NCBI RefSeq assembly: GCF_019635455.1
Contig: NZ_JAHBZJ010000002.1
Span: forward strand, 1 to 64,000
Length of the DNA: 64,000 bases
Direction of reading: 5' to 3'
Source: Sphingomonas sp.
Lineage (GTDB): Bacteria; Pseudomonadota; Alphaproteobacteria; Sphingomonadales; Sphingomonadaceae
Part shown: positions 1 to 64,000 of the stretch, one piece after another
Position numbering within the stretch: position 1 is the first letter of the stretch
Layout: each line of letters opens with the position of its first letter
Made by a program: the position numbers and the translations under genes
Notes under the pieces: generated by a model
Database searches by the model: none
What the model was told of the DNA's origin: nothing
What the model saw: only the letters and a program-made list of their open reading frames with translations

Positions 1-94
1 GCACCTCGCCGGGCTCAAGCTCAAGGTCGACATCGGTCAGCGCCTTGATCGCTCCAAAACTCTTGGAGATCTTGCGCAGGGACAGTACCGGCAC
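1..94 (-). CDS. Sugar-type ABC transporter ATP-binding protein, N-terminal fragment
   Basis: Only the first 31 codons are inside the window; the gene runs off the left edge. Reading from a GTG at 94-92 the protein starts [19 protein letters not shown] and continues with [10 protein letters not shown], the usual beginning of an ABC ATPase just before its Walker A loop. The phrasing ([14 protein letters not shown]) is most like ATPases of ribose/galactose-type sugar importers, but the discriminating regions are missing. In frame there is a TGA stop 6 codons upstream, so the start lies between it and the conserved text; GAGGGA sits about 11 bases before the GTG. It is divergent from the lactonase-like gene at 297, as in sugar-acid catabolic loci. 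Family assignment is good; substrate is a guess. Confidence 0.75.
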
Positions 95-296
95 TTGGAC
101 GCGTTTCCCTCAGGTAGCGATCTTATGATCTTGGATCGTCATTGGCTGCGATCTTACGGTCACGATAGAATGATCGTTCCGTCTTGTCCAGATAACGAAC
201 TGCCTATTCCGTCGCCTTTCGACGGAGGTTGACCGCTGGCAAGGCAGCCGCGGCATCGCATATGCTGCCGCCGCGCCAAGCATTCGGGAGGAAGCC

Positions 297-1151
297 TTGC
301 CTGATTTTCCGATCATCGACGCCCATGTCCATCTCTACGATCCGTCCAATCTGCCCTATGCGTGGCTCTCGGCCGTGCCGGCGATCAACAAGCCTCACCT
401 GCCGGCCGACTTCGATCGGCTGACGGCGCCGGTCAAGGTCGACGGTATCGTCTTCGTCGAGGTCGACGTCGACGATCCCCGCCACCTCGATGAAGCACAG
501 TGGGTGGAGAAGACGGCGGACGCGGATTCGCGCGTCCGCGGCATTGTGGCGGGTATGCCGCTCGAGCAGGGCGTCGCGATCGAAAGCGACATTGCCGAGT
601 ATGCGAAGCTGCCGCGCGCCCGCGGCGTCCGCCGGCTGATCCAGAAGCACGCGGGCGAGCCTGGCTGGTGTCTCCGACCGGATTTCGTCGCGGCGGTGAA
701 ACTCCTGCCGAAGTACGGCCTGAGCTTCGACATCTGCATCTTCCACTCGCAGGTGGCCGACACCGTCAAGCTCGTGCGCCAGTGTCCCGACGTGAGCTTC
801 ATCCTCGACCACATCGGCAAGCCCGGCATCAAGGATGGCCTGACCCAGCCGTGGCGGAGCGAGATGCGGGAACTGGCCGAACTGCCGAACGTGATCTGCA
901 AGATCTCCGGCGTGGTCACCGAGGCGGACCACAAGGCCTGGACCTACGATCAGGTGGCCCCGTACGTCGCCCATTCGATCGAGACATTCGGCTTCGATCG
1001 CGTCGCTTTTGGGGGCGACTGGCCGGTGTCCGAACTCGCCACCCGCTATGCTGATTGGGTTGCTGTCGTCGACCGGGTGGTTTCGGGGGCGAACGAAGAA
1101 GACAAGCGCAAGCTCTACCGCGACAACGCCATCCGCTTCTATCGACTGTGA
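297..1151 (+). CDS. Amidohydrolase family 2 protein (L-fuconolactonase-like)
   Basis: A 284-residue TIM-barrel metal hydrolase of the amidohydrolase-2 group (COG3618), whose characterised members open sugar lactones such as L-fuconolactone or hydrolyse related lactones. Near the N-terminus is the metal-binding motif IIDAHVHLYDP; later come ILDHIGKPGI, with a conserved His, and FGGDWPVSE, with the conserved Asp-Trp-Pro of this family. The start is a TTG at 297 preceded by a clear GGGAGGAA ribosome site at 286-293. The gene is divergent from the sugar-type ABC ATPase at the left edge, which fits a sugar uptake and lactone-opening unit. It converges on the exporter gene with only 4 bases between. 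Family is confident; the actual lactone is inferred. Confidence 0.85.
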   Translation: MPDFPIIDAHVHLYDPSNLPYAWLSAVPAINKPHLPADFDRLTAPVKVDGIVFVEVDVDDPRHLDEAQWVEKTADADSRVRGIVAGMPLEQGVAIESDIAEYAKLPRARGVRRLIQKHAGEPGWCLRPDFVAAVKLLPKYGLSFDICIFHSQVADTVKLVRQCPDVSFILDHIGKPGIKDGLTQPWRSEMRELAELPNVICKISGVVTEADHKAWTYDQVAPYVAHSIETFGFDRVAFGGDWPVSELATRYADWVAVVDRVVSGANEEDKRKLYRDNAIRFYRL

Positions 1152-1155
1152 GCGG

Positions 1156-1950
1156 TCAGAAGAACGCGCCCAGGCCGCGCCAGACGACATAGGCGCCCAC
1201 GGCGACGACGATGGCGGCGAAGGCATAGGAGAGCGCCGGCCGTTTCGATGCGAGGTGCCGGGAGACGCGCGCGCCTGCGAGCCCGCCGGCGAGGCCGCCG
1301 AGCAGCAGGAAGGCCGCCACCTGCCAGTCGACCAGGCCGGAAAGCGCGTAGTTGCCGGCGGTGGTAAGCCCGAAGGCGGTGACCGAGAGGAGGGAGGAGC
1401 CGACCGCGTTAAGGAGCGGCATTCCGGTCGAATAGACGAGCCCAGGGACGATCAGGAAGCCGCCGCCGATGCCGAAAAACCCCGCCATGAATCCGACGGC
1501 GAGGGCGGTTGGCGCGATTCTGGAGAGGAGTCGCGGGGCCGACTGCCAGTCGAGATGTACTCCGGGATTGCCGACCTCGGCAGGTTTCCGCGCGATCGAA
1601 AGGCCGATCGCGATCATCGCGACGCCGAACAGGGCGAGGAGCTTGTCGCCGTCGACGAGCTTGCCGACGGTCGAACCGGCCGCCGCGCCGAGAATCCCGA
1701 ACAGGGCAAAGGCGATGGCGCAGCCGGCCTTCACCGCGCCCCACCGCCAGTGGGTGACCAGCCCGAAGAGCGCGTTCACCGCCACCGCCAGCGCGCTGGT
1801 GCCGATCGCGACATGAGCATCGCGGATGCCGACGACATAGACCAGCAGCGGAACCGCCAGGACGGATCCGCCGCCGCCGATCAGCCCGAGCGAAAAGCCG
1901 ACCAGCGCGCCCGACAGCACGCCCAGCGAGAGATGCAGCGCGTCGATCAT
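1156..1950 (-). CDS. TauE/SafE-family sulfite/sulfur-anion exporter
   Basis: A 264-residue inner-membrane protein with about eight hydrophobic segments. It has the duplicated TauE/SafE pattern: GFSLGLIGGGGSVLAVPLL near residue 18 and GFMAGFFGIGGGFLIVPGL near residue 150, the two glycine-rich half-repeats of this family. Members export sulfite, sulfoacetate or related anions. It is the last gene of the minus-strand sulfur locus and starts 5 bases after the stop of the persulfide dioxygenase gene, so it is almost certainly co-transcribed with it. Persulfide dioxygenases release sulfite, so export of sulfite is a sensible role here; that link is inference from position. Family call is firm. Confidence 0.9.
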   Translation of the reverse strand: MIDALHLSLGVLSGALVGFSLGLIGGGGSVLAVPLLVYVVGIRDAHVAIGTSALAVAVNALFGLVTHWRWGAVKAGCAIAFALFGILGAAAGSTVGKLVDGDKLLALFGVAMIAIGLSIARKPAEVGNPGVHLDWQSAPRLLSRIAPTALAVGFMAGFFGIGGGFLIVPGLVYSTGMPLLNAVGSSLLSVTAFGLTTAGNYALSGLVDWQVAAFLLLGGLAGGLAGARVSRHLASKRPALSYAFAAIVVAVGAYVVWRGLGAFF

Positions 1951-1955
1951 CGCGT

Positions 1956-2900
1956 TCAGACCGCGTCGAGCGGGATTTTGAGGTATCGTACGCCATTGGC
2001 TTCGGGATCGGGAAGCTGGCCGGCGCGCATGTTCACCTGAACCGACGGCAGAATCAGCGTCGGCATCCCCAGCGTCGCGTCGCGCGCCCTGCGCATCGCG
2101 ACGAACACCTCCTCCGCGACGCCGTCATGCACATGGATGTTGGCGTCGCGCTGGGCGCCGATCGTCGTCTCCCACCGGAATTCGTTCCGATCCGGCGCCT
2201 TGTAGTCGTGGCACAGGAACAGCCGCGCATCGCGGGGGAGCGCCAGCAGGCGGCGGATCGAGCGGTAGAGCTGATGCGCATCGCCGCCCGGAAAGTCCGC
2301 GCGCGCGGTGCCGTAATCCGGCATGAAAATCGTGTCGCCCGCGAACACCGCGTCGCCGATCACATAGGCAAGATCGGCGGGCGTGTGACCGGGAACGTGC
2401 AGCACGACGACATCGATCCCGCCCAGCGTAAAGCCATCGCCATCGTCGAACAGCCGGTCGAACTGCGACCCGTCATGCGGGAATTGCGGTCCCGCGTTGA
2501 ACAGCGCGCCGAACACGTCCTGAACGCGGCGAATCTCGCGACCGATCGCGATCTTTCCGCCCAGCTTCCGCTGAAGATAGGGCGCCGCCGACAGGTGATC
2601 GGCATGCGCATGGGTTTCGAGCAGCCATTCGACGCGAAGCCCCTCCATTTCGACATGCGCGATGATCGCATCGGCCGAGCCGTGCGAGATCCGCCCGGCA
2701 GCCGGATCATAGTCCAGCACCGGATCGATGATCGCCGCCGCGCCGGTCGCAGGATCGTGGACGACATGGCTGGCGGTAAAGGTCACCGGATCGAAAAAAG
2801 TGGCGACGACCGGCATCGGGGCGTCGCCGGCATGCGTGCGTTCGATCAGCGCCGCTGCCCGCGCCATCGCGCTGTCGAAATCCTGTCCGGCGTTTTCCAT
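1956..2900 (-). CDS. Persulfide dioxygenase-like MBL-fold protein (Blh/ETHE1 type)
   Basis: A 314-residue metallo-beta-lactamase-fold protein with the metal motif ETHAHADHLSAAPYL, a second His in VLHVPGHTPADLAY, the Asp in FAGDTIFMPDYGTARADF and a late His in LFLCHDYKAP. The stretch PDYGTARADFPGG is typical of the beta-lactamase-like hydrolases of bigR-type operons and of ETHE1-like persulfide dioxygenases, which oxidise glutathione persulfide to sulfite with iron. It lies after trxC and before the TauE/SafE exporter on the same strand. An 84-base gap precedes it and holds an AT-rich inverted repeat, so it may also have its own promoter. The ATG at 2900 was chosen; an in-frame ATG pair at about 2930 lies inside the AT-rich repeat and lacks a ribosome site. 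Activity is inferred from the family. Confidence 0.87.
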   Translation of the reverse strand: MENAGQDFDSAMARAAALIERTHAGDAPMPVVATFFDPVTFTASHVVHDPATGAAAIIDPVLDYDPAAGRISHGSADAIIAHVEMEGLRVEWLLETHAHADHLSAAPYLQRKLGGKIAIGREIRRVQDVFGALFNAGPQFPHDGSQFDRLFDDGDGFTLGGIDVVVLHVPGHTPADLAYVIGDAVFAGDTIFMPDYGTARADFPGGDAHQLYRSIRRLLALPRDARLFLCHDYKAPDRNEFRWETTIGAQRDANIHVHDGVAEEVFVAMRRARDATLGMPTLILPSVQVNMRAGQLPDPEANGVRYLKIPLDAV

Positions 2901-2910
2901 TGCTATATCC

Positions 2911-2936
2911 GTATATATTGGTTTCATCATATATAG
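2911..2936. promoter_or_regulatory. AT-rich inverted repeat upstream of the persulfide dioxygenase gene
   Basis: TATATAT at 2912-2918 and ATATATA at 2929-2935 are perfect reverse complements separated by 10 bases, in a strikingly AT-rich spot of an otherwise GC-rich region. The site is just ahead of the dioxygenase ATG at 2900 and so could overlap its promoter. It shares the run ATTGCTA and the ATAT-rich look with the palindrome at 8356-8377 but not the same spacing. An internal operator for the ArsR-type repressor encoded in the same locus is plausible but unproven. Confidence 0.45.
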
Positions 2937-2984
2937 GAGGCGCAATGGCCGCGTCAAGCGATCCGCCATCCCGGCATGCCGATG

Positions 2985-3428
2985 TCAGCGACCGCTCAGC
3001 GCCTGGTCCACAAATGCCCGGATCGCGCCCGGACTTGTCAGGGCGCCGGCCTGGCGCGCGATCTCACGCCCGCCGGAAAACAGGATCAGCGTCGGGATCG
3101 AGCGAATGGCATAGCGCGCGGCCAGCGCCGGCTGCGCCTCGGTATCGACCTTCACCAGCCTGACGCGCGGATCGAGTTCGCGCGCCGCCGCGTCAAAGGC
3201 GGGCGCCATCATCCGGCAGGGCTGGCACCACCCCGCCCAGAAATCGGCCAGCACCGGTGCGCTGCCCTTGCCGATCAACCGGTCGAACATCGCAAGGTCG
3301 GGCGAAAGCGGGCGCCCGGTCACCAGCGGCGCGTGGCATTTGCCGCAATTGGGCGCCGCGTCGATCCGCGCCGCCGGCACCCGGTTCAGCGCGCCGCACG
3401 ACGCGCAGACCAGGATCGGATCGTTCAT
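2985..3428 (-). CDS. trxC: Thioredoxin 2 (TrxC) with N-terminal zinc ribbon
   Basis: A 147-residue thioredoxin. The N-terminus carries a four-cysteine zinc ribbon (VCASCGALNRVP and NCGKCHAPL), the hallmark of TrxC, followed by a thioredoxin domain with active site WAGWCQPCRMMAP and the cis-proline loop RSIPTLILF. TrxC reduces disulfides and persulfides in the cytoplasm. The ATG at 3428-3426 overlaps the TGA of the preceding arsR-type gene (ATGA), so the two are translationally coupled; the open frame extends further upstream but that part has no thioredoxin character. In this sulfur locus it may return protein or glutathione persulfides to sulfide or thiol. Length agrees with the family (about 140 residues). 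Confidence 0.93.
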   Translation of the reverse strand: MNDPILVCASCGALNRVPAARIDAAPNCGKCHAPLVTGRPLSPDLAMFDRLIGKGSAPVLADFWAGWCQPCRMMAPAFDAAARELDPRVRLVKVDTEAQPALAARYAIRSIPTLILFSGGREIARQAGALTSPGAIRAFVDQALSGR

Positions 3429-3739
3429 GCCGCGCCCGGCCCGCATGCGGCGCACAAGGCGCCGATGATCGCGGTCACCTGGGCGTCGGTGATGCGATAG
3501 AGCCGGCTCTGCGCCTCGGCCCGCGCCTCCACCGCGCCGGCATCGCGCAGCATCGCCAGATGCTGGGACACCGAACTTTGCGGCAGTCGGGTCAGATCGA
3601 CCAGTTCGCCGACCGACACCTCCCCCTCGCTCATCCGGCACAACATGATCAGCCGGTCCGGATGCGCCAGGATACGCAGCCGCTGGGCCACGTCGCCGGC
3701 CTGTTTTTGCAGGATTTCAAGAGGGGCATGTGCGGTCAT
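3425..3739 (-). CDS. ArsR-family repressor, SqrR/BigR-like persulfide sensor candidate
   Basis: A 104-residue winged-helix repressor. The core reads LAHPDRLIMLCRMSEGE, then the recognition helix region LPQSSVSQHLAMLRDAGAV, then a wing and a C-terminal helix ending ALCAACGPGAA. Cysteines stand at positions 34, 96 and 99. In SqrR and BigR, which sense persulfide or oxidised sulfur, the two working cysteines lie in the same two places (after the LM.LC segment and in the last helix, about 65 residues apart). The classical ArsR metal box is absent. It is coupled by ATGA overlaps to the RND gene upstream and trxC downstream. The palindrome at 8356-8377 is the natural operator. Family is certain; sulfur sensing is inferred from cysteines and neighbours. 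Confidence 0.88.
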   Translation of the reverse strand: MTAHAPLEILQKQAGDVAQRLRILAHPDRLIMLCRMSEGEVSVGELVDLTRLPQSSVSQHLAMLRDAGAVEARAEAQSRLYRITDAQVTAIIGALCAACGPGAA

Positions 3740-6700
3740 GACGTTGAGGTGGCGCTCCTTTCATCGTCGCGCAAGACCACATAGATCGCCGGAATGACGA
3801 GCAGAGTCAGCAGCGTCGAACTGGCCAGGCCGAACAGCAGCGATATCGCCAGCCCCTGAAAGATCGGGTCGGTCAGGATCACCGCCGCGCCGATCATCGC
3901 CGCCGCCGCGGTGAGCGCGATCGGCTTCACGCGAATCATGCCCGCCTCCAGCAACGTGTCGCGCAGGCTCTTGCCCGGCGCCCGCGCGTGACGGATGAAA
4001 TCGACCAGCAGGATCGAATTGCGCACGATGATGCCGGCAAGCGCGATGAACCCGATCATCGATGTCGCGGTAAACGGCGCGCCGAACAGCATATGACCGA
4101 TCACGATGCCGACCAGCGTCAGCGGGATCGGGGTCAGGATGACCAGCGGCACCTTGAAATTGCGGAACTGACCGACGACCAGCACATAGATGCCGAGCAA
4201 GGCGACCAGGAACGCCGCGCCCATGTCGCGGAACGTCACCCAGGTGATTTCCCATTCGCCGTCCCACAGCAGCGAGGGATGACTCTCGTCGCGCGGCTGG
4301 CCGTTGAGGCGTAGCTGCGGCTTTCGCAGCCCCGCTTTCGCCCAGTCGAACCGGTCGATCGCACGATCGACGGCGAGCATCCCGTAGATCGGCGCCTCAT
4401 AGCGGCCGGCGAGTTCGGCGGTGACCATGGCGGCCGCGCGTCCGTCGCGGCGGAACAGCGTCTGGCCGGCCGGTTCGAAGCGCGCGGTCACCAGATCGCC
4501 CAGCCGGATCAGCTGGGGGCCGCCCGGCCCCTGTGTCACCGCCACCGGCGTCGCGGCGAGCGCGGCGGACCATTGCCGCTGCGACTGGCCAAGCCCCACC
4601 CGGATCGGCAGCGGATCGCGCTCGCCGCCGCGCGGGGCATAGCCGATCACCTGATCACCCATCAGGGTCGCGATCGAATCGAACAATTGCCGTTCGGAAA
4701 GGCCATAATGGTCCAGCTTCTGCCGGTCCGGAATCAGGCGCAGTTCGGGCCGGGGCTGGCCAAAGCTGTTATCGACATCGACGATGAACGGCACCGTACG
4801 GAACAGCGTTTCGACCTGTAGCGCGGTGGCGCGCCGCGTCGCCTCGTCCGGGCCATAGATTTCGGCGAGCAGGGTCGCCAGCACCGGGGGACCCGGCGGC
4901 GTTTCGACCACCTTGATCGATCCGCCGGCAGGCAGCGTCACCGCCTTCAACCGGTCGCGCAGATCGACCGCGATCGCATGGCTCGTGCGGCCGCGATCGC
5001 CCTTCGGCGCCAACGTCACCATCAGGTCGCCCATCTCCGGCTTGTCGCGCAGGAAATAATGGCGAACCAGGCCGTTGAAGTTGAACGGCGCCGACGTTCC
5101 GGCATAGGCCTCCATCGACGCGACTTCCGGAACCTGCCGCGCGATCGCGGCGGCCGATTCCAGCGTTCGCGCGGTCGCCTCCAGGCTGGTCCCCTCGGGA
5201 AGATCGACGACCAGCTGGACCTCCGACTTGTTGTCGAACGGCAGCAGCTTCACCGTCACCGCCTCGAAATAGAACATCGAACAGGCGACGATCGTCGCGA
5301 TGCCGACGCCGCCTAGGAACCAGGCTGCGCTGCGACGCGTCGCGATCACCCGCGATGCGACCCGCGCATAGATGCGTCCCAGCGCTCCGCCGTGCGCACC
5401 CCCGGTTTCGCCATGCGCCAGGCTGGCGCGCGCGAAGCGGATCATCAACCACGGCGCGAGGATCACCGCGACGAAGAACGAAAACACCATCGCCGCGCTG
5501 GCATTGATCGGGATCGGGGCCATGTACGGCCCCATCAGTCCGGACACGAACAGCATCGGCAGCAGCGCCGCGACAACCGTCAGCGTCGCGACGATCGTCG
5601 GATTGCCGACCTCTGCCACCGCGTCCACCGCGGCGTCGATCCGTGTGCGATCGTCGTCCATCGCCCAGTGGCGGGCGATATTCTCGATCATCACGATCGC
5701 GTCGTCCACCAGGATGCCGATCGAAAAGATCAGCGCGAACAGGCTGACCCGGTTGATCGTGAATCCCATCAGCTTCGACGCGAACATGGTCAGCAGGATC
5801 GTGGTCGGGATGACGATCGCGGTCACTCCCGCCTCGCGCCAGCCGATGGCGAAGCCGATCAGCAGGACGATCGACACCGTCGCCAGGCCGAGGTGGAACA
5901 GCAGCTCATTGGCCTTCTCGTTCGCGGTCTCGCCATAGTTGCGGGTGATCGCGGCATCGACGCTGGAGGGGATCAGGCCGCCTTGCAGCGCCCGTACCCG
6001 CGCCACCACCTCGTCGGACACGGTCACCGCGTTGGCGCCCGCGCGCTTGGCGATGGCCAGACTCACCGCCGGCGCCATCGCCCATTGGCCCCGCGCATCC
6101 TTTGCCCAGCGCCATGCGCGTGCCTGATCCTCGGTCGGCGATTCGTCCACGGTCGCGACGTCGCGCAGATAGACCGGTGCGCCGCTGACGGATCGCACCG
6201 TCAGGTTCCCGACCTCCTGTGCGGTGCGCAGCGTCTGCCCCGCAACCACGCGCGCGGTCGCGCCGCCCTCGCGCACGATCCCTGCCGGGAAGCTGCGATT
6301 GGCCTGGCCCGCCGCCTCGATCACATTGCCCAGCGGCACCTTGTACAGCGCCATGCGCGCGGGATCGGGACGGATGCGGATCGCCTGTTGCCGCCCGCCG
6401 GCGATGAAGGTCAGTCCGACATCGTCGATCTTTGCGATTTCGGTGCGCAGCTTGCCGGCCAGTTCCAGCAGCGGCTGATCGGTCCAGCTTCCGGGCGCGC
6501 CGGGACGCGGGGTCAACGTGACGACGACGATCGGCACGTCGCTGATCCCGCGCACCGTCACCTGCGGCGGCGCGATGCCCACGGGGATGCGGTCGATATT
6601 GGCGTTGATCCTCTCGTCGATCCGGGTCGCGGCATCCTCTGGGTCGGACCCGACCAGGAACCGTGCGGTCACCATCACGCCATGGTCTTCGGCCTGGGTG

Positions 6701-6957
6701 TAGACATGCTCGACGCCATCGACCGACTTGACGATCGTCTCCAGCGGCTTGCCGACCAGTTCGACCGCATCCGCCGCGCCCAGCCCCGGTGTCGCGACGC
6801 GGATATCGACCATCGGCACCTTGATCTGCGGCTCTTCCTCGCGCGGGATGGTCACCGTCGCGATCAACCCGACCAGGATCGCCGCAAGCAGGAAGAGCGG
6901 GGTGAGCGGCGACTGGATCGACGCCCGTGTCAGCCGCCCGGAAATGCCGAGTTTCAT
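3736..6957 (-). CDS. RND-family efflux permease in the sulfur locus
   Basis: A 1073-residue inner-membrane pump of the RND superfamily (AcrB-like): a first membrane helix near residues 18-38, a large periplasmic loop, a helix bundle with the proton-relay pair in SIGILVDDAIVMIENIARHW, a second large loop, and a final bundle with FIALAGIIVRNSILLVDF. Length is normal. It is sandwiched by ATGA overlaps between the lipoprotein adaptor gene and the ArsR-type repressor gene, so pump and repressor are one unit. No outer-membrane channel gene is nearby, so a TolC-like partner encoded elsewhere is needed. The exported compound is unknown; the company of sulfide-oxidising enzymes suggests an oxidised sulfur compound or a thiol adduct. 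Confidence 0.9.
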   Translation of the reverse strand: MKLGISGRLTRASIQSPLTPLFLLAAILVGLIATVTIPREEEPQIKVPMVDIRVATPGLGAADAVELVGKPLETIVKSVDGVEHVYTQAEDHGVMVTARFLVGSDPEDAATRIDERINANIDRIPVGIAPPQVTVRGISDVPIVVVTLTPRPGAPGSWTDQPLLELAGKLRTEIAKIDDVGLTFIAGGRQQAIRIRPDPARMALYKVPLGNVIEAAGQANRSFPAGIVREGGATARVVAGQTLRTAQEVGNLTVRSVSGAPVYLRDVATVDESPTEDQARAWRWAKDARGQWAMAPAVSLAIAKRAGANAVTVSDEVVARVRALQGGLIPSSVDAAITRNYGETANEKANELLFHLGLATVSIVLLIGFAIGWREAGVTAIVIPTTILLTMFASKLMGFTINRVSLFALIFSIGILVDDAIVMIENIARHWAMDDDRTRIDAAVDAVAEVGNPTIVATLTVVAALLPMLFVSGLMGPYMAPIPINASAAMVFSFFVAVILAPWLMIRFARASLAHGETGGAHGGALGRIYARVASRVIATRRSAAWFLGGVGIATIVACSMFYFEAVTVKLLPFDNKSEVQLVVDLPEGTSLEATARTLESAAAIARQVPEVASMEAYAGTSAPFNFNGLVRHYFLRDKPEMGDLMVTLAPKGDRGRTSHAIAVDLRDRLKAVTLPAGGSIKVVETPPGPPVLATLLAEIYGPDEATRRATALQVETLFRTVPFIVDVDNSFGQPRPELRLIPDRQKLDHYGLSERQLFDSIATLMGDQVIGYAPRGGERDPLPIRVGLGQSQRQWSAALAATPVAVTQGPGGPQLIRLGDLVTARFEPAGQTLFRRDGRAAAMVTAELAGRYEAPIYGMLAVDRAIDRFDWAKAGLRKPQLRLNGQPRDESHPSLLWDGEWEITWVTFRDMGAAFLVALLGIYVLVVGQFRNFKVPLVILTPIPLTLVGIVIGHMLFGAPFTATSMIGFIALAGIIVRNSILLVDFIRHARAPGKSLRDTLLEAGMIRVKPIALTAAAAMIGAAVILTDPIFQGLAISLLFGLASSTLLTLLVIPAIYVVLRDDERSATSTS

Positions 6958-7982
6958 CTGGCGGCATTCCCGATCAACGTGTCGCCCGCGCCGACGCCGG
7001 ACAGGATCTCGACGCGGCGATCGTCGGATGCGGGTGCGGTCTGCACCGGCACGCGCGACACGGCCCCGTCACGCGCCAGGACGGCGACGGTCTCGATCCC
7101 AAAGCGGCGCTCGACAAAAGCTGCCGGCACGATCAGCGCCGGGCGGGTGCCGCTTTCGACCTGTGCCGGAACGCGCCGGCCGATCAGCGTGTTGTCGAGC
7201 CCCGGCATCGCGACATCGGCGACGATCTGTCCCGCCGTGATTGAGGGATAGAGCCGGATCACCCGCCCGGTCTGGCGGGTATCGCCGATGGTTGCGCGTA
7301 CCGCGCTGCCGACATGAACCTTGCCCGCCAGCGATTCGGGAAGTTCGAGCCGCAGGATCGTCGCGCCGGCGGTGACGGTCACGATCGACATGCCGGGCGC
7401 GACCGGCGACCCGGCCGGAATGTCGGAACGCAGGATCCGCCCGCTGGTCGGTGCCAGCACCACGCCCTGTCCGGCGGTCGCTCCCACCGCCGCCTGCTGC
7501 GCCTGCGCGGCGCGGACCTGCGCCCGCGCGGTCTGGGCCGCGGCCTGCGCCTGATCGAGGCGCGCGCGGGCATAGACGCCCTTGTCGAACAGATACCGGA
7601 CCCGCTTCAGCTCGGCATCGGCCTGTGCCGCCTGCGCCATCGCGGCGGCAGCCTGCGCCGCCGTGGCGCTCGATTGCGGGCCGAGCTGGCTGTCGATGAT
7701 CTGCCCGATCGCCTGCCCCTTGCGAACCAGATCACCCTCGCGCACCGTCAGGGTGGTGAGGATACCCGGGATGCGCGCCAGCGCCTGCGCCTGATCGACC
7801 GTGGCGATTTCCGCGCTGACATCCTGCCATTGCTGCGCGTCAACCGTACGCAGCGTCATGCGTGGACCGGACGGCGGGGCCGCGCGGGCCGGCTCCTGAA
7901 CGGCCTTTTCCCCGCACCCGGCGAGGACCAGCGCCAGCGCCAGCGCCAGCGCGGCGAACCGCATGTCCCCCCGCACCCGCAT
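6954..7982 (-). CDS. RND periplasmic adaptor lipoprotein (membrane fusion protein)
   Basis: A 342-residue HlyD/AcrA-type adaptor. The N-terminus MRFAALALALALVLAGCGEK is a lipoprotein signal with lipobox LAGC. A biotinyl-lipoyl-like half (TLTVREGDLVRKGQAIGQI) is followed by an Ala/Gln-rich coiled-coil hairpin and the second half-lipoyl segment (VLAPTSGRILRSDIPAGSPV). The adaptor links the RND permease to an outer-membrane channel. Its stop overlaps the permease start (ATGA) and it begins 5 bases after the rhodanese stop, so it is inside the same operon. The ATG at 7982 was chosen; an ATG at 7964, directly before the hydrophobic stretch, is an equally good start. Confidence 0.88.
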   Translation of the reverse strand: MRVRGDMRFAALALALALVLAGCGEKAVQEPARAAPPSGPRMTLRTVDAQQWQDVSAEIATVDQAQALARIPGILTTLTVREGDLVRKGQAIGQIIDSQLGPQSSATAAQAAAAMAQAAQADAELKRVRYLFDKGVYARARLDQAQAAAQTARAQVRAAQAQQAAVGATAGQGVVLAPTSGRILRSDIPAGSPVAPGMSIVTVTAGATILRLELPESLAGKVHVGSAVRATIGDTRQTGRVIRLYPSITAGQIVADVAMPGLDNTLIGRRVPAQVESGTRPALIVPAAFVERRFGIETVAVLARDGAVSRVPVQTAPASDDRRVEILSGVGAGDTLIGNAAR

Positions 7983-7987
7983 CTTCG

Positions 7988-8323
7988 TCAGCGCTCGACC
8001 GGAAGGCCGGCGGCCTTCCACGCGCCGAACCCGCCGGCCAGATGCGTATCGATCGCGGCCTGCGCCGTCGCGCATCGGTCGAGCGCCATCGCCGATCGCT
8101 TTCCGCCGGCACAATTGAGGATCCGCCGGCGCCCCCCTGCGTCGGGCAGCGCCGCAGGATCGAACCGCGACAGCGGCACATTGATTGCGCCGGGAATGTG
8201 TCCCGCAGCAAATTCATCGACCTCACGCACATCGATCACGGTCGCCGCGCCATCACGCAACATCGCGTCCAGTTCGTGCGGACCGATCTCCGCATGGGCG
8301 GGCTTCGAACCAAATCCGAACAT
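7988..8323 (-). CDS. Single-domain rhodanese (sulfurtransferase)
   Basis: A 111-residue rhodanese domain with VIDVREVDEFAAGHIPGAIN in the first half and the active-site loop NCAGGKRSAMA, where the Cys would carry the persulfide, followed by LAGGFGAWKAAGLPV. Such single-domain enzymes pass sulfane sulfur between thiols, cyanide or sulfite. It is the first gene of the minus-strand operon and is divergent from the sulfide:quinone reductase gene across an 84-base promoter region with a palindrome. It would hand sulfane sulfur made by the reductase to glutathione or sulfite, or take persulfide for the dioxygenase; that assignment is from context. Confidence 0.92.
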   Translation of the reverse strand: MFGFGSKPAHAEIGPHELDAMLRDGAATVIDVREVDEFAAGHIPGAINVPLSRFDPAALPDAGGRRRILNCAGGKRSAMALDRCATAQAAIDTHLAGGFGAWKAAGLPVER

Positions 8324-8355
8324 CGATTATCTCGCCTCTTAATTTCGTTATTGCT

Positions 8356-8377
8356 AATATACGCAATGATGTATATT
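8356..8377. promoter_or_regulatory. Perfect 7-8-7 palindrome in the divergent sulfur promoter
   Basis: AATATAC (8356-8362), an 8-base spacer, and GTATATT (8371-8377) form a perfect inverted repeat. It lies 32 bases upstream of the rhodanese start and 30 bases upstream of the sulfide:quinone reductase start, so it sits centrally between both operons and over the likely promoter elements. Size and symmetry suit a dimeric winged-helix repressor; the ArsR-type gene at 3425-3739 is the obvious candidate. A GGGAGA ribosome site for the plus-strand gene is at 8395-8400. Confidence 0.7.
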
Positions 8378-8407
8378 CGTCAATTATAAATTACGGGAGA
8401 GATTTCC

Positions 8408-9688
8408 ATGTCCCAAACGCATGTCGTGGTGCTTGGAGCGGGTCTGGGCGGAACGATCGCCGCCTATGAGATTCGCGGCGCCCTGGGGAACAAGGCGCGC
8501 GTCACCGTCGTCAACAAGGGCGACGACTATTGGTTTGTCCCCTCGAATCCGTGGGTGGCGGTCGGCTGGCGGCAGCCGGAAGCGATCCGGGTGAACCTGC
8601 CGCCGGTCATGGAAAAGAACGGCATCGCCTTCACCGGCGTCGGCGCGAAAAAAGTGCATCCGGGCGAAAACCGGATCGAGCTGAACGACGGCACGATCCT
8701 CACCTACGACTATCTTGTCATCGCCACCGGCCCGCAGCTCGCCTTCGACGAGATCGAGGGATTCGGGCCGGACGCACATACGCTTTCAATCTGCGAGACC
8801 GCGCACGCCAAGCAGGCACATGCCAGGTTCGAGGAACTATGTGCCAATCCTCGCCCGATCGTGGTCGGCGCCGCGCAGGGCGCGTCCTGCTATGGCCCGG
8901 CCTATGAAATGGCGATGGTGCTCGACACCGAGCTGAAGCGACGCAAGCTGCGCGACCGGGTTCCGATGACCTTTGTCACCCCGGAACCCTATATCGGGCA
9001 TCTGGGCCTTGATGGCGTCGGCGATACGAAGAGCCTGCTCGAAAGCGAGATGCGCGACCGTCACATCAAATGGATCACCAACGCGCGGGTGACGTCGGTC
9101 GATGAAGGGTCGATGCATGTCGAGGAAGTGAACGACGACGGATCGTTGAAACGGACCCACATGCTCGACTTCGGATGGGGCATGTTGATGCCTCCATTTC
9201 GCGGCGTCGAGGCGTTGATGGGCGTGGAGGGACTCGTCAATCCGCGCGGCTTCGTGCTTGTCGATGCGCATCAGCGCAATCCCACCTACCGCAACGTCTT
9301 TGCGCTTGGCGTGTGCATCGCGATCCCGCCCACGGGTCCGACCCCCGTCCCGGTCGGCGTTCCCAAGACCGGGTTCATGATCGAATCGATGGTCACCGCG
9401 ATTGCGGGCAACCTGAAGGACCTGCACGAGGGCCGGGAGACAAGCCATCAGGCGACATGGAATGCGATCTGCCTCGCCGATTTCGGCGACGGCGGGGTCG
9501 CGTTCGTCGCACAGCCGCAGATTCCGCCCCGAAACACCAACTGGTCCTCACACGGCAAATGGGTTCATCTCGCCAAGATCGGGTTCGAGAAATACTTCCT
9601 TCGCAAGGTTCGCAGGGGTGAGAGCGAACCCTTTTACGAAAAGCTCGCGCTGCATGTGCTCGGCATCAAGAAACTGCGTTTCGACTGA
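8408..9688 (+). CDS. Sulfide:quinone oxidoreductase-family flavoprotein
   Basis: A 426-residue FAD protein: VVVLGAGLGGTIAAYEIRG at the N-terminus binds the dinucleotide, DYLVIATGPQL closes the first FAD region, and FALGVCIAIPP with VGVPKTGFMIESM is the second FAD region typical of SQR enzymes. Candidate redox cysteines are in GASCYGPAYE, in GVCIAI and in AICLADFGDGG, the last being a conserved SQR position. SQR oxidises sulfide at the inner membrane, passes electrons to quinone and makes sulfane sulfur. It heads the plus-strand half of the divergent locus, followed 11 bases later by the DUF2892 gene. Subtype was not resolved by eye. Confidence 0.9.
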   Translation: MSQTHVVVLGAGLGGTIAAYEIRGALGNKARVTVVNKGDDYWFVPSNPWVAVGWRQPEAIRVNLPPVMEKNGIAFTGVGAKKVHPGENRIELNDGTILTYDYLVIATGPQLAFDEIEGFGPDAHTLSICETAHAKQAHARFEELCANPRPIVVGAAQGASCYGPAYEMAMVLDTELKRRKLRDRVPMTFVTPEPYIGHLGLDGVGDTKSLLESEMRDRHIKWITNARVTSVDEGSMHVEEVNDDGSLKRTHMLDFGWGMLMPPFRGVEALMGVEGLVNPRGFVLVDAHQRNPTYRNVFALGVCIAIPPTGPTPVPVGVPKTGFMIESMVTAIAGNLKDLHEGRETSHQATWNAICLADFGDGGVAFVAQPQIPPRNTNWSSHGKWVHLAKIGFEKYFLRKVRRGESEPFYEKLALHVLGIKKLRFD

Positions 9689-9699
9689 AAGGACCCGTC

Positions 9700-9903
9700 A
9701 TGAATCTCGATCGCGCCGTTCTGTCCTTTGCAGGGCTGATCGTCCTGCTCAGCGCAACCCTGGCGGTCACCGTCAATCAGTGGTGGATCGCGCTTACGCT
9801 GTTCGCCGGCCTGAACATGCTTCAGGCGAGCATTACCGGCTTCTGCCCGGCGGCAAAGATATTCAAGGCGCTTGGCGTGCGCCCGGGAACCGCGTTTCGC
9901 TGA
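9700..9903 (+). CDS. DUF2892 (YgaP-type) small membrane protein
   Basis: A 67-residue protein with two hydrophobic helices and the motif ITGFCPAAKIFKALG characteristic of DUF2892, the membrane part of YgaP-like rhodaneses. The GFCP cysteine near the end of helix 2 is conserved in the family. A GAAAGGA ribosome site precedes the ATG, 11 bases after the sulfide:quinone reductase stop, so the two are co-transcribed. DUF2892 proteins recur in bigR-type sulfide operons, where they are suspected to help move sulfur compounds or hold the sulfurtransferase at the membrane; the exact role is unknown. Confidence 0.88.
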   Translation: MNLDRAVLSFAGLIVLLSATLAVTVNQWWIALTLFAGLNMLQASITGFCPAAKIFKALGVRPGTAFR

Positions 9904-9915
9904 CGGGCGGCCCAC

Positions 9916-9993
9916 GGCCTCCGGCGCGCGTTCACCCGCGGCGCCATGACGGACCTGGACCGTCGGCGTAACGGTCGCGGTGCGCCGGAGGCC
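9916..9993. repeat. 12-bp perfect inverted repeat between convergent operons
   Basis: GGCCTCCGGCGC at 9916-9927 and GCGCCGGAGGCC at 9982-9993 are exact reverse complements with 54 bases between them. They fill the 99-base gap between the DUF2892 gene (plus) and cydC (minus), so a two-way transcription stop or RNA stem is likely. No T-run follows on either strand, so it is not a textbook intrinsic terminator. A smaller repeat, ACCGT/ACGGT, lies inside. Confidence 0.5.
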
Positions 9994-10002
9994 CCGCCGG
10001 CT

Positions 10003-11601
10003 TCACGCCGACCCGACACCGCCGATCGCGATGCTGCGGCCGGCAAGGACGAGCGGGGCGCGACGATGCGAGACGAGCAGCAGACCGGTGCCGGTCGCAT
10101 CCAGCCATGCGCGCAACCGGGCCACCAGCTGCGCCTCGGTCGCCGGGTCGAGTCCCTCGCTCGGCTCGTCGAGCAGCAGCCACGGTCGCCCCGCCAGCAG
10201 TGCGCGCGCGATCGCGAGCCGCTTGCGCTCCCCGCCCGACAACATGCCGCCCGCTTCGGCCAGCGGGGTGTCGATCCCCGCCTCCAGTGCCGCGACCCGG
10301 GTGTCGAGGCAGGCGACGTGCAGCGCCGCCGCCATCGCCGCGCCGTCAACTCCGGGGCGGGCCAGGCGCAGATTGTCGGCGATGGTTCCCGCGATCAGCA
10401 TCGGCTCCTGCGGCGCGAGTGCGAATTGTGCGGTCAGCCGCACGGCGCCGATATCCGCCACCGCCTCGCCCCCCAGCCGCAGCGGGTGAACGGGCGTGCG
10501 CATCCCCGCCAGCGCCTCGACCAGCCGGGTCTTGCCGCTGCCCGACGCGCCGGTCAGCGCCACCCGCGCGCCCGGCTCAAGCGTGATCCCGCCGATCGCG
10601 ATCGACAGCGGTTCCACCCGTGCAGGTGCGGGCCGCGCGCGCGCGTCGTCCAGCGCCGCAAGATCCATCAGGCGGATGAGACCCTGTTCGACGCTCGCCT
10701 GACGTACCGCAGTCCGGGCGAACGCGGCCATCGCCTCGATCGATGCGGTTGCCGCGAGCAGCGCCAGCGCCACGAACGCGGCGGGCGCGTCGCTCGTCGC
10801 CAACACCGCCGCAGTCGCGCATGCGCCGTAACATGCCAGCAGCGCGCTGACCTTTGCCTCGCCGATGAACAGCGCCGCGCGCGCGCGGTCCGCCTCACCG
10901 GCATGCAGTTCGATCGCGGCGATGGCACGATCGCCGATGCCATAGGCGATCACTTCCGGCCGCGCCGCCGCGAACTCCACGAAAGCGATGCGCAGATCGC
11001 CCAACGCCGCCGCCGCCTGCGCCGCCGGTCGGCGCGTCCAGCGTGCCGCCGCCGCGTGCAGGACCGGCGGCAAAGCCACCAGCATCAGCGCCAGCACGAG
11101 CGCAGGCAGCGGTCCCGCGACTGCCGCCAGCGCGACCGCAAAGGCGGCGGCGATCAGGCTCGCGGGGCGTGCGGGGCGGCGGATGATCAGGTCTTCCAGC
11201 GCCTCGATATCACCGATCAGCCGCGCGCTCGCGTCACCCCCCGACAGGTTCGGCGCACTGCGGCTATCCTGCGCCGCAAGCCGGGCGAACAGGCGCCCGC
11301 GCCAGTCGGCGATCGCGGTCAGCGCCGCCTGATGCCCGATCAGCCGCTCGCCATAGCGGGTCGCGGTACGCACGATCGCCAGCCCGCGGATCGCCGCGCT
11401 CGGGATCAGATAGTTGAACGCCATCACCGCCGCCGCGCCGCCGGCCCCCGCAATGGCCGCGCCGGTGAGGAACCAGCCCGACAGCGCCAGCAGCAGGATC
11501 GACGCGATCCCCGCCAGCGTTGCACACACCAGCGTCCAGCGCAGCAATCGGCGCGTATCCGGGCCAGTGGCGATGGCAAGCAGCGTGGCGAGGGGCGTCA
11601 C
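10003..11601 (-). CDS. cydC: Heterodimeric ABC exporter subunit CydC
   Basis: A 532-residue fused membrane-ATPase ABC exporter half. The first 300 residues are hydrophobic (helices near 20-60, 130-170, 240-290). The ATPase has Walker A TGASGSGKTRL, signature LSGGERKRLAIARALL, Walker B WLLLDEPSEGL and switch His in LLLVSHRR. With CydD it exports glutathione/cysteine to the periplasm, or handles heme, and is needed to assemble bd-type oxidase. Its start overlaps the cydD stop (ATGA at 11598-11601). Placement opposite cydABX supports the name. Confidence 0.9.
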   Translation of the reverse strand: MTPLATLLAIATGPDTRRLLRWTLVCATLAGIASILLLALSGWFLTGAAIAGAGGAAAVMAFNYLIPSAAIRGLAIVRTATRYGERLIGHQAALTAIADWRGRLFARLAAQDSRSAPNLSGGDASARLIGDIEALEDLIIRRPARPASLIAAAFAVALAAVAGPLPALVLALMLVALPPVLHAAAARWTRRPAAQAAAALGDLRIAFVEFAAARPEVIAYGIGDRAIAAIELHAGEADRARAALFIGEAKVSALLACYGACATAAVLATSDAPAAFVALALLAATASIEAMAAFARTAVRQASVEQGLIRLMDLAALDDARARPAPARVEPLSIAIGGITLEPGARVALTGASGSGKTRLVEALAGMRTPVHPLRLGGEAVADIGAVRLTAQFALAPQEPMLIAGTIADNLRLARPGVDGAAMAAALHVACLDTRVAALEAGIDTPLAEAGGMLSGGERKRLAIARALLAGRPWLLLDEPSEGLDPATEAQLVARLRAWLDATGTGLLLVSHRRAPLVLAGRSIAIGGVGSA

Positions 11602-13133
11602 AGCCGAACCTCCCGGTCGGCCACCGCAACCAGCGCGGGGTCGTGCGTCGCCGCGAGCACCGCCCGCTCTTTCGACAGGGCGACCAACAGCGCGACGATC
11701 GCGGCGGCACTCGCGGAATCCAGATCGGCGGTCGGCTCGTCGGCCAGGATCAGCGGCCGCGCAGACAGGATCGCCCGTGCGAGCCCCAGCCGCCGCCGCT
11801 CGCCGCCGGACAGGCCCGATCCGCGATGATCGAGCGGCAGGTCGAGGCCCACCCCCCGCGTGGCCAGCATGGCGGTAAGGCCGGTCTGCGCGATCGCCGC
11901 CAGGATCGCCGCATCCGCGACCGGGGCGCCCAGCGTCAGATTGTCGCGCAACGATCCCGGCAGGATCAGCGGTCGCTGCGCGGCCCAGGCGATTTCGTCC
12001 GGGGCGATCACACCGACCTCGCCCCCTGTCAGGTGCAGCTGGCCCGCGATCGCCGCCAACAGGCTCGTCTTGCCGCTTCCCGTCGGCCCGGTCAGCGCGA
12101 TCAGCCCGGTACGGCCCAGCGTCAGATCGACCGGGCCGATCGACACGCCTGGCCAGTCGATCCGCGCCGCCCGCACGGCCACCCCGTCAAACGCCCCGGC
12201 CGTCGCCACCGGTGGCAGCGGGGCCGGCAACCCGGCCAGCGCCGTCTGCGCCGCCTCACCCAACTGTTTTTCGTGATAAGCGGCGGCGAGGCGCCGCATC
12301 GGCAGATAGAATTCGGGCGCCATCGCCAGCGCAAAGAACGCCTCGCCCAGGGTCAGTCGCTCCGGGTCGGGAAAGGGGAGCAGGCCAAGCAGGCTGAACC
12401 CGCAATAGACCGCGACCAGCGCCACCGACAGCGCGGCGAAGAATTCGAGCACCGCGCTGGACAGAAACGCCGCGCGCAACACCACCATGGTCCGGTCGGC
12501 CAGATCGTGCGCCGCCGCCGACACTTGCCGCCCGATCCGCTCTTCCGCCCCGAAATGGCGAATGATCGGGAGCGCCCGGATGCGATCTACGAACAGGGCG
12601 GACAGCTGCGCCATCGCCGCCAGCTGCCGTTCCGACGCGCGCCGGGCGAGCGTGCCGGCCAGGATCATACCGATCACGAACGGCACCAGCGTCAGCAGCA
12701 GGATGCCCGCCGCCACCAGACTGGCGCAGGCGACGATCGCGGCGACCAGCAGCGGCGCGATGGCCGCCGCCGTCCGGATCGGCGCGAACCGCGCACGATA
12801 GGCCTCGATCGCCTGGCTGTGATCGAGCGCCAGCGTCGCGGCCGCGCCGATCGCGAGCGGCTGGGCGAGCGGTTCGGCGATCAGCCGCCGGGTCGCCGCC
12901 CGCCGCGCGGCACCGGCAACGCGCTGGGCAAAGGGGATCGCGGCGGCATGGACCGCGACGATCGCCGCCGCCCGAACCATGCCGCCGGCGATCATCGCCG
13001 CGATCGCGCGCGCCGGCCAGCCCTGTCCGCCGGCAAGGGCCGCGATTGCATCGGCCAGCCCGAACGCGAACAGCGCCGCGCCGGCCAGGTCGATGAGCCA
13101 GAACAGGCCGGCGATGGATCGTCGTTCCTTCAT
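11598..13133 (-). CDS. cydD: Heterodimeric ABC exporter subunit CydD
   Basis: A 511-residue ABC half-exporter with six hydrophobic helices, Walker A ALTGPTGSGKTSLLAAIAG, signature LSGGERRRLGLARAIL, Walker B LILADEPTADLD and switch His in VLAATHDPAL. It pairs with CydC. The phrase LGEAFFALAMAPEFYLPMRR in the membrane part is typical of CydD. It starts 128 bases from cydA on the opposite strand, so cydDC and cydABX share a divergent control region at 13134-13261, in which no TTGAT-N4-ATCAA (FNR/FixK) box could be found by eye. Confidence 0.92.
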   Translation of the reverse strand: MKERRSIAGLFWLIDLAGAALFAFGLADAIAALAGGQGWPARAIAAMIAGGMVRAAAIVAVHAAAIPFAQRVAGAARRAATRRLIAEPLAQPLAIGAAATLALDHSQAIEAYRARFAPIRTAAAIAPLLVAAIVACASLVAAGILLLTLVPFVIGMILAGTLARRASERQLAAMAQLSALFVDRIRALPIIRHFGAEERIGRQVSAAAHDLADRTMVVLRAAFLSSAVLEFFAALSVALVAVYCGFSLLGLLPFPDPERLTLGEAFFALAMAPEFYLPMRRLAAAYHEKQLGEAAQTALAGLPAPLPPVATAGAFDGVAVRAARIDWPGVSIGPVDLTLGRTGLIALTGPTGSGKTSLLAAIAGQLHLTGGEVGVIAPDEIAWAAQRPLILPGSLRDNLTLGAPVADAAILAAIAQTGLTAMLATRGVGLDLPLDHRGSGLSGGERRRLGLARAILSARPLILADEPTADLDSASAAAIVALLVALSKERAVLAATHDPALVAVADREVRL

Positions 13134-13261
13134 GCGTCCCGATCGGCTATGCAGGGTGTTCGCGCAATGAGCAGTAAGGGAAATCCCGAATAGGCGCTCG
13201 CGGCACCCCTGCCTAGGTCGCCTATCGGACCCATCAATTCGCGAAAGCGGGGGAATTAGCT

Positions 13262-14845
13262 ATGGATATGGCCGTCGTCGAGCTGTCGAGACTGCAATTC
13301 GCACTGACAGCCTTGTACCATTTTCTGTTCGTGCCGCTCACGCTCGGCCTGTCGTTCATGCTCGTCATCATGGAGACGGTGTATGTGATGACCGACCGGC
13401 CGATATGGCGCGACATCACCCGCTTCTGGGGAAAATTGTTCGGCATCAACTTCGTGCTGGGCGTCGCGACCGGGCTGACCATGGAATTCCAGTTCGGCAC
13501 CAACTGGTCCTATTATTCGCATTATGTCGGCGACATTTTCGGCGCGCCGCTCGCGATCGAGGGGCTCATGGCCTTCTTCCTCGAGGCGACGTTCGTCGGG
13601 CTGATGTTCTTCGGCTGGGACCGGATGAGCAAGCGCATGCACCTGCTCACCACCTTCATGGTGGCGCTCGGCACCAACTTGTCGGCGGTGTGGATCCTGG
13701 TCGCCAATGGCTGGATGCAGCATCCCGCCGGTGCGGTCTTCAATCCCGAAACGATGCGGATGGAGGTCGTCGATTTCATGGCGGTGATCTTCAACCCGGT
13801 CGCCCAGGCGAAGTTCGTTCACACCGTGAGCGCAGGCTATGTCATCGCCAGCACCTTCGTGCTGGGCGTGTCCGCCTGGTATCTGCTGAAGGGCCGGCAT
13901 CTCGACATCGCCAAGCGCAGCTTCGCGGTCGCCGCCGCCTTCGGCATGGCCTCTGCCCTGTCGGTCGTCGTGCTGGGCGACGAGAGCGGCTATGCGCTGA
14001 CCGACAACCAGAAGATGAAGCTCGCCGCGATTGAGGCCGAATGGCATACCGAACCCGCGCCGGCCGGCATCGGCGTGTTCGGCCTGCCATCGAACACCGG
14101 CCGCGAAACGCTGTATGAGGTCAAGGTCCCCTATGTGCTGGGCCTCATCTCGACGCGCAGCCTGAGCGGACAGGTCGAAGGGATCTTCCCGCTGGTCGCC
14201 AAGGCAAAGCTGCGCATCCAGAACGGCCTGATCGCCTATGACGCCGTCGAACGGCTCAAGGCGAACCGCACCGACCCGTCCGCACGGGAAGCGTGGGAGC
14301 GGAACAAGGACGATCTGGGCTATGCGCTGCTGCTGAAACGCTGGGTCGCCGATCCGCGCAGCGCCGACGCCGCGACGATCGATCGCGCGGCATGGTCCAC
14401 CGTGCCGAACGTCCCGGCGCTGTTCTGGCTGTTCCGCGGCATGGCGGGTATTGGCTTCGCGCTCATCGCCTTCTTCGGCGCGGCGCTCTATTTCGCCAAT
14501 TCGCGCAAGTTCGACCGGCGCTGGTTCCTGCGGCTTGCCCTGTGGATGATGCCGCTGCCCTGGCTCGCCGCCGAACTGGGCTGGGCGGTCGCCGAGATCG
14601 GGCGCCAGCCCTGGGCGGTCGATGGCGTGCTGCCCACCTTCCTGGGCGCGTCGAGCCTCACGGTGCCGCAGATCTGGACGACGATCATCGGCTTCACGCT
14701 CCTCTATGGCGGCCTCGCCATCATTGAGGTGCGGCTGATGCTCGCGACGATCCGCAAGGGACCCGAACGCTATGTGCCGTGGCGGCCGGGGGCCGACGCC
14801 GCCGGCGACGCCCCCAATCCTCATCTCGCCGTTCCCGCCGAATAA
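13262..14845 (+). CDS. cydA: Cytochrome bd ubiquinol oxidase subunit I
   Basis: A 527-residue polytopic membrane protein. The N-terminal SRLQFALTALYHFLFVPLTL carries the His that binds a b-type heme; GLTMEFQFGTNW and FEGT-like helix text (AIEGLMAFFLEATFVGLMFF) give the conserved Glu/His region; the periplasmic quinol-binding loop includes SLSGQVEGIFP. The enzyme reduces oxygen to water with quinol and has high oxygen affinity, so it works in low oxygen and resists sulfide and nitric oxide. ATG at 13262 follows GGGGGAA; a second ATG is two codons on. First gene of cydABX. Confidence 0.96.
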   Translation: MDMAVVELSRLQFALTALYHFLFVPLTLGLSFMLVIMETVYVMTDRPIWRDITRFWGKLFGINFVLGVATGLTMEFQFGTNWSYYSHYVGDIFGAPLAIEGLMAFFLEATFVGLMFFGWDRMSKRMHLLTTFMVALGTNLSAVWILVANGWMQHPAGAVFNPETMRMEVVDFMAVIFNPVAQAKFVHTVSAGYVIASTFVLGVSAWYLLKGRHLDIAKRSFAVAAAFGMASALSVVVLGDESGYALTDNQKMKLAAIEAEWHTEPAPAGIGVFGLPSNTGRETLYEVKVPYVLGLISTRSLSGQVEGIFPLVAKAKLRIQNGLIAYDAVERLKANRTDPSAREAWERNKDDLGYALLLKRWVADPRSADAATIDRAAWSTVPNVPALFWLFRGMAGIGFALIAFFGAALYFANSRKFDRRWFLRLALWMMPLPWLAAELGWAVAEIGRQPWAVDGVLPTFLGASSLTVPQIWTTIIGFTLLYGGLAIIEVRLMLATIRKGPERYVPWRPGADAAGDAPNPHLAVPAE

Positions 14846-14869
14846 GCGAACGCAAAGCGGAGAAGACTC

Positions 14870-16009
14870 ATGCCTCTCGATTACGAAACGCTCCGTCTGA
14901 TCTGGTGGGTGCTGCTCGGCGTGCTGCTGATCGGTTTCGCCCTTACCGACGGGTTCGATCTCGGCACCGCCGCGCTGTTGCCGTTCATCGGCAAGACCGA
15001 TGCCGAACGCCGGATGGTCATCAATACGGTAGGCGCCACCTGGGAAGGGAACCAGGTCTGGTTCATCCTTGGCGGCGGCGCGATCTTCGCCGCATGGCCC
15101 TTCGTCTATGCGGTCAGCTTTTCCGGCTTCTACCTGGCGATGTTCCTGGTGCTGTCGGCGCTGATCCTGCGTCCGGTCGCGTTCAAATATCGCTCCAAAC
15201 ATGCCGATGCGGCATGGCGCAGCCGGTGGGACTGGGCGCTGTTCGTCGGCGGCTTCGTCCCGGCGCTGGTGTTCGGGGTCGCGGTCGGCAACGTGCTGCT
15301 CGGCATTCCCTTCCGCCTCGATAGCGACCTGCGCTCCTTTTACGACGGATCGCTGCTCGGGCTGTTCACCCCCTTCACGCTGCTGACCGGCCTCTTGTCG
15401 GTGGCGATGCTGGTGCTGCATGGCGCCGGCTGGCTGAGCCTGAAGGCCGATGGGGTCGTGCGCGAACGGGCGCAGCGCTGGGGGCAGGTCGCGGCGGTGC
15501 TGGCGATCGCGCTCTTTGCGATCGGCGGGATCTTCGTCGCCTATGCCGGCATGGGGCTGCGCATCGAAGGGGCGATCGATCCGAACGGCCCGTCCAATCC
15601 GCATTATGCCAATGCGGTCGCGGCGCCGGGTGCCTGGCTCGACAATTACGGCCGCCACCCCTGGATGCTGATCGCCCCGGTGCTCGGCTTCCTGGGGCCG
15701 GTGCTCGCGTGGCTCGGCATTCGCGGGCGGCGCGACCTCGTCGTCTTCGCCGGATCGAGCATCGCCAATATCGGCATCATCTCGACCGTCGGCCTCGCGA
15801 TGTTCCCGTTCATCCTGCCCAGCTCGATCGATCCGGGATCCAGCCTCACGGTCTGGACCGCGTCGTCCAGCCACCTCACCCTCTTCATCATGCTGGGGGT
15901 CACGATCGTCTTCCTGCCGATCGTGCTCGCCTATACCGCCTGGGCATATCGGGTGATGTTCGGCCGCGTGACCGATGAAGAGGTCCGCCTCAACCCCGAT
16001 TTCTACTGA
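14870..16009 (+). CDS. cydB: Cytochrome bd ubiquinol oxidase subunit II
   Basis: A 379-residue protein with nine or so hydrophobic helices, starting [20 protein letters not shown], followed by [18 protein letters not shown], the signature of CydB, and [20 protein letters not shown]. It forms the heterodimer with CydA. It begins 24 bases after cydA with a GGAGAAG ribosome site and is followed after 23 bases by cydX. Length matches the family. Confidence 0.96.
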
Positions 16010-16032
16010 TCGCTCGACAAGGGAGATTTCCG

Positions 16033-16149
16033 ATGTGGTATTTCGCATGGATCCTGGGCCTCGGCCTCGCCGTGAGCGTCTCGGTCCTCAACGGCATCTG
16101 GCACGAGTTCCAGACCGATACGACCCAGGACCAGACGGTCCTCGACTGA
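16033..16149 (+). CDS. cydX: Cytochrome bd accessory peptide CydX
   Basis: A 38-residue peptide, MWYFAWILGLGLAVSVSVLN followed by a charged tail beginning GIWHEF. It has one membrane helix, and the WYFAWxLG start and the NGIWHE-type end are exactly those of CydX/CbdX peptides, which stabilise the hemes of the bd oxidase. GGGAGA precedes the ATG. It lies between cydB and hemN in the same direction. It is short enough to be missed by automatic gene calling. Confidence 0.93.
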   Translation: MWYFAWILGLGLAVSVSVLNGIWHEFQTDTTQDQTVLD

Positions 16150-16171
16150 CCCGCACGCCGGACGCCCGACC

Positions 16172-17494
16172 ATGCACCGCTATCTTCCCGACCTGGCCGG
16201 GCGCGCCGTGCCGCGATACACCAGCTACCCGACCGCAGCGGAGTTCACCGATGCAGTCGGGGCGAGCGACGCCGATGCGGGGATCGCGGCGATCCGGCGG
16301 GGCGATGCGGTCTCGCTCTATCTGCACATCCCCTATTGCCACGCGATCTGCTGGTATTGCGGGTGCAATACCGGCGCGATCGGCCGGGCGGACCGGTTGC
16401 AGCACTATGTCGATGCGCTGCTCGCCGAGATCGAACGGGCCGGGCCGCGCTGCGCCGGCCGGATCGTTTCGGTGCATTTCGGCGGCGGCAGCCCCAATGC
16501 GCTGACCCCGCTTCAGCTCGCCTCGATCGGACAGGCGCTGCGCGCGCGGTTCGACTTTGCCCCCGACGCCGAATGGGCCGCCGAGATCGACCCACGCAGT
16601 TTCACGCCGGCGCATGCACACGCCTTCGCCGCGATCGGCGTGCGCAGGATCAGCGTCGGCGCCCAGACCTTCGCTCCCCATGTCCAGCGCGCGATCGGGC
16701 GCGTCCAGCCATTCGGGGTGGTGCGGCGCGCGATCGGCTTCGCACGCGACGCGGGGATCGCCCGCATCAATCTCGACCTGATGTACGGCCTGCCGGGCCA
16801 GGGCCTCGACGACATCGCCGAAACGGTCGCCCGCGCACGCACGCTGTCCCCGGACCGCGTCGCGATGTTCGGCTATGCGCATCTGCCGCGCCTGTTGCCG
16901 CGCCAGCGGATGATCGACGACGACGCGCTTCCCGACGCGCAATCGCGCTTCTGGCAAAGCGCGCTTGCCCACGATCTGCTGGTCGAACAGGGCATGGTCG
17001 CGATCGGATTCGATCATTTCGCGGCACCGGGCGACAGCCTGGCCGTCGCCGCCGAAGCCGGTCGCCTGCGCCGGAATTTTCAGGGCTTCACCGACGATCC
17101 CGCCACCGTCCTGATCGGACTGGGCGCGTCCGCGATCAGCCAGTTCGGCACCGCGATCGTCCAGAACGAAAAACATGTCGGCCGTTACCGCATGCTCGCC
17201 GCCAACGGCGTGTCGCCGGCGGTACGCGGGGTGCGCCGCGACGGCGACGACCTGCTGCGCGGCGCGGCGATCGAACGGCTGTTGTGCGACGGCGCGATCG
17301 ATCTCGATACGCTGCCGTTCCGCATCCGCCCGGACGAACGCCGCTGGATCGAACTGGTCGATGCGGGGATCGTCACCCGTTCGGGATCGCGGGTCGCGAT
17401 CACCCGAACCGGTCGCCCCTATGCGCGCCTTGCCGCAGTGCTGTTCGATCGCCATCGCGCGGCCGGCCCGGCACGGTTCAGCAAGGCGGTCTGA
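16172..17494 (+). CDS. hemN: Oxygen-independent coproporphyrinogen III oxidase (radical SAM)
   Basis: A 440-residue radical SAM enzyme. LYLHIPYCHAICWYCGC contains the CxxxCxxC cluster motif, with the extra Cys typical of HemN. VHFGGGSPNAL and EIDPRSFTPAH are further HemN landmarks, and the C-terminal domain is present (LIGLGASAISQFG). It decarboxylates coproporphyrinogen III to protoporphyrinogen IX without oxygen. It starts 22 bases after cydX, so heme supply and the heme-rich bd oxidase appear to be co-expressed, a sensible low-oxygen pairing. Confidence 0.94.
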   Translation: MHRYLPDLAGRAVPRYTSYPTAAEFTDAVGASDADAGIAAIRRGDAVSLYLHIPYCHAICWYCGCNTGAIGRADRLQHYVDALLAEIERAGPRCAGRIVSVHFGGGSPNALTPLQLASIGQALRARFDFAPDAEWAAEIDPRSFTPAHAHAFAAIGVRRISVGAQTFAPHVQRAIGRVQPFGVVRRAIGFARDAGIARINLDLMYGLPGQGLDDIAETVARARTLSPDRVAMFGYAHLPRLLPRQRMIDDDALPDAQSRFWQSALAHDLLVEQGMVAIGFDHFAAPGDSLAVAAEAGRLRRNFQGFTDDPATVLIGLGASAISQFGTAIVQNEKHVGRYRMLAANGVSPAVRGVRRDGDDLLRGAAIERLLCDGAIDLDTLPFRIRPDERRWIELVDAGIVTRSGSRVAITRTGRPYARLAAVLFDRHRAAGPARFSKAV

Positions 17495-17525
17495 CCCCCC
17501 TTTCCTTTCACGATATCGTCCACTC

Positions 17526-17562
17526 AAAAAGGGGGCGGCACCATCAGGCGCCGCGCCCTCCT
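17526..17562 (-). terminator. Intrinsic terminator of ompW
   Basis: Read on the minus strand, a GC-rich stem (GGGCGCGGC pairing, with a small bulge, to GCCGCCCC around a GCCTGATGGT loop) is followed by TTTTT at 17530-17526. It lies about 25 bases past the stop of ompW. It also faces the end of hemN, which ends at 17494 on the other strand. Confidence 0.75.
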
Positions 17563-17585
17563 TCTGCTTCGGGCGAACGGTCGCG

Positions 17586-18239
17586 TCAGAACCGCATGCC
17601 GATCCCCACGCCAGCGACGATCGGATCGAGGTGGAAGCGGGTGGTGTTGACCGCCCCACCGGTGGTCAGCCGCGCCTTCGTATCCATGTCGATATATTTG
17701 ACGTCGAGGTTGAGGAACATCTTCTCGTTCAGATCGATATCGACACCGGCCTGAACGGCATAGCCGAAGCTGTCGCCCAGCTTCACCTTGGTCGGGCCGA
17801 CCGCTGCGACCAGGTCCTTGCCCGCCTTGCTGTCGTAGAAGATCGTATAGTTGACGCCGACGCCGACATAGGGTCGCACCTTCGCTTCGGGCGCCAGGTG
17901 ATATTGCAGCGTCAGCGTCGGCGGCAGCGCCCAGGTGCTCGCAAGCTTCTCGACGCCGTTCAGCGCGCCGCGCCCCTTTGCCTCGTGCCGGGTGGTCGAT
18001 GCGATCAGTTCCAGCCCGATATTGTCGCTCACCATATAGGTGCCGTCGATTTCCGGCATGAACGCCGCGCCGACATCCGCCGATCCGGTGGGGAATCCCG
18101 GCTGAACCGAATCCGATCCGCCGGTCGGCGCGACCACGATCCCGCGCAGGCGGACGATGACGTCGCCTTCCTTGGCGAAGGCCGGGGCGGCGGTGGCGAT
18201 CAGCCCGCCAAGCGCGGCGGCGGCGATTAGTCTCTTCAT
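17586..18239 (-). CDS. OmpW-family outer membrane protein
   Basis: A 217-residue protein with a signal peptide (MKRLIAAAALGGLIATAAPA, cleavage near AFA-KE) and an OmpW-type beta-barrel: GDVIVRLRGIVVAPT in the first strand, NIGLELIASTTRHEAKG, LPPTLTLQYHL, VRPYVGVGVNYTIFYD, and a C-terminal strand ending VAGVGIGMRF with the terminal Phe recognised by the barrel assembly machine. OmpW forms a narrow barrel for small hydrophobic molecules; in several bacteria it is controlled by oxygen regulators. Placement between hemN and fixLJ fits that pattern. The ATG at 18239 was chosen for the signal peptide; the frame is open further upstream. Confidence 0.92.
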   Translation of the reverse strand: MKRLIAAAALGGLIATAAPAFAKEGDVIVRLRGIVVAPTGGSDSVQPGFPTGSADVGAAFMPEIDGTYMVSDNIGLELIASTTRHEAKGRGALNGVEKLASTWALPPTLTLQYHLAPEAKVRPYVGVGVNYTIFYDSKAGKDLVAAVGPTKVKLGDSFGYAVQAGVDIDLNEKMFLNLDVKYIDMDTKARLTTGGAVNTTRFHLDPIVAGVGIGMRF

Positions 18240-18364
18240 GACACTGTCCCTGTCTCTAGCGATGCGGATCAAGGCCGCGGCTGCGGTCTGGCTCCGGTGG
18301 CGCAAAGGCGGAATTGGGAGTTTTCCGGATGGTAGTTTCGCCTAGCCGGACTAGACTCCGGCGC

Positions 18365-19843
18365 ATGGACCCGGGGGATCACGATCCGCGTGCGGCTGCC
18401 GTCGCGCTGCTCGACGCCGATACGCGGCGCGGCGTGCTGGTCGTGGATGAGGGTGGCGCGATCCTGCACTGGAATGCCGGTGCGGCGGCGATCTTCAACC
18501 TGTCGCGGGACCAGGCAATGGGCGCCGACGCCGCGCGCTTCTTTCCGGGCGAGGCCGATTTTCCCGCCCGGTTGCGCGACGTCGCCGCTGCCGGCGCGCC
18601 GGTGCGGCAGGAATGGTGGCTGGTCCGCGCCGACCAGTCGGAATTTCTCGCCGATGTCCTGATCGCGTGCGCGGGCGATCGGTTCGCGATCGGCGTGGAC
18701 GATATCACCGATCGCCGCGCGGTCGCGCTGTCGCTGGCACGCAGCGAGGCGCATCTCGGATCGATCCTCGCCACCATCCCCGATGCGATGGTGGTGATCG
18801 ACGAGCGCGGATTGATCCAGTCGTTCAGCGCCGCCGCCGAACGGCTGTTCGGCTATCGCCAGGTCGAACTGATCGGGAAGAATATCAGCCAGCTGATGCC
18901 CGATGGCGACCGCGCCCGGCATGACGACTATATCGCCCATTACCGCCGCACCGGGGAAAAGCGCATCATCGGCACCGGCCGCATCGTGGTCGGCCGGCGC
19001 CGCGACGGCACCGAATTTCCGCTGGAACTGGCGGTCGGCGAAACCCGGATGGAGGGACACCGGCTGTTCACCGGCTTCATCCGCGATCTCACCGAACAGC
19101 AACAGGCCGAATTGCGGCTCAAACAGCTTCAATCCGAACTCATCCACATCTCGCGGGTCAGTGCGATGGGGACGATGGCATCGACCATCGCGCACGAATT
19201 GAACCAGCCCCTGGCGGCGATCGCCAATTACATGGAGGCGAGCGGCGACCTGCTCGCGCGCGGCGACGCGGATCCCGAACTGTTGCGCGAAGCCGTCGGC
19301 CAGTCGGCGAGCGAGGCGTTGCGCGCCGGAGGGATCGTGCGCCGGCTGCGCGATTTCGTCGCCCGCGGCGAGGTCGCGCGTGAGGTGGAGAGCCTGCCCG
19401 CACTGATCGCCGACGCCAGCCGCCTGGCGCTGATCGGCGCGCGCGAACGCGGCGTGCGGGCGCTGTTCGATCTCGATCCCGATGCCGAACTGGTGCTGGT
19501 CGATCGGGTCCAGATCCAGCAGGTGATCGTGAACCTGGTCCGCAACGCGGTGGAGGCGGTCGATGGCCAGCGCGTCCGCGACATCACCCTCATCTCCCGC
19601 CGCGTCGATCCCGACCGGGTCCAGGTGACCGTGGCCGATACCGGCGATGGAATCGCCGCGGAGGTTCGCGAGCGCCTGTTCGAGGCGTTCAATTCCAGCA
19701 AGGAACGTGGCATGGGGTTGGGCCTGTCGATTTGCCGGACGATCGTCGAGGCGCATGGCGGGCGCATCTGGGCCGAGGACGTCGCCGGTGGCGGCACGGC
19801 CTTTCACTTCACTCTGGAAAGCGGGACTGTCGATCATGACTGA
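18365..19843 (+). CDS. fixL: Oxygen-sensing histidine kinase FixL (heme PAS)
   Basis: A 492-residue sensor: PAS domain (about 15-115), second heme PAS (about 125-240), then HisKA with STIAHELNQPLAAIANY (phospho-acceptor His277) and an HATPase with VNLVRNAVEAV and GMGLGLSICRTIVEAHGG. The second PAS has RARHDDYIAHYRRTG and IIGTGRIVVGRRRDG. The first His (H186) fits the FixL heme ligand and the Arg 20 residues later (R206) the oxygen-sensing Arg, the same 20-residue spacing as His200 and Arg220 in Bradyrhizobium FixL. No transmembrane segment is seen, so it is soluble. The ATG at 18365 was chosen; upstream codons lack domain character. It overlaps fixJ by 8 bases. Confidence 0.93.
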   Translation: MDPGDHDPRAAAVALLDADTRRGVLVVDEGGAILHWNAGAAAIFNLSRDQAMGADAARFFPGEADFPARLRDVAAAGAPVRQEWWLVRADQSEFLADVLIACAGDRFAIGVDDITDRRAVALSLARSEAHLGSILATIPDAMVVIDERGLIQSFSAAAERLFGYRQVELIGKNISQLMPDGDRARHDDYIAHYRRTGEKRIIGTGRIVVGRRRDGTEFPLELAVGETRMEGHRLFTGFIRDLTEQQQAELRLKQLQSELIHISRVSAMGTMASTIAHELNQPLAAIANYMEASGDLLARGDADPELLREAVGQSASEALRAGGIVRRLRDFVARGEVAREVESLPALIADASRLALIGARERGVRALFDLDPDAELVLVDRVQIQQVIVNLVRNAVEAVDGQRVRDITLISRRVDPDRVQVTVADTGDGIAAEVRERLFEAFNSSKERGMGLGLSICRTIVEAHGGRIWAEDVAGGGTAFHFTLESGTVDHD

Positions 19844-20498
19844 CGCGCGCGTCGTTCACATCGTTGATGACGAGGAGTCGGTTCGCCGATCGGTCGGCTT
19901 CCTGCTCAAGACGTCGGGCTTCACCACCCATGCGTGGGATTCGGGAACCGCGTTTCTGCGCCAGGCGAAACATGCCGAGCCAGGCTGCGTACTGCTCGAT
20001 CTGCGGATGCCGGAGATGGACGGGCTGGAGGTGCAGCGCCGGTTGAACGCAGCCGGCGTCGCGCTGCCCGTCATCCTGCTCACCGGCCATGGCGACGTGT
20101 CGAGCGCGGTGGCGGCGATGAAGGAGGGGGCGGTCGATTTCCTCGAAAAGCCGTTCGAAAAGGCGCGGCTGATCCAGGCGCTCGACACCGGTTTTGGCAA
20201 GCTCGAACAGAGCCACGCCGCCGACCTTGCCGCGCACGAGGCGGAAACCCGCCTCGCCGCGCTGACCCCGCGCGAACGCGAGGTGCTGGCGGGGCTGGTC
20301 GCGGGACAGCCGAACAAGACGATCGCCTTCGATCTGGGCATCAGCGCCCGTACCGTCGAGGTGCATCGCGCCAATGTGATGACGAAACTGGGCGTGCGCA
20401 GCCTGTCCGAAGCGCTGCGCATCGCTTTTGCCGCCGGGCTGGGCGGACCGCCGGCGGACGCCGGCATGCCGGATGCGCACCCTAGGGACATTCCGTAG
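19836..20498 (+). CDS. fixJ: Two-component response regulator FixJ
   Basis: A 220-residue regulator: receiver (1-125) with VVHIVDDEESVRRSVGFLL, phospho-acceptor D55 in VLLDLRMPEMDG, Thr in LLTGHGDVSSAV and Lys in FLEKPFEK; then a LuxR-type helix-turn-helix (LTPREREVLAGLVAGQPNK, ISARTVEVHRANVMTKL). The TPREREVL and HRANVMTK wording is that of FixJ. It would receive phosphate from FixL when oxygen is low and activate transcription of microaerobic genes; cydABX, hemN, ompW and the peptide cluster are the nearby candidates. The start overlaps the fixL end by 8 bases. Confidence 0.94.
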   Translation: MTDARVVHIVDDEESVRRSVGFLLKTSGFTTHAWDSGTAFLRQAKHAEPGCVLLDLRMPEMDGLEVQRRLNAAGVALPVILLTGHGDVSSAVAAMKEGAVDFLEKPFEKARLIQALDTGFGKLEQSHAADLAAHEAETRLAALTPREREVLAGLVAGQPNKTIAFDLGISARTVEVHRANVMTKLGVRSLSEALRIAFAAGLGGPPADAGMPDAHPRDIP

Positions 20499-20553
20499 CG
20501 ACGATCCGCCGTCGGCGCGGCAGGGTGGGATGCGTTGTCCGGAGAGATGCCCC

Positions 20554-20934
20554 ATGCCCGTCCTTCACGCCGACCCCATGTCCGCGCCATCCGACCGCGT
20601 CCTGCTGGTCGAGGATGACGATGCCGTCCGCCGATCGATCCACCTGCTGCTTCATGGCCGCGGATATGATGTCAAATCCTATTCCGGCGCGGCGATGGTG
20701 GTCGGCGACGGCGACGCCGAACGGGCCGGCTATCTGATCACCGATTACCGGCTGGCCGATGGCGATGGCATCGGCGTGCTGCGCGGCCTTCGTCGGCGCG
20801 GCTGGCACGGACGCGCGGTGCTGGTGACGGGTCATTACAGCGACACGCTGTGCGCGGCGGCGCTGGCCAGCGGGTTCGACGCGGTTCTCGAAAAGCCGCT
20901 CAAACAGGGGCAGCTTCTCGCCGCGCTCGCCTGA
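20554..20934 (+). CDS. Stand-alone receiver-domain protein
   Basis: A 126-residue protein made only of a response-regulator receiver: VLLVEDDDAVRRSIHLLLHG, phospho-acceptor D64 in LITDYRLADGDGIG, Thr in AVLVTGHYSD and Lys in VLEKPLKQGQLLAAL. There is no DNA-binding or enzyme part. It lies 55 bases after fixJ in the same direction, with GGAGAG before the ATG at 20554. Single receivers near fixLJ, such as FixJ-like decoys or FixT-type inhibitors, can act as phosphate sinks or feedback proteins; its role here is not known. It is separated by 66 bases from the peptide-synthetase cluster. Confidence 0.85.
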   Translation: MPVLHADPMSAPSDRVLLVEDDDAVRRSIHLLLHGRGYDVKSYSGAAMVVGDGDAERAGYLITDYRLADGDGIGVLRGLRRRGWHGRAVLVTGHYSDTLCAAALASGFDAVLEKPLKQGQLLAALA

Positions 20935-21000
20935 GCGCGGATCGCGCAAAAATCCGTCGTCGTTAATCCGATGAATACCGCTGCGGCGTAAGTGGGCGGC

Positions 21001-22848
21001 ATGACCCAAGCCTCCACCGCGCTGCCCGCATCGCCCCATGGCGACTCCGCAACCTCGCGCCATGGACATGGCGCACCGCCATTCGCGGTCCATGCCGCGA
21101 TCGCCGCGCATGCCGCCACGGATCCGCAGCGCGTCGCGCTGAACGCGGCATGCGGTACGCTCAGCTATGGCGAACTTGACGCGCGCGCCACCCGCTTGGC
21201 CGCGTGGATGCGGGACAAGGGCGTGACGCCGGGAACGCTGGTCGGCCTGTGCCTCGAACGTTCGTTCGATCAGATCACCGCCGCGCTTGCCGCGTGGAAA
21301 GCGGGCGCCGCCTATCTGCCGCTTGATCCGGCATGGCCCGACGGGCGCTTGCGCACCATCGCCGCCGATGCGGGCTGCGCGCTGTTGCTGGGCCGCGCCG
21401 ACACCGCCGATCGCCTGCCCGGTCTTCCCGATCTTCACGTCCTCGACTGGGATGCGGTCCCGACCTCCGCCGGTGCGCCGGTCGCGCCCGACAGCGACGC
21501 GCTCGCCTATGTCATCTACACATCCGGCACCACCGGAACGCCAAAGGGCGTCGAGGTGACCCATGCCAATCTGTCGCACCTGATCGCGTGGCACAATGAC
21601 GCGTTCGGCATCACTGCCGAGGATCGTGGCAGCCATCTTGCCGGGCTCGGCTTCGACGCCTCTGCGTGGGAGGTCTGGCCCTATCTCGCCGCTGGCGCAT
21701 CGGTCGCGCTCGCGCCCGACGATATCCGCACCTCGGATACGCTGTTGCGCGCGTGGCTGCTGGTACAGGGGATCACCGTCGCGTTCGTGCCGACCCAGCT
21801 TGCCCAGGACCTGATCCGCGACGATTGGGCGCGGGGCAGTTCCTTCCGCCTTCTCCTCACCGGCGCGGACCGGCTGGTCGAGCGTCCGCGCGCCGGCCTC
21901 TCCTTCGCGCTGGTCAACAATTACGGCCCGACCGAATGCACCGTCGTCGCGACATCCGCCGTCGTTCCCGACGGCGGGGTCGAGCGCGGCCTGCCCGCGA
22001 TCGGGCGACCGGTGGGCGAAACCGTCATCCGCATCCTCGACGCCGGCGGCCAGCCGGTCGCGGACGGCGCATCGGGCGAACTCTTCATCGGCGGCCCGCA
22101 GGTTGCGCGCGGCTATCGCGGTCAGCCCGAGCTGACCGCCGCGCGCTTCGTGACGATCGATGGCGCACGCTTTTACCGCACCGGCGATCTCGGCGCCTGG
22201 CTGCCGGACGGACAGATCGCGTTTCAGGGCCGCATCGACGACCAGGTGAAGGTCCGCGGTCATCGCGTCGAGCCTGAGGAAACCGCGAGCGTGGTGCGTA
22301 CCCATCCGCTGGTCCGCGCCGCGGCGGTCGTCGCCGCGCCGGGTGCCGATGGCGGCGACATGCTGGTCGCCTATGTGGTGCCGGCCGGCGAGATCGAGGC
22401 CGAAACGCTGCGCGACTTCCTGGCGCAAACGCTGCCCGACTACATGATTCCCGGGGCCTATGTCCGCCTCGACGCGCTCCCGCTCACCGCCAACGGCAAG
22501 CTCGACAAGCGCGCGCTGCCGGCGCCCAGCGCGGCCAATTCGCTCGCCTCGGCGGGGTTCGCGGCGCCGGAGACGCCCGCCGAACAGCGGCTCGCCGAAA
22601 TCCTCGAACAGGTGCTCGGGCGCGGCAATGTCGGGATCGACGACAATTTCTTCCTGCTCGGCGGCCACTCGCTGCTCGGCACGCAGGTCGTCCTGCGCGC
22701 GGGGGAAGCGTTCGGACTCGACCTCGCGCTCCGCGATATCTTCGTCGCACCGACCATCCGGCAACTCGGCGCGCTGATCGAGGAGCGGCTGATCGCGATG
22801 ATCGAGGCGATGAGCGACGACGAGGTTCGTTCGCGCGCCGGCCAATAG
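21001..22848 (+). CDS. NRPS initiation protein, adenylation plus carrier domains (predicted Leu)
   Basis: A 615-residue A-T protein with no condensation domain. Adenylation motifs in order: LSYGELDARA, VIYTSGTTGTPKGVEV, LGFDASAWEVWPYL, VNNYGPTECTVV, FYRTGDLGAWLPDG, VKVRGHRVEPEE, LTANGKLDKRAL. The carrier motif is DNFFLLGGHSLLG with phosphopantetheine site S557. Lining up the binding-pocket positions by eye with gramicidin synthetase GrsA gives D-A-W-F-L-G-N-V-V-K, a known leucine code. The protein should load Leu onto its own carrier for a downstream partner. Next comes the P450 gene after 22 bases. ATG 21001 was chosen over a GTG three codons earlier. No MbtH-like gene is seen nearby. Confidence 0.93.
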   Translation: MTQASTALPASPHGDSATSRHGHGAPPFAVHAAIAAHAATDPQRVALNAACGTLSYGELDARATRLAAWMRDKGVTPGTLVGLCLERSFDQITAALAAWKAGAAYLPLDPAWPDGRLRTIAADAGCALLLGRADTADRLPGLPDLHVLDWDAVPTSAGAPVAPDSDALAYVIYTSGTTGTPKGVEVTHANLSHLIAWHNDAFGITAEDRGSHLAGLGFDASAWEVWPYLAAGASVALAPDDIRTSDTLLRAWLLVQGITVAFVPTQLAQDLIRDDWARGSSFRLLLTGADRLVERPRAGLSFALVNNYGPTECTVVATSAVVPDGGVERGLPAIGRPVGETVIRILDAGGQPVADGASGELFIGGPQVARGYRGQPELTAARFVTIDGARFYRTGDLGAWLPDGQIAFQGRIDDQVKVRGHRVEPEETASVVRTHPLVRAAAVVAAPGADGGDMLVAYVVPAGEIEAETLRDFLAQTLPDYMIPGAYVRLDALPLTANGKLDKRALPAPSAANSLASAGFAAPETPAEQRLAEILEQVLGRGNVGIDDNFFLLGGHSLLGTQVVLRAGEAFGLDLALRDIFVAPTIRQLGALIEERLIAMIEAMSDDEVRSRAGQ

Positions 22849-22870
22849 CACGACCAAATTGGGGGCAATC

Positions 22871-24133
22871 ATGACCATCCAGTCCAGCATGACCGGCGCC
22901 ACACCCGCGCCGTTCGACCCGAGCCTCAGCCTGTTCCAGCTGCTCGATCCCGCCGTCCATGCCGACCCCTATCCCTTCTACCGGCGCCTGCGCGAGCAAG
23001 CGCCGGTGATGTGGGACCCGTTCATGCACACCTGGGTCGTCACGCGGTACGACGACGTGATGCTGGTGCTGAAGGAATTTTCGGCCGACCGCACGCCCGA
23101 TCCCAAGAAGATGGAGGCGCTCGGCCTGCCTTCGCTTGGACCGGTGGCGGACCTGATGGCACGGCAGATGCTGTTCCTCGACGCGCCTGCCCATACCCGC
23201 CTGCGCAAATTGTGCATGAGCGCGTTCACCCCGCGCCGGGTCGAGGCGATGGAGGGCAAGATCCATGAGATCGCCCACAGCCTGATCGACGCCCAGATCG
23301 CGCGCGGCGAGATGGACCTGATCGCCGATTTCGCCGAACCCTTTCCCGCGATCGTCACCGCCGGTCTGCTCGGCGTGCCGCTGGAGGATCACCGCCAGCT
23401 CAAGGCCTGGTCGGCAACCTTCGCGGAAATGCTCGGCAACTTCCAGCACAACCCCGATCGCATCCACGGCGTCCTGAAATGCGTCGCCGACATGACCGGA
23501 TATTTCCGCGACGCGGTGCGCGAACAGGAGCGCAATCCGCATGACGGCCTGATCCGCTCGCTGATGGACGCCGAAGTCGATGGCCAGCGCCTGTCCGAGG
23601 AAGAGGTGATCGCCAACACCATCGTCACCATGGTCGGCGGTCAGGAAACGACCACCAACCTGATCGGCAGCGGCATCCTGACCCTCACCCGCCAGCCCGA
23701 CAAGCTGGCACAGCTGCGCGACAATCCCGACATTATCGAAACCGCGCTGGAGGAACTTCTGCGGTTCGAAACGCCCAGCCAGCACACCGCGCGCATCGCC
23801 CGCCACGATGTCGAACTGGGGGGGCAGACGATCCGCAAGGGCGATGCGGTGATGGCGATCATGGCGGCGGGCAATCGCGACCCGGACCGTTTCCCCGATC
23901 CCGACACGCTCGACCTGACCCGCACCGACAATCGTCACCTCGCATTCGGCTGGGCCGCGCATTTCTGCTTCGGCGCGGCGCTCGCGCGGATGGAGGGGCG
24001 CACCGCCTACACCGCGCTGCTCGGCCGGCTGGGCGACCTGCGCGTCACGGCGGACAAGCTCGAATGGCGTGCCAATTCCGGGTTGCGCGGCCTGGCGGAA
24101 CTGCCGGTCGCGTTTCGGGAGATCGCGGCGTGA
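22871..24133 (+). CDS. Cytochrome P450, candidate carrier-bound amino acid hydroxylase
   Basis: A 420-residue bacterial class P450: I-helix VGGQETTTNLIG (acid-alcohol pair), ExxR motif in EELLRFETP, and the heme loop FGWAAHFCFGAALAR with the thiolate ligand C366. The third residue of the loop is Trp-Ala-Ala rather than the usual Gly, a mild departure. It lies between the A-T protein and the second NRPS protein and overlaps the latter by GTGA, so it is translated with it. P450s in the A-T, P450 arrangement (as in novobiocin and nikkomycin assembly) beta-hydroxylate an amino acid while it is tethered to the carrier. Beta-hydroxylation of Leu is the natural inference. A GGGGG ribosome site precedes the ATG. 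Confidence 0.9.
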   Translation: MTIQSSMTGATPAPFDPSLSLFQLLDPAVHADPYPFYRRLREQAPVMWDPFMHTWVVTRYDDVMLVLKEFSADRTPDPKKMEALGLPSLGPVADLMARQMLFLDAPAHTRLRKLCMSAFTPRRVEAMEGKIHEIAHSLIDAQIARGEMDLIADFAEPFPAIVTAGLLGVPLEDHRQLKAWSATFAEMLGNFQHNPDRIHGVLKCVADMTGYFRDAVREQERNPHDGLIRSLMDAEVDGQRLSEEEVIANTIVTMVGGQETTTNLIGSGILTLTRQPDKLAQLRDNPDIIETALEELLRFETPSQHTARIARHDVELGGQTIRKGDAVMAIMAAGNRDPDRFPDPDTLDLTRTDNRHLAFGWAAHFCFGAALARMEGRTAYTALLGRLGDLRVTADKLEWRANSGLRGLAELPVAFREIAA

Positions 24134-27100
24134 ACGCGCATGTGGCGCTGAGCGACTCCAAGCGCGCGCTGCTCGAAAAGATGATGCGCGGCGGCGGCGC
24201 GGCGGCGGCCGCGAAGCCGCTCGCGATCCAGAAGCGCGATCCGGCGGCGACGATCCCGCTTTCCGCCGACCAGCGTCAGGTGTGGCTGCACGCCATCATG
24301 GCGCCGGACATGCCGCTCTATAACGAATCGATCACCATCCACCGGTTCGGCAGTTTCGACCGCGCGGCGATGGCGCGCGCGGTCAACGAAATCCTGCGCC
24401 GGCACGAGGCATGGCGCACCGGCTTCGTCGAACAGGACGGCGTCCTGATCCAGATGGTGCGCCCGCACCGCGACCTCGACCTCCCCTTCGACGATGTCAG
24501 CCACCTGCCCGAAGCCGAGCGCGACGCCGCCGCGCTGAAGATCGGCAGCGACGATGCGCGGCGTGCCATCGACCTGTCGGACGCGCCGCTGTTCCGCGCG
24601 CGGATCGTGAAGCTCGCCGACGACAATCACCGCCTCTATTTCACGCTGCACCACATCATCTTCGACGGCGTATCGATCTATCGCGTGATCGTCCCCGAAC
24701 TGGCGGCACTCTATGAAGCCTTTGCCGCCGGGCGTGCCTCGCCGCTGCCGGATCCGACGCTGCAATATGGCGACTATACGCTGTGGCAGGCCGATTATCT
24801 TCAAACCCCGGCGATCCGCCGTCAGGTCGATTACTGGCGGGACACGCTCGCCGATGCTCCGCCCAAGCTCGAACTGACCGGCGATCGCGCAAAGCCCGCG
24901 CGCCCGACCCATGCCGGATCGATGGAAACCTTCCTCATCCCGCTCGACCTGATCGAGAAGGTGCAGGAGATGAGCCGGCGCGAGAGCGTCACCCCCTATA
25001 TGACGCTGCTCGCCGCCTATCATGCGATGCTGCACCGCTATTCGGGGGAAGAGGACATCATCGTCGGCGGTGTCACCGATCTGCGGCGTCGCCCCGAGCT
25101 CGAGAATGTGGTCGGCTATTTCCTCAACACCATCGCGCTGCGGGCCAGGCCGACCGGCGACAAGCCGTTCCGCGCCTTTCTGTCTGAAGTGCGCGACAGC
25201 GTGCTGGGCGCGCTCGCCGCCAGCGAAGCGCCGTTCGACGAAGTGGTGCGCGCGCTCGACATCCGGCGCGAGCCGGGCGCCCATCCGCTGTTCAACTGCC
25301 TGTTTTCAATCGAACCCCCAGTCGATCCCTTTCCCGCAGGCTGGGACCTGACCCAGATGGACGTGGTGGTCGGCGGCGCGAAGTTTGACCTCTATCTCGA
25401 ACTCGACGAGCGGCCCGACGGCATGCTCGGCCGCTTCCTCTATTCGACGGAGCTGTTCGACGCCGCCACGATCCGTCGGATGATCGGCCATTGGCTGACG
25501 ATCATCGCCCGCATCGTCCAGGACCCGTCCACGCCTCTGCGCGACCTGCCACTGCTCGACCCGGTCGAGGAGGCGACGCTGGCGACCATGTGGAACCACA
25601 CGGACGCGCCGGCGCCGGCCCTGCTCCCCGACGCCTTCCGCGCACAGGTCGTGGCGCATCCGGACGCGCCGGCGATCCGGTACGACGGCGCGACCACCAG
25701 CTATGCCGCGCTCGACGCCCGCGCCGATGCGATCGCCGCCGCGCTGCGCGCCGCCGGCCTGGACAAGGGGGACCTGGTCGGCGTCTGCCTCGACCGCACG
25801 CCCGATATGGTCGCGGCGCTGTTCGCGACGCACCGGATCGGCGCGGCCTATCTGCCGCTCGATCCCGATTTTCCCGCCGCGCGGCTCGACTATATCGTCG
25901 CCGATGCCGGCGCGGCGGCGCTGCTGACCGAGCACGCATTGGGCGACGTCCTGCCCGGCTGCACCCTGCCGCGCATCTTCGTCGATCAGGTCGGCCCCGT
26001 CGGCACGACCGTCGCATCGACGCCGACCGCGCCCGACGACCTTGCCTATGTCCTCTACACCTCCGGCTCGACCGGCAATCCCAAGGGGGTGGAGATCGAT
26101 CAGGGCGCGCTCGCCAATCTGCTCGGCTCCTTTGCCCGCGAACCGGGGTTCGGCGCCGGCGATTCGCTGCTGGCGGTCACGACGCTCTCGTTCGACATCG
26201 CCGCGCTCGAACTCTTCCTGCCGCTCGTCGCGGGCGGTGAGCTGATCCTCGCCACGCGTGCCGTCGCGAAGGACCCCTATGCCCTGAGCGCGCTGATCGC
26301 CGAGGCGCGGCCGACCGTGATGCAGGCGACGCCTGCGACCTGGCGCGGACTGATCGAAACCGGCTGGACCGGGCTTCCCGGCCTGCGCATCCTGTGCGGG
26401 GGCGAAGCGCTGCCGCGCAGCCTTGCCGACCAGCTCATGCCGCGCTGCGCGGAGCTGTGGAACGTCTATGGCCCCACCGAAACCACGATCTGGTCGACGA
26501 GCGCCCGCGTCGAAGCGGGTGAAGGACCGGTCCCGATCGGCCGGCCGATCGCCAATACGTCGGTTCATGTCCTCGACGCGCATCACAATCGGATGCCGAT
26601 CGGCCAGATCGGCGAATTGTGGATCGGCGGTGCGGGTCTCGCGCGCGGGTATCGCGGGCGCCCGGACCTGACCGAAGAGCGGTTCGTCACCATCGGCGGC
26701 GCACGTCTCTACCGCACCGGCGACCTTGCGAAATGGACGCCCGCCGGCGCGCTGATGTGCCTCGGCCGGACCGACAATGACGAGAAGATTCGCGGCTATC
26801 GCGTCGCGGTGGAGGAGATCGAGGGCGCGCTCGCCCGCCATCCCGACATCGCCGCCGCTGCGGTGCGCAGCTGGCCCGATGCATCGGGCGAGCGATCGCT
26901 GGCCGCCTATCTTGTTCCGCATGGCGAGATGCCGGGCCGCGCCGCGCTGCGCATGCACCTTGCCGCCAGCCTCCCCGACTACATGATCCCCGCGCATTTC
27001 GAGTCGCTGGCACAGCTGCCGATGACGCCCAACCGCAAGGTCGATCGCAAGGCGCTGCCGCGGCCGGGTGGCACCGCCGCTGCCGATCTGACTCCGCCAC

Positions 27101-28125
27101 GGGGCGAGGACGAAGCGCGTCTCGCCACGATCTGGTGCGACCTGCTGCGTATCGAGCGGATCGGGCGGGACGACAATTTCTTCGAACTTGGCGGACATTC
27201 GCTGCTCGTCGCCAAACTGCTGGTCGCGATCGACCGCGAATGGGGCCGGCGGATCGGCATGGCGGAGATCTTTCGCGCGCCGACGCTGCGCGCGCTCGCC
27301 GCGCAGATCGCCGGTGGCGGGGCGAGCGACCTGCATGCCTTCGTCCCGATCCAGCCGGACGGAGACGGCATCCCGATGATCTGGCTCGACGGCGGTCCGC
27401 GCTTTCAGGCGCTGGCCCAGCGGCTGGGCGGCGACCGCCCCTTTTACGGACTTCAGCTCGGCCCGATCCTCGAGGCGATACTGACGCCCGACACCCGGTT
27501 CGAGGAGATCGCCGCCGCCGTCGTCGCGATCATCCGGCGCAATCGGCCGCGCGGCCCCTATCTGCTCGGCGGATGGTGTACCAACGGCATCCTCGCCTAT
27601 GAGGTCGCGCGGCAGTTGCGTGCCGCCGGCGAAGACGTGCCGCTGCTGGCACTCGGCCATTCGATCAATCCGGTCTCCTTTCTGGCGATCACGCCCGCGC
27701 GGATGCGCATCGCTAAGGCGCGCTATCATCTCGCCATGTGGAACCGCCTGCCCCTGGCGCAGCGCCTCACCTATGCGATGGACCGGGCGCGCGGGGTGAT
27801 GGAGGATGTCGGCGCGCCCGAAGCGACGCACGACAATCCCAATTTCGAGCGCGTCACGCGCGGCCTCGAGCGTGCCGCCTATGGCTATGTCCCCGGCCCC
27901 TATGACGGTGCGCTCGCGCTGTTTCAGCCCGCCGACCGGCTGAGCGTCCTCGACACCGCACCGGGCTGGCGTCCGCTCGCCCATGGCGCGTTCGAGGTCC
28001 ACGATATCCCCGGCACGCATGACGATCTGGTCGATCCACCGCATGTCGATGTCTTTGCCGCGCGGATGCGCGAGGCGATCGATCGCGCGATCGATCCCGC
28101 ACGCGTCGTGGCCGCCGCCGCGTGA
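24130..28125 (+). CDS. NRPS module C-A-T with unusual thioesterase (predicted Gly)
   Basis: A 1331-residue protein. Condensation (about 35-470): HHIIFDG at 174-180 is the catalytic HHxxxDG. Adenylation (about 500-975): YVLYTSGSTGNPKG, SFDIAALELFLPL, VYGPTETTIW, LYRTGDLAKW, pocket read by eye as D-I-L-Q-L-G-V-I-W-K, one step from the known glycine code DILQLGLIWK. Carrier: DNFFELGGHSLL with S1024. Thioesterase (about 1055-1320): YLLGGWCTNGILAYEVA has Cys1150 in place of the usual Ser; His1177 stands exactly where the catalytic Asp of SrfA-TE is (27 residues on); IPGTHDDLV gives the catalytic His1297. Start is the GTG overlapping the P450 stop. It overlaps the PPTase by GTGA. It would join the hydroxy-Leu unit to Gly and release or cyclise the product. 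Confidence 0.93.
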   Translation: MNAHVALSDSKRALLEKMMRGGGAAAAAKPLAIQKRDPAATIPLSADQRQVWLHAIMAPDMPLYNESITIHRFGSFDRAAMARAVNEILRRHEAWRTGFVEQDGVLIQMVRPHRDLDLPFDDVSHLPEAERDAAALKIGSDDARRAIDLSDAPLFRARIVKLADDNHRLYFTLHHIIFDGVSIYRVIVPELAALYEAFAAGRASPLPDPTLQYGDYTLWQADYLQTPAIRRQVDYWRDTLADAPPKLELTGDRAKPARPTHAGSMETFLIPLDLIEKVQEMSRRESVTPYMTLLAAYHAMLHRYSGEEDIIVGGVTDLRRRPELENVVGYFLNTIALRARPTGDKPFRAFLSEVRDSVLGALAASEAPFDEVVRALDIRREPGAHPLFNCLFSIEPPVDPFPAGWDLTQMDVVVGGAKFDLYLELDERPDGMLGRFLYSTELFDAATIRRMIGHWLTIIARIVQDPSTPLRDLPLLDPVEEATLATMWNHTDAPAPALLPDAFRAQVVAHPDAPAIRYDGATTSYAALDARADAIAAALRAAGLDKGDLVGVCLDRTPDMVAALFATHRIGAAYLPLDPDFPAARLDYIVADAGAAALLTEHALGDVLPGCTLPRIFVDQVGPVGTTVASTPTAPDDLAYVLYTSGSTGNPKGVEIDQGALANLLGSFAREPGFGAGDSLLAVTTLSFDIAALELFLPLVAGGELILATRAVAKDPYALSALIAEARPTVMQATPATWRGLIETGWTGLPGLRILCGGEALPRSLADQLMPRCAELWNVYGPTETTIWSTSARVEAGEGPVPIGRPIANTSVHVLDAHHNRMPIGQIGELWIGGAGLARGYRGRPDLTEERFVTIGGARLYRTGDLAKWTPAGALMCLGRTDNDEKIRGYRVAVEEIEGALARHPDIAAAAVRSWPDASGERSLAAYLVPHGEMPGRAALRMHLAASLPDYMIPAHFESLAQLPMTPNRKVDRKALPRPGGTAAADLTPPRGEDEARLATIWCDLLRIERIGRDDNFFELGGHSLLVAKLLVAIDREWGRRIGMAEIFRAPTLRALAAQIAGGGASDLHAFVPIQPDGDGIPMIWLDGGPRFQALAQRLGGDRPFYGLQLGPILEAILTPDTRFEEIAAAVVAIIRRNRPRGPYLLGGWCTNGILAYEVARQLRAAGEDVPLLALGHSINPVSFLAITPARMRIAKARYHLAMWNRLPLAQRLTYAMDRARGVMEDVGAPEATHDNPNFERVTRGLERAAYGYVPGPYDGALALFQPADRLSVLDTAPGWRPLAHGAFEVHDIPGTHDDLVDPPHVDVFAARMREAIDRAIDPARVVAAAA

Positions 28126-28772
28126 ACGCCCCCGCACGGATCAACCGCGCGGCCGTCGAAACCGTGCTGCTCGACCTGCGGGCCGAACCGCATCTGGTGA
28201 GCCGTTGGCACGCGATGATCGGCCGCGACGAACGCGCCCATGCCGCCCGGATCCGCGACCCGCGCGCGCGCGATCGCTTTATCGCCCGCCGCGCGCGCCT
28301 GCGCGAAACGCTCGCCGTGCGGCTCGGCCAGGCGCCGGAGGAGGTGCGGATCGAACCCGATCCGAACGGAAAGCTCGTCCTGCCCGATGCGCCGTGGCTG
28401 CACTTCAACCTGTCCAGTTCGCACCATCTGGCGCTCGTCGCGCTCGCCGACGTGCCGGTCGGCTGCGACATTGAATTTCGCGACGGCGCGCTGGCCTGTC
28501 CAAAGGTCGCCGAACGCCTGTTCTCCGCGCGTGAGGTGGATGAACTGCGCGCGCTGCGACCCGACCAGTGGGCGACCGGATTCTACAATGTCTGGACCCG
28601 GAAGGAGGCGTATGTGAAGGCGCTCGGCCTTGGCCTGTCCTATCCGCTCGACCGGTTCGACGTGACCGTGACGCCCGGCGCGCCGGCCGCGATCACGCGC
28701 GGTGGCGAGGGGTGGCGGTTGCTGTCGTTTCAGCCGGCGCCGGACTTTCAGGCGGCGGTCGCGATCGGTTGA
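28122..28772 (+). CDS. Sfp-type 4'-phosphopantetheinyl transferase
   Basis: A 216-residue protein with the Sfp signatures: LHFNLSSSHHLALVAL, VGCDIEFRD (Mg-binding Asp and Glu) and FYNVWTRKEAYVKALGLGL (the WxxKEA motif). It attaches the coenzyme A arm to the carrier serines of both synthetase proteins. The GTG start at 28122 overlaps the NRPS stop (GTGA), making the enzyme the last gene of the cluster. It ends 25 bases inside the end of a convergent flippase gene. Confidence 0.92.
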   Translation: MNAPARINRAAVETVLLDLRAEPHLVSRWHAMIGRDERAHAARIRDPRARDRFIARRARLRETLAVRLGQAPEEVRIEPDPNGKLVLPDAPWLHFNLSSSHHLALVALADVPVGCDIEFRDGALACPKVAERLFSAREVDELRALRPDQWATGFYNVWTRKEAYVKALGLGLSYPLDRFDVTVTPGAPAAITRGGEGWRLLSFQPAPDFQAAVAIG

Positions 28773-30238
28773 ACCCGCGGCGCCGGCTGGCGGCCCCGCA
28801 CGACCGCGACCGCTTCGCTCAACACGTCGCCGGCAAAGGCCGCGAGCCATCCGAAATAGGCGATCCCGCCGACGCTGACCAGCCACGCCAGGTGCAGCGG
28901 CGCGGAGGGCAGCGCGACGAACCGGTCGGCCAGCATCACGATGCCGCCCATCGCCAGCGCCGCCAGTACCACCGGCTCCAGCGTGCGGGCGAGCAGCGAG
29001 GCGCGCAGGCCGATCACCGGCAGCGCGCGCCAGGCGGTGATCGCCAGCAGCGCGGCATAGGCGGCGATCCACGAGGCGGCGAGGCCTGCCACGCCCCAGA
29101 CGAGGCCGACCGCGAAACAGGCGGGCAACAGCATCGCGCCGATCATGCCCGTCTTTGCCGCGATGCCCGGACGCCCCATCGCGCCGCATGCGGGCGCGAA
29201 CAGCACCTGCAACGTCATCGCCGGCATCGCGATCGCGACCAGGCGGACGATCGGCCCCGCCGCGATCCATTTGGGTCCCAATACCGTCGCCACGACCGGC
29301 TCCGCCGCGACCGCCAGCCCGACATAAAAGGGCATGGCGACCAGCATCACCATCCGCGCGGACCGGGCAAACCCCATCGCGACCGCATCCCGGTCATCCT
29401 GCATCCGCGCATAGACCGAAAAGGCGACATCGTTGATCGCCGGCACGAATTTCGAAACCAGGATCTGGGTCAGGAACAGCGCGGTGGTATATAGGCCCAG
29501 CGTCGTGGGGCTGAGCACACGCCCGGCCAGAAACACGTCGGCCTGGCTCTGCACCACCCAGAAAAACTGTCCCGCCGCCATCAGCCCGCCGAATTTCGCC
29601 AGCGCGCCAGCGCCGCGAAAATCGAACAGCGGGCGATAATGGTGGCCCGAAATGCGCGTCATCCCGATCGCCCGCGTCGTGAACAGCACGGCGGGGGCAA
29701 GGATCAGCGTCCAGACCCCCAGCCCGGCGAACGCGCCGGCAAGCGCCGCGAGCGCTCCGGTGATCGACGACAGGAAATAGACCTTTGCCTGCGGCTTGAA
29801 ATCGATCGCGCGCGCCAGCAGGGCATAGGGGAAAGCCACGAAGGGCGTCGTGAAATAGAGGAACGCCTGCACGCGCAGCAGATCCGCGACGATCGGCTGG
29901 CGGAAATAGGCGGCGACCAGCGGCGCCATCAGGAACTGGAGCAGGCCCAACCCGAAATTGAGCGCGATCAACATGCCATAGAGTTGCCGGATCGACCGTT
30001 CGTCAGCCTCCGGCTTCTGGATCAGCCCGCTCGCCAGTCCCGCGCCGTTCAGCATGTTGAGCACGGTCAGCACCACCTGCGTCATCGCGAACAGGCCGTA
30101 ATCGTGCGGATCGAGGATGCGGATGACGAGGAACGTCGCGCCCCAGGTGATGACCTGTCCGGCGATCTGCGCGCCCGAACGCCAGATCACCGCCTGCCGC
30201 GCGAGCGCGAAGGCGGTGGACGGCTTTTCCGACGGCAT
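28748..30238 (-). CDS. Wzx-like polysaccharide flippase (MATE/PST superfamily)
   Basis: A protein of about 496 residues with 12 or more hydrophobic helices and the Wzx/PST opening (WRSGAQIAGQVITWGATFLV, ILDPHDYGLFAMTQVVLTVL) and later FWVVQSQADVFLAGRVLSPT. Such proteins flip lipid-linked sugars, less often other amphiphiles, across the inner membrane. Its 3' end overlaps the PPTase gene convergently, so it is not part of that operon; use in exporting the peptide product is possible but unsupported. The ATG at 30238 with GAGGG upstream was preferred; ATGs at 30256 and 30265 are alternatives. No glycosyltransferases are close. Confidence 0.85.
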   Translation of the reverse strand: MPSEKPSTAFALARQAVIWRSGAQIAGQVITWGATFLVIRILDPHDYGLFAMTQVVLTVLNMLNGAGLASGLIQKPEADERSIRQLYGMLIALNFGLGLLQFLMAPLVAAYFRQPIVADLLRVQAFLYFTTPFVAFPYALLARAIDFKPQAKVYFLSSITGALAALAGAFAGLGVWTLILAPAVLFTTRAIGMTRISGHHYRPLFDFRGAGALAKFGGLMAAGQFFWVVQSQADVFLAGRVLSPTTLGLYTTALFLTQILVSKFVPAINDVAFSVYARMQDDRDAVAMGFARSARMVMLVAMPFYVGLAVAAEPVVATVLGPKWIAAGPIVRLVAIAMPAMTLQVLFAPACGAMGRPGIAAKTGMIGAMLLPACFAVGLVWGVAGLAASWIAAYAALLAITAWRALPVIGLRASLLARTLEPVVLAALAMGGIVMLADRFVALPSAPLHLAWLVSVGGIAYFGWLAAFAGDVLSEAVAVVRGRQPAPRVQPIATAA

Positions 30239-30375
30239 CGAACCCTCACGCGACATGGACCGCATATCGCGCGACGGCGATTAAGGGCGCGTAAACCGAA
30301 CAACGTCGCGCAACCGGCCGCTGGACGATGGGCGCGGCGCACGGCATGGCGTGCGCGAATCGAGGAAGGGACGCA

Positions 30376-31524
30376 ATGACGCCGTTCACATTCACGCCGC
30401 GAAGCCCGCACGAATCCCACCGGGTGGCCACCACGCTCGAACTGATGTTCGACCTGGCGAGCGTGATCGCCATCGCCGCCGCCGCTGCCGGGCTGCACCA
30501 TGCGGTCGCCGCCAATCACGCACTCGACGCCTTCCCCGCCTTTCTCGGCGCGTTCTTCATGATCTGGTGGAGCTGGATGAACTACACCTGGTTCGCCTCC
30601 GCCTATGATGACGGCTCGGCCGGATTCCATATCCTGTCGCTGATGGCGATGTTCGGCGCGCTGGCGATTGCCGCCGGGATACCGGCGGTGTTCGCCGGAC
30701 AGCCGATCTATCTCTCGCTGCTGGGATTCGTCATCATGCGGGTGGCGATGGCGCTGCTGTGGTTCGGCGCGGCGGCGGGCGACCCGGCCCATCGGCGGAC
30801 CGCGACGACCTATGGCATCGGCATCATCGCGATGCAGGCCTATTGGATCGCGCTGGTGTTGGCAATCGGCCCACAATCGCCCCTCTATACCCCGCTGTTC
30901 GTCGCGGGAATCGCTGGCGAGCTGTCGGTTCCGGCGATCGCGGAATTCCGCCACGGCGCGACCAGCTGGCATCGCCACCACATCATCGAACGATATGGCC
31001 TGCTCAACATCATCGTGCTGGGCGAATCGTTCCTGGCGGTCGTCGCGATGCTGGCGCGCGACGATCGCGGAACGCTGGCGAGCGGCCACGGCATCCTGTC
31101 GGCGGTCACGGCGGCGGCGATCGCCTTTTCGATGTGGGGCGTCTATTTCACCCGGGACGCGCATCTGGAGGATGATCGGCTGCCCCGCGCGCTGCTGTGG
31201 GGCTATGGCCATTTCGCGATCTTCGCGGCGGGCGCGGCAACCGGCGCCGGCTTCGCCGTGTTTCATGAGGTCGCGACCGGCCATGCGGAGGCCGGCTACC
31301 GCACGGCCAGCCTGGCCATCGCGATCCCGATCGCCATCTATATGGCGGGGCTGTGGCTGGTGCGCGACCGGTTCTGCCTGAACGGGTGGCCCCGCTGGAT
31401 CCTGCCGATCGCGGCGGTCGCGCTCCTGCTGGTGCCGCTGGTGACTGCGGAGGCGTTGCCCGAACTTGCCGTCATCGCGGTCGTCACGGCATTCCTTCGC
31501 CGTCGGGCGGGCGCCGCCGCCTAG
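30376..31524 (+). CDS. Low-temperature-requirement (LtrA) family membrane protein
   Basis: A 382-residue membrane protein. The opening ESHRVATTLELMFDLASVIAI and WWSWMNYTWFASAYD are LtrA family signatures, and HHIIERYGLLNIIVLGESFL with further helices follows. LtrA was first linked to growth of Listeria at low temperature; biochemical function is unknown. A strong AGGAAGGG lies before the ATG at 30376. The stop overlaps the DUF2721 gene convergently by 4 bases. Confidence 0.87.
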   Translation: MTPFTFTPRSPHESHRVATTLELMFDLASVIAIAAAAAGLHHAVAANHALDAFPAFLGAFFMIWWSWMNYTWFASAYDDGSAGFHILSLMAMFGALAIAAGIPAVFAGQPIYLSLLGFVIMRVAMALLWFGAAAGDPAHRRTATTYGIGIIAMQAYWIALVLAIGPQSPLYTPLFVAGIAGELSVPAIAEFRHGATSWHRHHIIERYGLLNIIVLGESFLAVVAMLARDDRGTLASGHGILSAVTAAAIAFSMWGVYFTRDAHLEDDRLPRALLWGYGHFAIFAAGAATGAGFAVFHEVATGHAEAGYRTASLAIAIPIAIYMAGLWLVRDRFCLNGWPRWILPIAAVALLLVPLVTAEALPELAVIAVVTAFLRRRAGAAA

Positions 31525-31994
31525 GGCCGGTCGCCCGGCCCGCAATTCTTTTCGAGCAATTCCTCGCGCACATGCACCGCGCGCAGCGACAGGCGAACCT
31601 CATAGAGAAAGGCGATCAGCCCGGACGTCAGCATCAGCATCGACGCGATGAACGCCACCGCCACCACCGCGCCGATATCGAGATGCACCAGCTCGGCGCC
31701 GAACAGCAATGCGACGACCAGGCAGATCGCGATCGCGCTGGCCACGCACAGCCAGATCGCGGTGTTGATCACCGACAGCCGCTGGTCGATCAGCCGCAAT
31801 TCCCATACGTGCCGGTCATGCTCGGCCCCGGTCGATACCGGGTGCAGTTTTTCGATCGTGCGCGCGCGATCCACCACGCGCGCCATGCGCCCGACCAGCA
31901 CGTTGAGCATCCCCGCGATCCCCGCGAGCAGGAATACGGGCGCGATCGCGACCTGAATCGTCGCCGCGACGGTGGAGAGTATCGGAAGCTGCAT
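31521..31994 (-). CDS. DUF2721 membrane protein
   Basis: A 157-residue protein with a first helix near 10-35 (IAPVFLLAGIAGMLNVL), a charged stretch RMARVVDRARTIEKL, then two hydrophobic helices near 80-135. This pattern and the wording RLSVINTAIWLCV fit DUF2721, a family of unknown function common in proteobacteria. ATG at 31994 starts the conserved text. It faces the LtrA gene with a 4-base overlap. Confidence 0.82.
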   Translation of the reverse strand: MQLPILSTVAATIQVAIAPVFLLAGIAGMLNVLVGRMARVVDRARTIEKLHPVSTGAEHDRHVWELRLIDQRLSVINTAIWLCVASAIAICLVVALLFGAELVHLDIGAVVAVAFIASMLMLTSGLIAFLYEVRLSLRAVHVREELLEKNCGPGDRP

Positions 31995-32074
31995 GCCGCT
32001 GCTTCTATTCCGGCGCGCCGCGGTCGCCAAGCGCCTCCACCGCTTGGTAACCGATCCGCGTTATCGCCGGTGCG

Positions 32075-33172
32075 ATGACCAGGCCGATGCCCCTCGCCGA
32101 CTTCACCCGCCTACCGCCCGCACTGGTGGCGACCGGCGCGGAAGGGCTGTCGGCCGCGCTCGATCAGGTCGCCGATCGTGGCGATCCTACCCGCCGATTC
32201 CTGCGCTATGGCTGGTTCGCCGCCGCGCTCGGCGCCTATGGCGGCGCGGCACGGACGCTCGTCGTCGCCCGCGAAGGCATTCCGGTGCTGGCGCTGCCGC
32301 TGGTAGCCACAGGGCCGTCATGGCTGGGCGTGGTGAGCGTTCCGGGATCCTATTGGCCGTTTCGCAGCTTTCCGGTCGCGATCGACGCGGGAGGCGACGC
32401 GTTCGACTTGCTGCTCGACCAGCTGGGCAACGATGTTCGCGCGCTGCGAATCGGCCCGGTTCCGGACGGCGATCCGGCGCTGGAGGGATTGCGCGCCGCC
32501 GCATCGGCGCGCGGATGGACGGCGATCGACCGTTTCATCGGCGAGGTGCTGCTGCTCGACATGGCCGCGCTTCGGGCGGATGGCGGATGGCCACGCAATT
32601 CGACGCTGCGCAAGAACCGGTTTCACGAAAAGCACCTCGCCGCGCACGGGACGCTCGACTGGGGATTCATCGGCGGGGGCGAATGGAACGACGCCGCGTT
32701 CGACGCGCTCGCCGCGATCGAGGAGCGGAGCTGGATCGCCGCGCGCACCGACGGCCGCGACGCGAAGTTCACCCGCACCGGCCATGGCGCGTTCTGGCGC
32801 GCCGCCGCGAGCGACCCGGCGATCGCGCGAATGCTGTGGGCCGCCATCCTGCGGATCGACGGAGCGCCCGTGGCCTTTTCGTTCGACGTCAACGCCGGGC
32901 CGCTCAAATATGCGGTCGCGAACAGCTATGACCCGGCATATGCAAAGCATTCGCCGGGCAAGCTGCTCTATTACCGCAATCTGGTTCGCGCGCTGGCCGA
33001 CGGAATGACCCATGTCGATTGGGGCATCGGCGACAGCGGATACAAACGCGTGATCGGCGCGCAGGAAGGCCCGATGATGCGCGACTGGCTGTTCGTTCGG
33101 CCCGGCGCCCCGTCCCTGGCGGCACGCGCCCTGCAAGGCTGGTGGCGGCGCAGCGGAAACCCGCCGGCCTGA
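32075..33172 (+). CDS. GNAT acetyltransferase-like protein (CelD/BcsL N-acyl type)
   Basis: A 365-residue protein in the GNAT-6/FemAB-like superfamily seen in polysaccharide and cellulose-linked loci. Recognisable parts are TLRKNRFHEKHLAAHG, FDALAAIEERSW, and KLLYYRNLVRALADGMTHVDWGIGDSGYKRVIG, the C-terminal acetyl-CoA-type region. It probably acetylates or aminoacylates a polymer or lipid substrate; which is unknown. It stands alone between DUF2721 (divergent) and trmB (convergent). Confidence 0.72.
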   Translation: MTRPMPLADFTRLPPALVATGAEGLSAALDQVADRGDPTRRFLRYGWFAAALGAYGGAARTLVVAREGIPVLALPLVATGPSWLGVVSVPGSYWPFRSFPVAIDAGGDAFDLLLDQLGNDVRALRIGPVPDGDPALEGLRAAASARGWTAIDRFIGEVLLLDMAALRADGGWPRNSTLRKNRFHEKHLAAHGTLDWGFIGGGEWNDAAFDALAAIEERSWIAARTDGRDAKFTRTGHGAFWRAAASDPAIARMLWAAILRIDGAPVAFSFDVNAGPLKYAVANSYDPAYAKHSPGKLLYYRNLVRALADGMTHVDWGIGDSGYKRVIGAQEGPMMRDWLFVRPGAPSLAARALQGWWRRSGNPPA

Positions 33173-33178
33173 CGGGCG

Positions 33179-33859
33179 TCACACCCGCAGATAGCGGAAA
33201 TACCAGACCTCATGCCCCTGCCGCCGCGCCTTGCGCTCGTAGCGGGTTTCGGGCCAGTCGGCCGGACGCGCCAGGAAATCGGCCGCGCTCGACGCCTGCC
33301 ATTCGAAATCGCGGCGCTGGTTCATCACCATCATCGACCAGCGGCAATAGGTAGGATCGTCGGTTCCCAGGCGAAACTCGCATCCCGGCTTCAGCTTCGC
33401 CGCGATCAGGTCGAGCGGGCCGTGGTTGACCATCCGCCGCTTGGCATGACGCGCCTTGGGCCAGGGATCGGGATGCAACAGATAGACGCGCGACAGGCTG
33501 CCGTCGGGAAGCCGTTCGACGACGTCGAGCGCGTCTCCCATATGGAGGCGGACATTGTCGAGCGCGCCGTCGCGCACATGGCCGAGCGCCCCGACCACGC
33601 CGTTCAGGAACGGCTCGCACCCGATGAAACCGCTGTCCGGCCGCATCGCGGCCTGACCGGCGAGATGTTCGCCCGCGCCGAACCCGATTTCCAGTTCCAG
33701 CGGGCGATCGTCGCCGAACAGCGTTCGCGCGTCGAGCGGACCGGTTTCCGGCACCGCGACGCGGGGCAGCATCTCGTCGAGCAGCGCCGCCTGTCCGGCA
33801 CGCAACTTGTGGCCCTTGGCACGGCCATAGAGGCGGCGGATCTTGCTGGGATCGGTCAT
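33179..33859 (-). CDS. trmB: tRNA (guanine46-N7)-methyltransferase
   Basis: A 226-residue SAM methyltransferase: LELEIGFGAGEHLAGQ is the SAM loop, FIGCEPFLNGVVGAL follows, and YLLHPDPWPKARHAKRRMV is the TrmB catalytic signature. It makes m7G46 in tRNA variable loops. Start at MTDPSK (33859) is preferred because the family text begins there; an ATG 12 codons upstream exists. It lies 44 bases from mnmA in the same direction, so the two tRNA-modifying enzymes may be an operon. Confidence 0.95.
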   Translation of the reverse strand: MTDPSKIRRLYGRAKGHKLRAGQAALLDEMLPRVAVPETGPLDARTLFGDDRPLELEIGFGAGEHLAGQAAMRPDSGFIGCEPFLNGVVGALGHVRDGALDNVRLHMGDALDVVERLPDGSLSRVYLLHPDPWPKARHAKRRMVNHGPLDLIAAKLKPGCEFRLGTDDPTYCRWSMMVMNQRRDFEWQASSAADFLARPADWPETRYERKARRQGHEVWYFRYLRV

Positions 33860-33903
33860 CGGGCGCGCTCTAGGCGGCGCGCCGGTGGACGGCAAGCGGC
33901 CGG

Positions 33904-35025
33904 TCAGGCCGGGATCGGCTCGGCCGGTTCGGTTTCACGGATCCAGCCGCCGCCCAGCACCCGCTCGCCCGCATAGAGCACCGCCGCCTGGCCCGGCGCC
34001 ACGCCATATTCGGGCATGTCGAACACCACCCGGTCGCCCTCCAGCCGTGCCGGGGCAGGCCTGGCCATCGACCGCACCTTCGCGGTCATCGGCCCGTCAT
34101 GGCCGCCGCCGATCCAGTTCAGCCCGCCGATCCGCGCGGCCCGCACCGCGAGCGCCGATTTCGGGCCGACCACCACCTCGCGCCGTTCGGGATCGAGCCG
34201 GACGACATATAGCGGCTCCGGGCTGCCGCCGATCTCCAGCCCGCGACGCTGGCCGACCGTGAAATGGATCAGCCCCTTGTGCGCGCCCAGCCGGTTGCCG
34301 GCCTGATCGACGATCGCTCCCGCCGTGTCCGCATCCGGGCGCAGCCTGCGCACCAGCCCGGCATAATCGCGGTCGGGGACGAAGCAGATATCCTGGCTGT
34401 CGGGCTTGGCCGCGACGCCCAGCCCCAGTTCGGCGGCGATCTCGCGCACCTGTGCCTTTGGCATGCCGCCCAGCGGAAAGCGCAGATAATCCAGCTGCGC
34501 CGTCGTCGTCGCGAACAGGAAATAGCTCTGGTCGCGCGCGGGATCGGCGCCCTTGTGCAATTCGGGTCCCTCCGGCCCGACGACCCGCTGCACATAATGT
34601 CCGGTGGCCAGGCAATCCGCACCCAGATCGCGGGCCAGCGCGAACAGATCGGTGAATTTCGGCCCCATATTGCACTTCACACAGGGAATCGGGGTCCGCC
34701 CGGCAAGATATTCGTCGGCGAAATCGTCGATCACCGTTTCGCGAAAGCTGCTCGCATGGTCGAACACATAATGGGCGATGCCCAGCCGGTCGCACACCGC
34801 GCGCGCGTCGCGGATATCGCGACCGGCGCAGCAGCTGCCCGCACGCCCGACCGCCTCGCCATGATCGTAGAGCTGAAGCGTCACGCCGATCGTCTCCGCC
34901 CCGGTCCGTGCGGCAAGCGCGGCCACGACCGAACTGTCGACGCCGCCCGACATGGCGACGACGATCCGGCGCGCCTTTAGCGGCGGCGCGATCTGGAAAT
35001 CGGCGGACTGCATCGGCGGCGACAT
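33904..35025 (-). CDS. mnmA: tRNA-specific 2-thiouridylase MnmA
   Basis: A protein of about 373 residues with the PP-loop [36 protein letters not shown], the catalytic Cys in [15 protein letters not shown] and its partner Cys in [16 protein letters not shown], and the RNA-binding [12 protein letters not shown]. It puts sulfur on uridine-34 of Glu, Gln and Lys tRNAs. An ATG at 35058 would add 11 residues and one at 35013 would remove four; none has a strong ribosome site. Confidence 0.95.
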
Positions 35026-35128
35026 AGGCGCGCATGGGGGCCGATGCAAAATTTCCATCCATTTACCGGCCTTTCAGCCTTCGCCGCTACCCAAAGCGGA
35101 TGAATTTGACTCAAGGTGAGTGGCGTAG

Positions 35129-35383
35129 GTGGACCTGAGCTTTCGATTCGAGCGTGATCTGACCGCGTTGCGCGGCCCCGGACAGGGGTGGGCGGTCACC
35201 GCGATTCCGACCGAACTCGCCGTCCTGATGGTGGGCGTCGCCGCGCGACAGGCGGCCAGCCCGACCGCGCGCCTGCAAGCCGGAATCGCCGGCGCGCTGC
35301 CCGTCACGACGCTGTTCGCGCCGGCGCACGGCGCGTTCAACCGTGCGGTCGAACGCGCGCTAACCGGCTGGAAAGACCGATGA
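35129..35383 (+). CDS. Small conserved-looking protein upstream of sciP
   Basis: An 84-residue protein beginning with a GTG, with AAGGTGAG 8 bases ahead. It has one moderately hydrophobic, alanine-rich stretch (TELAVLMVGVAARQAAS, then ALPVTTLFAPAHGAF). No family was recognised. GC at third codon positions is high, as in real genes here, and it is in the same direction as sciP 100 bases on. The function is unknown; a small regulator or membrane-associated protein are both possible. Confidence 0.6.
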   Translation: MDLSFRFERDLTALRGPGQGWAVTAIPTELAVLMVGVAARQAASPTARLQAGIAGALPVTTLFAPAHGAFNRAVERALTGWKDR

Positions 35384-35483
35384 AGGCGCCGTTTACCGTG
35401 CCGCTTAGCCGATGCTCAAGCCGGGGCCGGTACGGTCGTTTTGGAATGAAGACGGGGACCCCCCGCCCTGATCGAGGTAGCTG

Positions 35484-35783
35484 ATGATTGAAAACCAGAA
35501 GATCCGCCCGGCCAAAGTGATCGGACCGCTTGGCGAGCCGCTGACGCTCGACAGCCTGCCGCCGCCCGATACGACGCGCTGGGTCGTCCGCCGCAAGGCG
35601 GAGGTCGTCGCGGCGGTCAATGGAGGCCTGCTGAGCGTCGATGAGGTCTGCGAACGCTACCGGCTGACCGTCGAGGAATTTGCCGGCTGGCAACGGGCGA
35701 TCGATCGGTCGGGCATGCCCGGCCTGCGCGTGACGCGGATCCAGCATTATCGCTCGCTCTACGAACGACAGCAGAAATACTGA
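35484..35783 (+). CDS. sciP: SciP-type inhibitor of CtrA (DUF1153)
   Basis: A 99-residue helix-turn-helix protein: LDSLPPPDTTRWVVRRKAEV, VNGGLLSVDEVCERYRLTVE, and FAGWQRAIDRSGMPGLRVTR. This is the text of DUF1153, whose Caulobacter member SciP binds CtrA and blocks recruitment of RNA polymerase at CtrA promoters in G1. The gene is a marker of alphaproteobacterial cell-cycle control. ATG at 35484 follows GAGGTAGCTG. Confidence 0.93.
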   Translation: MIENQKIRPAKVIGPLGEPLTLDSLPPPDTTRWVVRRKAEVVAAVNGGLLSVDEVCERYRLTVEEFAGWQRAIDRSGMPGLRVTRIQHYRSLYERQQKY

Positions 35784-35920
35784 TCGCCGGCCCCTTCCCC
35801 GGGCGACGTCCCCCTATCCGCCCGCGCCTCGAAACGCGGGCGGAACCATTTCGGGGGTTCGCGAGTCTTTCGCTGCAATCCCCCGTCGCGATCGGCGGGT
35901 GGCCAAGGTGGAGGAAGACA

Positions 35921-36178
35921 ATGGTTGGATTTATTCTTTGGCTGGTGATTGGCGGCGTGATCGGCTGGCTCGCGAGCATCGTGATGCGCACCGATGCGCA
36001 GCAGGGCATCCTGCTCAACATCGTCGTCGGTATCGTCGGCGCGTTCATCGGCGGCCTGCTGTTCGGCGGCTCGATCAACGGTGGCGCGATCACGGTGATG
36101 ACCTTCGTCACCTCGCTGGTCGGCGCGATCATCCTGCTCGCGATCGTCAATCTGGTGCGTCGCGGCGCGGTGCGCTGA
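35921..36178 (+). CDS. GlsB/YeaQ/YmgE-family membrane protein
   Basis: An 85-residue, three-helix protein beginning MVGFILWLVIGGVIGWLASI with VVGIVGAFIGGLLFGG in the middle, as in the transglycosylase-associated GlsB/YeaQ/YmgE family, which is stress-linked and of unclear function. GGAGGAAG precedes the ATG. A strong terminator follows at 36201. A paralogue of similar length lies at 37034-37291 on the other strand. Confidence 0.92.
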   Translation: MVGFILWLVIGGVIGWLASIVMRTDAQQGILLNIVVGIVGAFIGGLLFGGSINGGAITVMTFVTSLVGAIILLAIVNLVRRGAVR

Positions 36179-36200
36179 TCCAAGCCCGCACCCATCGATC

Positions 36201-36233
36201 ATGGGGCCGTCCCGTTGGGGCGGCCCCATTTTC
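36201..36233 (+). terminator. Intrinsic terminator after the GlsB-like gene
   Basis: GGGGCCG (36203-36209) pairs with CGGCCCC (36221-36227) across an 11-base loop and is followed by ATTTT. It lies 25 bases after the stop codon at 36178 and just before the end of the convergent SIMPL gene. Confidence 0.82.
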
Positions 36234-36241
36234 ATGTCGGC

Positions 36242-36949
36242 CTATCGCAGCAGAAAGCGGACGCGCACGCTCACCCGCACCTCCTGTTCGCCGGCCGCGA
36301 CCGGGGTCGGCGCCTTCGCTTCCATCCGTGCCATCATCCGCACCGGCGCGGATCCGCCCGATCCGCCCGATTCGCTCAGCGACACGATCCGCTCGACCCG
36401 CATGCCCAGCGCCCGCGCGTACAGATCGGCGCGCGCCCGCGCACGCTTGACCGCATCGACGCGCGCCGCGTCCTGCGCCGTCTCGATCGCATCGATCGAC
36501 AGGTCCGGCCCGTTGATCTGGTTCGCCCCCTGCGCGACCAGCGCGTCGAGGATCGCGCCGCTCGTGGCGATATCGCGAAACGTTACCGATACCGTGTTGC
36601 TCGCCTGATAGCCGGTGATCACGGGCGGCGCGTTCTCGGCATAGCGATATTGCGGGTTGAGCGTGATCGAGGCGGTCTGGATGTCGCGGTCCGCGATTCC
36701 CGCAGCCTTCAGCGCGGCGAGCACCCGGGTCATCTGCTGCGCATTCGCGGCGAGCGCGGTGGCCGCGGTTTCGCCCTGCGTCACCACCCCGGCGCGGATC
36801 GTGGCGATATCAGGGATGCGAGTCGCCACCCCTTCGGCGACGACATCGACCAGCGTGCCGTCGGGCGCGAGCGATGGCGGCGCTGCCTGCGCATGAGCGA
36901 CCAGAGGCGCGGCAAGCGCCAGCGCGGCGAGGGATGTGAAACGGTTCAC
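36242..36949 (-). CDS. SIMPL-domain (DUF541) periplasmic protein
   Basis: A 235-residue protein with a signal peptide (MNRFTSLAALALAAPLVAHA) and a SIMPL/DUF541 domain: VVAEGVATRIPDIATIRAGV, QNPQYRYAEN-like text (ITLNPQYRYAENAPPVITGY) and a conserved KRARARADLYARALGM near the end. The family is periplasmic and thought to act in stress tolerance. It is alone on this strand, between two GlsB-like genes. Confidence 0.9.
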   Translation of the reverse strand: MNRFTSLAALALAAPLVAHAQAAPPSLAPDGTLVDVVAEGVATRIPDIATIRAGVVTQGETAATALAANAQQMTRVLAALKAAGIADRDIQTASITLNPQYRYAENAPPVITGYQASNTVSVTFRDIATSGAILDALVAQGANQINGPDLSIDAIETAQDAARVDAVKRARARADLYARALGMRVERIVSLSESGGSGGSAPVRMMARMEAKAPTPVAAGEQEVRVSVRVRFLLR

Positions 36950-37033
36950 GTCGGGCGTCCTTTCAACTTGTGTCCCGCCCCCTGTATCGGCGAGCGGGAC
37001 AATCCAAGCTGAACGAACGCCCGGTCGGAACGA

Positions 37034-37291
37034 TCAGGCCCGGCGCGTCATGACCAGGCGATACAGCGCCAGCAGCACGACCGCGCCCAGCGTCGCCGCG
37101 CCATAATTCTGGAACGTCCCCTCCAGCACCACGCCCGACGATTGCGCGACGAATCCGGCGAGCAGAGCGCCCGCGATGCCGATCAGGATCGTCACGATGA
37201 TGCCGCCGGGATCCTTGCCCGGCATGATGAGCTTGCCGAGCACGCCGGCGACCAGGCCGATAAGGATCCAACCAAGAATACCTTCGGGCAT
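37034..37291 (-). CDS. GlsB/YeaQ/YmgE-family membrane protein, second copy
   Basis: An 85-residue protein MPEGILGWILIGLVAGVLGK with IIVTILIGIAGALLAGF and a final helix ending LYRLVMTRRA. It has the GlsB/YeaQ/YmgE three-helix form. A perfect AGGAGGAAGAC precedes the ATG at 37291, which fixes the start; the upstream open frame is not coding in appearance. It is convergent in style but not identical in sequence to the gene at 35921. Confidence 0.92.
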   Translation of the reverse strand: MPEGILGWILIGLVAGVLGKLIMPGKDPGGIIVTILIGIAGALLAGFVAQSSGVVLEGTFQNYGAATLGAVVLLALYRLVMTRRA

Positions 37292-37540
37292 GTCTTCCTC
37301 CTGTATTGCGGCCCCGCCCCACCGGGAACCTGCCCGCAGCTTGCAACAAGCCGCGACGCGCTGCAAACCCTGTTTCCGCGCGTCGCGACCCGCGCGGCTC
37401 CCCTTGCGGAACAAGACGAAAACGGGCATCCCGCGCGCCGGTTGCGATCGGCTCTTGAGGCCGGTGACTTATTTCGATAATACAGCGCGACAGGGAAGGC
37501 TCTGGACGGTCGCAACGACCGCAACGGGATGGGGTCGCGC

Positions 37541-38743
37541 ATGAATTATGAGGCGGGAATGTTGGGAAGAGACGATCGGCCGGCACTGACCGGCGACGTG
37601 GAAGTGCGGTCGCGACGGCGGTGGTGGATCATCGGCGCGCTTGTCGCGCTGGTCGTGATCGTCGGGGCGTGGTTCGCCTTTGCCGGCGGCGGCGACAAGA
37701 AGGCTGCGGCCGGCCCCGCCGATGCCGCCGCCAAGGGCGCCGGGCGCCAGCTGCCGACCGTTACCGTTGCGGTGCCTGGCCGGCAGACGATCCAGAAGGT
37801 CGTCAGCGGCACCGGCTCGCTCGCCGCGCGCCGGGAAATGCCCGTGGGCGTCGCAGGCGAGGGCGGCATGGTGACGCGCGTGCTGGTCGAACCGGGCCAG
37901 TGGGTCGGCGCCGGGCAGGTGCTGGCCACCATCGACCGGTCGGTACAGTCGCAGACCGCCCAGTCGCAGGCGGCAAGCATCCGCGTCGCGCAGGCCGATC
38001 TCGACCTTGCCCAGGCCGAACTCGATCGTGCGCAGCAGCTGGTCGGCCGCGGATTCATCTCCAAGGCGGATATCGATCGCAAGACCGCGACTCGCGATGC
38101 GGCGGCGGCGCGCGTGCGTGTCGCGCGGGCGCAGCTGTCGGAAACCCAGGCTCGCAACCGCCGACTCGACATCCGCGCGCCCGCCGCCGGGCTGGTGCTG
38201 ACGCGCCAGATCGAACCGGGCCAGATCATCAGCGCCGGCACCGGCACGCTGTTCCGGATCGCGATGGGCGGCCAGATGGAATTGCGCACGCAGCTGAGCG
38301 AAGCCGATTTGCAGACCATCCCCGTCGGCGCGCGCGCCGAGGTGACGCCGGTCGGCACCGAACAGGTGTTCAAGGGCGAGGTGTGGCAGGTCTCTCCCGT
38401 CATCGATCCGCAGACACGGCAGGGGATCGCCCGCATCTCGCTGAGCTATGACAAGGCGCTGCGGCCCGGCGGCTTCGCGTCCGCGCAGATCTACGCGGGC
38501 GGCTCGGTCGCCCCGCTGCTTCCGCAATCGGCGATCCAGAGCGATTCGAAGGGCAATTTCGTCTATGTGCTGAACGCGAAGAACGAAACCGTGCGCCGCG
38601 CGATCACCACCGGCGAAGTGTCGGATGCCGGCGTCGCGATCGTCAGCGGTCTCGACGGAACCGAACGCGTGGTGCTGACCGCGGGCGCGTTCCTCAACCC
38701 GGGTCAGCAGGTCATTCCCAACCTCACGACGCTGAAGCGGTAA
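37541..38743 (+). CDS. RND periplasmic adaptor (membrane fusion protein)
   Basis: A 400-residue HlyD/AcrA-type adaptor with one N-terminal membrane anchor (RWWIIGALVALVVIVGAWFA), a biotinyl-lipoyl half (VTRVLVEPGQWVGAGQVL), a coiled-coil hairpin rich in Gln/Ala (QAASIRVAQADLDLAQAELD), and LDIRAPAAGLVLTRQIEPGQ. It starts 249 bases after the GlsB-like gene; a possible promoter is TTGAGG (37455-37460) and GATAAT (37476-37481), although the 15-base spacing is short. It is followed after 11 bases by its RND permease. Confidence 0.9.
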   Translation: MNYEAGMLGRDDRPALTGDVEVRSRRRWWIIGALVALVVIVGAWFAFAGGGDKKAAAGPADAAAKGAGRQLPTVTVAVPGRQTIQKVVSGTGSLAARREMPVGVAGEGGMVTRVLVEPGQWVGAGQVLATIDRSVQSQTAQSQAASIRVAQADLDLAQAELDRAQQLVGRGFISKADIDRKTATRDAAAARVRVARAQLSETQARNRRLDIRAPAAGLVLTRQIEPGQIISAGTGTLFRIAMGGQMELRTQLSEADLQTIPVGARAEVTPVGTEQVFKGEVWQVSPVIDPQTRQGIARISLSYDKALRPGGFASAQIYAGGSVAPLLPQSAIQSDSKGNFVYVLNAKNETVRRAITTGEVSDAGVAIVSGLDGTERVVLTAGAFLNPGQQVIPNLTTLKR

Positions 38744-38754
38744 GGATTAGGGTC

Positions 38755-41700
38755 ATGGGCTTCCGCAACATCTCCGCCTGGTCGATCCGGAACCCGGTTC
38801 CGCCGATCGTGCTGTTCATCGCACTGACGATCGCCGGCATCGTCAGCTTCATGCGGATGGACGTGAACAACGATCCGGACATCGATTTCCCCGTCGCGAT
38901 CGTCGTCATCAGCCAGCCGGGCGCGGCCCCGACCGAACTCGAGACCCAGGTGACGCAGCGGGTCGAATCCGCGGTACGCGCGCTCCAGGGGATCGATCAG
39001 ATCAGCTCGACCGTGCAGGAAGGCAGCTCGCAGACCGTCATCCAGCTCGACATCGGCACCCCGATCGACCGCGCGGTGCAGGACGTGCGCGAGGCGGTGA
39101 ACCAGATTCGCAGCCAGCTGCCCGACGGCATCCTCGAGCCGCAGGTGTTTCGCGCCAACACCACCGACAACGACATCGCCAGCTTCACCGCGATCGGCAC
39201 CGACATGACGATCGAGGACCTGTCCTGGTATGTCGATAACAGCGTCGCAAAGGAATTGCTGTCGGTTCCCGGCCTGACCGCGGTCGATCGCGTCGGCGGT
39301 GTCGATCGTGAGATCCGCGTGATCCTCGATCCCGCCAAGGTCCAGTCCTATGGCCTCACCGCGACCCAGGTGAACCAGCAGTTGCGGCAGGTGAACCTGA
39401 ACGCGGCCGGCGGTCGTGCGGAGATTTCCGGCACCGAGCAGTCGGTCCGTGTGCTGGGCAACGCGGCCAACGCCTATCAGCTGGGGCAGACCCAGATCGC
39501 GATCGGCGGCGGGCGCACCGTCCGGCTCGCCGACATCGCCCAGGTCCGCGATCTCTACGCCGAACAGCGCAGTTCCGCGCAATGGAACGGCCAGCAGGTG
39601 CTCGCCTTCGACATCAAGCGCGGCAAGGGCGCGTCGGACGTGGCGGTGTTCCACGCCGCCGAACAGAAGCTGAAGGAGTTGCAGAAGCGCAATCCCAAGG
39701 TGCGGTTCGAGGTGCTGTTCAACCAGACCGAATATGCCGAATCGCAATATGAATCGGCGCTCCACGCCCTGCTCGAAGGCGCGGCGCTCGCGGTCATCGT
39801 CGTGTTCCTGTTCCTGCGCGACTGGCGGGCGACGTTCATCTCCGCGCTCGCCATTCCCCTTTCGGCGGTTCCCACCTTCTTCTTCATGGAGCTGCTGGGA
39901 TTCGACCTGAACCAGATGACGCTGCTCGCGCTCAGTCTGGTCGCCGGCGTGCTGGTCGATGATGCGATCGTGGAGATCGAGAATATCGTCCGGCACATGC
40001 GCATGGGCAAGACCGCCTATCAGGCGTCGATCGACGCCGCCGACGAAATCGGCGTGGCGGTGGTCGCCACCACCATGTCGATCGTCGCGGTGTTCCTGCC
40101 GGTCGGCCTGATGCCGGGCATTTCGGGCCAGTTCTTCAAGAATTTCGGCCTGACCGTGGTCGCCGCGGTGCTGATGAGCCTGGCCGTCGCGCGCCTGCTG
40201 ACCCCGATGATCGCCGCCTATTTCCTGAAGGCGAAGGGCCATGCCACCCATGGCGAAGGCTGGATGATGGACCAGTATATGAAGGTCCTCAACTGGACGC
40301 TGCGCCATCGCTGGTCAGCGGTCGTCGGCGGGATCGCCGCGCTCGCGCTCACCGTCATGTGCTTCATGTCGCTGCCGATGACCTTCCAGCCCAATCTGGA
40401 CGAGGACAATGTCACCGCGAACATCGAAATGGTGCCGGGTACGACGCTCCAGCAGACCCAGGCGGTGGTCGATCGCGTGCGCAATATCCTGGCGAAGGAA
40501 GACGCGGTCGCCAATGTCTATACCCGCGCATTCGTCGGCAACGGGCGGGTCACCGCGATCCTGAAGCCGGATCGCACGATCAAGAGCGACGCGTTCCAGC
40601 GCAAGCTGACCCCGGTCCTGTCGAAGATCCCCGACGCCCGCGTGTCGTTCCGCAACCAGCAGGGCTGGGGCGGTTCGGGCCGCGCGCTCACCATCACGCT
40701 GGGCGGTGAGGATCCGGTACTGCTGCAACGCACGGCGCAGAAGATCGTCGAGGAGATGGAGGGGCTCAAGACCGTCGTCGCGCCGCGCATCTCGGGCGAC
40801 CTCAAGCGGCCGGAAATCGTCATCCGTCCGCGCATGGACCTTGCCGCCAATCTGGGGGTGACCACTGCCGCGCTGTCGAGCGCGATCCGCATCGCGACGC
40901 TGGGCGACATCGATCAGAACAGCGCCCGCTTCTCGCTGTCGGACCGGCAGATCCCGATCCGCGTCGCGCTGGATCAGGATGCGCGCGCGCGCCTCTCCAC
41001 GATCCAGAACCTGCCGGTGCAGACCCAGTCGGGCGGTTCGGTGCCGCTCAGCCTGGTGGCCGATATCGGGTTCGGCGCGGGTCCCACGCGGATCGACCGC
41101 ATCAACAAGCAGCGCCGCGTGATGATCGGCGCCGACCTCGCCCCCGGCGTGGTCAGCAGCGATGCCATGAAGCAGATCAAGCAGCTGCCCGCGATGAAGA
41201 ACCTGCCGATGGGCGTCGGCGAGCTCGAGGTCGGCCAGGCCAAATGGCAGGCGGAGATGGTCCAGAATTTCATCGTCGCGGTGATTTCGGGCATCTTCCT
41301 CGTCTTCGCGGTGCTGGTGCTGCTCTATCGCCGCTTCGTGTCGCCGCTGGTCAACATGGGGTCGCTGCTGCTGGCGCCACTCGGCGGGCTGCTCGCGCTG
41401 ATGGTGACGGGCAACCCGATCTCGATGCCGGTCTTCATCGGTATCCTGATGCTGCTCGGCATCGTCGCGAAGAACTCGATCCTGCTGATCGACTTCGCGC
41501 TCGAGGAGATGGAGAAGGGCGTCGACAAGATCACCGCGATCGCCGATGCGGGGCATAAGCGGGCGCAACCGATCGTGATGACGACGGTGGCGATGGTCGC
41601 CGGCATGGTCCCCACCGCCTTCGCCCTGTCCGGCGATTCGGCCTGGCGGTCACCGATGGGGATCACCGTCATCGGCGGGCTGATCCTGTCGACCGCGCTG

Positions 41701-41892
41701 ACCCTGGTGATCGTTCCGGCCAGCTTCAGCCTGGCGATCGGGGTCGAAAAATGGATGGGTCCGCGCCTGCGGCGGCGCCTGCTCACCTATACGCCGGGCG
41801 ACGAACATGGGCCGCAGGGCGAGGTGATCGAGCATCAGCCGGGCGGCCGGATCGGCCATCGCGGCGGGGAAGGTCCGCAGCCTGCGGAATAA
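38755..41892 (+). CDS. RND efflux permease (HAE-1 type)
   Basis: A 1045-residue AcrB/MexB-like pump: first helix after [37 protein letters not shown] in the periplasmic porter domain, proton-relay pair in [20 protein letters not shown], and [20 protein letters not shown] in the C-terminal bundle. It works with the adaptor upstream and a TolC-type channel not found in this window. Multidrug or lipid export is typical; the substrate is unknown. Confidence 0.93.
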
Positions 41893-41931
41893 GGGGTTGA
41901 ACCAAAGCGTGGCGCGCGGATTGTTACGGAC

Positions 41932-43194
41932 ATGAATCCGTCGATCCGCGCGCTTCGTTTTGGGGACAGCCCGCCCGGCCTGCGCCGGATGCGGGTGATC
42001 GCCACCGGATTGCTGGTGGCAATGGCCGGCATCTATGTCGTCGCCGGCCGCTACGTTCCACTTTACCCCGCCGCCGGCTTCGTCCGCGCCTTTGCCGAAG
42101 CGGCGATGGTGGGCGGTCTGGCGGACTGGTTCGCGGTGACGGCGCTGTTCCGCCATCCGCTCGGCCTGCCGATTCCGCACACCGCGATCATCCCGCGCAA
42201 CAAGGATCGCATCGCCACCGCGCTCGCCAATTTCCTGCGCGACAATTTCCTCATTCCGCGCGTGGTGGCGCGGCGGATGCGTGGCCTCGACATTGCCGGT
42301 GCCGCCGGCAAATGGCTCGCCCAGCCGCCCGAAAGCTCCGGGCGGCTGCGGCGCGGTGCCTCGCGCATGGCGGCCAGCCTGCTCGAATCGCTCGACCGGG
42401 AGCAACTGGGCGGCATGATCCGGGGCGCGGTGGCCTCACGCATCCGCCAGACCGATGTCGCGCCGCTGATGGGGCAGGCACTGGGCGCCGCGATCGCCCA
42501 GGATCGCCATGCGCCGCTGCTCGACGGGATGCTGCGCTGGCTCGCCAAGATCATCGACCAGAACGAGGCGCTGATCCGCAAGATGGTGCATGAACGCGCC
42601 GGCGCGATCATGCGCTGGACCGGGCTGGACGAAACGCTGGCCAACGCGATCATCGACGGCCTCTACAAGCTGGTCGCCGACGTCGCGGAGGATCCGGGCC
42701 ACCCGCTGCGCGCCAAGGTGGAGGAGGGGCTGGAGAAGCTCGCCTTCGACCTTCAGTTCGACATCCCCACGCGGATGAAGGTCGAGGCGTTCAAGGCCGA
42801 TCTGCTCGACAATCCGGCGCTGGCGCGATGGATCGACGGCATGTGGGAACAGGCACGGGCGGCGATGCTGCGCGTCGCCCGCAATCCCGACGCGGCACTG
42901 ACCGGCAAGCTGGGCGAGGCGCTGCGCGAACTGGGCGCCACCTTGCAGAGCGATCCGCGCCTCGCCCATATGATCAACCGCTTCGTCCGCCGCGCCGCCG
43001 TCGGCACTGCGGCGGATTATGGCGACGGTATCGTACGCCTCGTTTCCGATACCGTGCGCGGCTGGGATGCGCATACGCTGACCGGCCGTCTGGAGAATGC
43101 GGTCGGCCAGGATCTGCAATATATCCGCATCAACGGGACGCTGGTCGGGGGCCTTGTCGGCCTGGGCATCCACACGCTGCACGTCCTGGTCTGA
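41932..43194 (+). CDS. DUF445 family membrane protein
   Basis: A 420-residue protein with an N-terminal hydrophobic segment (VIATGLLVAMAGIYVVAG), the family signature GGLADWFAVTALFRHPLGLP followed by IPHTAIIPRNKDRIA, a long helical middle and a C-terminal membrane helix (LVGGLVGLGIHTLHVLV). DUF445 (YjiN/YheB-like) is of unknown function, probably in the envelope. The start ATG is at 41932, 39 bases after the RND gene. Confidence 0.92.
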   Translation: MNPSIRALRFGDSPPGLRRMRVIATGLLVAMAGIYVVAGRYVPLYPAAGFVRAFAEAAMVGGLADWFAVTALFRHPLGLPIPHTAIIPRNKDRIATALANFLRDNFLIPRVVARRMRGLDIAGAAGKWLAQPPESSGRLRRGASRMAASLLESLDREQLGGMIRGAVASRIRQTDVAPLMGQALGAAIAQDRHAPLLDGMLRWLAKIIDQNEALIRKMVHERAGAIMRWTGLDETLANAIIDGLYKLVADVAEDPGHPLRAKVEEGLEKLAFDLQFDIPTRMKVEAFKADLLDNPALARWIDGMWEQARAAMLRVARNPDAALTGKLGEALRELGATLQSDPRLAHMINRFVRRAAVGTAADYGDGIVRLVSDTVRGWDAHTLTGRLENAVGQDLQYIRINGTLVGGLVGLGIHTLHVLV

Positions 43195-43254
43195 CCGACC
43201 GCCTCGCGGCGCGGACGGGCGATCACACCACCGGACGCGGTCATCAGGCCGCGC

Positions 43255-43929
43255 TCATCGTTCCCAGTCAAGGATCGTCCATCCGCGCGATGCCGCCATC
43301 GCCCGAAGCGGGCCGTGCGCATTGACCGCGAACGGTTCGTCCGCCCATTCGAGCACCGGCGCGTCGGAGACATGGTCGCTGTAGAAGCGGATGCGCGCAT
43401 CGTGCCGCGCGATACCCTCGGTCGCCATCCACGCCTCGATCAGGCGCAGCTTGGCCGGCCCGTAGCAATTTTCGCCATCGATGCCGGACAGGACGGCGCC
43501 ATCGGCATCGTGCAGGGCGGCGGTCGCGACGACGTCATCGATGCCGAACCGGTTCGCGATCGCCCGCGCATAATAGCCATGGCTGGCGGTCGCCAGAACC
43601 GGCCGCCAACCCGCCGCGCGATCCGCCGCGATCCGCGCCCGCGCGTCCGCGAAGACATTGTCCCGCGCCACGCTGTCCGCGAATGCTTCGGCAACCTTGT
43701 CGAGGTCGGCGACGGGAATCGTGCGGCCGAGCATCAGCCGGTGGGTTACCTCCTTCAGCTTCGCGCGATCGATCGCCTTTGCCAGATAGGCGAGCGACGC
43801 CAGCCCCGCGAACGGCAGCAGCGCGAGCCGCCATGGCGCCCGCACCCGTGCCGCATGGATCAGAAAGGGCGTCCATGTCGCCTTGCGCGTGATCGTCCGG
43901 TCCATGTCGTAAATGGCGAGGTGGCGCAT
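43255..43929 (-). CDS. HAD-superfamily (IB) phosphatase
   Basis: A 224-residue HAD enzyme beginning MRHLAIYDMDRTITRKATW, with DxDxT catalytic loop IYDMDRT, LATASHGYYARAIANRFGID, and GENCYGPAKLRLIEAW, then FYSDHVSDAPVLEWAD with the late Asp. This is the HAD-IB group (phosphoserine-phosphatase-like, also including lysophosphatidic acid-linked phosphatases). The gene is convergent with DUF445 and divergent from the mla genes 98 bases away, so a link to lipid turnover is possible. Substrate is not known. Confidence 0.9.
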   Translation of the reverse strand: MRHLAIYDMDRTITRKATWTPFLIHAARVRAPWRLALLPFAGLASLAYLAKAIDRAKLKEVTHRLMLGRTIPVADLDKVAEAFADSVARDNVFADARARIAADRAAGWRPVLATASHGYYARAIANRFGIDDVVATAALHDADGAVLSGIDGENCYGPAKLRLIEAWMATEGIARHDARIRFYSDHVSDAPVLEWADEPFAVNAHGPLRAMAASRGWTILDWER

Positions 43930-44027
43930 CGTCGCTCCGCAAAAATGTCCAAATTCTGTCGCTTCGCGAAACATCTGTAGAGACGGACGCTTGCCGATCC
44001 AGTCCGAATGAACGATGGATGTGCGCG

Positions 44028-45134
44028 ATGAGCGCGCCAGCCGATTTCCTGCACGACGCGGCCAATGGCGGCACGCTCCGCTTTCGGGGTAACCTGTCGC
44101 TGCGATGCATTGGCGACCTGCCGGAGCGGCTGGCAGCGCTCGACGGAGCGGTGACGGCGATCGATCTGGCGGAGGTCGAACGCGTCGATACGGTCGGCGC
44201 GTGGCTGGTCCACCGCTTCGCCCGCGATCGGGGGGCGACCGTATCGGGCCTGACCGGGGATTCGCGGCACCTGTTCGACCAGGTCGCCGCCGCCGACCAG
44301 CCGATCGAGGCACCGGCACGACCGCTGGGCGCTGTTGCCGAATTGCTGGCCGAGATCGGCGAAGCGGTGATCCAGGCGTTCCGCACCCTGTACGGCCTGC
44401 TCGGCTTCATGGGGGCCACCGCCCTCGCCTTTGCGCGGGTCGCGTCGAACCCGCGCCGCTTCCGCTTCAACGCGACGGTCCACCGGTTCGAGGTGGTCGG
44501 CGTGTCCGCGCTGGGCATCATCGGGCTGATGAGCTTCCTGATCGGCATCGTCATCGCGCAACAGGGCGCGGTACAGCTGCGCCAGTTCGGCGCGGAGGTG
44601 TTCACGATCAACCTGGTCGGGCGCATCACGCTGCGCGAACTGGGCATCCTGATGACCGCGATCATGGTTGCGGGCCGATCGGGGTCGGCCTTCGCGGCAC
44701 AGCTCGGCACGATGAAGCTGACCGAGGAAATCGACGCGATGCGCACGATCGGCGTCAACCCGATGGAGGCGCTGGTGCTGCCGCGGGTATTCGCGGCGGT
44801 GATGATGCTTCCCCTGCTCGGCTTCTATGCCTCGCTCATCGCGATGATCGGCGGCGGCCTGCTGTGCTGGATCGCGCTCGACATTCCGCCGATCACCTTC
44901 GTCCAGCGCATCCGCGAAGTCGTGCCGATGACCGATCTGTGGGTCGGCCTCGTCAAGGCGCCCGTCTTTGGCGCGATCATCGCGATCGCCGGCTGCTATC
45001 AGGGGATGCAGGTCGAAAGCGATGCGGAGCAGGTCGGCATGCGTACCACCACGGCGGTGGTTCAGGCGATCTTTCTCGTGATCGTGCTCGACGCCTTTTT
45101 CGCGGTGTTCTTCACCGAAATCGGGTGGAATTGA
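44028..45134 (+). CDS. mlaE: MlaE-type lipid ABC permease with N-terminal STAS-like domain
   Basis: A 368-residue protein. The first 95 residues form a STAS-like region (IDLAEVERVDTVGAWLVHRF), the kind of domain that is a separate MlaB protein in E. coli; the rest is an MlaE permease with GLMSFLIGIVIAQQGAVQLR, VAGRSGSAFAAQLGTMKLTE, EIDAMRTIGVNPMEALVLPR and a final helix. The permease moves phospholipids for outer-membrane asymmetry. Its stop overlaps the MlaF start (TGATG). The 44028 ATG was chosen; an ATG three codons upstream is possible. Confidence 0.92.
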   Translation: MSAPADFLHDAANGGTLRFRGNLSLRCIGDLPERLAALDGAVTAIDLAEVERVDTVGAWLVHRFARDRGATVSGLTGDSRHLFDQVAAADQPIEAPARPLGAVAELLAEIGEAVIQAFRTLYGLLGFMGATALAFARVASNPRRFRFNATVHRFEVVGVSALGIIGLMSFLIGIVIAQQGAVQLRQFGAEVFTINLVGRITLRELGILMTAIMVAGRSGSAFAAQLGTMKLTEEIDAMRTIGVNPMEALVLPRVFAAVMMLPLLGFYASLIAMIGGGLLCWIALDIPPITFVQRIREVVPMTDLWVGLVKAPVFGAIIAIAGCYQGMQVESDAEQVGMRTTTAVVQAIFLVIVLDAFFAVFFTEIGWN

Positions 45135-45955
45135 TGCCCGCCGCCGATACCGCACCCACCTTTGACGGCGAAGCGATCATCCGCGTGCGCGGGCTGCGCA
45201 ACTGTTTCGGCGAACAGGTCATCCACGACAATCTCGACCTGGACGTGCGCCGTGGCGAGATTCTGGGCGTCGTCGGCGGATCGGGGACCGGCAAGTCGGT
45301 GCTGATGCGGTCGATCATCGGGCTGCAACAGCCGGATGAGGGATCAGTCCATGTGTTCGGCGACGATGTGCTGAACGCCAGCGACGACACCGAAATCGAC
45401 ATCCGCAAACGCTGGGGCGTCCTGTTTCAGGGCGGCGCGCTGTTTTCGACGCTTACCGTGTCGGAGAATGTCCAGGTTCCGCTCAAGGAATTCTACCCCC
45501 AGTTCGACCAGCAGCTGCTGGAGGAGATTGCCGCCTATAAGGTGGTGATGACCGGCCTGCCGCCCAATGCCGGACCCAAATATCCCGCCGAACTGTCGGG
45601 CGGCATGAAGAAGCGCGCCGGGCTCGCCCGCAGCCTTGCGCTGGACCCCGAACTCCTGTTTCTCGACGAACCGACGGCGGGACTCGACCCGATCGGCGCC
45701 GCCGCGTTCGACGAACTGACCCGCTCGCTTCAGCGGACGCTGGGTCTCACCGTGTTCCTCATCACCCACGATCTCGATTCGCTTTACGCCATCTGTGACC
45801 GTGTGGCGGTTCTGGCGGACAAGCGGGTGATCGCGGTCGGCACCATCGACGAACTTCTCGCGTTGGATCATCCGTGGATCCAGGAATATTTCAACGGCCC
45901 GCGCGGCCGCGCTGCGGTATCCAGCGCGGAACGGGCGGCGGCCAAGGGGGCATAA
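45134..45955 (+). CDS. mlaF: MlaF-type lipid ABC ATPase
   Basis: A 273-residue ABC ATPase: Walker A VVGGSGTGKSVLMRSIIGL, Q-loop LFQGGALFSTLTVSENV, signature LSGGMKKRAGLARSLALDP, Walker B LLFLDEPTAGLDP and switch His in FLITHDLDS. The LSGGMKKR and ALFSSLTV-type wording is that of MlaF (Ttg2A). It energises the permease upstream and MlaD downstream; 3 bases separate it from the next gene. Confidence 0.94.
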   Translation: MPAADTAPTFDGEAIIRVRGLRNCFGEQVIHDNLDLDVRRGEILGVVGGSGTGKSVLMRSIIGLQQPDEGSVHVFGDDVLNASDDTEIDIRKRWGVLFQGGALFSTLTVSENVQVPLKEFYPQFDQQLLEEIAAYKVVMTGLPPNAGPKYPAELSGGMKKRAGLARSLALDPELLFLDEPTAGLDPIGAAAFDELTRSLQRTLGLTVFLITHDLDSLYAICDRVAVLADKRVIAVGTIDELLALDHPWIQEYFNGPRGRAAVSSAERAAAKGA

Positions 45956-45958
45956 GGG

Positions 45959-46933
45959 ATGGAAACCCGGTCAAACCATGTTCTGGTCGGCGCGGTGGTG
46001 CTGATCCTGCTCGCCGTGCTGGCGCTGTTCGCGGTGTGGCTGGCCCGCGTGAACACGTCGAAGGAAAATGAATATGACATTTTCTTCAAACAGGCGGTCG
46101 ATGGCGTGAACAAGGGGTCGGCGGTGGCCTTTTCCGGCGTTCCCGTCGGCCAGGTGAAGGAAATCGCGCTTTTCCCCCCCGACCCCAGCCTGGTGCGGGT
46201 GCGCATCGCGGTGAATCGCGACGTGCCGGTGCTTCAGGGTACGACCGCGACGATCCAGGGCGTCGGTTTCACCGGGGTCAGCCAGATCCAGCTCGACGGC
46301 GCGGTCAAGGGCGCGCCGCCGATCGAGTGTCCGGAAACCAATCCGCGCAGCGTCTGCCCGCTGGGCGTGCCGGTGATCCCCACCAAACAGGGCGGCCTGG
46401 GCGCGCTGCTCAACACCGCGCCGCGCCTGCTCGAACGGCTTTCGACCCTGACCGAACGGCTCACCGAACTGCTTTCGGACAAGAATCAGGCGTCGATCAG
46501 CGGCATTCTTCAGAATACCAACCGCCTGACCGGCGAGCTGGCCAAGGGCGCACCGGACCTGCGCGCGGCGATCGCCGAATTGCGCAATACGGTGAAACAG
46601 GCCGGCTATGCCGCCGAACAGATCGGCAATGTATCAAAGACGACCGACCAGATGCTGTCGCAGGACATCCGCCCGGCGATGGGTGACCTGCGCAAGGCGA
46701 TCGCCTCTGCCGACAAGAGCATGAAGGCGCTGGAAGTGACGCTGGGCAAGGCCGATCGCGGGATCGACGCGGTGTCGAACAAGACCATTCCCGAGGTCAA
46801 CCAGCTGATCCTCGACCTGCGCCAGATGTCCGCCGCCCTCTCCTCCGTGGCCGAGAAGATCGACCGCGAAGGCGCGGGGTCGATCCTCGGGTCGCCCAAG
46901 CTGCCCGACTATGATCCGAAAAAGAAGAAGTGA
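45959..46933 (+). CDS. mlaD: MlaD-type MCE-domain lipid-binding protein
   Basis: A 324-residue protein with one N-terminal membrane helix (VGAVVLILLAVLALFAVWLA) and an MCE domain (DIFFKQAVDGVNKGSAVAF, SGVPVGQVKEIALFPPDP, VGFTGVSQIQLDGA), then a long helical C-terminal region. MCE proteins form hexameric rings that pass lipid between the membranes. The C-terminal helices exceed those of E. coli MlaD and are more like alphaproteobacterial forms. Confidence 0.92.
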   Translation: METRSNHVLVGAVVLILLAVLALFAVWLARVNTSKENEYDIFFKQAVDGVNKGSAVAFSGVPVGQVKEIALFPPDPSLVRVRIAVNRDVPVLQGTTATIQGVGFTGVSQIQLDGAVKGAPPIECPETNPRSVCPLGVPVIPTKQGGLGALLNTAPRLLERLSTLTERLTELLSDKNQASISGILQNTNRLTGELAKGAPDLRAAIAELRNTVKQAGYAAEQIGNVSKTTDQMLSQDIRPAMGDLRKAIASADKSMKALEVTLGKADRGIDAVSNKTIPEVNQLILDLRQMSAALSSVAEKIDREGAGSILGSPKLPDYDPKKKK

Positions 46934-46941
46934 GAGCATCC

Positions 46942-47532
46942 ATGAAAAAGCTCCTCATCCTCGCGCTCCTGCCGCTGGGCGGCTGCATCAGCTTCGGTTC
47001 GGAGCCGCCACCCTCGCTGCTCACCATCAGTTCCACCGCGCAGGTCGCGGTCGGAGAGACCAGGCGTTCGGACTCGGCGCGCTCGATCACGGTGACCGCG
47101 CCGGTCGTGTCGCAGGAACTCGCCGTGACCCGCGTACCGGTCCGTTCGGGCGATACCAGCATCGCCTATCTCAAGGACGCACAATGGGTGGAGCCGCCCG
47201 CGCGGCTGTTCGCGCGCCTGCTCTCCGACACCGTCTCCACCCGGACCGGCCGGATCGTGCTGACGCTGCGCCAGTCGATTTCCGACCCCGGGGCGCGGCT
47301 GGGCGGCGAACTGCGCTTCTTCGGCGTCGATGCCGCGCGGCGGGAGGCGGTGGTGACCTATGACGCGACGCTGATCCGCGAACGCGCGAAGGGCGCCGAG
47401 GCCGGTTTCGAGAAACGTCGTTTCGAAGCGCGCGTGCCGCTTGCCGCCATCGAGCCGGCCGCTGCCGGCACCGCGATCAACACCGCCGCGAACCAGGTCG
47501 CGGACGAAGTCGCCGACTGGGTCGGTCGATAG
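46942..47532 (+). CDS. ABC-transport auxiliary lipoprotein (PqiC-like)
   Basis: A 196-residue predicted outer-membrane lipoprotein: signal MKKLLILALLPLGGCISFG with lipobox LGGC, followed by DUF330/PqiC-like text (LDVRRG-style variants are absent, but VTAPVVSQELAVTRVPVRSG and AQWVEPPARLFARLLSD match the family pattern). Such proteins sit at the outer membrane and complete MCE transport lines. It starts 8 bases after mlaD and is the last gene of the operon. The start at 46942 is set by the signal. Confidence 0.82.
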   Translation: MKKLLILALLPLGGCISFGSEPPPSLLTISSTAQVAVGETRRSDSARSITVTAPVVSQELAVTRVPVRSGDTSIAYLKDAQWVEPPARLFARLLSDTVSTRTGRIVLTLRQSISDPGARLGGELRFFGVDAARREAVVTYDATLIRERAKGAEAGFEKRRFEARVPLAAIEPAAAGTAINTAANQVADEVADWVGR

Positions 47533-47557
47533 GGGCCGGCCGCCAGCTTCTGGCCCC
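47532..47557. terminator. Putative stem between convergent mla and cyclophilin genes
   Basis: GGGGCC (47532-47537) pairs with GGCCCC (47552-47557) around a 14-base loop that can itself fold. It lies right after the stop of the auxiliary lipoprotein gene and before the end of the convergent PPIase gene. No T-run follows, so it is only a tentative terminator. Confidence 0.3.
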
Positions 47558-47581
47558 GATCCCGGCTCCTGCCTCCCATCA

Positions 47582-48472
47582 TCAAAGGGCGCGGCGCACC
47601 GGCGGCATGACGTTGCAGATATCGGCACCGCCGGCCGGCAGGGTGAAAAAGGGCGGCTCGCGGTTTTCGCGCGCCCGCACCCATGCGGCGAATCGGGCAT
47701 TGTCTGCCGCGCGATATTCGAAGCGCGGCCGCGCCTTAGTCGGCAGCTCGCTCGCCAGCCGCACGCTGACGATCGGAACATAGCGCGCGGGATCCTCGTA
47801 CAATCCCAGGCCGCCGCCGGTGCCGCGCGGCAGCGATGAGAGGTGTTCGATCCCGTCGATCACCCGACCGACGATCGCGATGTTGCGATCGAGATGGCGC
47901 GGCCCATGGCCGATCACCGCATAGAGATCGCCGCCGCTGCCGGTGCTGGGGGCGAGATCGCGCGCGACGCCGACCATGCCATAGCAATGCGGCATCCACG
48001 CCACCTTGCCGTTGGTGGCCAGCGGCCACCCGTCCGCGCTGTGTCCCGCTCTGATCGAATAGGGATCGCGCCGCGCCAGCCGCGTGACCGCATCGTACCG
48101 CGCCCAGTCATATTCCGCCGGCGGCTGCGCAACGACGCCCGGCGGCAGCGGCTTCTTCTCGCTCGCATCGCCCCATTGCACGACATAATTGTCATGCACG
48201 CGATAGATGGTCTCGCCATCCCACCAATGCGCACGCGCCAGCGCGCGAATATTGGCCACATGCGCCGGTGCGTAGCGCGGCGCCAGGCGGATCACGATCC
48301 GGCGCCGGTCGGTCAGCGTCATCACCAGCAACTCGTCGGCGGGAATCGGCTTCCAATCGGTCGGCAGCGGATCCGACGGCTTGGGCGGTGCGGCGGTCGA
48401 AGAGGGCGCCGGGGCAGGCGCGACAGGCTGAGCCTGCGGCGCGAACGCAAGGGCGAGAAGCAGCGGAACCAT
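47582..48472 (-). CDS. Cyclophilin-type peptidyl-prolyl isomerase, exported
   Basis: A 296-residue protein with an N-terminal signal-like stretch (MVPLLLALAFAPQAQP) and a Pro/Ala-rich linker, then a cyclophilin domain: RIVIRLAPRYAPAHVANIRA, WWDGETIYRVHDNYVVQWGD, MPHCYGMVGVARDLAPSTG, GGDLYAVIGHGPRHLDRNIA. It would isomerise X-Pro bonds in the periplasm. The insertion between the first and second halves (about 35 residues with SEKKPLPPGVVAQ) is longer than in the minimal form. It ends near the tRNA-Ser gene on the left side. Confidence 0.88.
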   Translation of the reverse strand: MVPLLLALAFAPQAQPVAPAPAPSSTAAPPKPSDPLPTDWKPIPADELLVMTLTDRRRIVIRLAPRYAPAHVANIRALARAHWWDGETIYRVHDNYVVQWGDASEKKPLPPGVVAQPPAEYDWARYDAVTRLARRDPYSIRAGHSADGWPLATNGKVAWMPHCYGMVGVARDLAPSTGSGGDLYAVIGHGPRHLDRNIAIVGRVIDGIEHLSSLPRGTGGGLGLYEDPARYVPIVSVRLASELPTKARPRFEYRAADNARFAAWVRARENREPPFFTLPAGGADICNVMPPVRRAL

Positions 48473-48558
48473 TGCGACACGCTGACACGCCGGCAGGCAC
48501 AGCGCAACGCTTGCGGAGCGCGCGTCAAGCCACTAGGGCAGCGCGTTCCAGCGTATGC

Positions 48559-48649
48559 GGAGCGGTGGCCGAGTGGTCGAAGGCGCTCGCCTGGAAAGTG
48601 AGTATACGGCAAAACCGTATCGAGGGTTCGAATCCCTCCCGCTCCGCCA
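48559..48649 (+). tRNA. tRNA-Ser (GGA)
   Basis: A 91-base cloverleaf with encoded CCA. Acceptor GGAGCGG (48559-48565) pairs with CCGCTCC (48639-48645). The anticodon loop CTGGAAA gives GGA, reading serine codons UCC/UCU. The long variable arm (TATACGG...CCGTATC) and the TTCGAAT T-loop are those of tRNA-Ser. Its last 14 bases recur at 50997-51010, so it is the integration site of the small island that follows. Confidence 0.95.
48636..48649 (+). repeat. Left attachment repeat (in tRNA-Ser 3' end)
   Basis: CTCCCGCTCCGCCA, the tRNA 3' end including CCA, is found again at 50997-51010. Direct repeats of a tRNA 3' end bracket elements put in by tyrosine integrases. Confidence 0.8.
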
Positions 48650-48712
48650 TTTACCTAATAAAATCAACAACTTAGAAGGCGCAAAGCCGAACTAGCCAAC
48701 ATCCCGGCCATC

Positions 48713-49483
48713 TTAAAGATACGGTTTGCCCACAGGTATTTCGGCATCATTCGGCCAAAGAGCGGCCAATCCGTCGCTCGCCAATCTCGCCTTTCGTGCT
48801 TTCAACGCAGCGATGCAGCAGTCCCACGCCGAGCCGGACCACGCTTCGGGCCGGTCGGCATCCGGCCAAAGCAGCAGCGCGGCGGTTACGTCCGTCGAGT
48901 AGTGCGGCACGATTTCGCCGACAGCATCACCTTCGCGATGCCCGACAAGCACGGTTTCGCCTTTCTTGCCGGTCTTCGGCGTGACGATAGTTCCGACCTG
49001 CCGTTCGAAGCGCCATAACAGGCTCCACAGGCTAACGTCGTTATAGCGCGACGGATCAGACGCCGATGACGACGATTCGGCCATCGCTCGTATGCGGCGT
49101 CCATATTCGCGATTGATGCTGGCTACGGTGCGTCGCTGTTCACAGCGATCTAGCCAAGCTTCGGTGGCGGCTTCGCTGGCCACCGGGAACGGCCATTCTA
49201 ATGCGGGCGGATCGCGCCCCAAGACTTCGCAAAGCGCCTCAATCTCAATGGCTACGCAGTCGCGGCATAGTTCGTCGCCAAGGAACCATTCACCGATCAC
49301 CTGATGGTCGGCAAGATTCAGAAGCATCGTTTCTTCATCATGTCCCGCGTCGGGGATCACGGCGACCAGCGCAACGGTGCATTCGTCGGTCATTTCAATC
49401 TGGCGGCGACGCTTATCAACGTCCACGCTGCGTCCGATTTTGATGAAGCCGACATGGTTCTGCATGACGTAAAGCGATGACAT
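48713..49483 (-). CDS. GIY-YIG nuclease-family protein (T5orf172/MUG113 type)
   Basis: A 256-residue protein whose N-terminus MSSLYVMQNHVGFIKIGRSV, then DVDKRRRQIE, shows the GIY-YIG fold seen in T5orf172/MUG113 proteins: the first strand LYVMQN, the second VGFIKIGRS, and the Arg-rich helix. The remaining 160 residues were not recognised. Such proteins are common in phages and defence islands and are presumed nucleases. It starts at 49483, 16 bases after the hypothetical gene upstream. Function in the island is unknown. Confidence 0.75.
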   Translation of the reverse strand: MSSLYVMQNHVGFIKIGRSVDVDKRRRQIEMTDECTVALVAVIPDAGHDEETMLLNLADHQVIGEWFLGDELCRDCVAIEIEALCEVLGRDPPALEWPFPVASEAATEAWLDRCEQRRTVASINREYGRRIRAMAESSSSASDPSRYNDVSLWSLLWRFERQVGTIVTPKTGKKGETVLVGHREGDAVGEIVPHYSTDVTAALLLWPDADRPEAWSGSAWDCCIAALKARKARLASDGLAALWPNDAEIPVGKPYL

Positions 49484-49499
49484 GCGAGGATAGTCCAGC

Positions 49500-49964
49500 T
49501 TAGAAATCAGGGTTCTTGTAGGCTTCGAACAGGTGCGCGAGTAGGCGAAGTGCCGGACGCCCTTGCCGCGCCTCCATCCCGTCATGCCCGCCTTCGATGA
49601 TCGCGGGAAACGTTGGATGTTTCGCTTGCAATGCGAACGTGTTCTTCAGGTCGATGCGAACTTTCGCTTCCGACAATCCGAACGCCGTCGTTGCGAACTG
49701 CACGAAGCCCATTTCGATGATGCTTGGACCAACCTTCTGCCGAACTTCCAACGGAAAGTCGCAAGTTAGGGCGTCATAAGCACCGAACACATAGTATCGC
49801 GTATAGGCGTCTTCCCAGACTTCGGCCAAGTCGGCGTCGAAGTTATCGACCGCAAATTGCAACTGTGCCGTCACAGCTTGGTCGATAAGCTTTCCGCCGT
49901 TCGCGATTCGACCAGCGAAATCAGCCTTCAAATCCCTATGCTTATCTTTTCCGAAGCCGAACAT
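49500..49964 (-). CDS. Hypothetical protein of the tRNA-Ser island
   Basis: A 154-residue soluble, mostly helical-looking protein: MFGFGKDKHRDLKADFAGRI, FDADLAEVWEDAYTRYYVFG, GFVQFATTAFGLSEAKVRID. No family was recognised. A strong GGGGGAACGC precedes the ATG at 49964, so that start was taken. It is followed 16 bases later by the GIY-YIG gene, hinting at a two-gene unit. A defence role is only a guess from the neighbour. Confidence 0.7.
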   Translation of the reverse strand: MFGFGKDKHRDLKADFAGRIANGGKLIDQAVTAQLQFAVDNFDADLAEVWEDAYTRYYVFGAYDALTCDFPLEVRQKVGPSIIEMGFVQFATTAFGLSEAKVRIDLKNTFALQAKHPTFPAIIEGGHDGMEARQGRPALRLLAHLFEAYKNPDF

Positions 49965-50200
49965 GCGTTCCCCCGTATGCTTGCCGCTTGATCGCACGAT
50001 GCGACCGAACTTCCAACGTGTGTTCCTTCAAAGCGACGAAGGCGGATATGCCGTCCGTCGAACTTCATTGATTTCATTGACATTTTCGACCTCCTGCTGA
50101 TTTCGGCCAACATACCGGCCAACTTGTTCACAGATTCCCGTCTTTAGCTACGTTTGCGCTCAATGGCGTTCGGGTTACATTCGCTGTTCGACAAACTGCG

Positions 50201-50980
50201 ATGGCATCTACGATGAAGCTTTATCGCCAGCGAGAATGGGCGGCTTATCGCCGGGAGCAGATCAAGCTGCACGGCGGCGTGTGCGCCCATTGCCTTCGCA
50301 GCGGCGATGAAGTCGTTCTGCAAGTCCATCACGAAAGCTACGTGAAAGGCCGCTTGCCGTGGGAATACCCCTACGACGAATGCACTGTCCTATGTCGCGG
50401 TTGCCATGCCAAGGAACATGGCGAAATCATGCCGTCGAAGGATTGGGAGTTCGTCGGCGAAGATGACCTTGGCGGGCTTGATGGCGAGTGCGAATATTGT
50501 GGGAAGGAACTGCGCTATACCCACATGGTGACGCACCCGAATTGGGGAACCATGATCGTCGGCGAAAAATGCTGCGACAATCTTACCGAAAGCACGGCCA
50601 GCACCGGGAAGGCGTCCAAGTCGATCGCGGACCCCTGCGGCCTCCACAGCGTCCCACAGCGGCGTTACCGGGTCGTCCAGCCCCACGACCGCGCACAGCA
50701 GCAGCTTGTCGCCAGGCGCATTCCTACGCCACGGCAGTTCAAGCTTCGCGTCCTCAAGCCGGAACATCAAATGGTCCAGCCGGAAGAACGCCCGCTGTTG
50801 CGACGGCGGCGGTCCCGACAGGTCGGCGACTTCGGGCAGCGATACGCCCGCCGATTGGTCGAGCGGCACGAACAAGGGCAAAGCATGTTCGTGGAAATCG
50901 TCGGTTGGCGCGAGAGACATTTATGGTCATTAACCATCTATTTTTGCTCAATAAATATGGGCGCCAGTAAACGCCGATAG
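50201..50980 (+). pseudogene. HNH endonuclease gene with a foreign antisense tail
   Basis: The first 130 codons form a zinc HNH protein: VCAHCLRSGDEVVLQVHHES, then CTVLCRGCHAKEHGE, and a second zinc knot GECEYCGKELRYTHMV with VGEKCCDNLTES. After about base 50590 the frame stays open to 50980 but the amino acids turn low-complexity and Arg/Gln-rich (for example RRRYRVVQPHDRAQQQ), as expected when reading the wrong strand of a GC-rich gene. The natural reading is that the HNH gene was broken at about 50590 and fused to part of another gene lying on the opposite strand. The HNH part may still be made, with an extra tail. ATG at 50213 is an alternative start. Confidence 0.7.
50590..50920 (-). pseudogene. 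Fragment of an unidentified gene, opposite strand
   Basis: From an ATG at 50920 the minus strand reads MSLAPTDDFHEHALPLFVPL, RAFFRLDHLMFRLEDAKLEL, GDKLLLCAVVGLDDPVTPLW: normal protein composition, with G or C at most third positions. After about base 50590 the frame continues only as the reverse complement of the HNH gene. This is therefore the front piece of a gene cut at the same point as the HNH gene. The family was not recognised. The plus-strand tail and this frame cannot both be selected proteins, so the minus strand is favoured here. Confidence 0.5.
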
Positions 50981-50996
50981 ACACCCCTAGAGCGGA

Positions 50997-51010
50997 CTCC
51001 CGCTCCGCCA
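50997..51010 (+). repeat. Right attachment repeat
   Basis: CTCCCGCTCCGCCA matches the end of tRNA-Ser (48636-48649) exactly. The base before it (A) differs from the tRNA (C), so the identity ends at 14. Confidence 0.8.
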
Positions 51011-51092
51011 CTTCATCGGTTCAGGTCGCGCATCGAACGGGCGAGATTCAAGAGGGTCGCCCGCGCCGCGTTTGCGTGATAGCGACCGGCGG

Positions 51093-51758
51093 GTGAAGAA
51101 GGCCGATATCTTCGAATTCTTCGAGCGTCTCGCCGAAGCCAATCCGCATCCGGAGACGGAACTTGAATCCGTCAACGACTTCACCCTGCTCGTCGCCGTC
51201 GTCCTTTCCGCACAAGCGACCGATGCCGGCGTCAACAAGGCGACGAAGCGGCTGTTCGCGCAGGTCGATACGCCGGAAGGGATGATCGCCCTGGGCGAGG
51301 ACGGGCTGAAGCAGCACATCAAGACGATCGGCCTGTTCAACAGCAAGGCAAAGAATGTCATCGCGCTCAGCCAGGCGCTGGTCGCGTACCACGACAGCCG
51401 GGTCCCCGCCGATCGCGACGCGCTCGAGGCGCTTCCCGGAGTCGGGCGAAAGACCGCCAATGTCGTGCTGAACGTCGCGTTCGGCGCGGAAACCTTTGCG
51501 GTCGACACCCATATTTTCCGCGTCGGCAACCGCACCGGCCTGGCGCGCGGCAAGACGCCGCTGGCGGTGGAAAAGAAGCTGGACAAGGCGGTGCCGCAAC
51601 CCTTTCGCCTGCACGCCCATCACTGGCTGATCCTGCACGGCCGTTATGTGTGCAAGGCACGCACGCCCGAATGCTGGCGCTGTCCCGTCGCCGATCTGTG
51701 CGCGTACAAGCCCAAAACCCTCGCGCCAAAGACCCCGGGGAAATCCGCGAGAGCGTAA
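51093..51758 (+). CDS. nth: Endonuclease III
   Basis: A 221-residue DNA glycosylase/AP lyase for oxidised pyrimidines: [20 protein letters not shown], helix-hairpin-helix [17 protein letters not shown] with the catalytic Lys, [13 protein letters not shown] with the catalytic Asp, and the iron-sulfur cluster cysteines [17 protein letters not shown] (C-x6-C-x2-C-x5-C). A GTG at 51093 starts the conserved part ([20 protein letters not shown]); a TTG at 51072 would add seven residues. The island repeat ends 82 bases upstream, so the insertion may have changed the promoter. Confidence 0.94.
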
Positions 51759-51810
51759 CGCGCAAAACGGCTGGCGCACCGCATCGCGCTTTGCTAGGCG
51801 CGTTGCCCAC

Positions 51811-51887
<77 letters not shown>

Positions 51888-52064
51888 AATTTTTCAATGA
51901 CTTATCGTGCCATGTGCGCCGTTCGCCTTGCGGGGGTAAGGACCAGGGTAGGACGCGCCGCACGAATCGGGCTTGGATGGTCCTAAGCCTTGCAGAGGCT
52001 TCCCGCTGTCGCCTGAAGCGTCAAGCTGGCGGTTGGAATGGCGGCTTCTGGCGGCTCGCTCAAA

Positions 52065-52092
52065 TGTCCGATTTGAGGGTGGGAAGCGGACA
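52065..52092. repeat. Short inverted repeat upstream of the DUF4304-like gene
   Basis: TGTCCG (52065-52070) and CGGACA (52087-52092) are inverted repeats with 16 bases between. They lie 24 bases ahead of the next gene in a 228-base gene-free spacer that otherwise shows nothing clear. Repeats of this type (TGTCCG-x-CGGACA) occur in many sphingomonad intergenic regions; the function is unknown. Confidence 0.35.
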
Positions 52093-52115
52093 ATCGCCTG
52101 AGTAGCATCGTCAGG

Positions 52116-52736
52116 ATGGCCGGAGAGCACGCCAAGATTATTGCCGCCGCCGCCAAAGCAACCCTTGGGCCGATGGGCTTCAAGAGGCAGGGCCAAACGC
52201 GCCTTTGGATATTAGATCATGGGCTTTGGCTGAACACCGTAGGGTTCAGGCCAAGCCAGTGGTCGGTGAGTGTCGATCTTGATAACGCTGCCCATTGGCT
52301 GTGGGCCGGACACGGCTTCATGAGCCTAGACTACTTCGTTCGCGGATCACACGCGTCTTTTGAGGACGAGGATCAGTTCCGCGCAGCGGTTGCGCAGATT
52401 GCTGACGAAGCGGCATCCCGCGCCAAACAACTTGAAAGCCAATTCTTCTCGTTCGACGCAATCGCAGGTTTTGTGATCCAACAGGCGCTGGATAGCGAGA
52501 ATATGCGCCCAAGTTGGTTCGGCTACAGAGCGGGGCTAGCTTGCGGCATTCTGGGGAAGCCGAAAAAAGCCGAAGACTTTCTGCGTGGCATCACTGACCC
52601 AAGGGTTGTTCCCCATGCGGCTCCATTTTTGGCGTTGGTCAGCAACCCGCTCGAATTTCGGTCAAGGGTCAACGAACTTGTCGCGCAACAGCGTGCCGCA
52701 TTGAAGCTGCCCGCGTTGGAGTGCGATCCATTCTAA
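52116..52736 (+). CDS. DUF4304-like protein
   Basis: A 206-residue protein opening MAGEHAKIIAAAAKATLGPM, then GFKRQGQTRLWILDHGLWLN and VGFRPSQWSVSVDLDNAAHW. The pattern of a short helix, then a strand-rich part that begins GFKRxGxxxxW, is that of DUF4304, a family of unknown function often found in mobile regions. Codon use looks less GC-rich than that of its neighbours, consistent with transfer. It lies after tRNA-Arg and before a transposase scrap. Confidence 0.7.
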   Translation: MAGEHAKIIAAAAKATLGPMGFKRQGQTRLWILDHGLWLNTVGFRPSQWSVSVDLDNAAHWLWAGHGFMSLDYFVRGSHASFEDEDQFRAAVAQIADEAASRAKQLESQFFSFDAIAGFVIQQALDSENMRPSWFGYRAGLACGILGKPKKAEDFLRGITDPRVVPHAAPFLALVSNPLEFRSRVNELVAQQRAALKLPALECDPF

Positions 52737-52871
52737 AGTCCGCCATGGCGTCGTTAGCGGAATGTCGGCTTTTTGCCAAAGTCTCGGCTGGCGAGCAGCC
52801 CGAAGCCAATTTCCAACTTCCTTAGCGCGGTCGCTCAACCGGCCCTTGCGTCCAACCAGCGCGCCACAGCT

Positions 52872-52994
52872 CATCGTCGGCTGGCTGTCATTAGCGTCGT
52901 TGAAGACGTCGTGATGGACGATGAGACCGGTTTCGACATCGACCACGCTCCGCATGCCCGACCGTTTCTCCGTTTCCCGGATATGCCGGTTAGG
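52872..52994 (-). pseudogene. Probable transposase scrap (IS1182-like)
   Basis: On the minus strand a short stretch reads GMRSVVDVETGLIVHHDVFN followed by DANDSQPTMS. The pattern VDxxTGLIVHHDVxNDANDxxQ is common in transposases of the IS1182/IS5 group. Nothing on either side continues such a protein, and no terminal repeats were found, so this is a remnant. It abuts the end of the acyl-CoA dehydrogenase gene. Identification rests on one short motif. Confidence 0.45.
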
Positions 52995-54150
52995 CGAGCA
53001 TGCTCTGATATTTCTGGCTGAAGACATCGCGCCCGATGATCAGGCGCATCACCTCCGAACTGCCGGCAAGGATGCGGTTGATGCGCGCATCGGTGAACAT
53101 GTGGCTGATGGGATATTCATCCATATAGCCATGGCCGCCGTGCAGTTGGACGCCCAGGTCCATCATCTTCCACTCGACCTCGGTGGTCAGCATCTTGGCC
53201 TTGGCGCCCATGTTGGATGTGAGCCGCCCGGCATTATGCTCGGCGACGCAATGATCGACATAGGTCTGGACCATGTCGATCTCGGCATCCATCTCGGCCA
53301 TGCGAAACTGGGTGTTTTGCTGCTCGGAGAGCGGTTTGCCGAACAGGATGCGCTGCATGACATAGTCGCGCGTCACGTCGAAACCCCGCCGCGCATTGGC
53401 GGCGGCGCCGACGGCCGCGATCAGACGTTCCTCGGCGAGACCCTCCATCAGATGGTAGAAGCCCTTGCCGGGTTCTCCCAGCACATTGGCCTTGGGTACC
53501 TTCACATTGTCGAAGAAGAGTTCGGCGGTGTCCTGCGCCGAGAGACCCATCTTCTTGAGGTTACGACCGCGCTCGAAGCCTTCCATGCCGCGCTCGACGA
53601 GGAGGAGCACCATATCATGCTTCTTCTCGGCACCGACGGGCTTGGCCGCGACCACGACCAGATCGGCGTTGATGCCGTTGGAGATGAACGTCTTCGAGCC
53701 GTTGAGCAGATAGTGATCGCCCTGGTCCACGACCGTGGTACGCATGCCGGCGAGGTCCGATCCCGCACCCGCCTCGGTCATGGCGATGGCGAGGATCGTC
53801 TCGCCGCTGACGCACGACGGCAGGAAACGAAGACGCTGCTCCTCCGTGCCGAACCGCTGAAGATAGGGACCGACCAGACGGCTGTGCAGCGTATTGTACC
53901 AGCAGGCGCAGCCGGCGCGGACGGTCTCTTCGATGATGATCTGCTCGTAGCGGAAATCGTCATCGCCCATCCCGCCATATTTCTCGGCGGGCCAGATCAT
54001 CAGGAAGCCCTGGCTTCCCGCCCTGCGGAAGATTTCGCGCGGCACAATACCGTCCTCGCGCCATTGCTCCATATGCGGGGCGACCTCGGCTTCGAGAAAG
54101 CGGCGATAGGCGTCGCGGAACATGATCTGTTCCTCGGTGAACTGGCGCAT
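52990..54150 (-). CDS. Acyl-CoA dehydrogenase
   Basis: A 386-residue flavoprotein with the acyl-CoA dehydrogenase landmarks: AIAMTEAGAGSDLAGMRTTV, YLLNGSKTFISNGINADLVV, LGEPGKGFYHLMEGLAEERL, QLHGGHGYMDEYPISHMFTD and RINRILAGSSEVMRLIIGRD, where the Glu is the general base. It makes the trans-2-enoyl-CoA and passes electrons to ETF. It is the last gene of the minus-strand operon, 11 bases after the SDR gene. Length and motifs are complete. Confidence 0.95.
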   Translation of the reverse strand: MRQFTEEQIMFRDAYRRFLEAEVAPHMEQWREDGIVPREIFRRAGSQGFLMIWPAEKYGGMGDDDFRYEQIIIEETVRAGCACWYNTLHSRLVGPYLQRFGTEEQRLRFLPSCVSGETILAIAMTEAGAGSDLAGMRTTVVDQGDHYLLNGSKTFISNGINADLVVVAAKPVGAEKKHDMVLLLVERGMEGFERGRNLKKMGLSAQDTAELFFDNVKVPKANVLGEPGKGFYHLMEGLAEERLIAAVGAAANARRGFDVTRDYVMQRILFGKPLSEQQNTQFRMAEMDAEIDMVQTYVDHCVAEHNAGRLTSNMGAKAKMLTTEVEWKMMDLGVQLHGGHGYMDEYPISHMFTDARINRILAGSSEVMRLIIGRDVFSQKYQSMLA

Positions 54151-54161
54151 CGCCCGTCTCC

Positions 54162-54947
54162 TCAGCGCGGTGCCATGCGGATGGCGCCGTCGAGCCGCAC
54201 ACCCTCGCCGTTGAAATAGCCGTTCTCGATCATGAGAAGCGCGAGCGCCGCATATTCGGGCGGATTACCGAGACGCTTGGGGAAGGGGACCGACGCCGCC
54301 AGCGCGGCCTTCACATTGTCGGGCGCGGCAAGTAGCAGCGGTGTCGAGAAGATGCCGGGCAGGATCGTGTTGACCCGGATCCCCTCGGCCATCAGGTCAC
54401 GGGCAAGCGGCAGGGTGAGGCTGACCACACCGCCCTTGGAAGCGGCATAAGCGGCCTGGCCCATCTGGCCGTCCTCAGCTGCGACCGAGGCGGTATTGAC
54501 GATCGCGCCCTTCTCGCCGTCCTCGTCCAGCGGCTCGAGGCTCGCCATGCCGACCGCCGACTTGGCGGTGCAGCGGAAGGTGCCGATCAGGTTTATCTGG
54601 ATGATCTTCTCGAAATCGGCGAGAGGGAAGTGCTTCAGGCTTCCGCTCGTCTTGTCGCGGCTCACCGTCTTGATCGCGTTGCCGATCCCCGCGCAATTGA
54701 CGAGGATCCGCTCCTGGCCATGGGCCGCGCGCGCCTTGGCGAAGCCTGCATCGACCGAGGCATCTTCGGTCACATTGACGGCGCAGAAGGTACCGCCGAT
54801 CTCGGCGGCGAGAGCCTCGCCCGCCTCTGCATTGAGGTCGAAGATCGCGACCTTGACGCCCTTCTCGGCGAGTGCGCGGGCGGTGGCGGCGCCAAGGCCG
54901 GAGGCGCCGCCGGTGATCACGGCGGCAATCGAATTATCCAGTTTCAT
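54162..54947 (-). CDS. Short-chain dehydrogenase (3-hydroxyacyl-CoA dehydrogenase type-2-like)
   Basis: A 261-residue SDR: cofactor loop ITGGASGLGAATARAL, NCAGI in LVNCAGIGNAIKT, catalytic IVNTASVAAEDGQMGQAAYA with Ser, Tyr and YAASKGG, and the C-terminal PGIFSTPLLLAAP. The wording, with VNCAGI and MASLEP following a MxxN step, matches mitochondrial HSD17B10-like 3-hydroxyacyl-CoA dehydrogenases. A second hydroxyacyl-CoA oxidation step besides FadB is implied. ATG at 54947 is the family start. Confidence 0.9.
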   Translation of the reverse strand: MKLDNSIAAVITGGASGLGAATARALAEKGVKVAIFDLNAEAGEALAAEIGGTFCAVNVTEDASVDAGFAKARAAHGQERILVNCAGIGNAIKTVSRDKTSGSLKHFPLADFEKIIQINLIGTFRCTAKSAVGMASLEPLDEDGEKGAIVNTASVAAEDGQMGQAAYAASKGGVVSLTLPLARDLMAEGIRVNTILPGIFSTPLLLAAPDNVKAALAASVPFPKRLGNPPEYAALALLMIENGYFNGEGVRLDGAIRMAPR

Positions 54948-54982
54948 TCCCTTGGTCCTCGGAATTTGGTCGATGAAAACGA

Positions 54983-56150
<1,168 letters not shown>

Positions 56151-56158
<8 letters not shown>

Positions 56159-58277
56159 GGGCGATTTCTTTCTGGACGGAAGGAGAGGAAGCAGGGGCGA
56201 CCGCCTCATGGAGCGTCTCACCCGCCGTGACGAGGCGCCGCAGAAGCGGCGAAGGCGCGAAGGCCGGCCCATATTGGGCGGCCAGCGCATCGAGCGCGCC
56301 GACGATATTCGCCAGCCCCACCGTGTCGGCCCAGAACATCGGGCCGCCGGTATAGACCGGCCAGCCATAGCCGGCAATCAGTGCCATATCGATGTCGGAT
56401 GCCCGCAACGCGATACCTTCGTCGAGGATTTTCGCGCCTTCGTTGACGACGACATAGAGCAGCCTCTCGATCAACTCCTGATCCGTGAAGTCGCGCCGCG
56501 CGATGCCCCTTTCGGCGGCGAGCGCGGTGATCACCTCGTCCGCGACCGGTGAGGGGGTGGGGCGGCGCTTCTCGTCATAATCGTAGAAGCCGCCATTCTT
56601 CTTCTGGCCCAGCCGGTCCCTGGCGACGAGATCGCCCATCAGTGTCCGTTCGCTCGAATCCCGACCGATCACGTCTAGACCGATGAGGTCGAGCATCTGG
56701 AAAGCGCCCATCGGGAAGCCATAGTCGGTCAGAACCTTGTCGATCTGCTGCGGACTCGCGCCTTCGAGTGCCAGCGCGTCGGCCTGGGCCATGCGCACGC
56801 CCATCGCGCGGTTGGCGATGAACCCGTCGCAGACGCCGGAGAGCACCGGCAGCTTGCCGATGCGCTTGGCGAGCTTCATGGCTGTCGCAATGACGATTGG
56901 CGAGGTCCGAACGCCGCGCACGACTTCAAGGAGCCGCATCACATTGGCAGGCGAGAAGAAATGCAGCCCCACGACATGCTGCGGGCGGTTGGTCGACCCT
57001 GCGATTTCATCGAGATCGAGGAAAGAGGTGTTGGACGCGAGGATGGCACCGGGCTTGGCCAGGCGGTCGAGCGTGGCAAAGACCTCCTTCTTGAGTGCCA
57101 TGCTCTCGTACACTGCCTCGATGATCAGGTCTTTCGAGCTGAGGTCGGCAAGATCGAGCGAGGGGGTCAGTAGCGCCATGCGCCGTTCGACCTCATCCGC
57201 CGTCATCCGGCCCTTGGCGGCGGTCGCCTCATAGTTGCGGCGAATGACGCCGACGCCGCGATCGAGGGCTTCCCGGGCAGTCTCGACGATGGTGACGGGT
57301 ATGCCGGCGTTGAGGAAGTTCATCGCGATGCCGCCGCCCATCGTGCCGGCGCCGATGACGCCGACCGAGGCGATATCGACTGCCGGCGTATCGCGGGGAA
57401 GATCGGGTACCTTGGCCGTCTCGCGCTCGGCGAAGAAGGCATAGCGCTGCGCTTCGGACTCGCGGCTGTGGAGCAGTTCGAGGAACAGGTCCTCCTCGCG
57501 CTTGAGGCCTGCTTCGAAGGGCAGCGCCACCGACGCCTCGATCGCCTTGATGATGCTGGCGGGCGCCTTGAAACCCTTGAGCAAGCCGGCATGTCGCGCG
57601 CGAAAGGTATCGAACAGCTCGGGGCGATCTCGATCGGCGACGATCTTGTCGTCGAGGTCGCGAATCCGTCGCCGGGGCGCATTCGAGGTGATGATTTGGC
57701 GCGCAAAGCCGCGCGCACCTCCCTCCAGATCCCCCTCTTGCGCCAGACGATCGACGATGCCGAGTGCTGCGGCTTTGGCGGCCCCGACGGGCTTGCCGCC
57801 GACGATCATGTCGAGCGCGGCCTCCACGCCGATCAGGCGCGGCAGGCGCTGCGTGCCGCCCGCGCCAGGCAACAGGCCCAGGGCGACTTCGGGCAGACCG
57901 AGCCTCGCGGAGGGAACGGCGATGCGCCAGTCGCAGGCGAGCGCCGTCTCCAGTCCGCCGCCCAACGCCGTGCCATGGATCGCCGCAATCACCGGGGCGC
58001 GTGAATTTTCGATCCGTTCGATGACGACATTGAGATCGGGCTGGATCGTGGGCTTGCCGAATTCGGTGATATCGGCGCCGGCGAAGAAGGTGCGCCCCTC
58101 GCAAATCAGGATGATCGCCTCGACGCCCGGCGTGGCGTTGGCCTGGTCGATCCCGTCGATGACCGCCGCACGCACGGCGAGGCCCAGAGCATTCACCGGC
58201 GGCGAGTCGATCCTGATCAGCGCGATCCCATCTTCGATATCCAATTTGCCCGGCGGCACGATCTCGCCCTCCCTCAT
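56151..58277 (-). CDS. FadB-like bifunctional enoyl-CoA hydratase/3-hydroxyacyl-CoA dehydrogenase
   Basis: A 708-residue two-part enzyme. N-terminal crotonase (to about 190): [10 protein letters not shown] oxyanion loop, [15 protein letters not shown] and [20 protein letters not shown], which carry both catalytic Glu residues. C-terminal dehydrogenase (from about 310): cofactor loop [20 protein letters not shown], catalytic His in [18 protein letters not shown], and [14 protein letters not shown]. It hydrates the enoyl-CoA and oxidises the 3-hydroxyacyl-CoA. First gene of the minus-strand operon; the ATG at 58277 was chosen, with a further ATG 12 codons upstream. Confidence 0.94.
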
Positions 58278-58529
58278 GCGGTTTTGCTGCCCGACGCGGC
58301 TTCGGTGAGCCAATCCCTGCCGGGGGTTCGCTTTGCTGATGCATGATTTGCGTGCGCGATGGAAGTGATAATTATACGTGTAGTGAGTATGAGCTTGCGC
58401 GCGTGCGACTTTGCGACGAAAAGAGGTTTCGAACGTGCGGCCGGCTTCCCTTCACCCTCTATCACGTGATCGGCGGGACCCGTCCTCACCGTATATATAG
58501 GGACGAATCGGCGAGGAGCTTGTAAGGCG
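58278..58529. promoter_or_regulatory. Divergent control region of the acyl-CoA degradation genes
   Basis: This 252-base gap divides the minus-strand operon from the enoyl-CoA hydratase operon. It has AT-rich patches (the palindrome ATAATTAT at 58369-58376 within TGATAATTATACGTGTAG, and TATATATAGG near 58493-58502) in a GC-rich context, as expected for a promoter pair. ATAATTAT would suit a TetR- or MarR-type operator, but no such regulator gene is in the window. AAGG precedes the plus-strand ATG at 58530. Confidence 0.5.
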
Positions 58530-59318
58530 ATGGGCAAGGCATATCGGACTATTCGTGTTGAGATAGAAAAGGGCGTGGCGACGTTAACGCTCGACCGACC
58601 GGCAGCGCTCAACGCCCTCACACTCGAAATGGCGGCGGAGATGTACGAAGCGGTAACGCACGTCGCCACAGATCCCACTGTCCGGGTGTTGCTGCTCACC
58701 GGCGCGGGCCGCGGCTTTTGCAGTGGCGCCGATCTGGGCGGGGATGCGGGCGGCGAAGCGGGCGACGTCGGCGAAAGCCTCGAACTCTATTTCAATCCGA
58801 TGCTCGAGACGCTCTTCGCCATGCCCAAGCCCTTCATCGTCGCGGTCAACGGCCCCGCCGTGGGCGCCGGGTTCGGCATCGCGCTGGCCGGTGACATCGT
58901 GCTGGCGGCCAGATCGGCCTATTTCGTCCAGGCTTTCGTCAAGGTGGGCCTGGTCCCCGATCTCGGTTCCACGTGGCTGCTGCCCCGCCATGTCGGTCGC
59001 GCGCGCGCCATGGCGCTGATGATGCTGGGCGAGAAGCTGTCCGCGGAAACGGCGCGCGACTGGGGCATGATCTATGAAGTGGTCGATGATGACGCGCTGC
59101 TTTCGGCGGCGCGCGATCTTGCCGCCCGGCTCGCATGCGGTCCGACCCGCTCCTATGACATGCTGCGCCGCGCGGTCCGCTCGGGGTTGGAGGAACCGCT
59201 GAGCGCGACTCTCGCGCTGGAACGGGTCAACCAGCGCACCGCCGGCTTCACGCGCGATTTCGCCGAAGGCGTACACGCATTCGTCGAGCGGCGTGTCCCC
59301 ACCTTTTCGGGCGAATAA
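58530..59318 (+). CDS. Enoyl-CoA hydratase/isomerase (PaaG-like)
   Basis: A 262-residue crotonase: TLDRPAALNALTLEMAAEMY, oxyanion loop GAGRGFCSGADLGGDAGG, NGPAVGAGFGIALAGDIVLA and KVGLVPDLGSTWLLPRHVGR. The Asp in PDLGSTW is the catalytic residue of PaaG-type isomerases/hydratases, in which the first Glu of the classical pair is missing. It may isomerise or hydrate a branched or cyclic enoyl-CoA. It heads the plus-strand half. Confidence 0.9.
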   Translation: MGKAYRTIRVEIEKGVATLTLDRPAALNALTLEMAAEMYEAVTHVATDPTVRVLLLTGAGRGFCSGADLGGDAGGEAGDVGESLELYFNPMLETLFAMPKPFIVAVNGPAVGAGFGIALAGDIVLAARSAYFVQAFVKVGLVPDLGSTWLLPRHVGRARAMALMMLGEKLSAETARDWGMIYEVVDDDALLSAARDLAARLACGPTRSYDMLRRAVRSGLEEPLSATLALERVNQRTAGFTRDFAEGVHAFVERRVPTFSGE

Positions 59319-59355
59319 TCAGAGAGCGGATGAGAGACAGGTTGGCGAGGACGAG

Positions 59356-60933
59356 ATGAAGGCGCGGTTCGAGACGTTGGGGGACATGGTCCGGCATCAC
59401 GGCCAGGCGCGCGGCGAGGCCGTTGCGCTGAGTTTTGGCGGGCGGGACACGAGCTTCGCGCACTTTCAGGCCCATTGCGGCAGGGTCGCTGCGGGTCTCA
59501 TTGCCGCCGGATGTCGGCATGGGTCGCGCGTCGCCTATCTCGGCAAGAACAGCGACCTGTTCTTCGAACTGCTGCTGGGCGCGGCGATGGTCGGCGTGGT
59601 GGTCGTGCCGCTCAACTGGCGGCTGTCGCAAGCAGAGCTGGAAGCGGTCCTCGGCGATGCCGAAGCCGAACTGCTCTTCGCGACCGCCGAATATCACGAT
59701 CTCGCCCTGAAGATGGAGGTCCGGCACGCGGGGCTTCGGCGGGTGATTGAAATCGAGCATGGTTTGGATGCCGGTCGCCACTTCACGGCCTGGCGTGATG
59801 GCCAGCACCCCTTGGGCGATACCGGTATCATCGTCTCGCGCGCAGATGTCTTTCTCCAGCTCTACACGTCCGGAACGACCGGTAGGCCCAAGGGGGTGAT
59901 GCTCACCCACGGTTCGGTGCTGGGCGTGCTGGAGGCGGCAGATCCCGTCAGGGAACCCTGGCGCATCTGGACACCCGACATGGTCGGGCTGGTCGCCATG
60001 CCCGTCTTCCACATCTCCGGCACAGGCTGGGGCCTGGGTTGCCTCTATGGCGGGGGCCGTTCGGTCATCCTGCCCGAATTCTCGATCCCCGGCGTCGAAC
60101 ATGCCATCGAAGCGCTTGGCGCCACCCATGTGATGATGGTCCCCGCTGCACTTCAGATGCTGATCGACAAATGGGAGGCCGGCGCGGGCAACTGGAGTTC
60201 GCTGCGCCAGATCGTCTACGGGGCAAGCCCCATGCCGCCCGCGCTGCTGCGGCGCAGCCTGGCGCTGCTCGGCTGCGACTTCGTCCAATATTACGGAATG
60301 ACCGAGACGACGGGCAGCGTCGTCGCGCTGGCGCCGGAAGATCATCTGCGCGTCGTCGGGAACCGGCTCGCCTCGACCGGCCGGATCATGGCGGGCAATG
60401 CGATCCGCATCGCCGACGGCGCCGGGTCGGAGGTTGAATCCGGCACGGTCGGCGAGGTCTGGATCAAGACCCCCGGTACCATGCTGGGCTATTGGAACCT
60501 GCCGCAGGCGACCGTCGAGACGATCACGCCGGAGGGCTGGGTTCGCACCGGCGATGCGGGCTATCTCGACGCCGACGGCTATCTGTTCCTGTGCGACCGC
60601 ATCAAGGACATGATCATTTCGGGTGGCGAGAATATCTACCCGATCGAGGTCGAGAATGTGCTCGCCAGCCATCCGGCGGTGGCAGAGGTCGCCGTGATCG
60701 GCGTGCCGGACGATCGCTGGGGTGAGACGGTCAAGGCGGTGGTCGTGCCAAAGGACGGCGCATCGGTCACGGCCGAGGCGCTGATCGCCTATGCGCGCAA
60801 CGCGATTGCCGGCTACAAGGTGCCGCGCTCGGTCGATTTCGTGGGCCAGCTGCCGCGCAACTCTGCCGGCAAGATCCTCAAGCGCGAGCTGCGCGCGCCT
60901 TATTGGGTCGGGCGCGAACGCAGCATCGCCTGA
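59356..60933 (+). CDS. Acyl-CoA synthetase (AMP-forming), first copy
   Basis: A 525-residue ligase: P-loop LQLYTSGTTGRPKGVMLTHG, GLVAMPVFHISGTGWGLGCL, QYYGMTETTGSVVAL, GWVRTGDAGYLDADGYLFL, DRIKDMIISGGENIYPIEVE and the final Lys in PRNSAGKILKRELR. It makes acyl-CoA from a carboxylate, ATP and CoA. ATG at 59356 follows GAGG. Substrate is unknown; the close copy that follows argues for two related acids or two pathway steps. Confidence 0.92.
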   Translation: MKARFETLGDMVRHHGQARGEAVALSFGGRDTSFAHFQAHCGRVAAGLIAAGCRHGSRVAYLGKNSDLFFELLLGAAMVGVVVVPLNWRLSQAELEAVLGDAEAELLFATAEYHDLALKMEVRHAGLRRVIEIEHGLDAGRHFTAWRDGQHPLGDTGIIVSRADVFLQLYTSGTTGRPKGVMLTHGSVLGVLEAADPVREPWRIWTPDMVGLVAMPVFHISGTGWGLGCLYGGGRSVILPEFSIPGVEHAIEALGATHVMMVPAALQMLIDKWEAGAGNWSSLRQIVYGASPMPPALLRRSLALLGCDFVQYYGMTETTGSVVALAPEDHLRVVGNRLASTGRIMAGNAIRIADGAGSEVESGTVGEVWIKTPGTMLGYWNLPQATVETITPEGWVRTGDAGYLDADGYLFLCDRIKDMIISGGENIYPIEVENVLASHPAVAEVAVIGVPDDRWGETVKAVVVPKDGASVTAEALIAYARNAIAGYKVPRSVDFVGQLPRNSAGKILKRELRAPYWVGRERSIA

Positions 60934-60963
60934 TCGCTTCCATCACCCTCGAAAGATCTGGCC

Positions 60964-62547
60964 ATGCATCCTGCCATCCATGCCCGCACCACCCCCGACA
61001 AGCCTGCGGCCATCCTCGCCGAGAGCGGTGAGGCGATCAGCTATGGTGAGCTTGACCGCCGCTCCAACCAGGCCGCGCACCTCTTCAGGACAGCGGGCCT
61101 CGCGCGTGGCGACGTCGTCGCGCTGTTCCTTGAAAACCATCCACGCTTCTTCGAGCTTGCCTGGGGCGCGCAGCGCGCGGGGCTCTATCTGGTCTGCATC
61201 TCCTCCAAGGCCACAGCCGGCGAGGCGGAACATATTCTTGCCGATTCGGGCGCCAGATTGTTGATCACCTCCCCGGCGCTGGCGGCAGCGGCCTGTGAAC
61301 TGCCCGCGCTTCTCCCGCACCTTCCGCGCTTCATGCTCGATGCGTCGGCGATGGGCTTTCGTTCATGGGAAACGGAAAGCGCCGTTATGCCCGGGACGCC
61401 GATCGCGGACGAGGCGAGCGGCGCCTTCATGCTCTATTCCTCGGGTACGACCGGCAAGCCCAAAGGGGTGCGGTGGCCTCTGCCCGAGGATCCGGACATC
61501 GCGACACCTCCGGTGCTCACCCTGCTTGCTTCGCAGCGCTTCGGCTTCGATGCCGATACCGTCTACCTGTCGCCGGCACCGCTCTATCATGCCGCGCCGC
61601 TCCACTGGTCGATGACCGTGCATCGCCTGGGCGGGACGGTCGTCATGATGAAGGCGTTCGACGCGCAAGGCGCGTTGGCGACCATCGAGCGCTATCGGGT
61701 CACCGCCAGCCAATGGGTGCCGACTCATTTCGTGCGGATGCTGAAGCTTCCCCAGGCCGTGCGCGCGGCCCACGATCTCTCCTCGCTTCAAGTGGCGATC
61801 CATGCCGCGGCGCCTTGTCCGGTGCCGGTCAAGCGGTCGATGATTGACTGGTGGGGGCCGATCCTGTTCGAATATTATTCCGGCACCGAGGGTAATGGCT
61901 GGGTGATGATCAACTGTGAGGACTGGCTCTCCCACCCCGGATCGGTCGGCAAGGCTGTGGTCGGCACACTGCACATCTGCGACGAGGCGGGCAACGATCT
62001 GCCCGTGCGCGCCGAGGGCATGGTCTATTTCGAGGGCGGGCCATCCTTCTCCTATCACAACGATCCCGCCAAGACCGCGGAGGCCGCCAACAAGCATGGC
62101 TGGACCACGCTCGGCGACATCGGCTGGGTCGATGAGGAGGGGTTCCTGTACCTCACCGACCGCAAGAGCTTCATGATCATCTCGGGCGGGGTGAACATCT
62201 ATCCGCAGGAAATCGAGAATATCCTCGTCACCCACCCACGGATTGCCGATGCGGCCGTGGTCGGCGCGCCCGATCCGGATTTCGGCGAAAAGGTCGTGGC
62301 GGTGATCCAGCCGGTCGAATGGGCCGATGCTGGCGACGCCTTCGCCGAGGATATCCGGCAATGGCTGCGCCCGCAGATATCCGGCATCAAAATGCCACGT
62401 CAGATCGACTTCATGGCGGAACTGCCGCGCCAGCCGACAGGCAAGCTCTACAAGCGACTGATTCGGGATGCCTATTGGGCGAAGGCCGGCGAGGTCCCTG
62501 TCGGCTCGGTCAAACGCCCGGTGTCGAACGAGGAGGCATCGCGATGA
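60964..62547 (+). CDS. Acyl-CoA synthetase (AMP-forming), second copy
   Basis: A 527-residue ligase: FMLYSSGTTGKPKGVRWPLP, YLSPAPLYHAAPLHWSMTVH, LFEYYSGTEGNGWVMI, GWTTLGDIGWVDEEGFLYLT, DRKSFMIISGGVNIYPQEIE and PRQPTGKLYKRLIRDAYW. The GTEGNG loop and the TTLGD wording set it apart from the first copy and resemble ligases for large or cyclic acids (FadD subgroup). It starts 30 bases after the first ligase and overlaps the esterase gene by ATGA. Confidence 0.92.
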   Translation: MHPAIHARTTPDKPAAILAESGEAISYGELDRRSNQAAHLFRTAGLARGDVVALFLENHPRFFELAWGAQRAGLYLVCISSKATAGEAEHILADSGARLLITSPALAAAACELPALLPHLPRFMLDASAMGFRSWETESAVMPGTPIADEASGAFMLYSSGTTGKPKGVRWPLPEDPDIATPPVLTLLASQRFGFDADTVYLSPAPLYHAAPLHWSMTVHRLGGTVVMMKAFDAQGALATIERYRVTASQWVPTHFVRMLKLPQAVRAAHDLSSLQVAIHAAAPCPVPVKRSMIDWWGPILFEYYSGTEGNGWVMINCEDWLSHPGSVGKAVVGTLHICDEAGNDLPVRAEGMVYFEGGPSFSYHNDPAKTAEAANKHGWTTLGDIGWVDEEGFLYLTDRKSFMIISGGVNIYPQEIENILVTHPRIADAAVVGAPDPDFGEKVVAVIQPVEWADAGDAFAEDIRQWLRPQISGIKMPRQIDFMAELPRQPTGKLYKRLIRDAYWAKAGEVPVGSVKRPVSNEEASR

Positions 62548-63524
62548 CCGATATCGCCTGGCTTGAGAGCCGCCCGGGTATCGGCGCCCGCTTCACCAAC
62601 GCCTTGCTGCGCGCCACGCGTGCAAAAACCCCGCTGGACGTCGATAACCACCAGGCACTCATCGATGCGCGCCAGAAGCTCGACAAGCTCGACACGCTCA
62701 TGGCCAAGCTGCGCCGCAAATCGTCACTGCCCTTTACCGCCCGCGAATCCGTTCTCGCTGGCATACCGGTCATGGAACTGACCGTCAGGGCGCCGCTTGC
62801 GCCCGCAACCGACGGGATTCTGCTCTTCATCCATGGCGGCGGCTTCTTCTTCCGCTCGCTCCACAGCCATATGTTGCTGGCCGCGCGTATTGCCGAACAG
62901 GCCGGTATCCGCCGCGTCATCCTGCCACTTTATTCGCTTGCGCCCGAAAGTCTTTTCCCGGTGGCGCGCGACGAATGCCGCCACGCCTATGGAGCGCTGC
63001 TCGCCAGCGGCATCGACCCCGATCGCCTCGCAATCGCCGCAGATTCGGCTGGTGCCGCGCTCGCGCTCGGTATGTTGGTCAAGGTGCGTGACGAGGGCCT
63101 TGCGATGCCGCGCGCGGTCGCGCTGCTGTCCCCGATGCTCGACCTTGGATATTCGGGCGATGCGATTGTCGCCAACGCGGCGCACGATCCGATGTTCGGG
63201 GGACAGCCCATGCCACCGCCGACTTATTATCTTGGGAATACCGATCCCCGCAGCCCGGAATGCTCGCCCCTGTTCGCCGATCTGTCCGGGCTTCCGGCCC
63301 TTTATGTGCAGGTCGGCAGCACCGAGCGATTGCTCGACGACAGCCTCCGCCTCGCCGATTCCAGGCATTCCGGAAACTTGCCCGTCGCGATAGAGGTCTG
63401 GAAGGAGATGCCGCACGTCTTCCAGGCTTATGATTTCCGCGAGGCCGCCCAGGCCCGTCGTCATATCGCCGCATTCTTTCGGAACATGGGGTTCGCGCGG
63501 CCCATGGCGACGGGAAGGGTTTGA
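62544..63524 (+). CDS. HSL-type alpha/beta hydrolase (esterase)
   Basis: A 326-residue hydrolase with the hormone-sensitive-lipase motif FIHGGGFFFRS, the nucleophile elbow IAADSAGAALALGML (Ser in DSAG, where the usual first Gly is Ala), and the catalytic His in MPHVFQAYDF. It opens esters or lactones; here perhaps an ester of the compound being degraded. GAGGAGG at 62530-62536 and the ATGA overlap with the ligase fix the start. It is followed by an overlapping oxygenase gene. Confidence 0.9.
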   Translation: MTDIAWLESRPGIGARFTNALLRATRAKTPLDVDNHQALIDARQKLDKLDTLMAKLRRKSSLPFTARESVLAGIPVMELTVRAPLAPATDGILLFIHGGGFFFRSLHSHMLLAARIAEQAGIRRVILPLYSLAPESLFPVARDECRHAYGALLASGIDPDRLAIAADSAGAALALGMLVKVRDEGLAMPRAVALLSPMLDLGYSGDAIVANAAHDPMFGGQPMPPPTYYLGNTDPRSPECSPLFADLSGLPALYVQVGSTERLLDDSLRLADSRHSGNLPVAIEVWKEMPHVFQAYDFREAAQARRHIAAFFRNMGFARPMATGRV

Positions 63525-64000
63525 TGGATCGGGAATGGCCGGCGGCGCGAAGCCGACGCTCTTCGATTGTCGCGCAGTTCGGAGGTGAGCGGGCAGACCT
63601 CCTGCACCGGGCGTTGACGACCGGCGACCCGCTCGCCGACGCCGTGGCAGGCGCGATGCAGGCAGACCCAGCCATCCGTCAACAGATCGATCTCGGCCTG
63701 GTTCATGGCCTCGCCGCCGTACCGCAACCACACGACGCGGTGCGCGCACTCCTCACGGACACCGAGCGACGGCCCGACTACGTCGATGATGCGCTGCTCG
63801 AGCGCGGCTCGCGCCCCTTTCACAGCATGCCGCCCGCCGTCCATATCGTTTCACTGAGCGTCGGCGCTCTCATCCGTGTCTATCAATCGCCCTCGATCAC
63901 TGTTGTCCTTGCCGGCACCGGCCGCCTCATCGACGGCGCTGAGCGCCGCATCCGCGAGACCGGGAAATGGCTCGGGACGGCGATGCTGCCCGGCGCGTTG
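63524..64000 (+). CDS. MpaB-family oxygenase (DUF2236), N-terminal part
   Basis: The gene runs off the right edge. The 159 visible residues start MDREWPAARSRRSSIVAQFG and end at RETGKWLGTAMLPGAL. The text LAGTGRLIDGAERRIRETGK is that of the MpaB/rubber-oxygenase (DUF2236) family, in which His and Arg of the missing half bind heme. The start ATG overlaps the esterase stop (TGATG). A role in oxidative opening of the pathway substrate is a plausible but unproven inference from its place in the operon. Confidence 0.82.
   Translation, partial: MDREWPAARSRRSSIVAQFGGERADLLHRALTTGDPLADAVAGAMQADPAIRQQIDLGLVHGLAAVPQPHDAVRALLTDTERRPDYVDDALLERGSRPFHSMPPAVHIVSLSVGALIRVYQSPSITVVLAGTGRLIDGAERRIRETGKWLGTAMLPGAL

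Follow-up and report, generated by a model that had tools for sequence, protein, structure and literature searches.

Four co-directional genes at 20992–28772 (+) of the window, by which we mean the whole stretch of 64,000 nucleotides of Sphingomonas sp. DNA that was analysed, belong to a conserved and uncharacterised but conventional family of nonribosomal peptide synthetases (NRPS) with an unusual thioesterase (TE) active site; they are no new kind of system. It is well supported that this two-module line makes an oxidised Leu–Gly dipeptide and releases it by means of the unusual TE, and the reading of the whole as one dedicated dimodular NRPS unit is probable. The open reading frames, together with Pfam/NCBIfam domains, bear out the preliminary description of an A-T protein, a P450, a C-A-T-TE protein and an Sfp-type 4'-phosphopantetheinyl transferase (PPTase) in a row (Table 1). 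Its account of the genes proved correct and its chemistry is plausible; the convergent MOP flippase gene that follows the cluster was absent from its gene list.

Table 1. Features of the cluster and of the adjoining flippase gene, with positions in the window.
Feature	Position	Strand	Basis and remarks
A-T didomain loading protein, 616–618 aa	20992..22848	+	Pfam PF00501/PF13193/PF00550; same place in related loci
Cytochrome P450, 420 aa from ATG	22871..24133	+	Pfam PF00067; TTG start at 22859 possible
C-A-T-TE module, 1331 aa, GTG start	24130..28125	+	Pfam; codes; motifs
Type I TE domain: Cys1150 (GGWCTNG), His1177 at position I, Asp1269 as candidate position II, catalytic His1297	27328..28122	+	Family alignment
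Sfp/HetI-type PPTase, GTG start	28122..28772	+	PF01648
MOP/PST (Wzx-type) flippase, convergent, overlaps the PPTase stop	28748..30265	-	PF13440

The core motifs are intact in the A, C, T and TE domains, with a single C-domain motif, HHIIFDG, and the four reading frames of the window are all open. The last three genes had been described as joined by GTGA overlaps, and both overlaps were found, at 24130–24133 (P450/C-A-T-TE) and 28122–28125 (C-A-T-TE/PPTase); the A-T and P450 genes do not overlap. With the start of the A-T protein placed at the ATG at 21001, the residue numbering used before is reproduced, and the two carrier serines named there, Ser557 of the A-T protein and Ser1024 of the C-A-T-TE protein, are both present in the translation.

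Motif alignment to GrsA gave the codes DAWFLGNVVK for the first A domain (A1) and DILQLGVIWK for the second (A2), which, from established code knowledge, we take to specify Leu and Gly, respectively. The canonical Gly code is DILQLGLIWK. Over the 33 loci of the family these codes hardly vary: A2 reads DILQLG[VML]IWK in every member, and wherever A1 can be read it is DAWFLGNVVK, apart from single changes in L054 and L075. Leu and Gly, the building blocks proposed earlier, therefore agree with codes that are near-invariant. Other A-domain matches in the strain's own genome (3.15 Mb, 99.98% complete) reach at most 34% identity and have the appearance of acyl-CoA ligases, and the cluster appears to be the only recognisable NRPS of that genome. 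The genome has only one other ACPS-family gene, of a size consistent with AcpS, and no MbtH partner was found in it. With both codes conserved family-wide and no other NRPS seen in the genome, the proposal of a dipeptide scaffold from a two-module line holds, and we regard a Leu–Gly scaffold as highly probable.

A scan of genome contigs yielded 80 loci, and the same gene set was present at 32 of them (L039–L069 and L075). Its carriers include Stakelama, Sphingomonas (among them S. mali, S. pruni, S. asaccharolytica and S. koreensis), Hephaestia, Novosphingobium, one Croceibacterium MAG and Rhodospirillales MAGs. At L052 and L055 the contig end falls inside the cluster, the PPTase is missing at L044 and L045, and no PPTase match was found at L067; the P450 lies between the A-T and C-A-T-TE genes wherever the locus sequence covers it. 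About 32 other loci show this gene order, which excludes a chance arrangement; a one-off or decaying cluster was likewise rejected, given the recurrence of the set and the four open frames. The pairwise distances of the A-T, P450 and C-A-T proteins from 23 loci are correlated (r = 0.945–0.961, Mantel p = 0.001), and the P450 changes most slowly, with a mean divergence of 0.26, followed by C-A-T (0.35) and A-T (0.40). These correlated distances, together with the near-invariant codes and the slow P450, indicate that the cluster behaves as one inherited unit.

Within the bacterial family the distribution is patchy, a close TE occurring in 7 of 398 genomes, the window's own included. A class-wide sample of 385 genomes contained, besides that of the window, one P450 of >43% identity, which is flanked by A/T and C frames. 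Apart from one further member of the class whose gene neighbours are the same, plasmid and class-wide searches returned intact copies only within the group. The preliminary description had called the cluster unfamiliar. This stands in so far as literature searches, of incomplete coverage, found no named product for the gene set; it does not stand in the sense of an isolated oddity, 32 more loci having the same set. Three Cyclobacterium species (L077, L080 and L081) have in common a synthetase of 2971 aa, the last module of which is a distant relative (30–31%) of the C-A-T-TE protein.

In the assembly that we propose, the PPTase would turn both carriers into their holo form, and the A-T protein would activate L-Leu and then hold it on its own carrier. 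The tethered leucyl group would be oxidised by the P450, most likely to β-hydroxy-Leu, a product favoured because the oxidation of a carrier-bound aminoacyl group beside a free-standing A-T protein has a precedent in NovH/NovI. The C domain of C-A-T-TE, the protein on which Gly would be loaded, would then use this aminoacyl carrier as its donor in trans; the observations that bear on such a condensation are the coupling of the genes and the correlated distances of their proteins. The hydroxyleucyl-glycyl chain would finally be passed to Cys1150 of the TE and released.

The heme motif FGWAAHFCFG and the I-helix motif GGQETTT of the P450 are intact and invariant in the family, whose P450s share 60–93% identity. 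Its nearest solved relative, by sequence (~36% identity) as well as by fold, is P450BioI in its complex with acyl-ACP, an enzyme that cleaves acyl-ACP and likewise takes a carrier-borne substrate. However, the substrate here would be aminoacyl rather than long-chain acyl, and C–C cleavage is not expected. The best 60 of 400 matches of the window P450 did not include P450sky or OxyD. The closest plasmid relative, at 41%, comes from a FAAL–PKS–NRPS line on the Nostoc plasmid pNLP2 (L141). That locus (5633–19712) holds a FAAL–P450–PKS–NRPS cluster that also encodes a vanadium haloperoxidase; its P450 stands after the FAAL and before the PKS and NRPS. The likeness to BioI–ACP and the FAAL-linked relative support a carrier-tethered substrate, but they do not fix the position that is oxidised. 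Of the hydroxy-Leu suggested earlier, the Leu is upheld by its code, whereas hydroxylation is what we infer, the nearest solved P450 being the ACP-bound BioI. Oxidation of Leu by the P450 is very likely and its occurrence at the β carbon, judged by analogy, is fairly probable; desaturation in place of hydroxylation is possible.

A free-standing A-T protein plus a P450 is the classic route to a modified amino acid, and NovH and NovI hold back an amino-acid pool. The window has the same A-T didomain beside a P450 that, by this analogy, would act on the tethered amino acid. The arrangement would equally suit an A-T/P450 pair that mainly makes free oxidised Leu or a derivative of it, with C-A-T-TE drawing on another donor. 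We find this quite improbable: the P450 and C-A-T-TE genes overlap, the distances of all three proteins correlate, the A-T protein lacks a TE that could release the residue, and the cluster shows no recurrent alternative starter enzyme. The A-T protein appears instead to feed its C-A-T-TE partner directly, which sets it apart from NovH/NovI, as do its amino acid (Leu here, Tyr there) and a P450 to which, in the PDB comparison, BioI is closer than P450sky. For the free-standing A-T/P450 arrangement, PMC13200230 cites Chen & Walsh 2001, and it also lists precedents for the β-hydroxylation of PCP-bound residues.

The TE had been called unusual, which can now be made specific as a Cys nucleophile, Cys1150, combined with His1177 at the position usually held by the catalytic Asp. 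In the family alignment the nucleophile is Cys in 30 of 30 sphingomonad-type members (GGWC[TS][NSA]G, with one AGWCTNG), and His stands in all 30 at position I, where type I TEs have the catalytic Asp after β6. Alignment and AlphaFold model (pLDDT 88.7 for the TE) together place an Asp or Glu, again in 30 of 30, two residues past the modelled strand β7; the catalytic His is kept. The solved domains nearest to it by sequence and fold are the skyllamycin TE, AB3403, Pks13 and NocB, the skyllamycin terminal TE (PDB 7CRN/7DXO) and the AB3403 TE being the nearest among solved NRPS TEs. AB3403 shares the Cys nucleophile but retains Asp at position I (PMC11298585), where the window TE has His. Other sphingomonad Cys TEs also retain this Asp, and Cys alone therefore does not account for the change at position I. 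A Cys TE with the motif GGWCRWG also occurs in two further synthetase genes of sphingomonads, L017 and L093; L017 has Asp at position I, and the A domain code of L093 is DLIQLGVVWK.

Among solved NRPS TEs, an acid after β7 (position II) is reported only for SulM and ObiF1, both of which use Cys; in SulM this Cys favours ring closure over hydrolysis, and the C2818S change switches the enzyme to hydrolysis (PMC11298585). The window TE has a Cys nucleophile like the two and no acid at position I; as far as alignment and model can tell, its candidate acid in the loop after β7 may correspond to theirs. The likeness would nevertheless be one of arrangement only, as the window TE has an invariant His at position I and is distant in sequence and fold, SulM and ObiF not being among its best 50 Foldseek matches; in that comparison it stands nearer to the skyllamycin TE, AB3403 and NocB. 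That the TE closes a strained lactone as ObiF and SulM do, which its Cys, its lost position-I acid and its invariant acid after β7 might suggest, is in our view very improbable: in those enzymes the attacker is the β group of the last residue, which the Gly predicted from the A2 code does not have, and a seven-membered ring through the hydroxyl of the first residue would be the only possibility.

On the C-A-T tree, a supported branch (96/92) separates the Cys members from the rest. Two deep relatives, L067 (TE at 12187–13083) and L075 (TE at 12199–13029), have a canonical Ser TE with the motif GYSFGG on an A-T/P450/C-A-T line with identical or near-identical codes, and so present a natural TE domain swap. 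L066 (Rhodospirillales MAG, 7683–13029) has no TE at all, its C-A-T frame stopping just before the PPTase gene. Thus the release step has varied, whereas the predicted scaffold has stayed the same.

We favour an intramolecular release by the free amine, which would give cyclo(hydroxyLeu-Gly), with a calculated mass of 186.100 Da; we rank a lactone and the linear dipeptide, for which 204.111 Da is calculated, below it. The diketopiperazine is a tentative assignment, the linear dipeptide a rather doubtful one, and any other product is as doubtful. The TE-less L066, which retains C-A-T and the PPTase, is consistent with a chain able to leave by itself, and, since diketopiperazines can form without a TE, the strongly conserved Cys TE may serve another purpose. 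It might transfer the chain to an external amine or alcohol, for instance one on a lipid or sugar carrier that the flippase moves, or make a cyclic depsipeptide out of two hydroxyLeu-Gly units, the dipeptide being then only a building block. An unusual active site in which Cys and the position-I His are both invariant would suit such a reaction, as would flippases of the polysaccharide-lipid type, which are linked to the cluster in two subfamilies. We nevertheless hold it to be unlikely, since neither acceptor-making genes nor glycosyltransferase genes were seen repeatedly next to the cluster and about half of the members have no flippase, L063 having an MFS gene and L059 an ABC-2 gene nearby.

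The flippase adjoins the cluster at 16 of the 33 loci. Flippases are common in the bacterial family, being present in 149 of the 398 genomes, but in the tree the cluster-adjacent copies (L120 is the one beside the cluster of G156) form two clades of their own. The linkage is thus real in those lineages without being universal, and a chance neighbour was rejected on the same grounds; a role in export is plausible. No other neighbour gene recurs widely among the family loci. On the other side of the cluster, at 18314–20934 (+) and 57 bp before the A-T gene, there are genes for a FixL-like PAS histidine kinase, a FixJ-like regulator and a lone receiver protein, themselves preceded by cydAB-like and hemN-like genes. 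In this strain only, an oxygen-linked two-component system may control the cluster, or the cluster may be read through from it. The FixL/FixJ and receiver genes were rejected as a conserved part of the cluster, since they are not kept beside other members.

It is a speculative and not very likely possibility that this TE, with Cys as nucleophile, His in place of the acid and an acid behind β7, is a distinct catalytic variant carrying out a release reaction undescribed for NRPS dipeptides, either small-ring closure or transfer, and that its product stands for a new class of signalling or defence compounds of sphingomonads. The cluster is conserved in sphingomonads that are common in soil, in water and on plants, yet its product has not been found. 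With four genes in 7.8 kb, it is small enough for complete reconstitution in vitro or in E. coli. The family's natural Cys/His, Ser and TE-less versions share one predicted Leu–Gly line, so that comparing them would test directly how the nucleophile of the TE and the placement of its acid decide between hydrolysis and ring closure.

Follow-up and report, generated by a model that had tools for sequence, protein, structure and literature searches.

How a peptide-releasing thioesterase (TE) can function when Cys replaces the usual nucleophilic Ser and His occupies the place of the catalytic Asp, and what such an enzyme would release, are the questions raised by this locus. It lies in the window, by which we mean the whole stretch of 64,000 nucleotides from the Sphingomonas sp. 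contig NZ_JAHBZJ010000002.1 that was analysed. The relevant features are as follows; clade counts refer to the 30 distinct TE rows described below.

20992..22848, forward strand: stand-alone A-PCP (Pfam AMP-binding, AMP-binding_C, PP-binding; code DAWFLGNVVK, leucine)
22859..24133, forward strand: cytochrome P450 (Pfam p450; best PDB sequence match 3ejb, a P450 'biotin biosynthesis' enzyme)
24130..28125, forward strand: C-A-PCP-TE module (Pfam C, A, PCP, TE; A-domain code DILQLGVIWK, glycine type)
27343..28122, forward strand: thioesterase domain, residues 1072-1331 (PF00975 above cut-off; AlphaFold2 mean pLDDT 88.6)
27388..27390, forward strand: Asp1087 (WLDGG, oxyanion-loop region), alternative candidate acid (Asp in 29/30 distinct clade rows, Gly in 1)
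27577..27579, forward strand: Cys1150, nucleophile (GGWCTNG; Cys in 30/30 clade rows)
27658..27660, forward strand: His1177 at position I, the usual Asp place (LLALGHSINP; His in 30/30 clade rows and 0/58 outside)
27934..27936, forward strand: Asp1269 at position II (FQPAD loop), candidate triad acid (Asp 14, Glu 16 in 30 rows)
28018..28020, forward strand: His1297, catalytic His (GTHDD; His in 30/30 rows)
28122..28772, forward strand: 4'-phosphopantetheinyl transferase, PPTase (Pfam ACPS)
28748..30265, reverse strand: MOP-family flippase, possible exporter (Pfam Polysacc_synt_3; best NCBIfam model a MOP flippase, below cut-off)

The frame at 24130-28125 translates to 1331 residues from a GTG start. 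An upstream ATG at 24064, from which the Pfam domain positions were numbered, also lies in the open frame, but the first 22 residues that it adds are matched only in the nearest of four relatives compared; as GTG 24130 moreover overlaps the P450 stop codon as GTGA, we regard it as the better start and have rejected the ATG. The translation bears out what the sequence-only reading had said of the catalytic residues, namely that Cys1150 stands in place of Ser, that His1177, 27 residues further on, stands in place of Asp, and that the catalytic His1297 is present. An alpha/beta-hydrolase fold directly follows the PCP, as in type I NRPS TEs (PF00975), and the nucleophile of that class, Ser or less commonly Cys, is found in its Cys form. 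This TE is the only PF00975 match reported in the 3.15-Mb assembly (20 contigs).

The same arrangement recurs widely in sphingomonads. Among 298 genomes of the family searched, 12 had a match at E<=1e-10, and the four best relatives besides the window all carry His in place of the Asp, together with the motif GGWCT[NS]G. Patterns from the window and these four relatives were scanned over the genome-contig collection and gave 27 loci, from Sphingomonas, Stakelama, Hephaestia, Croceibacterium, MAGs of Sphingomonadaceae, Sphingomonadales and Alphaproteobacteria, and one uncultured bacterium; since a match required the patterns, more distant members may be missed. Cys1150, His1177 and His1297 are each present in 28/28 (the window and the 27 loci). 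When all sources were joined, 53 rows reduced to 30 distinct ones, all with Cys/His/His at a lowest pairwise TE identity of 36%, the Cys being partly a matter of selection as the rows were picked by GWC[TS]. A profile search that did not use this motif gave a match at E<=1e-30 in 23 of 295 genomes of the genus, 21 with Cys/His/His, two with Cys/Asp/His and none with Ser (21 of the 23, the window included, were read together, and G155 and the second label of G000 were read as L075 and L045). Among 58 distinct TEs outside the clade, which come from searches with the clade profile or the window TE and so represent nearer relatives and no random sample, position I is Asp in 54, Glu in two, Gly in one and Asn in one, and the nucleophile is Ser in 43 and Cys in 15; His at position I was found in none of these 58, nor in either of two sister rows discussed below. 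Two outside Cys rows are also without Asp at position I (L058 with Gly, L072 with Asn).

In an 87-row tree all rows with His at position I cluster together (SH-aLRT 99). Invariance of a single column is weak evidence, since the clade shows no variation at 37 of its 260 TE columns; in these alignments, however, all three catalytic places are invariant together and His at position I is confined to the clade, which is not weak evidence. Chance or sequencing error as the source of Cys/His/His was considered, and is excluded by the agreement of 30 distinct relatives. A plasmid search returned 24 records, every one below 60% identity, and a literature search found no report of the cassette or of a Cys/His/His TE variant. 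The window TE is a real and conserved enzyme variant, unstudied as far as this search goes, and not a broken one.

If the usual Asp is absent, the acid of the triad has to be sought elsewhere. Two places have been described for it in NRPS TEs, position I, the usual Asp place after strand beta-6, and position II, after beta-7 (PMC11298585; the same strands are called 5 and 6 in PMC6668435). In ObiF1 the triad consists of Cys1146, His1284 and, at position II, Asp1254, while position I is occupied by Gly1173 (PMC6668435); SulM has Cys2818, His2956 and the triad Asp2926 at position II (PMC11298585). According to the latter source, no other NRPS TE of known structure has a position II acid. AlphaFold2 models were obtained for the window TE and for that of L032 (mean pLDDT 84.5), which represent the two halves of the clade. 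In the window model His1177 (model residue 106) directly follows strand 101-105 (beta-6), Asp1269 (model residue 198) lies two residues past strand 191-196 (beta-7) and His1297 comes after strand 217-222; the L032 model has the same topology, with the position I His at 107 and the acid at 198. The spacing from nucleophile to position I is 27 in the window, in NocTE (S1779-D1806; PMC6711958) and in ObiF1 (C1146-G1173; PMC6668435), and that from the position II acid to the His is 28 in the window and 30 in both ObiF1 (D1254-H1284; PMC6668435) and SulTE (D2926-H2956; PMC11298585).

The position II column is acidic in 30/30 distinct clade rows and in 19/58 outside TEs, the latter count depending on how MAFFT aligns a loop whose length varies. 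Such a residue by itself proves little, since TEs whose triad acid sits at position I often have one too; the AB3403 TE, one of these, has Asp in this column. Judged by topology and spacing, the acid of the window TE probably comes from elsewhere than position I, an outcome that the sequence-only reading had named as telling against its own view, and we think it likely that it sits at position II. Asp1275 is a further candidate (Asp in 29 and Glu in one of the 30 clade rows). A loss of all acid function was also considered, and is countered by the constancy of the position II acid. The earlier suggestion that the missing Asp makes this TE odder than the obafluorin and sulfazecin enzymes therefore holds in part: the residue is indeed absent from position I, but at least ObiF1 has no acid there either, SulM too has its triad acid elsewhere, and an invariant Asp or Glu is available here at position II. 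The comparison with these two enzymes, proposed in the same reading, is apt.

VIA gave the window model Z scores of 23.6 to 3tej, 23.2 to 6ojd and 22.6 to 4zxh, within listed matches of Z 19-24 to NRPS, PKS and FAS TEs; the closest folds among the matches listed are the EntF, NocB and AB3403 TEs. Cys TEs of the ObiF1 and SulM kind would be expected to fall with type II TEs in a tree; the best of the folds listed here belong mostly to type I TEs, though RedJ is matched too. ObiF1 and SulM, whose sequences are absent from our trees, are not among the Foldseek and VIA matches listed, an absence that proves nothing.

What is unusual in the window TE, as far as the alignments go, is that position I always carries a bulky His. 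The ObiF1 substitution G1173L at this place lowers product by up to about 100-fold, which was explained by blockage of the pantetheine arm (PMC6668435); since a bulky residue is harmful there, whereas the place is always His in the clade, it is unlikely that His1177 just fills space. That ObiF1 needs a small residue at position I also speaks against an ObiF1-like layout here. In NocTE a further His, two residues past the Asp, bonds the nucleophile (PMC6711958), and His1177 may contact Cys1150, the acyl group or His1297.

The genes around the module indicate what might be released. The cassette consists of four core genes, about 8 kb, and occurs in cultivated members of Sphingomonas and Stakelama. 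Across 28 loci, tblastn matched the A-PCP in 27, the P450 in 28, the C-A-PCP-TE module in 28, the PPTase in 26 (it was not found in L020 and L027) and the flippase in 17; the contig of L040 is cut at its end, and the A-PCP match there is the module's own A domain. Neighbour clustering found no gene beyond these five that was common to more than four of 29 loci. The C, PCP and P450 motifs are intact across the cassette, the usual P450 heme motif serving as reference for the last.

Both A-domain codes were read by anchored alignment in 28 rows (L040 missing), with the ten code positions numbered as in GrsA and the anchors mapped accordingly. The first is DAWFLGNVVK in 26 of 27 readable rows and DAWFLGDVVK in L033 (L028 was unreadable), and the second is DILQLGVIWK in nine rows and DILQLGMIWK in 19, thus of Gly type in 28/28; the textbook Gly code is DILQLGLIWK. 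The codes are nearly unchanged although TE identity drops to 36%. DAWFLGNVVK is given as a leucine code (PMC7524897, PMC12283262), and DILQLGMIWK has been assigned to glycine (PMC12283262). The NCBIfam model that the P450 fits best is a cyclodipeptide-synthase-associated one (207.6 bits against a cut-off of 500), which is at most a weak hint of a cyclic dipeptide. Some P450s are known or proposed to oxidise residues while these are bound to a carrier, PlyR being an example for Leu (PMC3943440), and the cassette P450 probably oxidises carrier-bound Leu.

We favour, with a probability of roughly 0.6, a working Cys-type release TE in which Cys1150, His1297 and Asp1269 form the triad, position I is taken by His1177 as a second active-site His, and a Leu-Gly product is released; the triad hydrogen bonds, the role of His1177, the P450 chemistry and the product are what we infer from the data above. 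Leu would enter on the stand-alone A-PCP, where the P450 would probably oxidise it, and the C domain would condense it with the Gly of the second PCP. From there the dipeptide would pass to Cys1150, and the acyl-Cys thioester would be resolved with His1177 beside the acyl group. The simplest release would be attack by the Leu amine, giving an oxidised cyclo(Leu-Gly), or water could act instead. That the product is a small Leu-Gly derivative we hold with good confidence, and its Leu is probably oxidised; the choice of a diketopiperazine (cyclic dipeptide) over another release is tentative, hydrolysis or transfer being about as likely. We think it rather unlikely that the enzyme represents a novel TE class, in which position II supplies the third member of a Cys-His triad and His1177 serves as a dedicated second catalytic His in an undescribed release of oxidised Leu-Gly; if it does, His1177 may be a base or an acyl-binding residue, and enzyme-controlled formation of a diketopiperazine or of a seven-membered lactone, in sphingomonads, may be examples of such a release.

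A more ordinary outcome, a little short of an even chance, is that the TE hydrolyses the dipeptide or passes it to an outside amine, the Cys and His tuning a small pocket; this is compatible with either layout of the triad and overlaps with the favoured reading. The SulM authors propose that Cys with an acid at position II serves strained-ring closure or small products, and hence do not tie the layout to ring strain alone (PMC11298585), and the lid residues Lys1196, His1200 and Arg1219 are possible ligands of an anionic acceptor; together with Tyr1215 of the same region they are invariant in the clade (28/28) and variable outside it. The cassette has no conserved gene for an acceptor, however, and the Cys of ObiF1 and SulM is described as disfavouring hydrolysis, which a Cys-to-Ser change brings about (PMC6668435, PMC11298585).

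His1177 could instead orient His1297 in a true Cys-His-His triad, with position II merely helping. The second His of the herpesvirus proteases plays this orienting role (Ser-His-His), and His1177 lies exactly at the triad Asp place in alignments with AB3403 and NocB and is His in all 30 clade rows, where a residue that was no more than tolerated should have varied. The position II acid is likewise invariant, though, and the presence of both acids in the sister group makes a hand-over to position II the simpler path, so that we consider the Cys-His-His arrangement improbable.

Closure of a strained ring, the activity at which the sequence-only reading had hinted, finds no support. The Cys nucleophile and the probable position II acid resemble those of ObiF1 and SulM, but the A domain beside the TE carries a Gly-type code in 28/28 rows, and Gly, which has no beta-carbon, offers no beta-nucleophile; a beta-lactone or beta-lactam on a terminal Gly is thereby excluded, a diketopiperazine, linear dipeptide or transfer becomes likelier, and the Gln-Cys-Asn motif is absent, the window having Trp-Cys-Thr, all of which leaves strained-ring chemistry very improbable. 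A decaying or non-catalytic TE, as departure from the usual at two triad residues might suggest, is scarcely credible when the Cys, both His residues and the position II acid are kept in 30/30 rows down to 36% identity and the C, PCP and P450 motifs are intact.

Among the closest known systems, the ObiF1 TE (obafluorin, beta-lactone forming; 6n8e) shares with the window TE a Cys nucleophile, the lack of a position I acid, an acid after beta-7, a C-A-PCP-TE module and, by prediction here, a small product, but differs in having Gly and not His at position I, a beta-hydroxy amino acid at the C-terminus and an MbtH-like domain after the TE. The SulM TE (sulfazecin, beta-lactam forming) likewise has a Cys nucleophile, a triad Asp after beta-7, where the candidate acid of the window TE lies, and a small product, as is predicted here, but with Gln-Cys-Asn in place of Trp-Cys-Thr, and with a sulfamate nucleophile on diaminopropionate where the code here predicts Gly. 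In ObiF1 and SulM, the Cys TEs with a position II acid, the C-terminal residue carries a beta-nucleophile, whereas the code here is of Gly type. The uncharacterized AB3403 TE of Acinetobacter baumannii (4zxh), among the nearest in both sequence and fold, shares the GGWC loop and the C-A-PCP-TE order but has Asp at position I. The NocB TE (nocardicin, epimerase-hydrolase; 6ojc, 6ojd) is similar in fold (Z 23.2) and in having an extra active-site His near position I, yet it has a Ser nucleophile and Asp at position I, and its extra His lies two residues further on. The clade would thus be a third lineage with what is probably the ObiF1/SulM layout, but one whose product would end in glycine and whose position I carries a bulky His, and together with its sister it allows a direct test of whether position II is tied to ring strain or just to small products.

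That sister group comprises L117 and L118, two genomes of the genus whose C-A-PCP-TE module (44% identical, with a Gly-type code) has the GGWC loop and an acid at both places, Asp in LLDT at position I and Glu in FQPRE at position II. It matches AB3403 in Cys/Asp(I) and differs from the clade in retaining that Asp. In a tree that includes it (10 long-branch outside rows dropped, the clade thinned from 29 to 21 rows), L117/L118 join the clade with support 100/98, and L050 and L007, both Cys/Asp, come next (99/84); the clade's own branch is weaker here than before (88/44 versus SH-aLRT 99). With acids at both places, the sister is a plausible bridge between the two triad layouts. Given this combination with Cys, the position II acid was probably in place before the position I acid was lost, and the simplest order is a change from Ser to Cys, then acids at positions I and II, then Asp to His at position I. 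We infer this order, the split between sister and clade being weakly supported (88/44), and the sister may alternatively be nested in the clade, with reversion to Asp at position I. Its two acids nevertheless offer a way to study how a triad acid moves between strands in evolution. The L117/L118 module adjoins an A-PCP, a P450 and a PPTase, and this cassette has an additional stand-alone AMP-binding protein.

Two further Cys-type thioesterases, at loci L058 and L072 of other genomes, carry Gly or Asn at position I, the usual place of the triad Asp after beta-6, and are possibly additional cases in which the acid has moved. In the cassette P450 (window 22859-24133), 28 of 29 rows share the heme-loop sequence FGWAAHFCFG, with Ala at the place where the usual P450 heme motif has Gly.

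The sister cassette, a related gene set in two genomes of the same genus, includes a stand-alone AMP-binding protein:

L119:13705-14937, (-) strand, stand-alone AMP-binding protein
L120:13563-14897, (-) strand, stand-alone AMP-binding protein

These proteins (410 and 444 aa, respectively) lack a PCP, and their YGPTE motif is replaced by YGHEE or WGQDE; they look degenerate, though retained in 2/2 genomes.

Beside the window cassette lie the following:

13262-20934, cytochrome bd oxidase genes, radical SAM protein, OmpW, PAS histidine kinase and response regulators
28748-30265, (-) strand, MOP-family flippase, oriented toward the cassette

The first block immediately precedes the cassette and may point to low-oxygen control; at locus L017, homologues of the radical SAM protein (54%) and OmpW (57%) are likewise close to the cassette. 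The flippase, which is near the cassette in 17 of 28 relatives, is a possible exporter, or could reflect a polysaccharide connection. Further along, GC content drops to 0.604 and 0.626 within 48001-56000, compared with 0.65-0.69 in the rest of the window.
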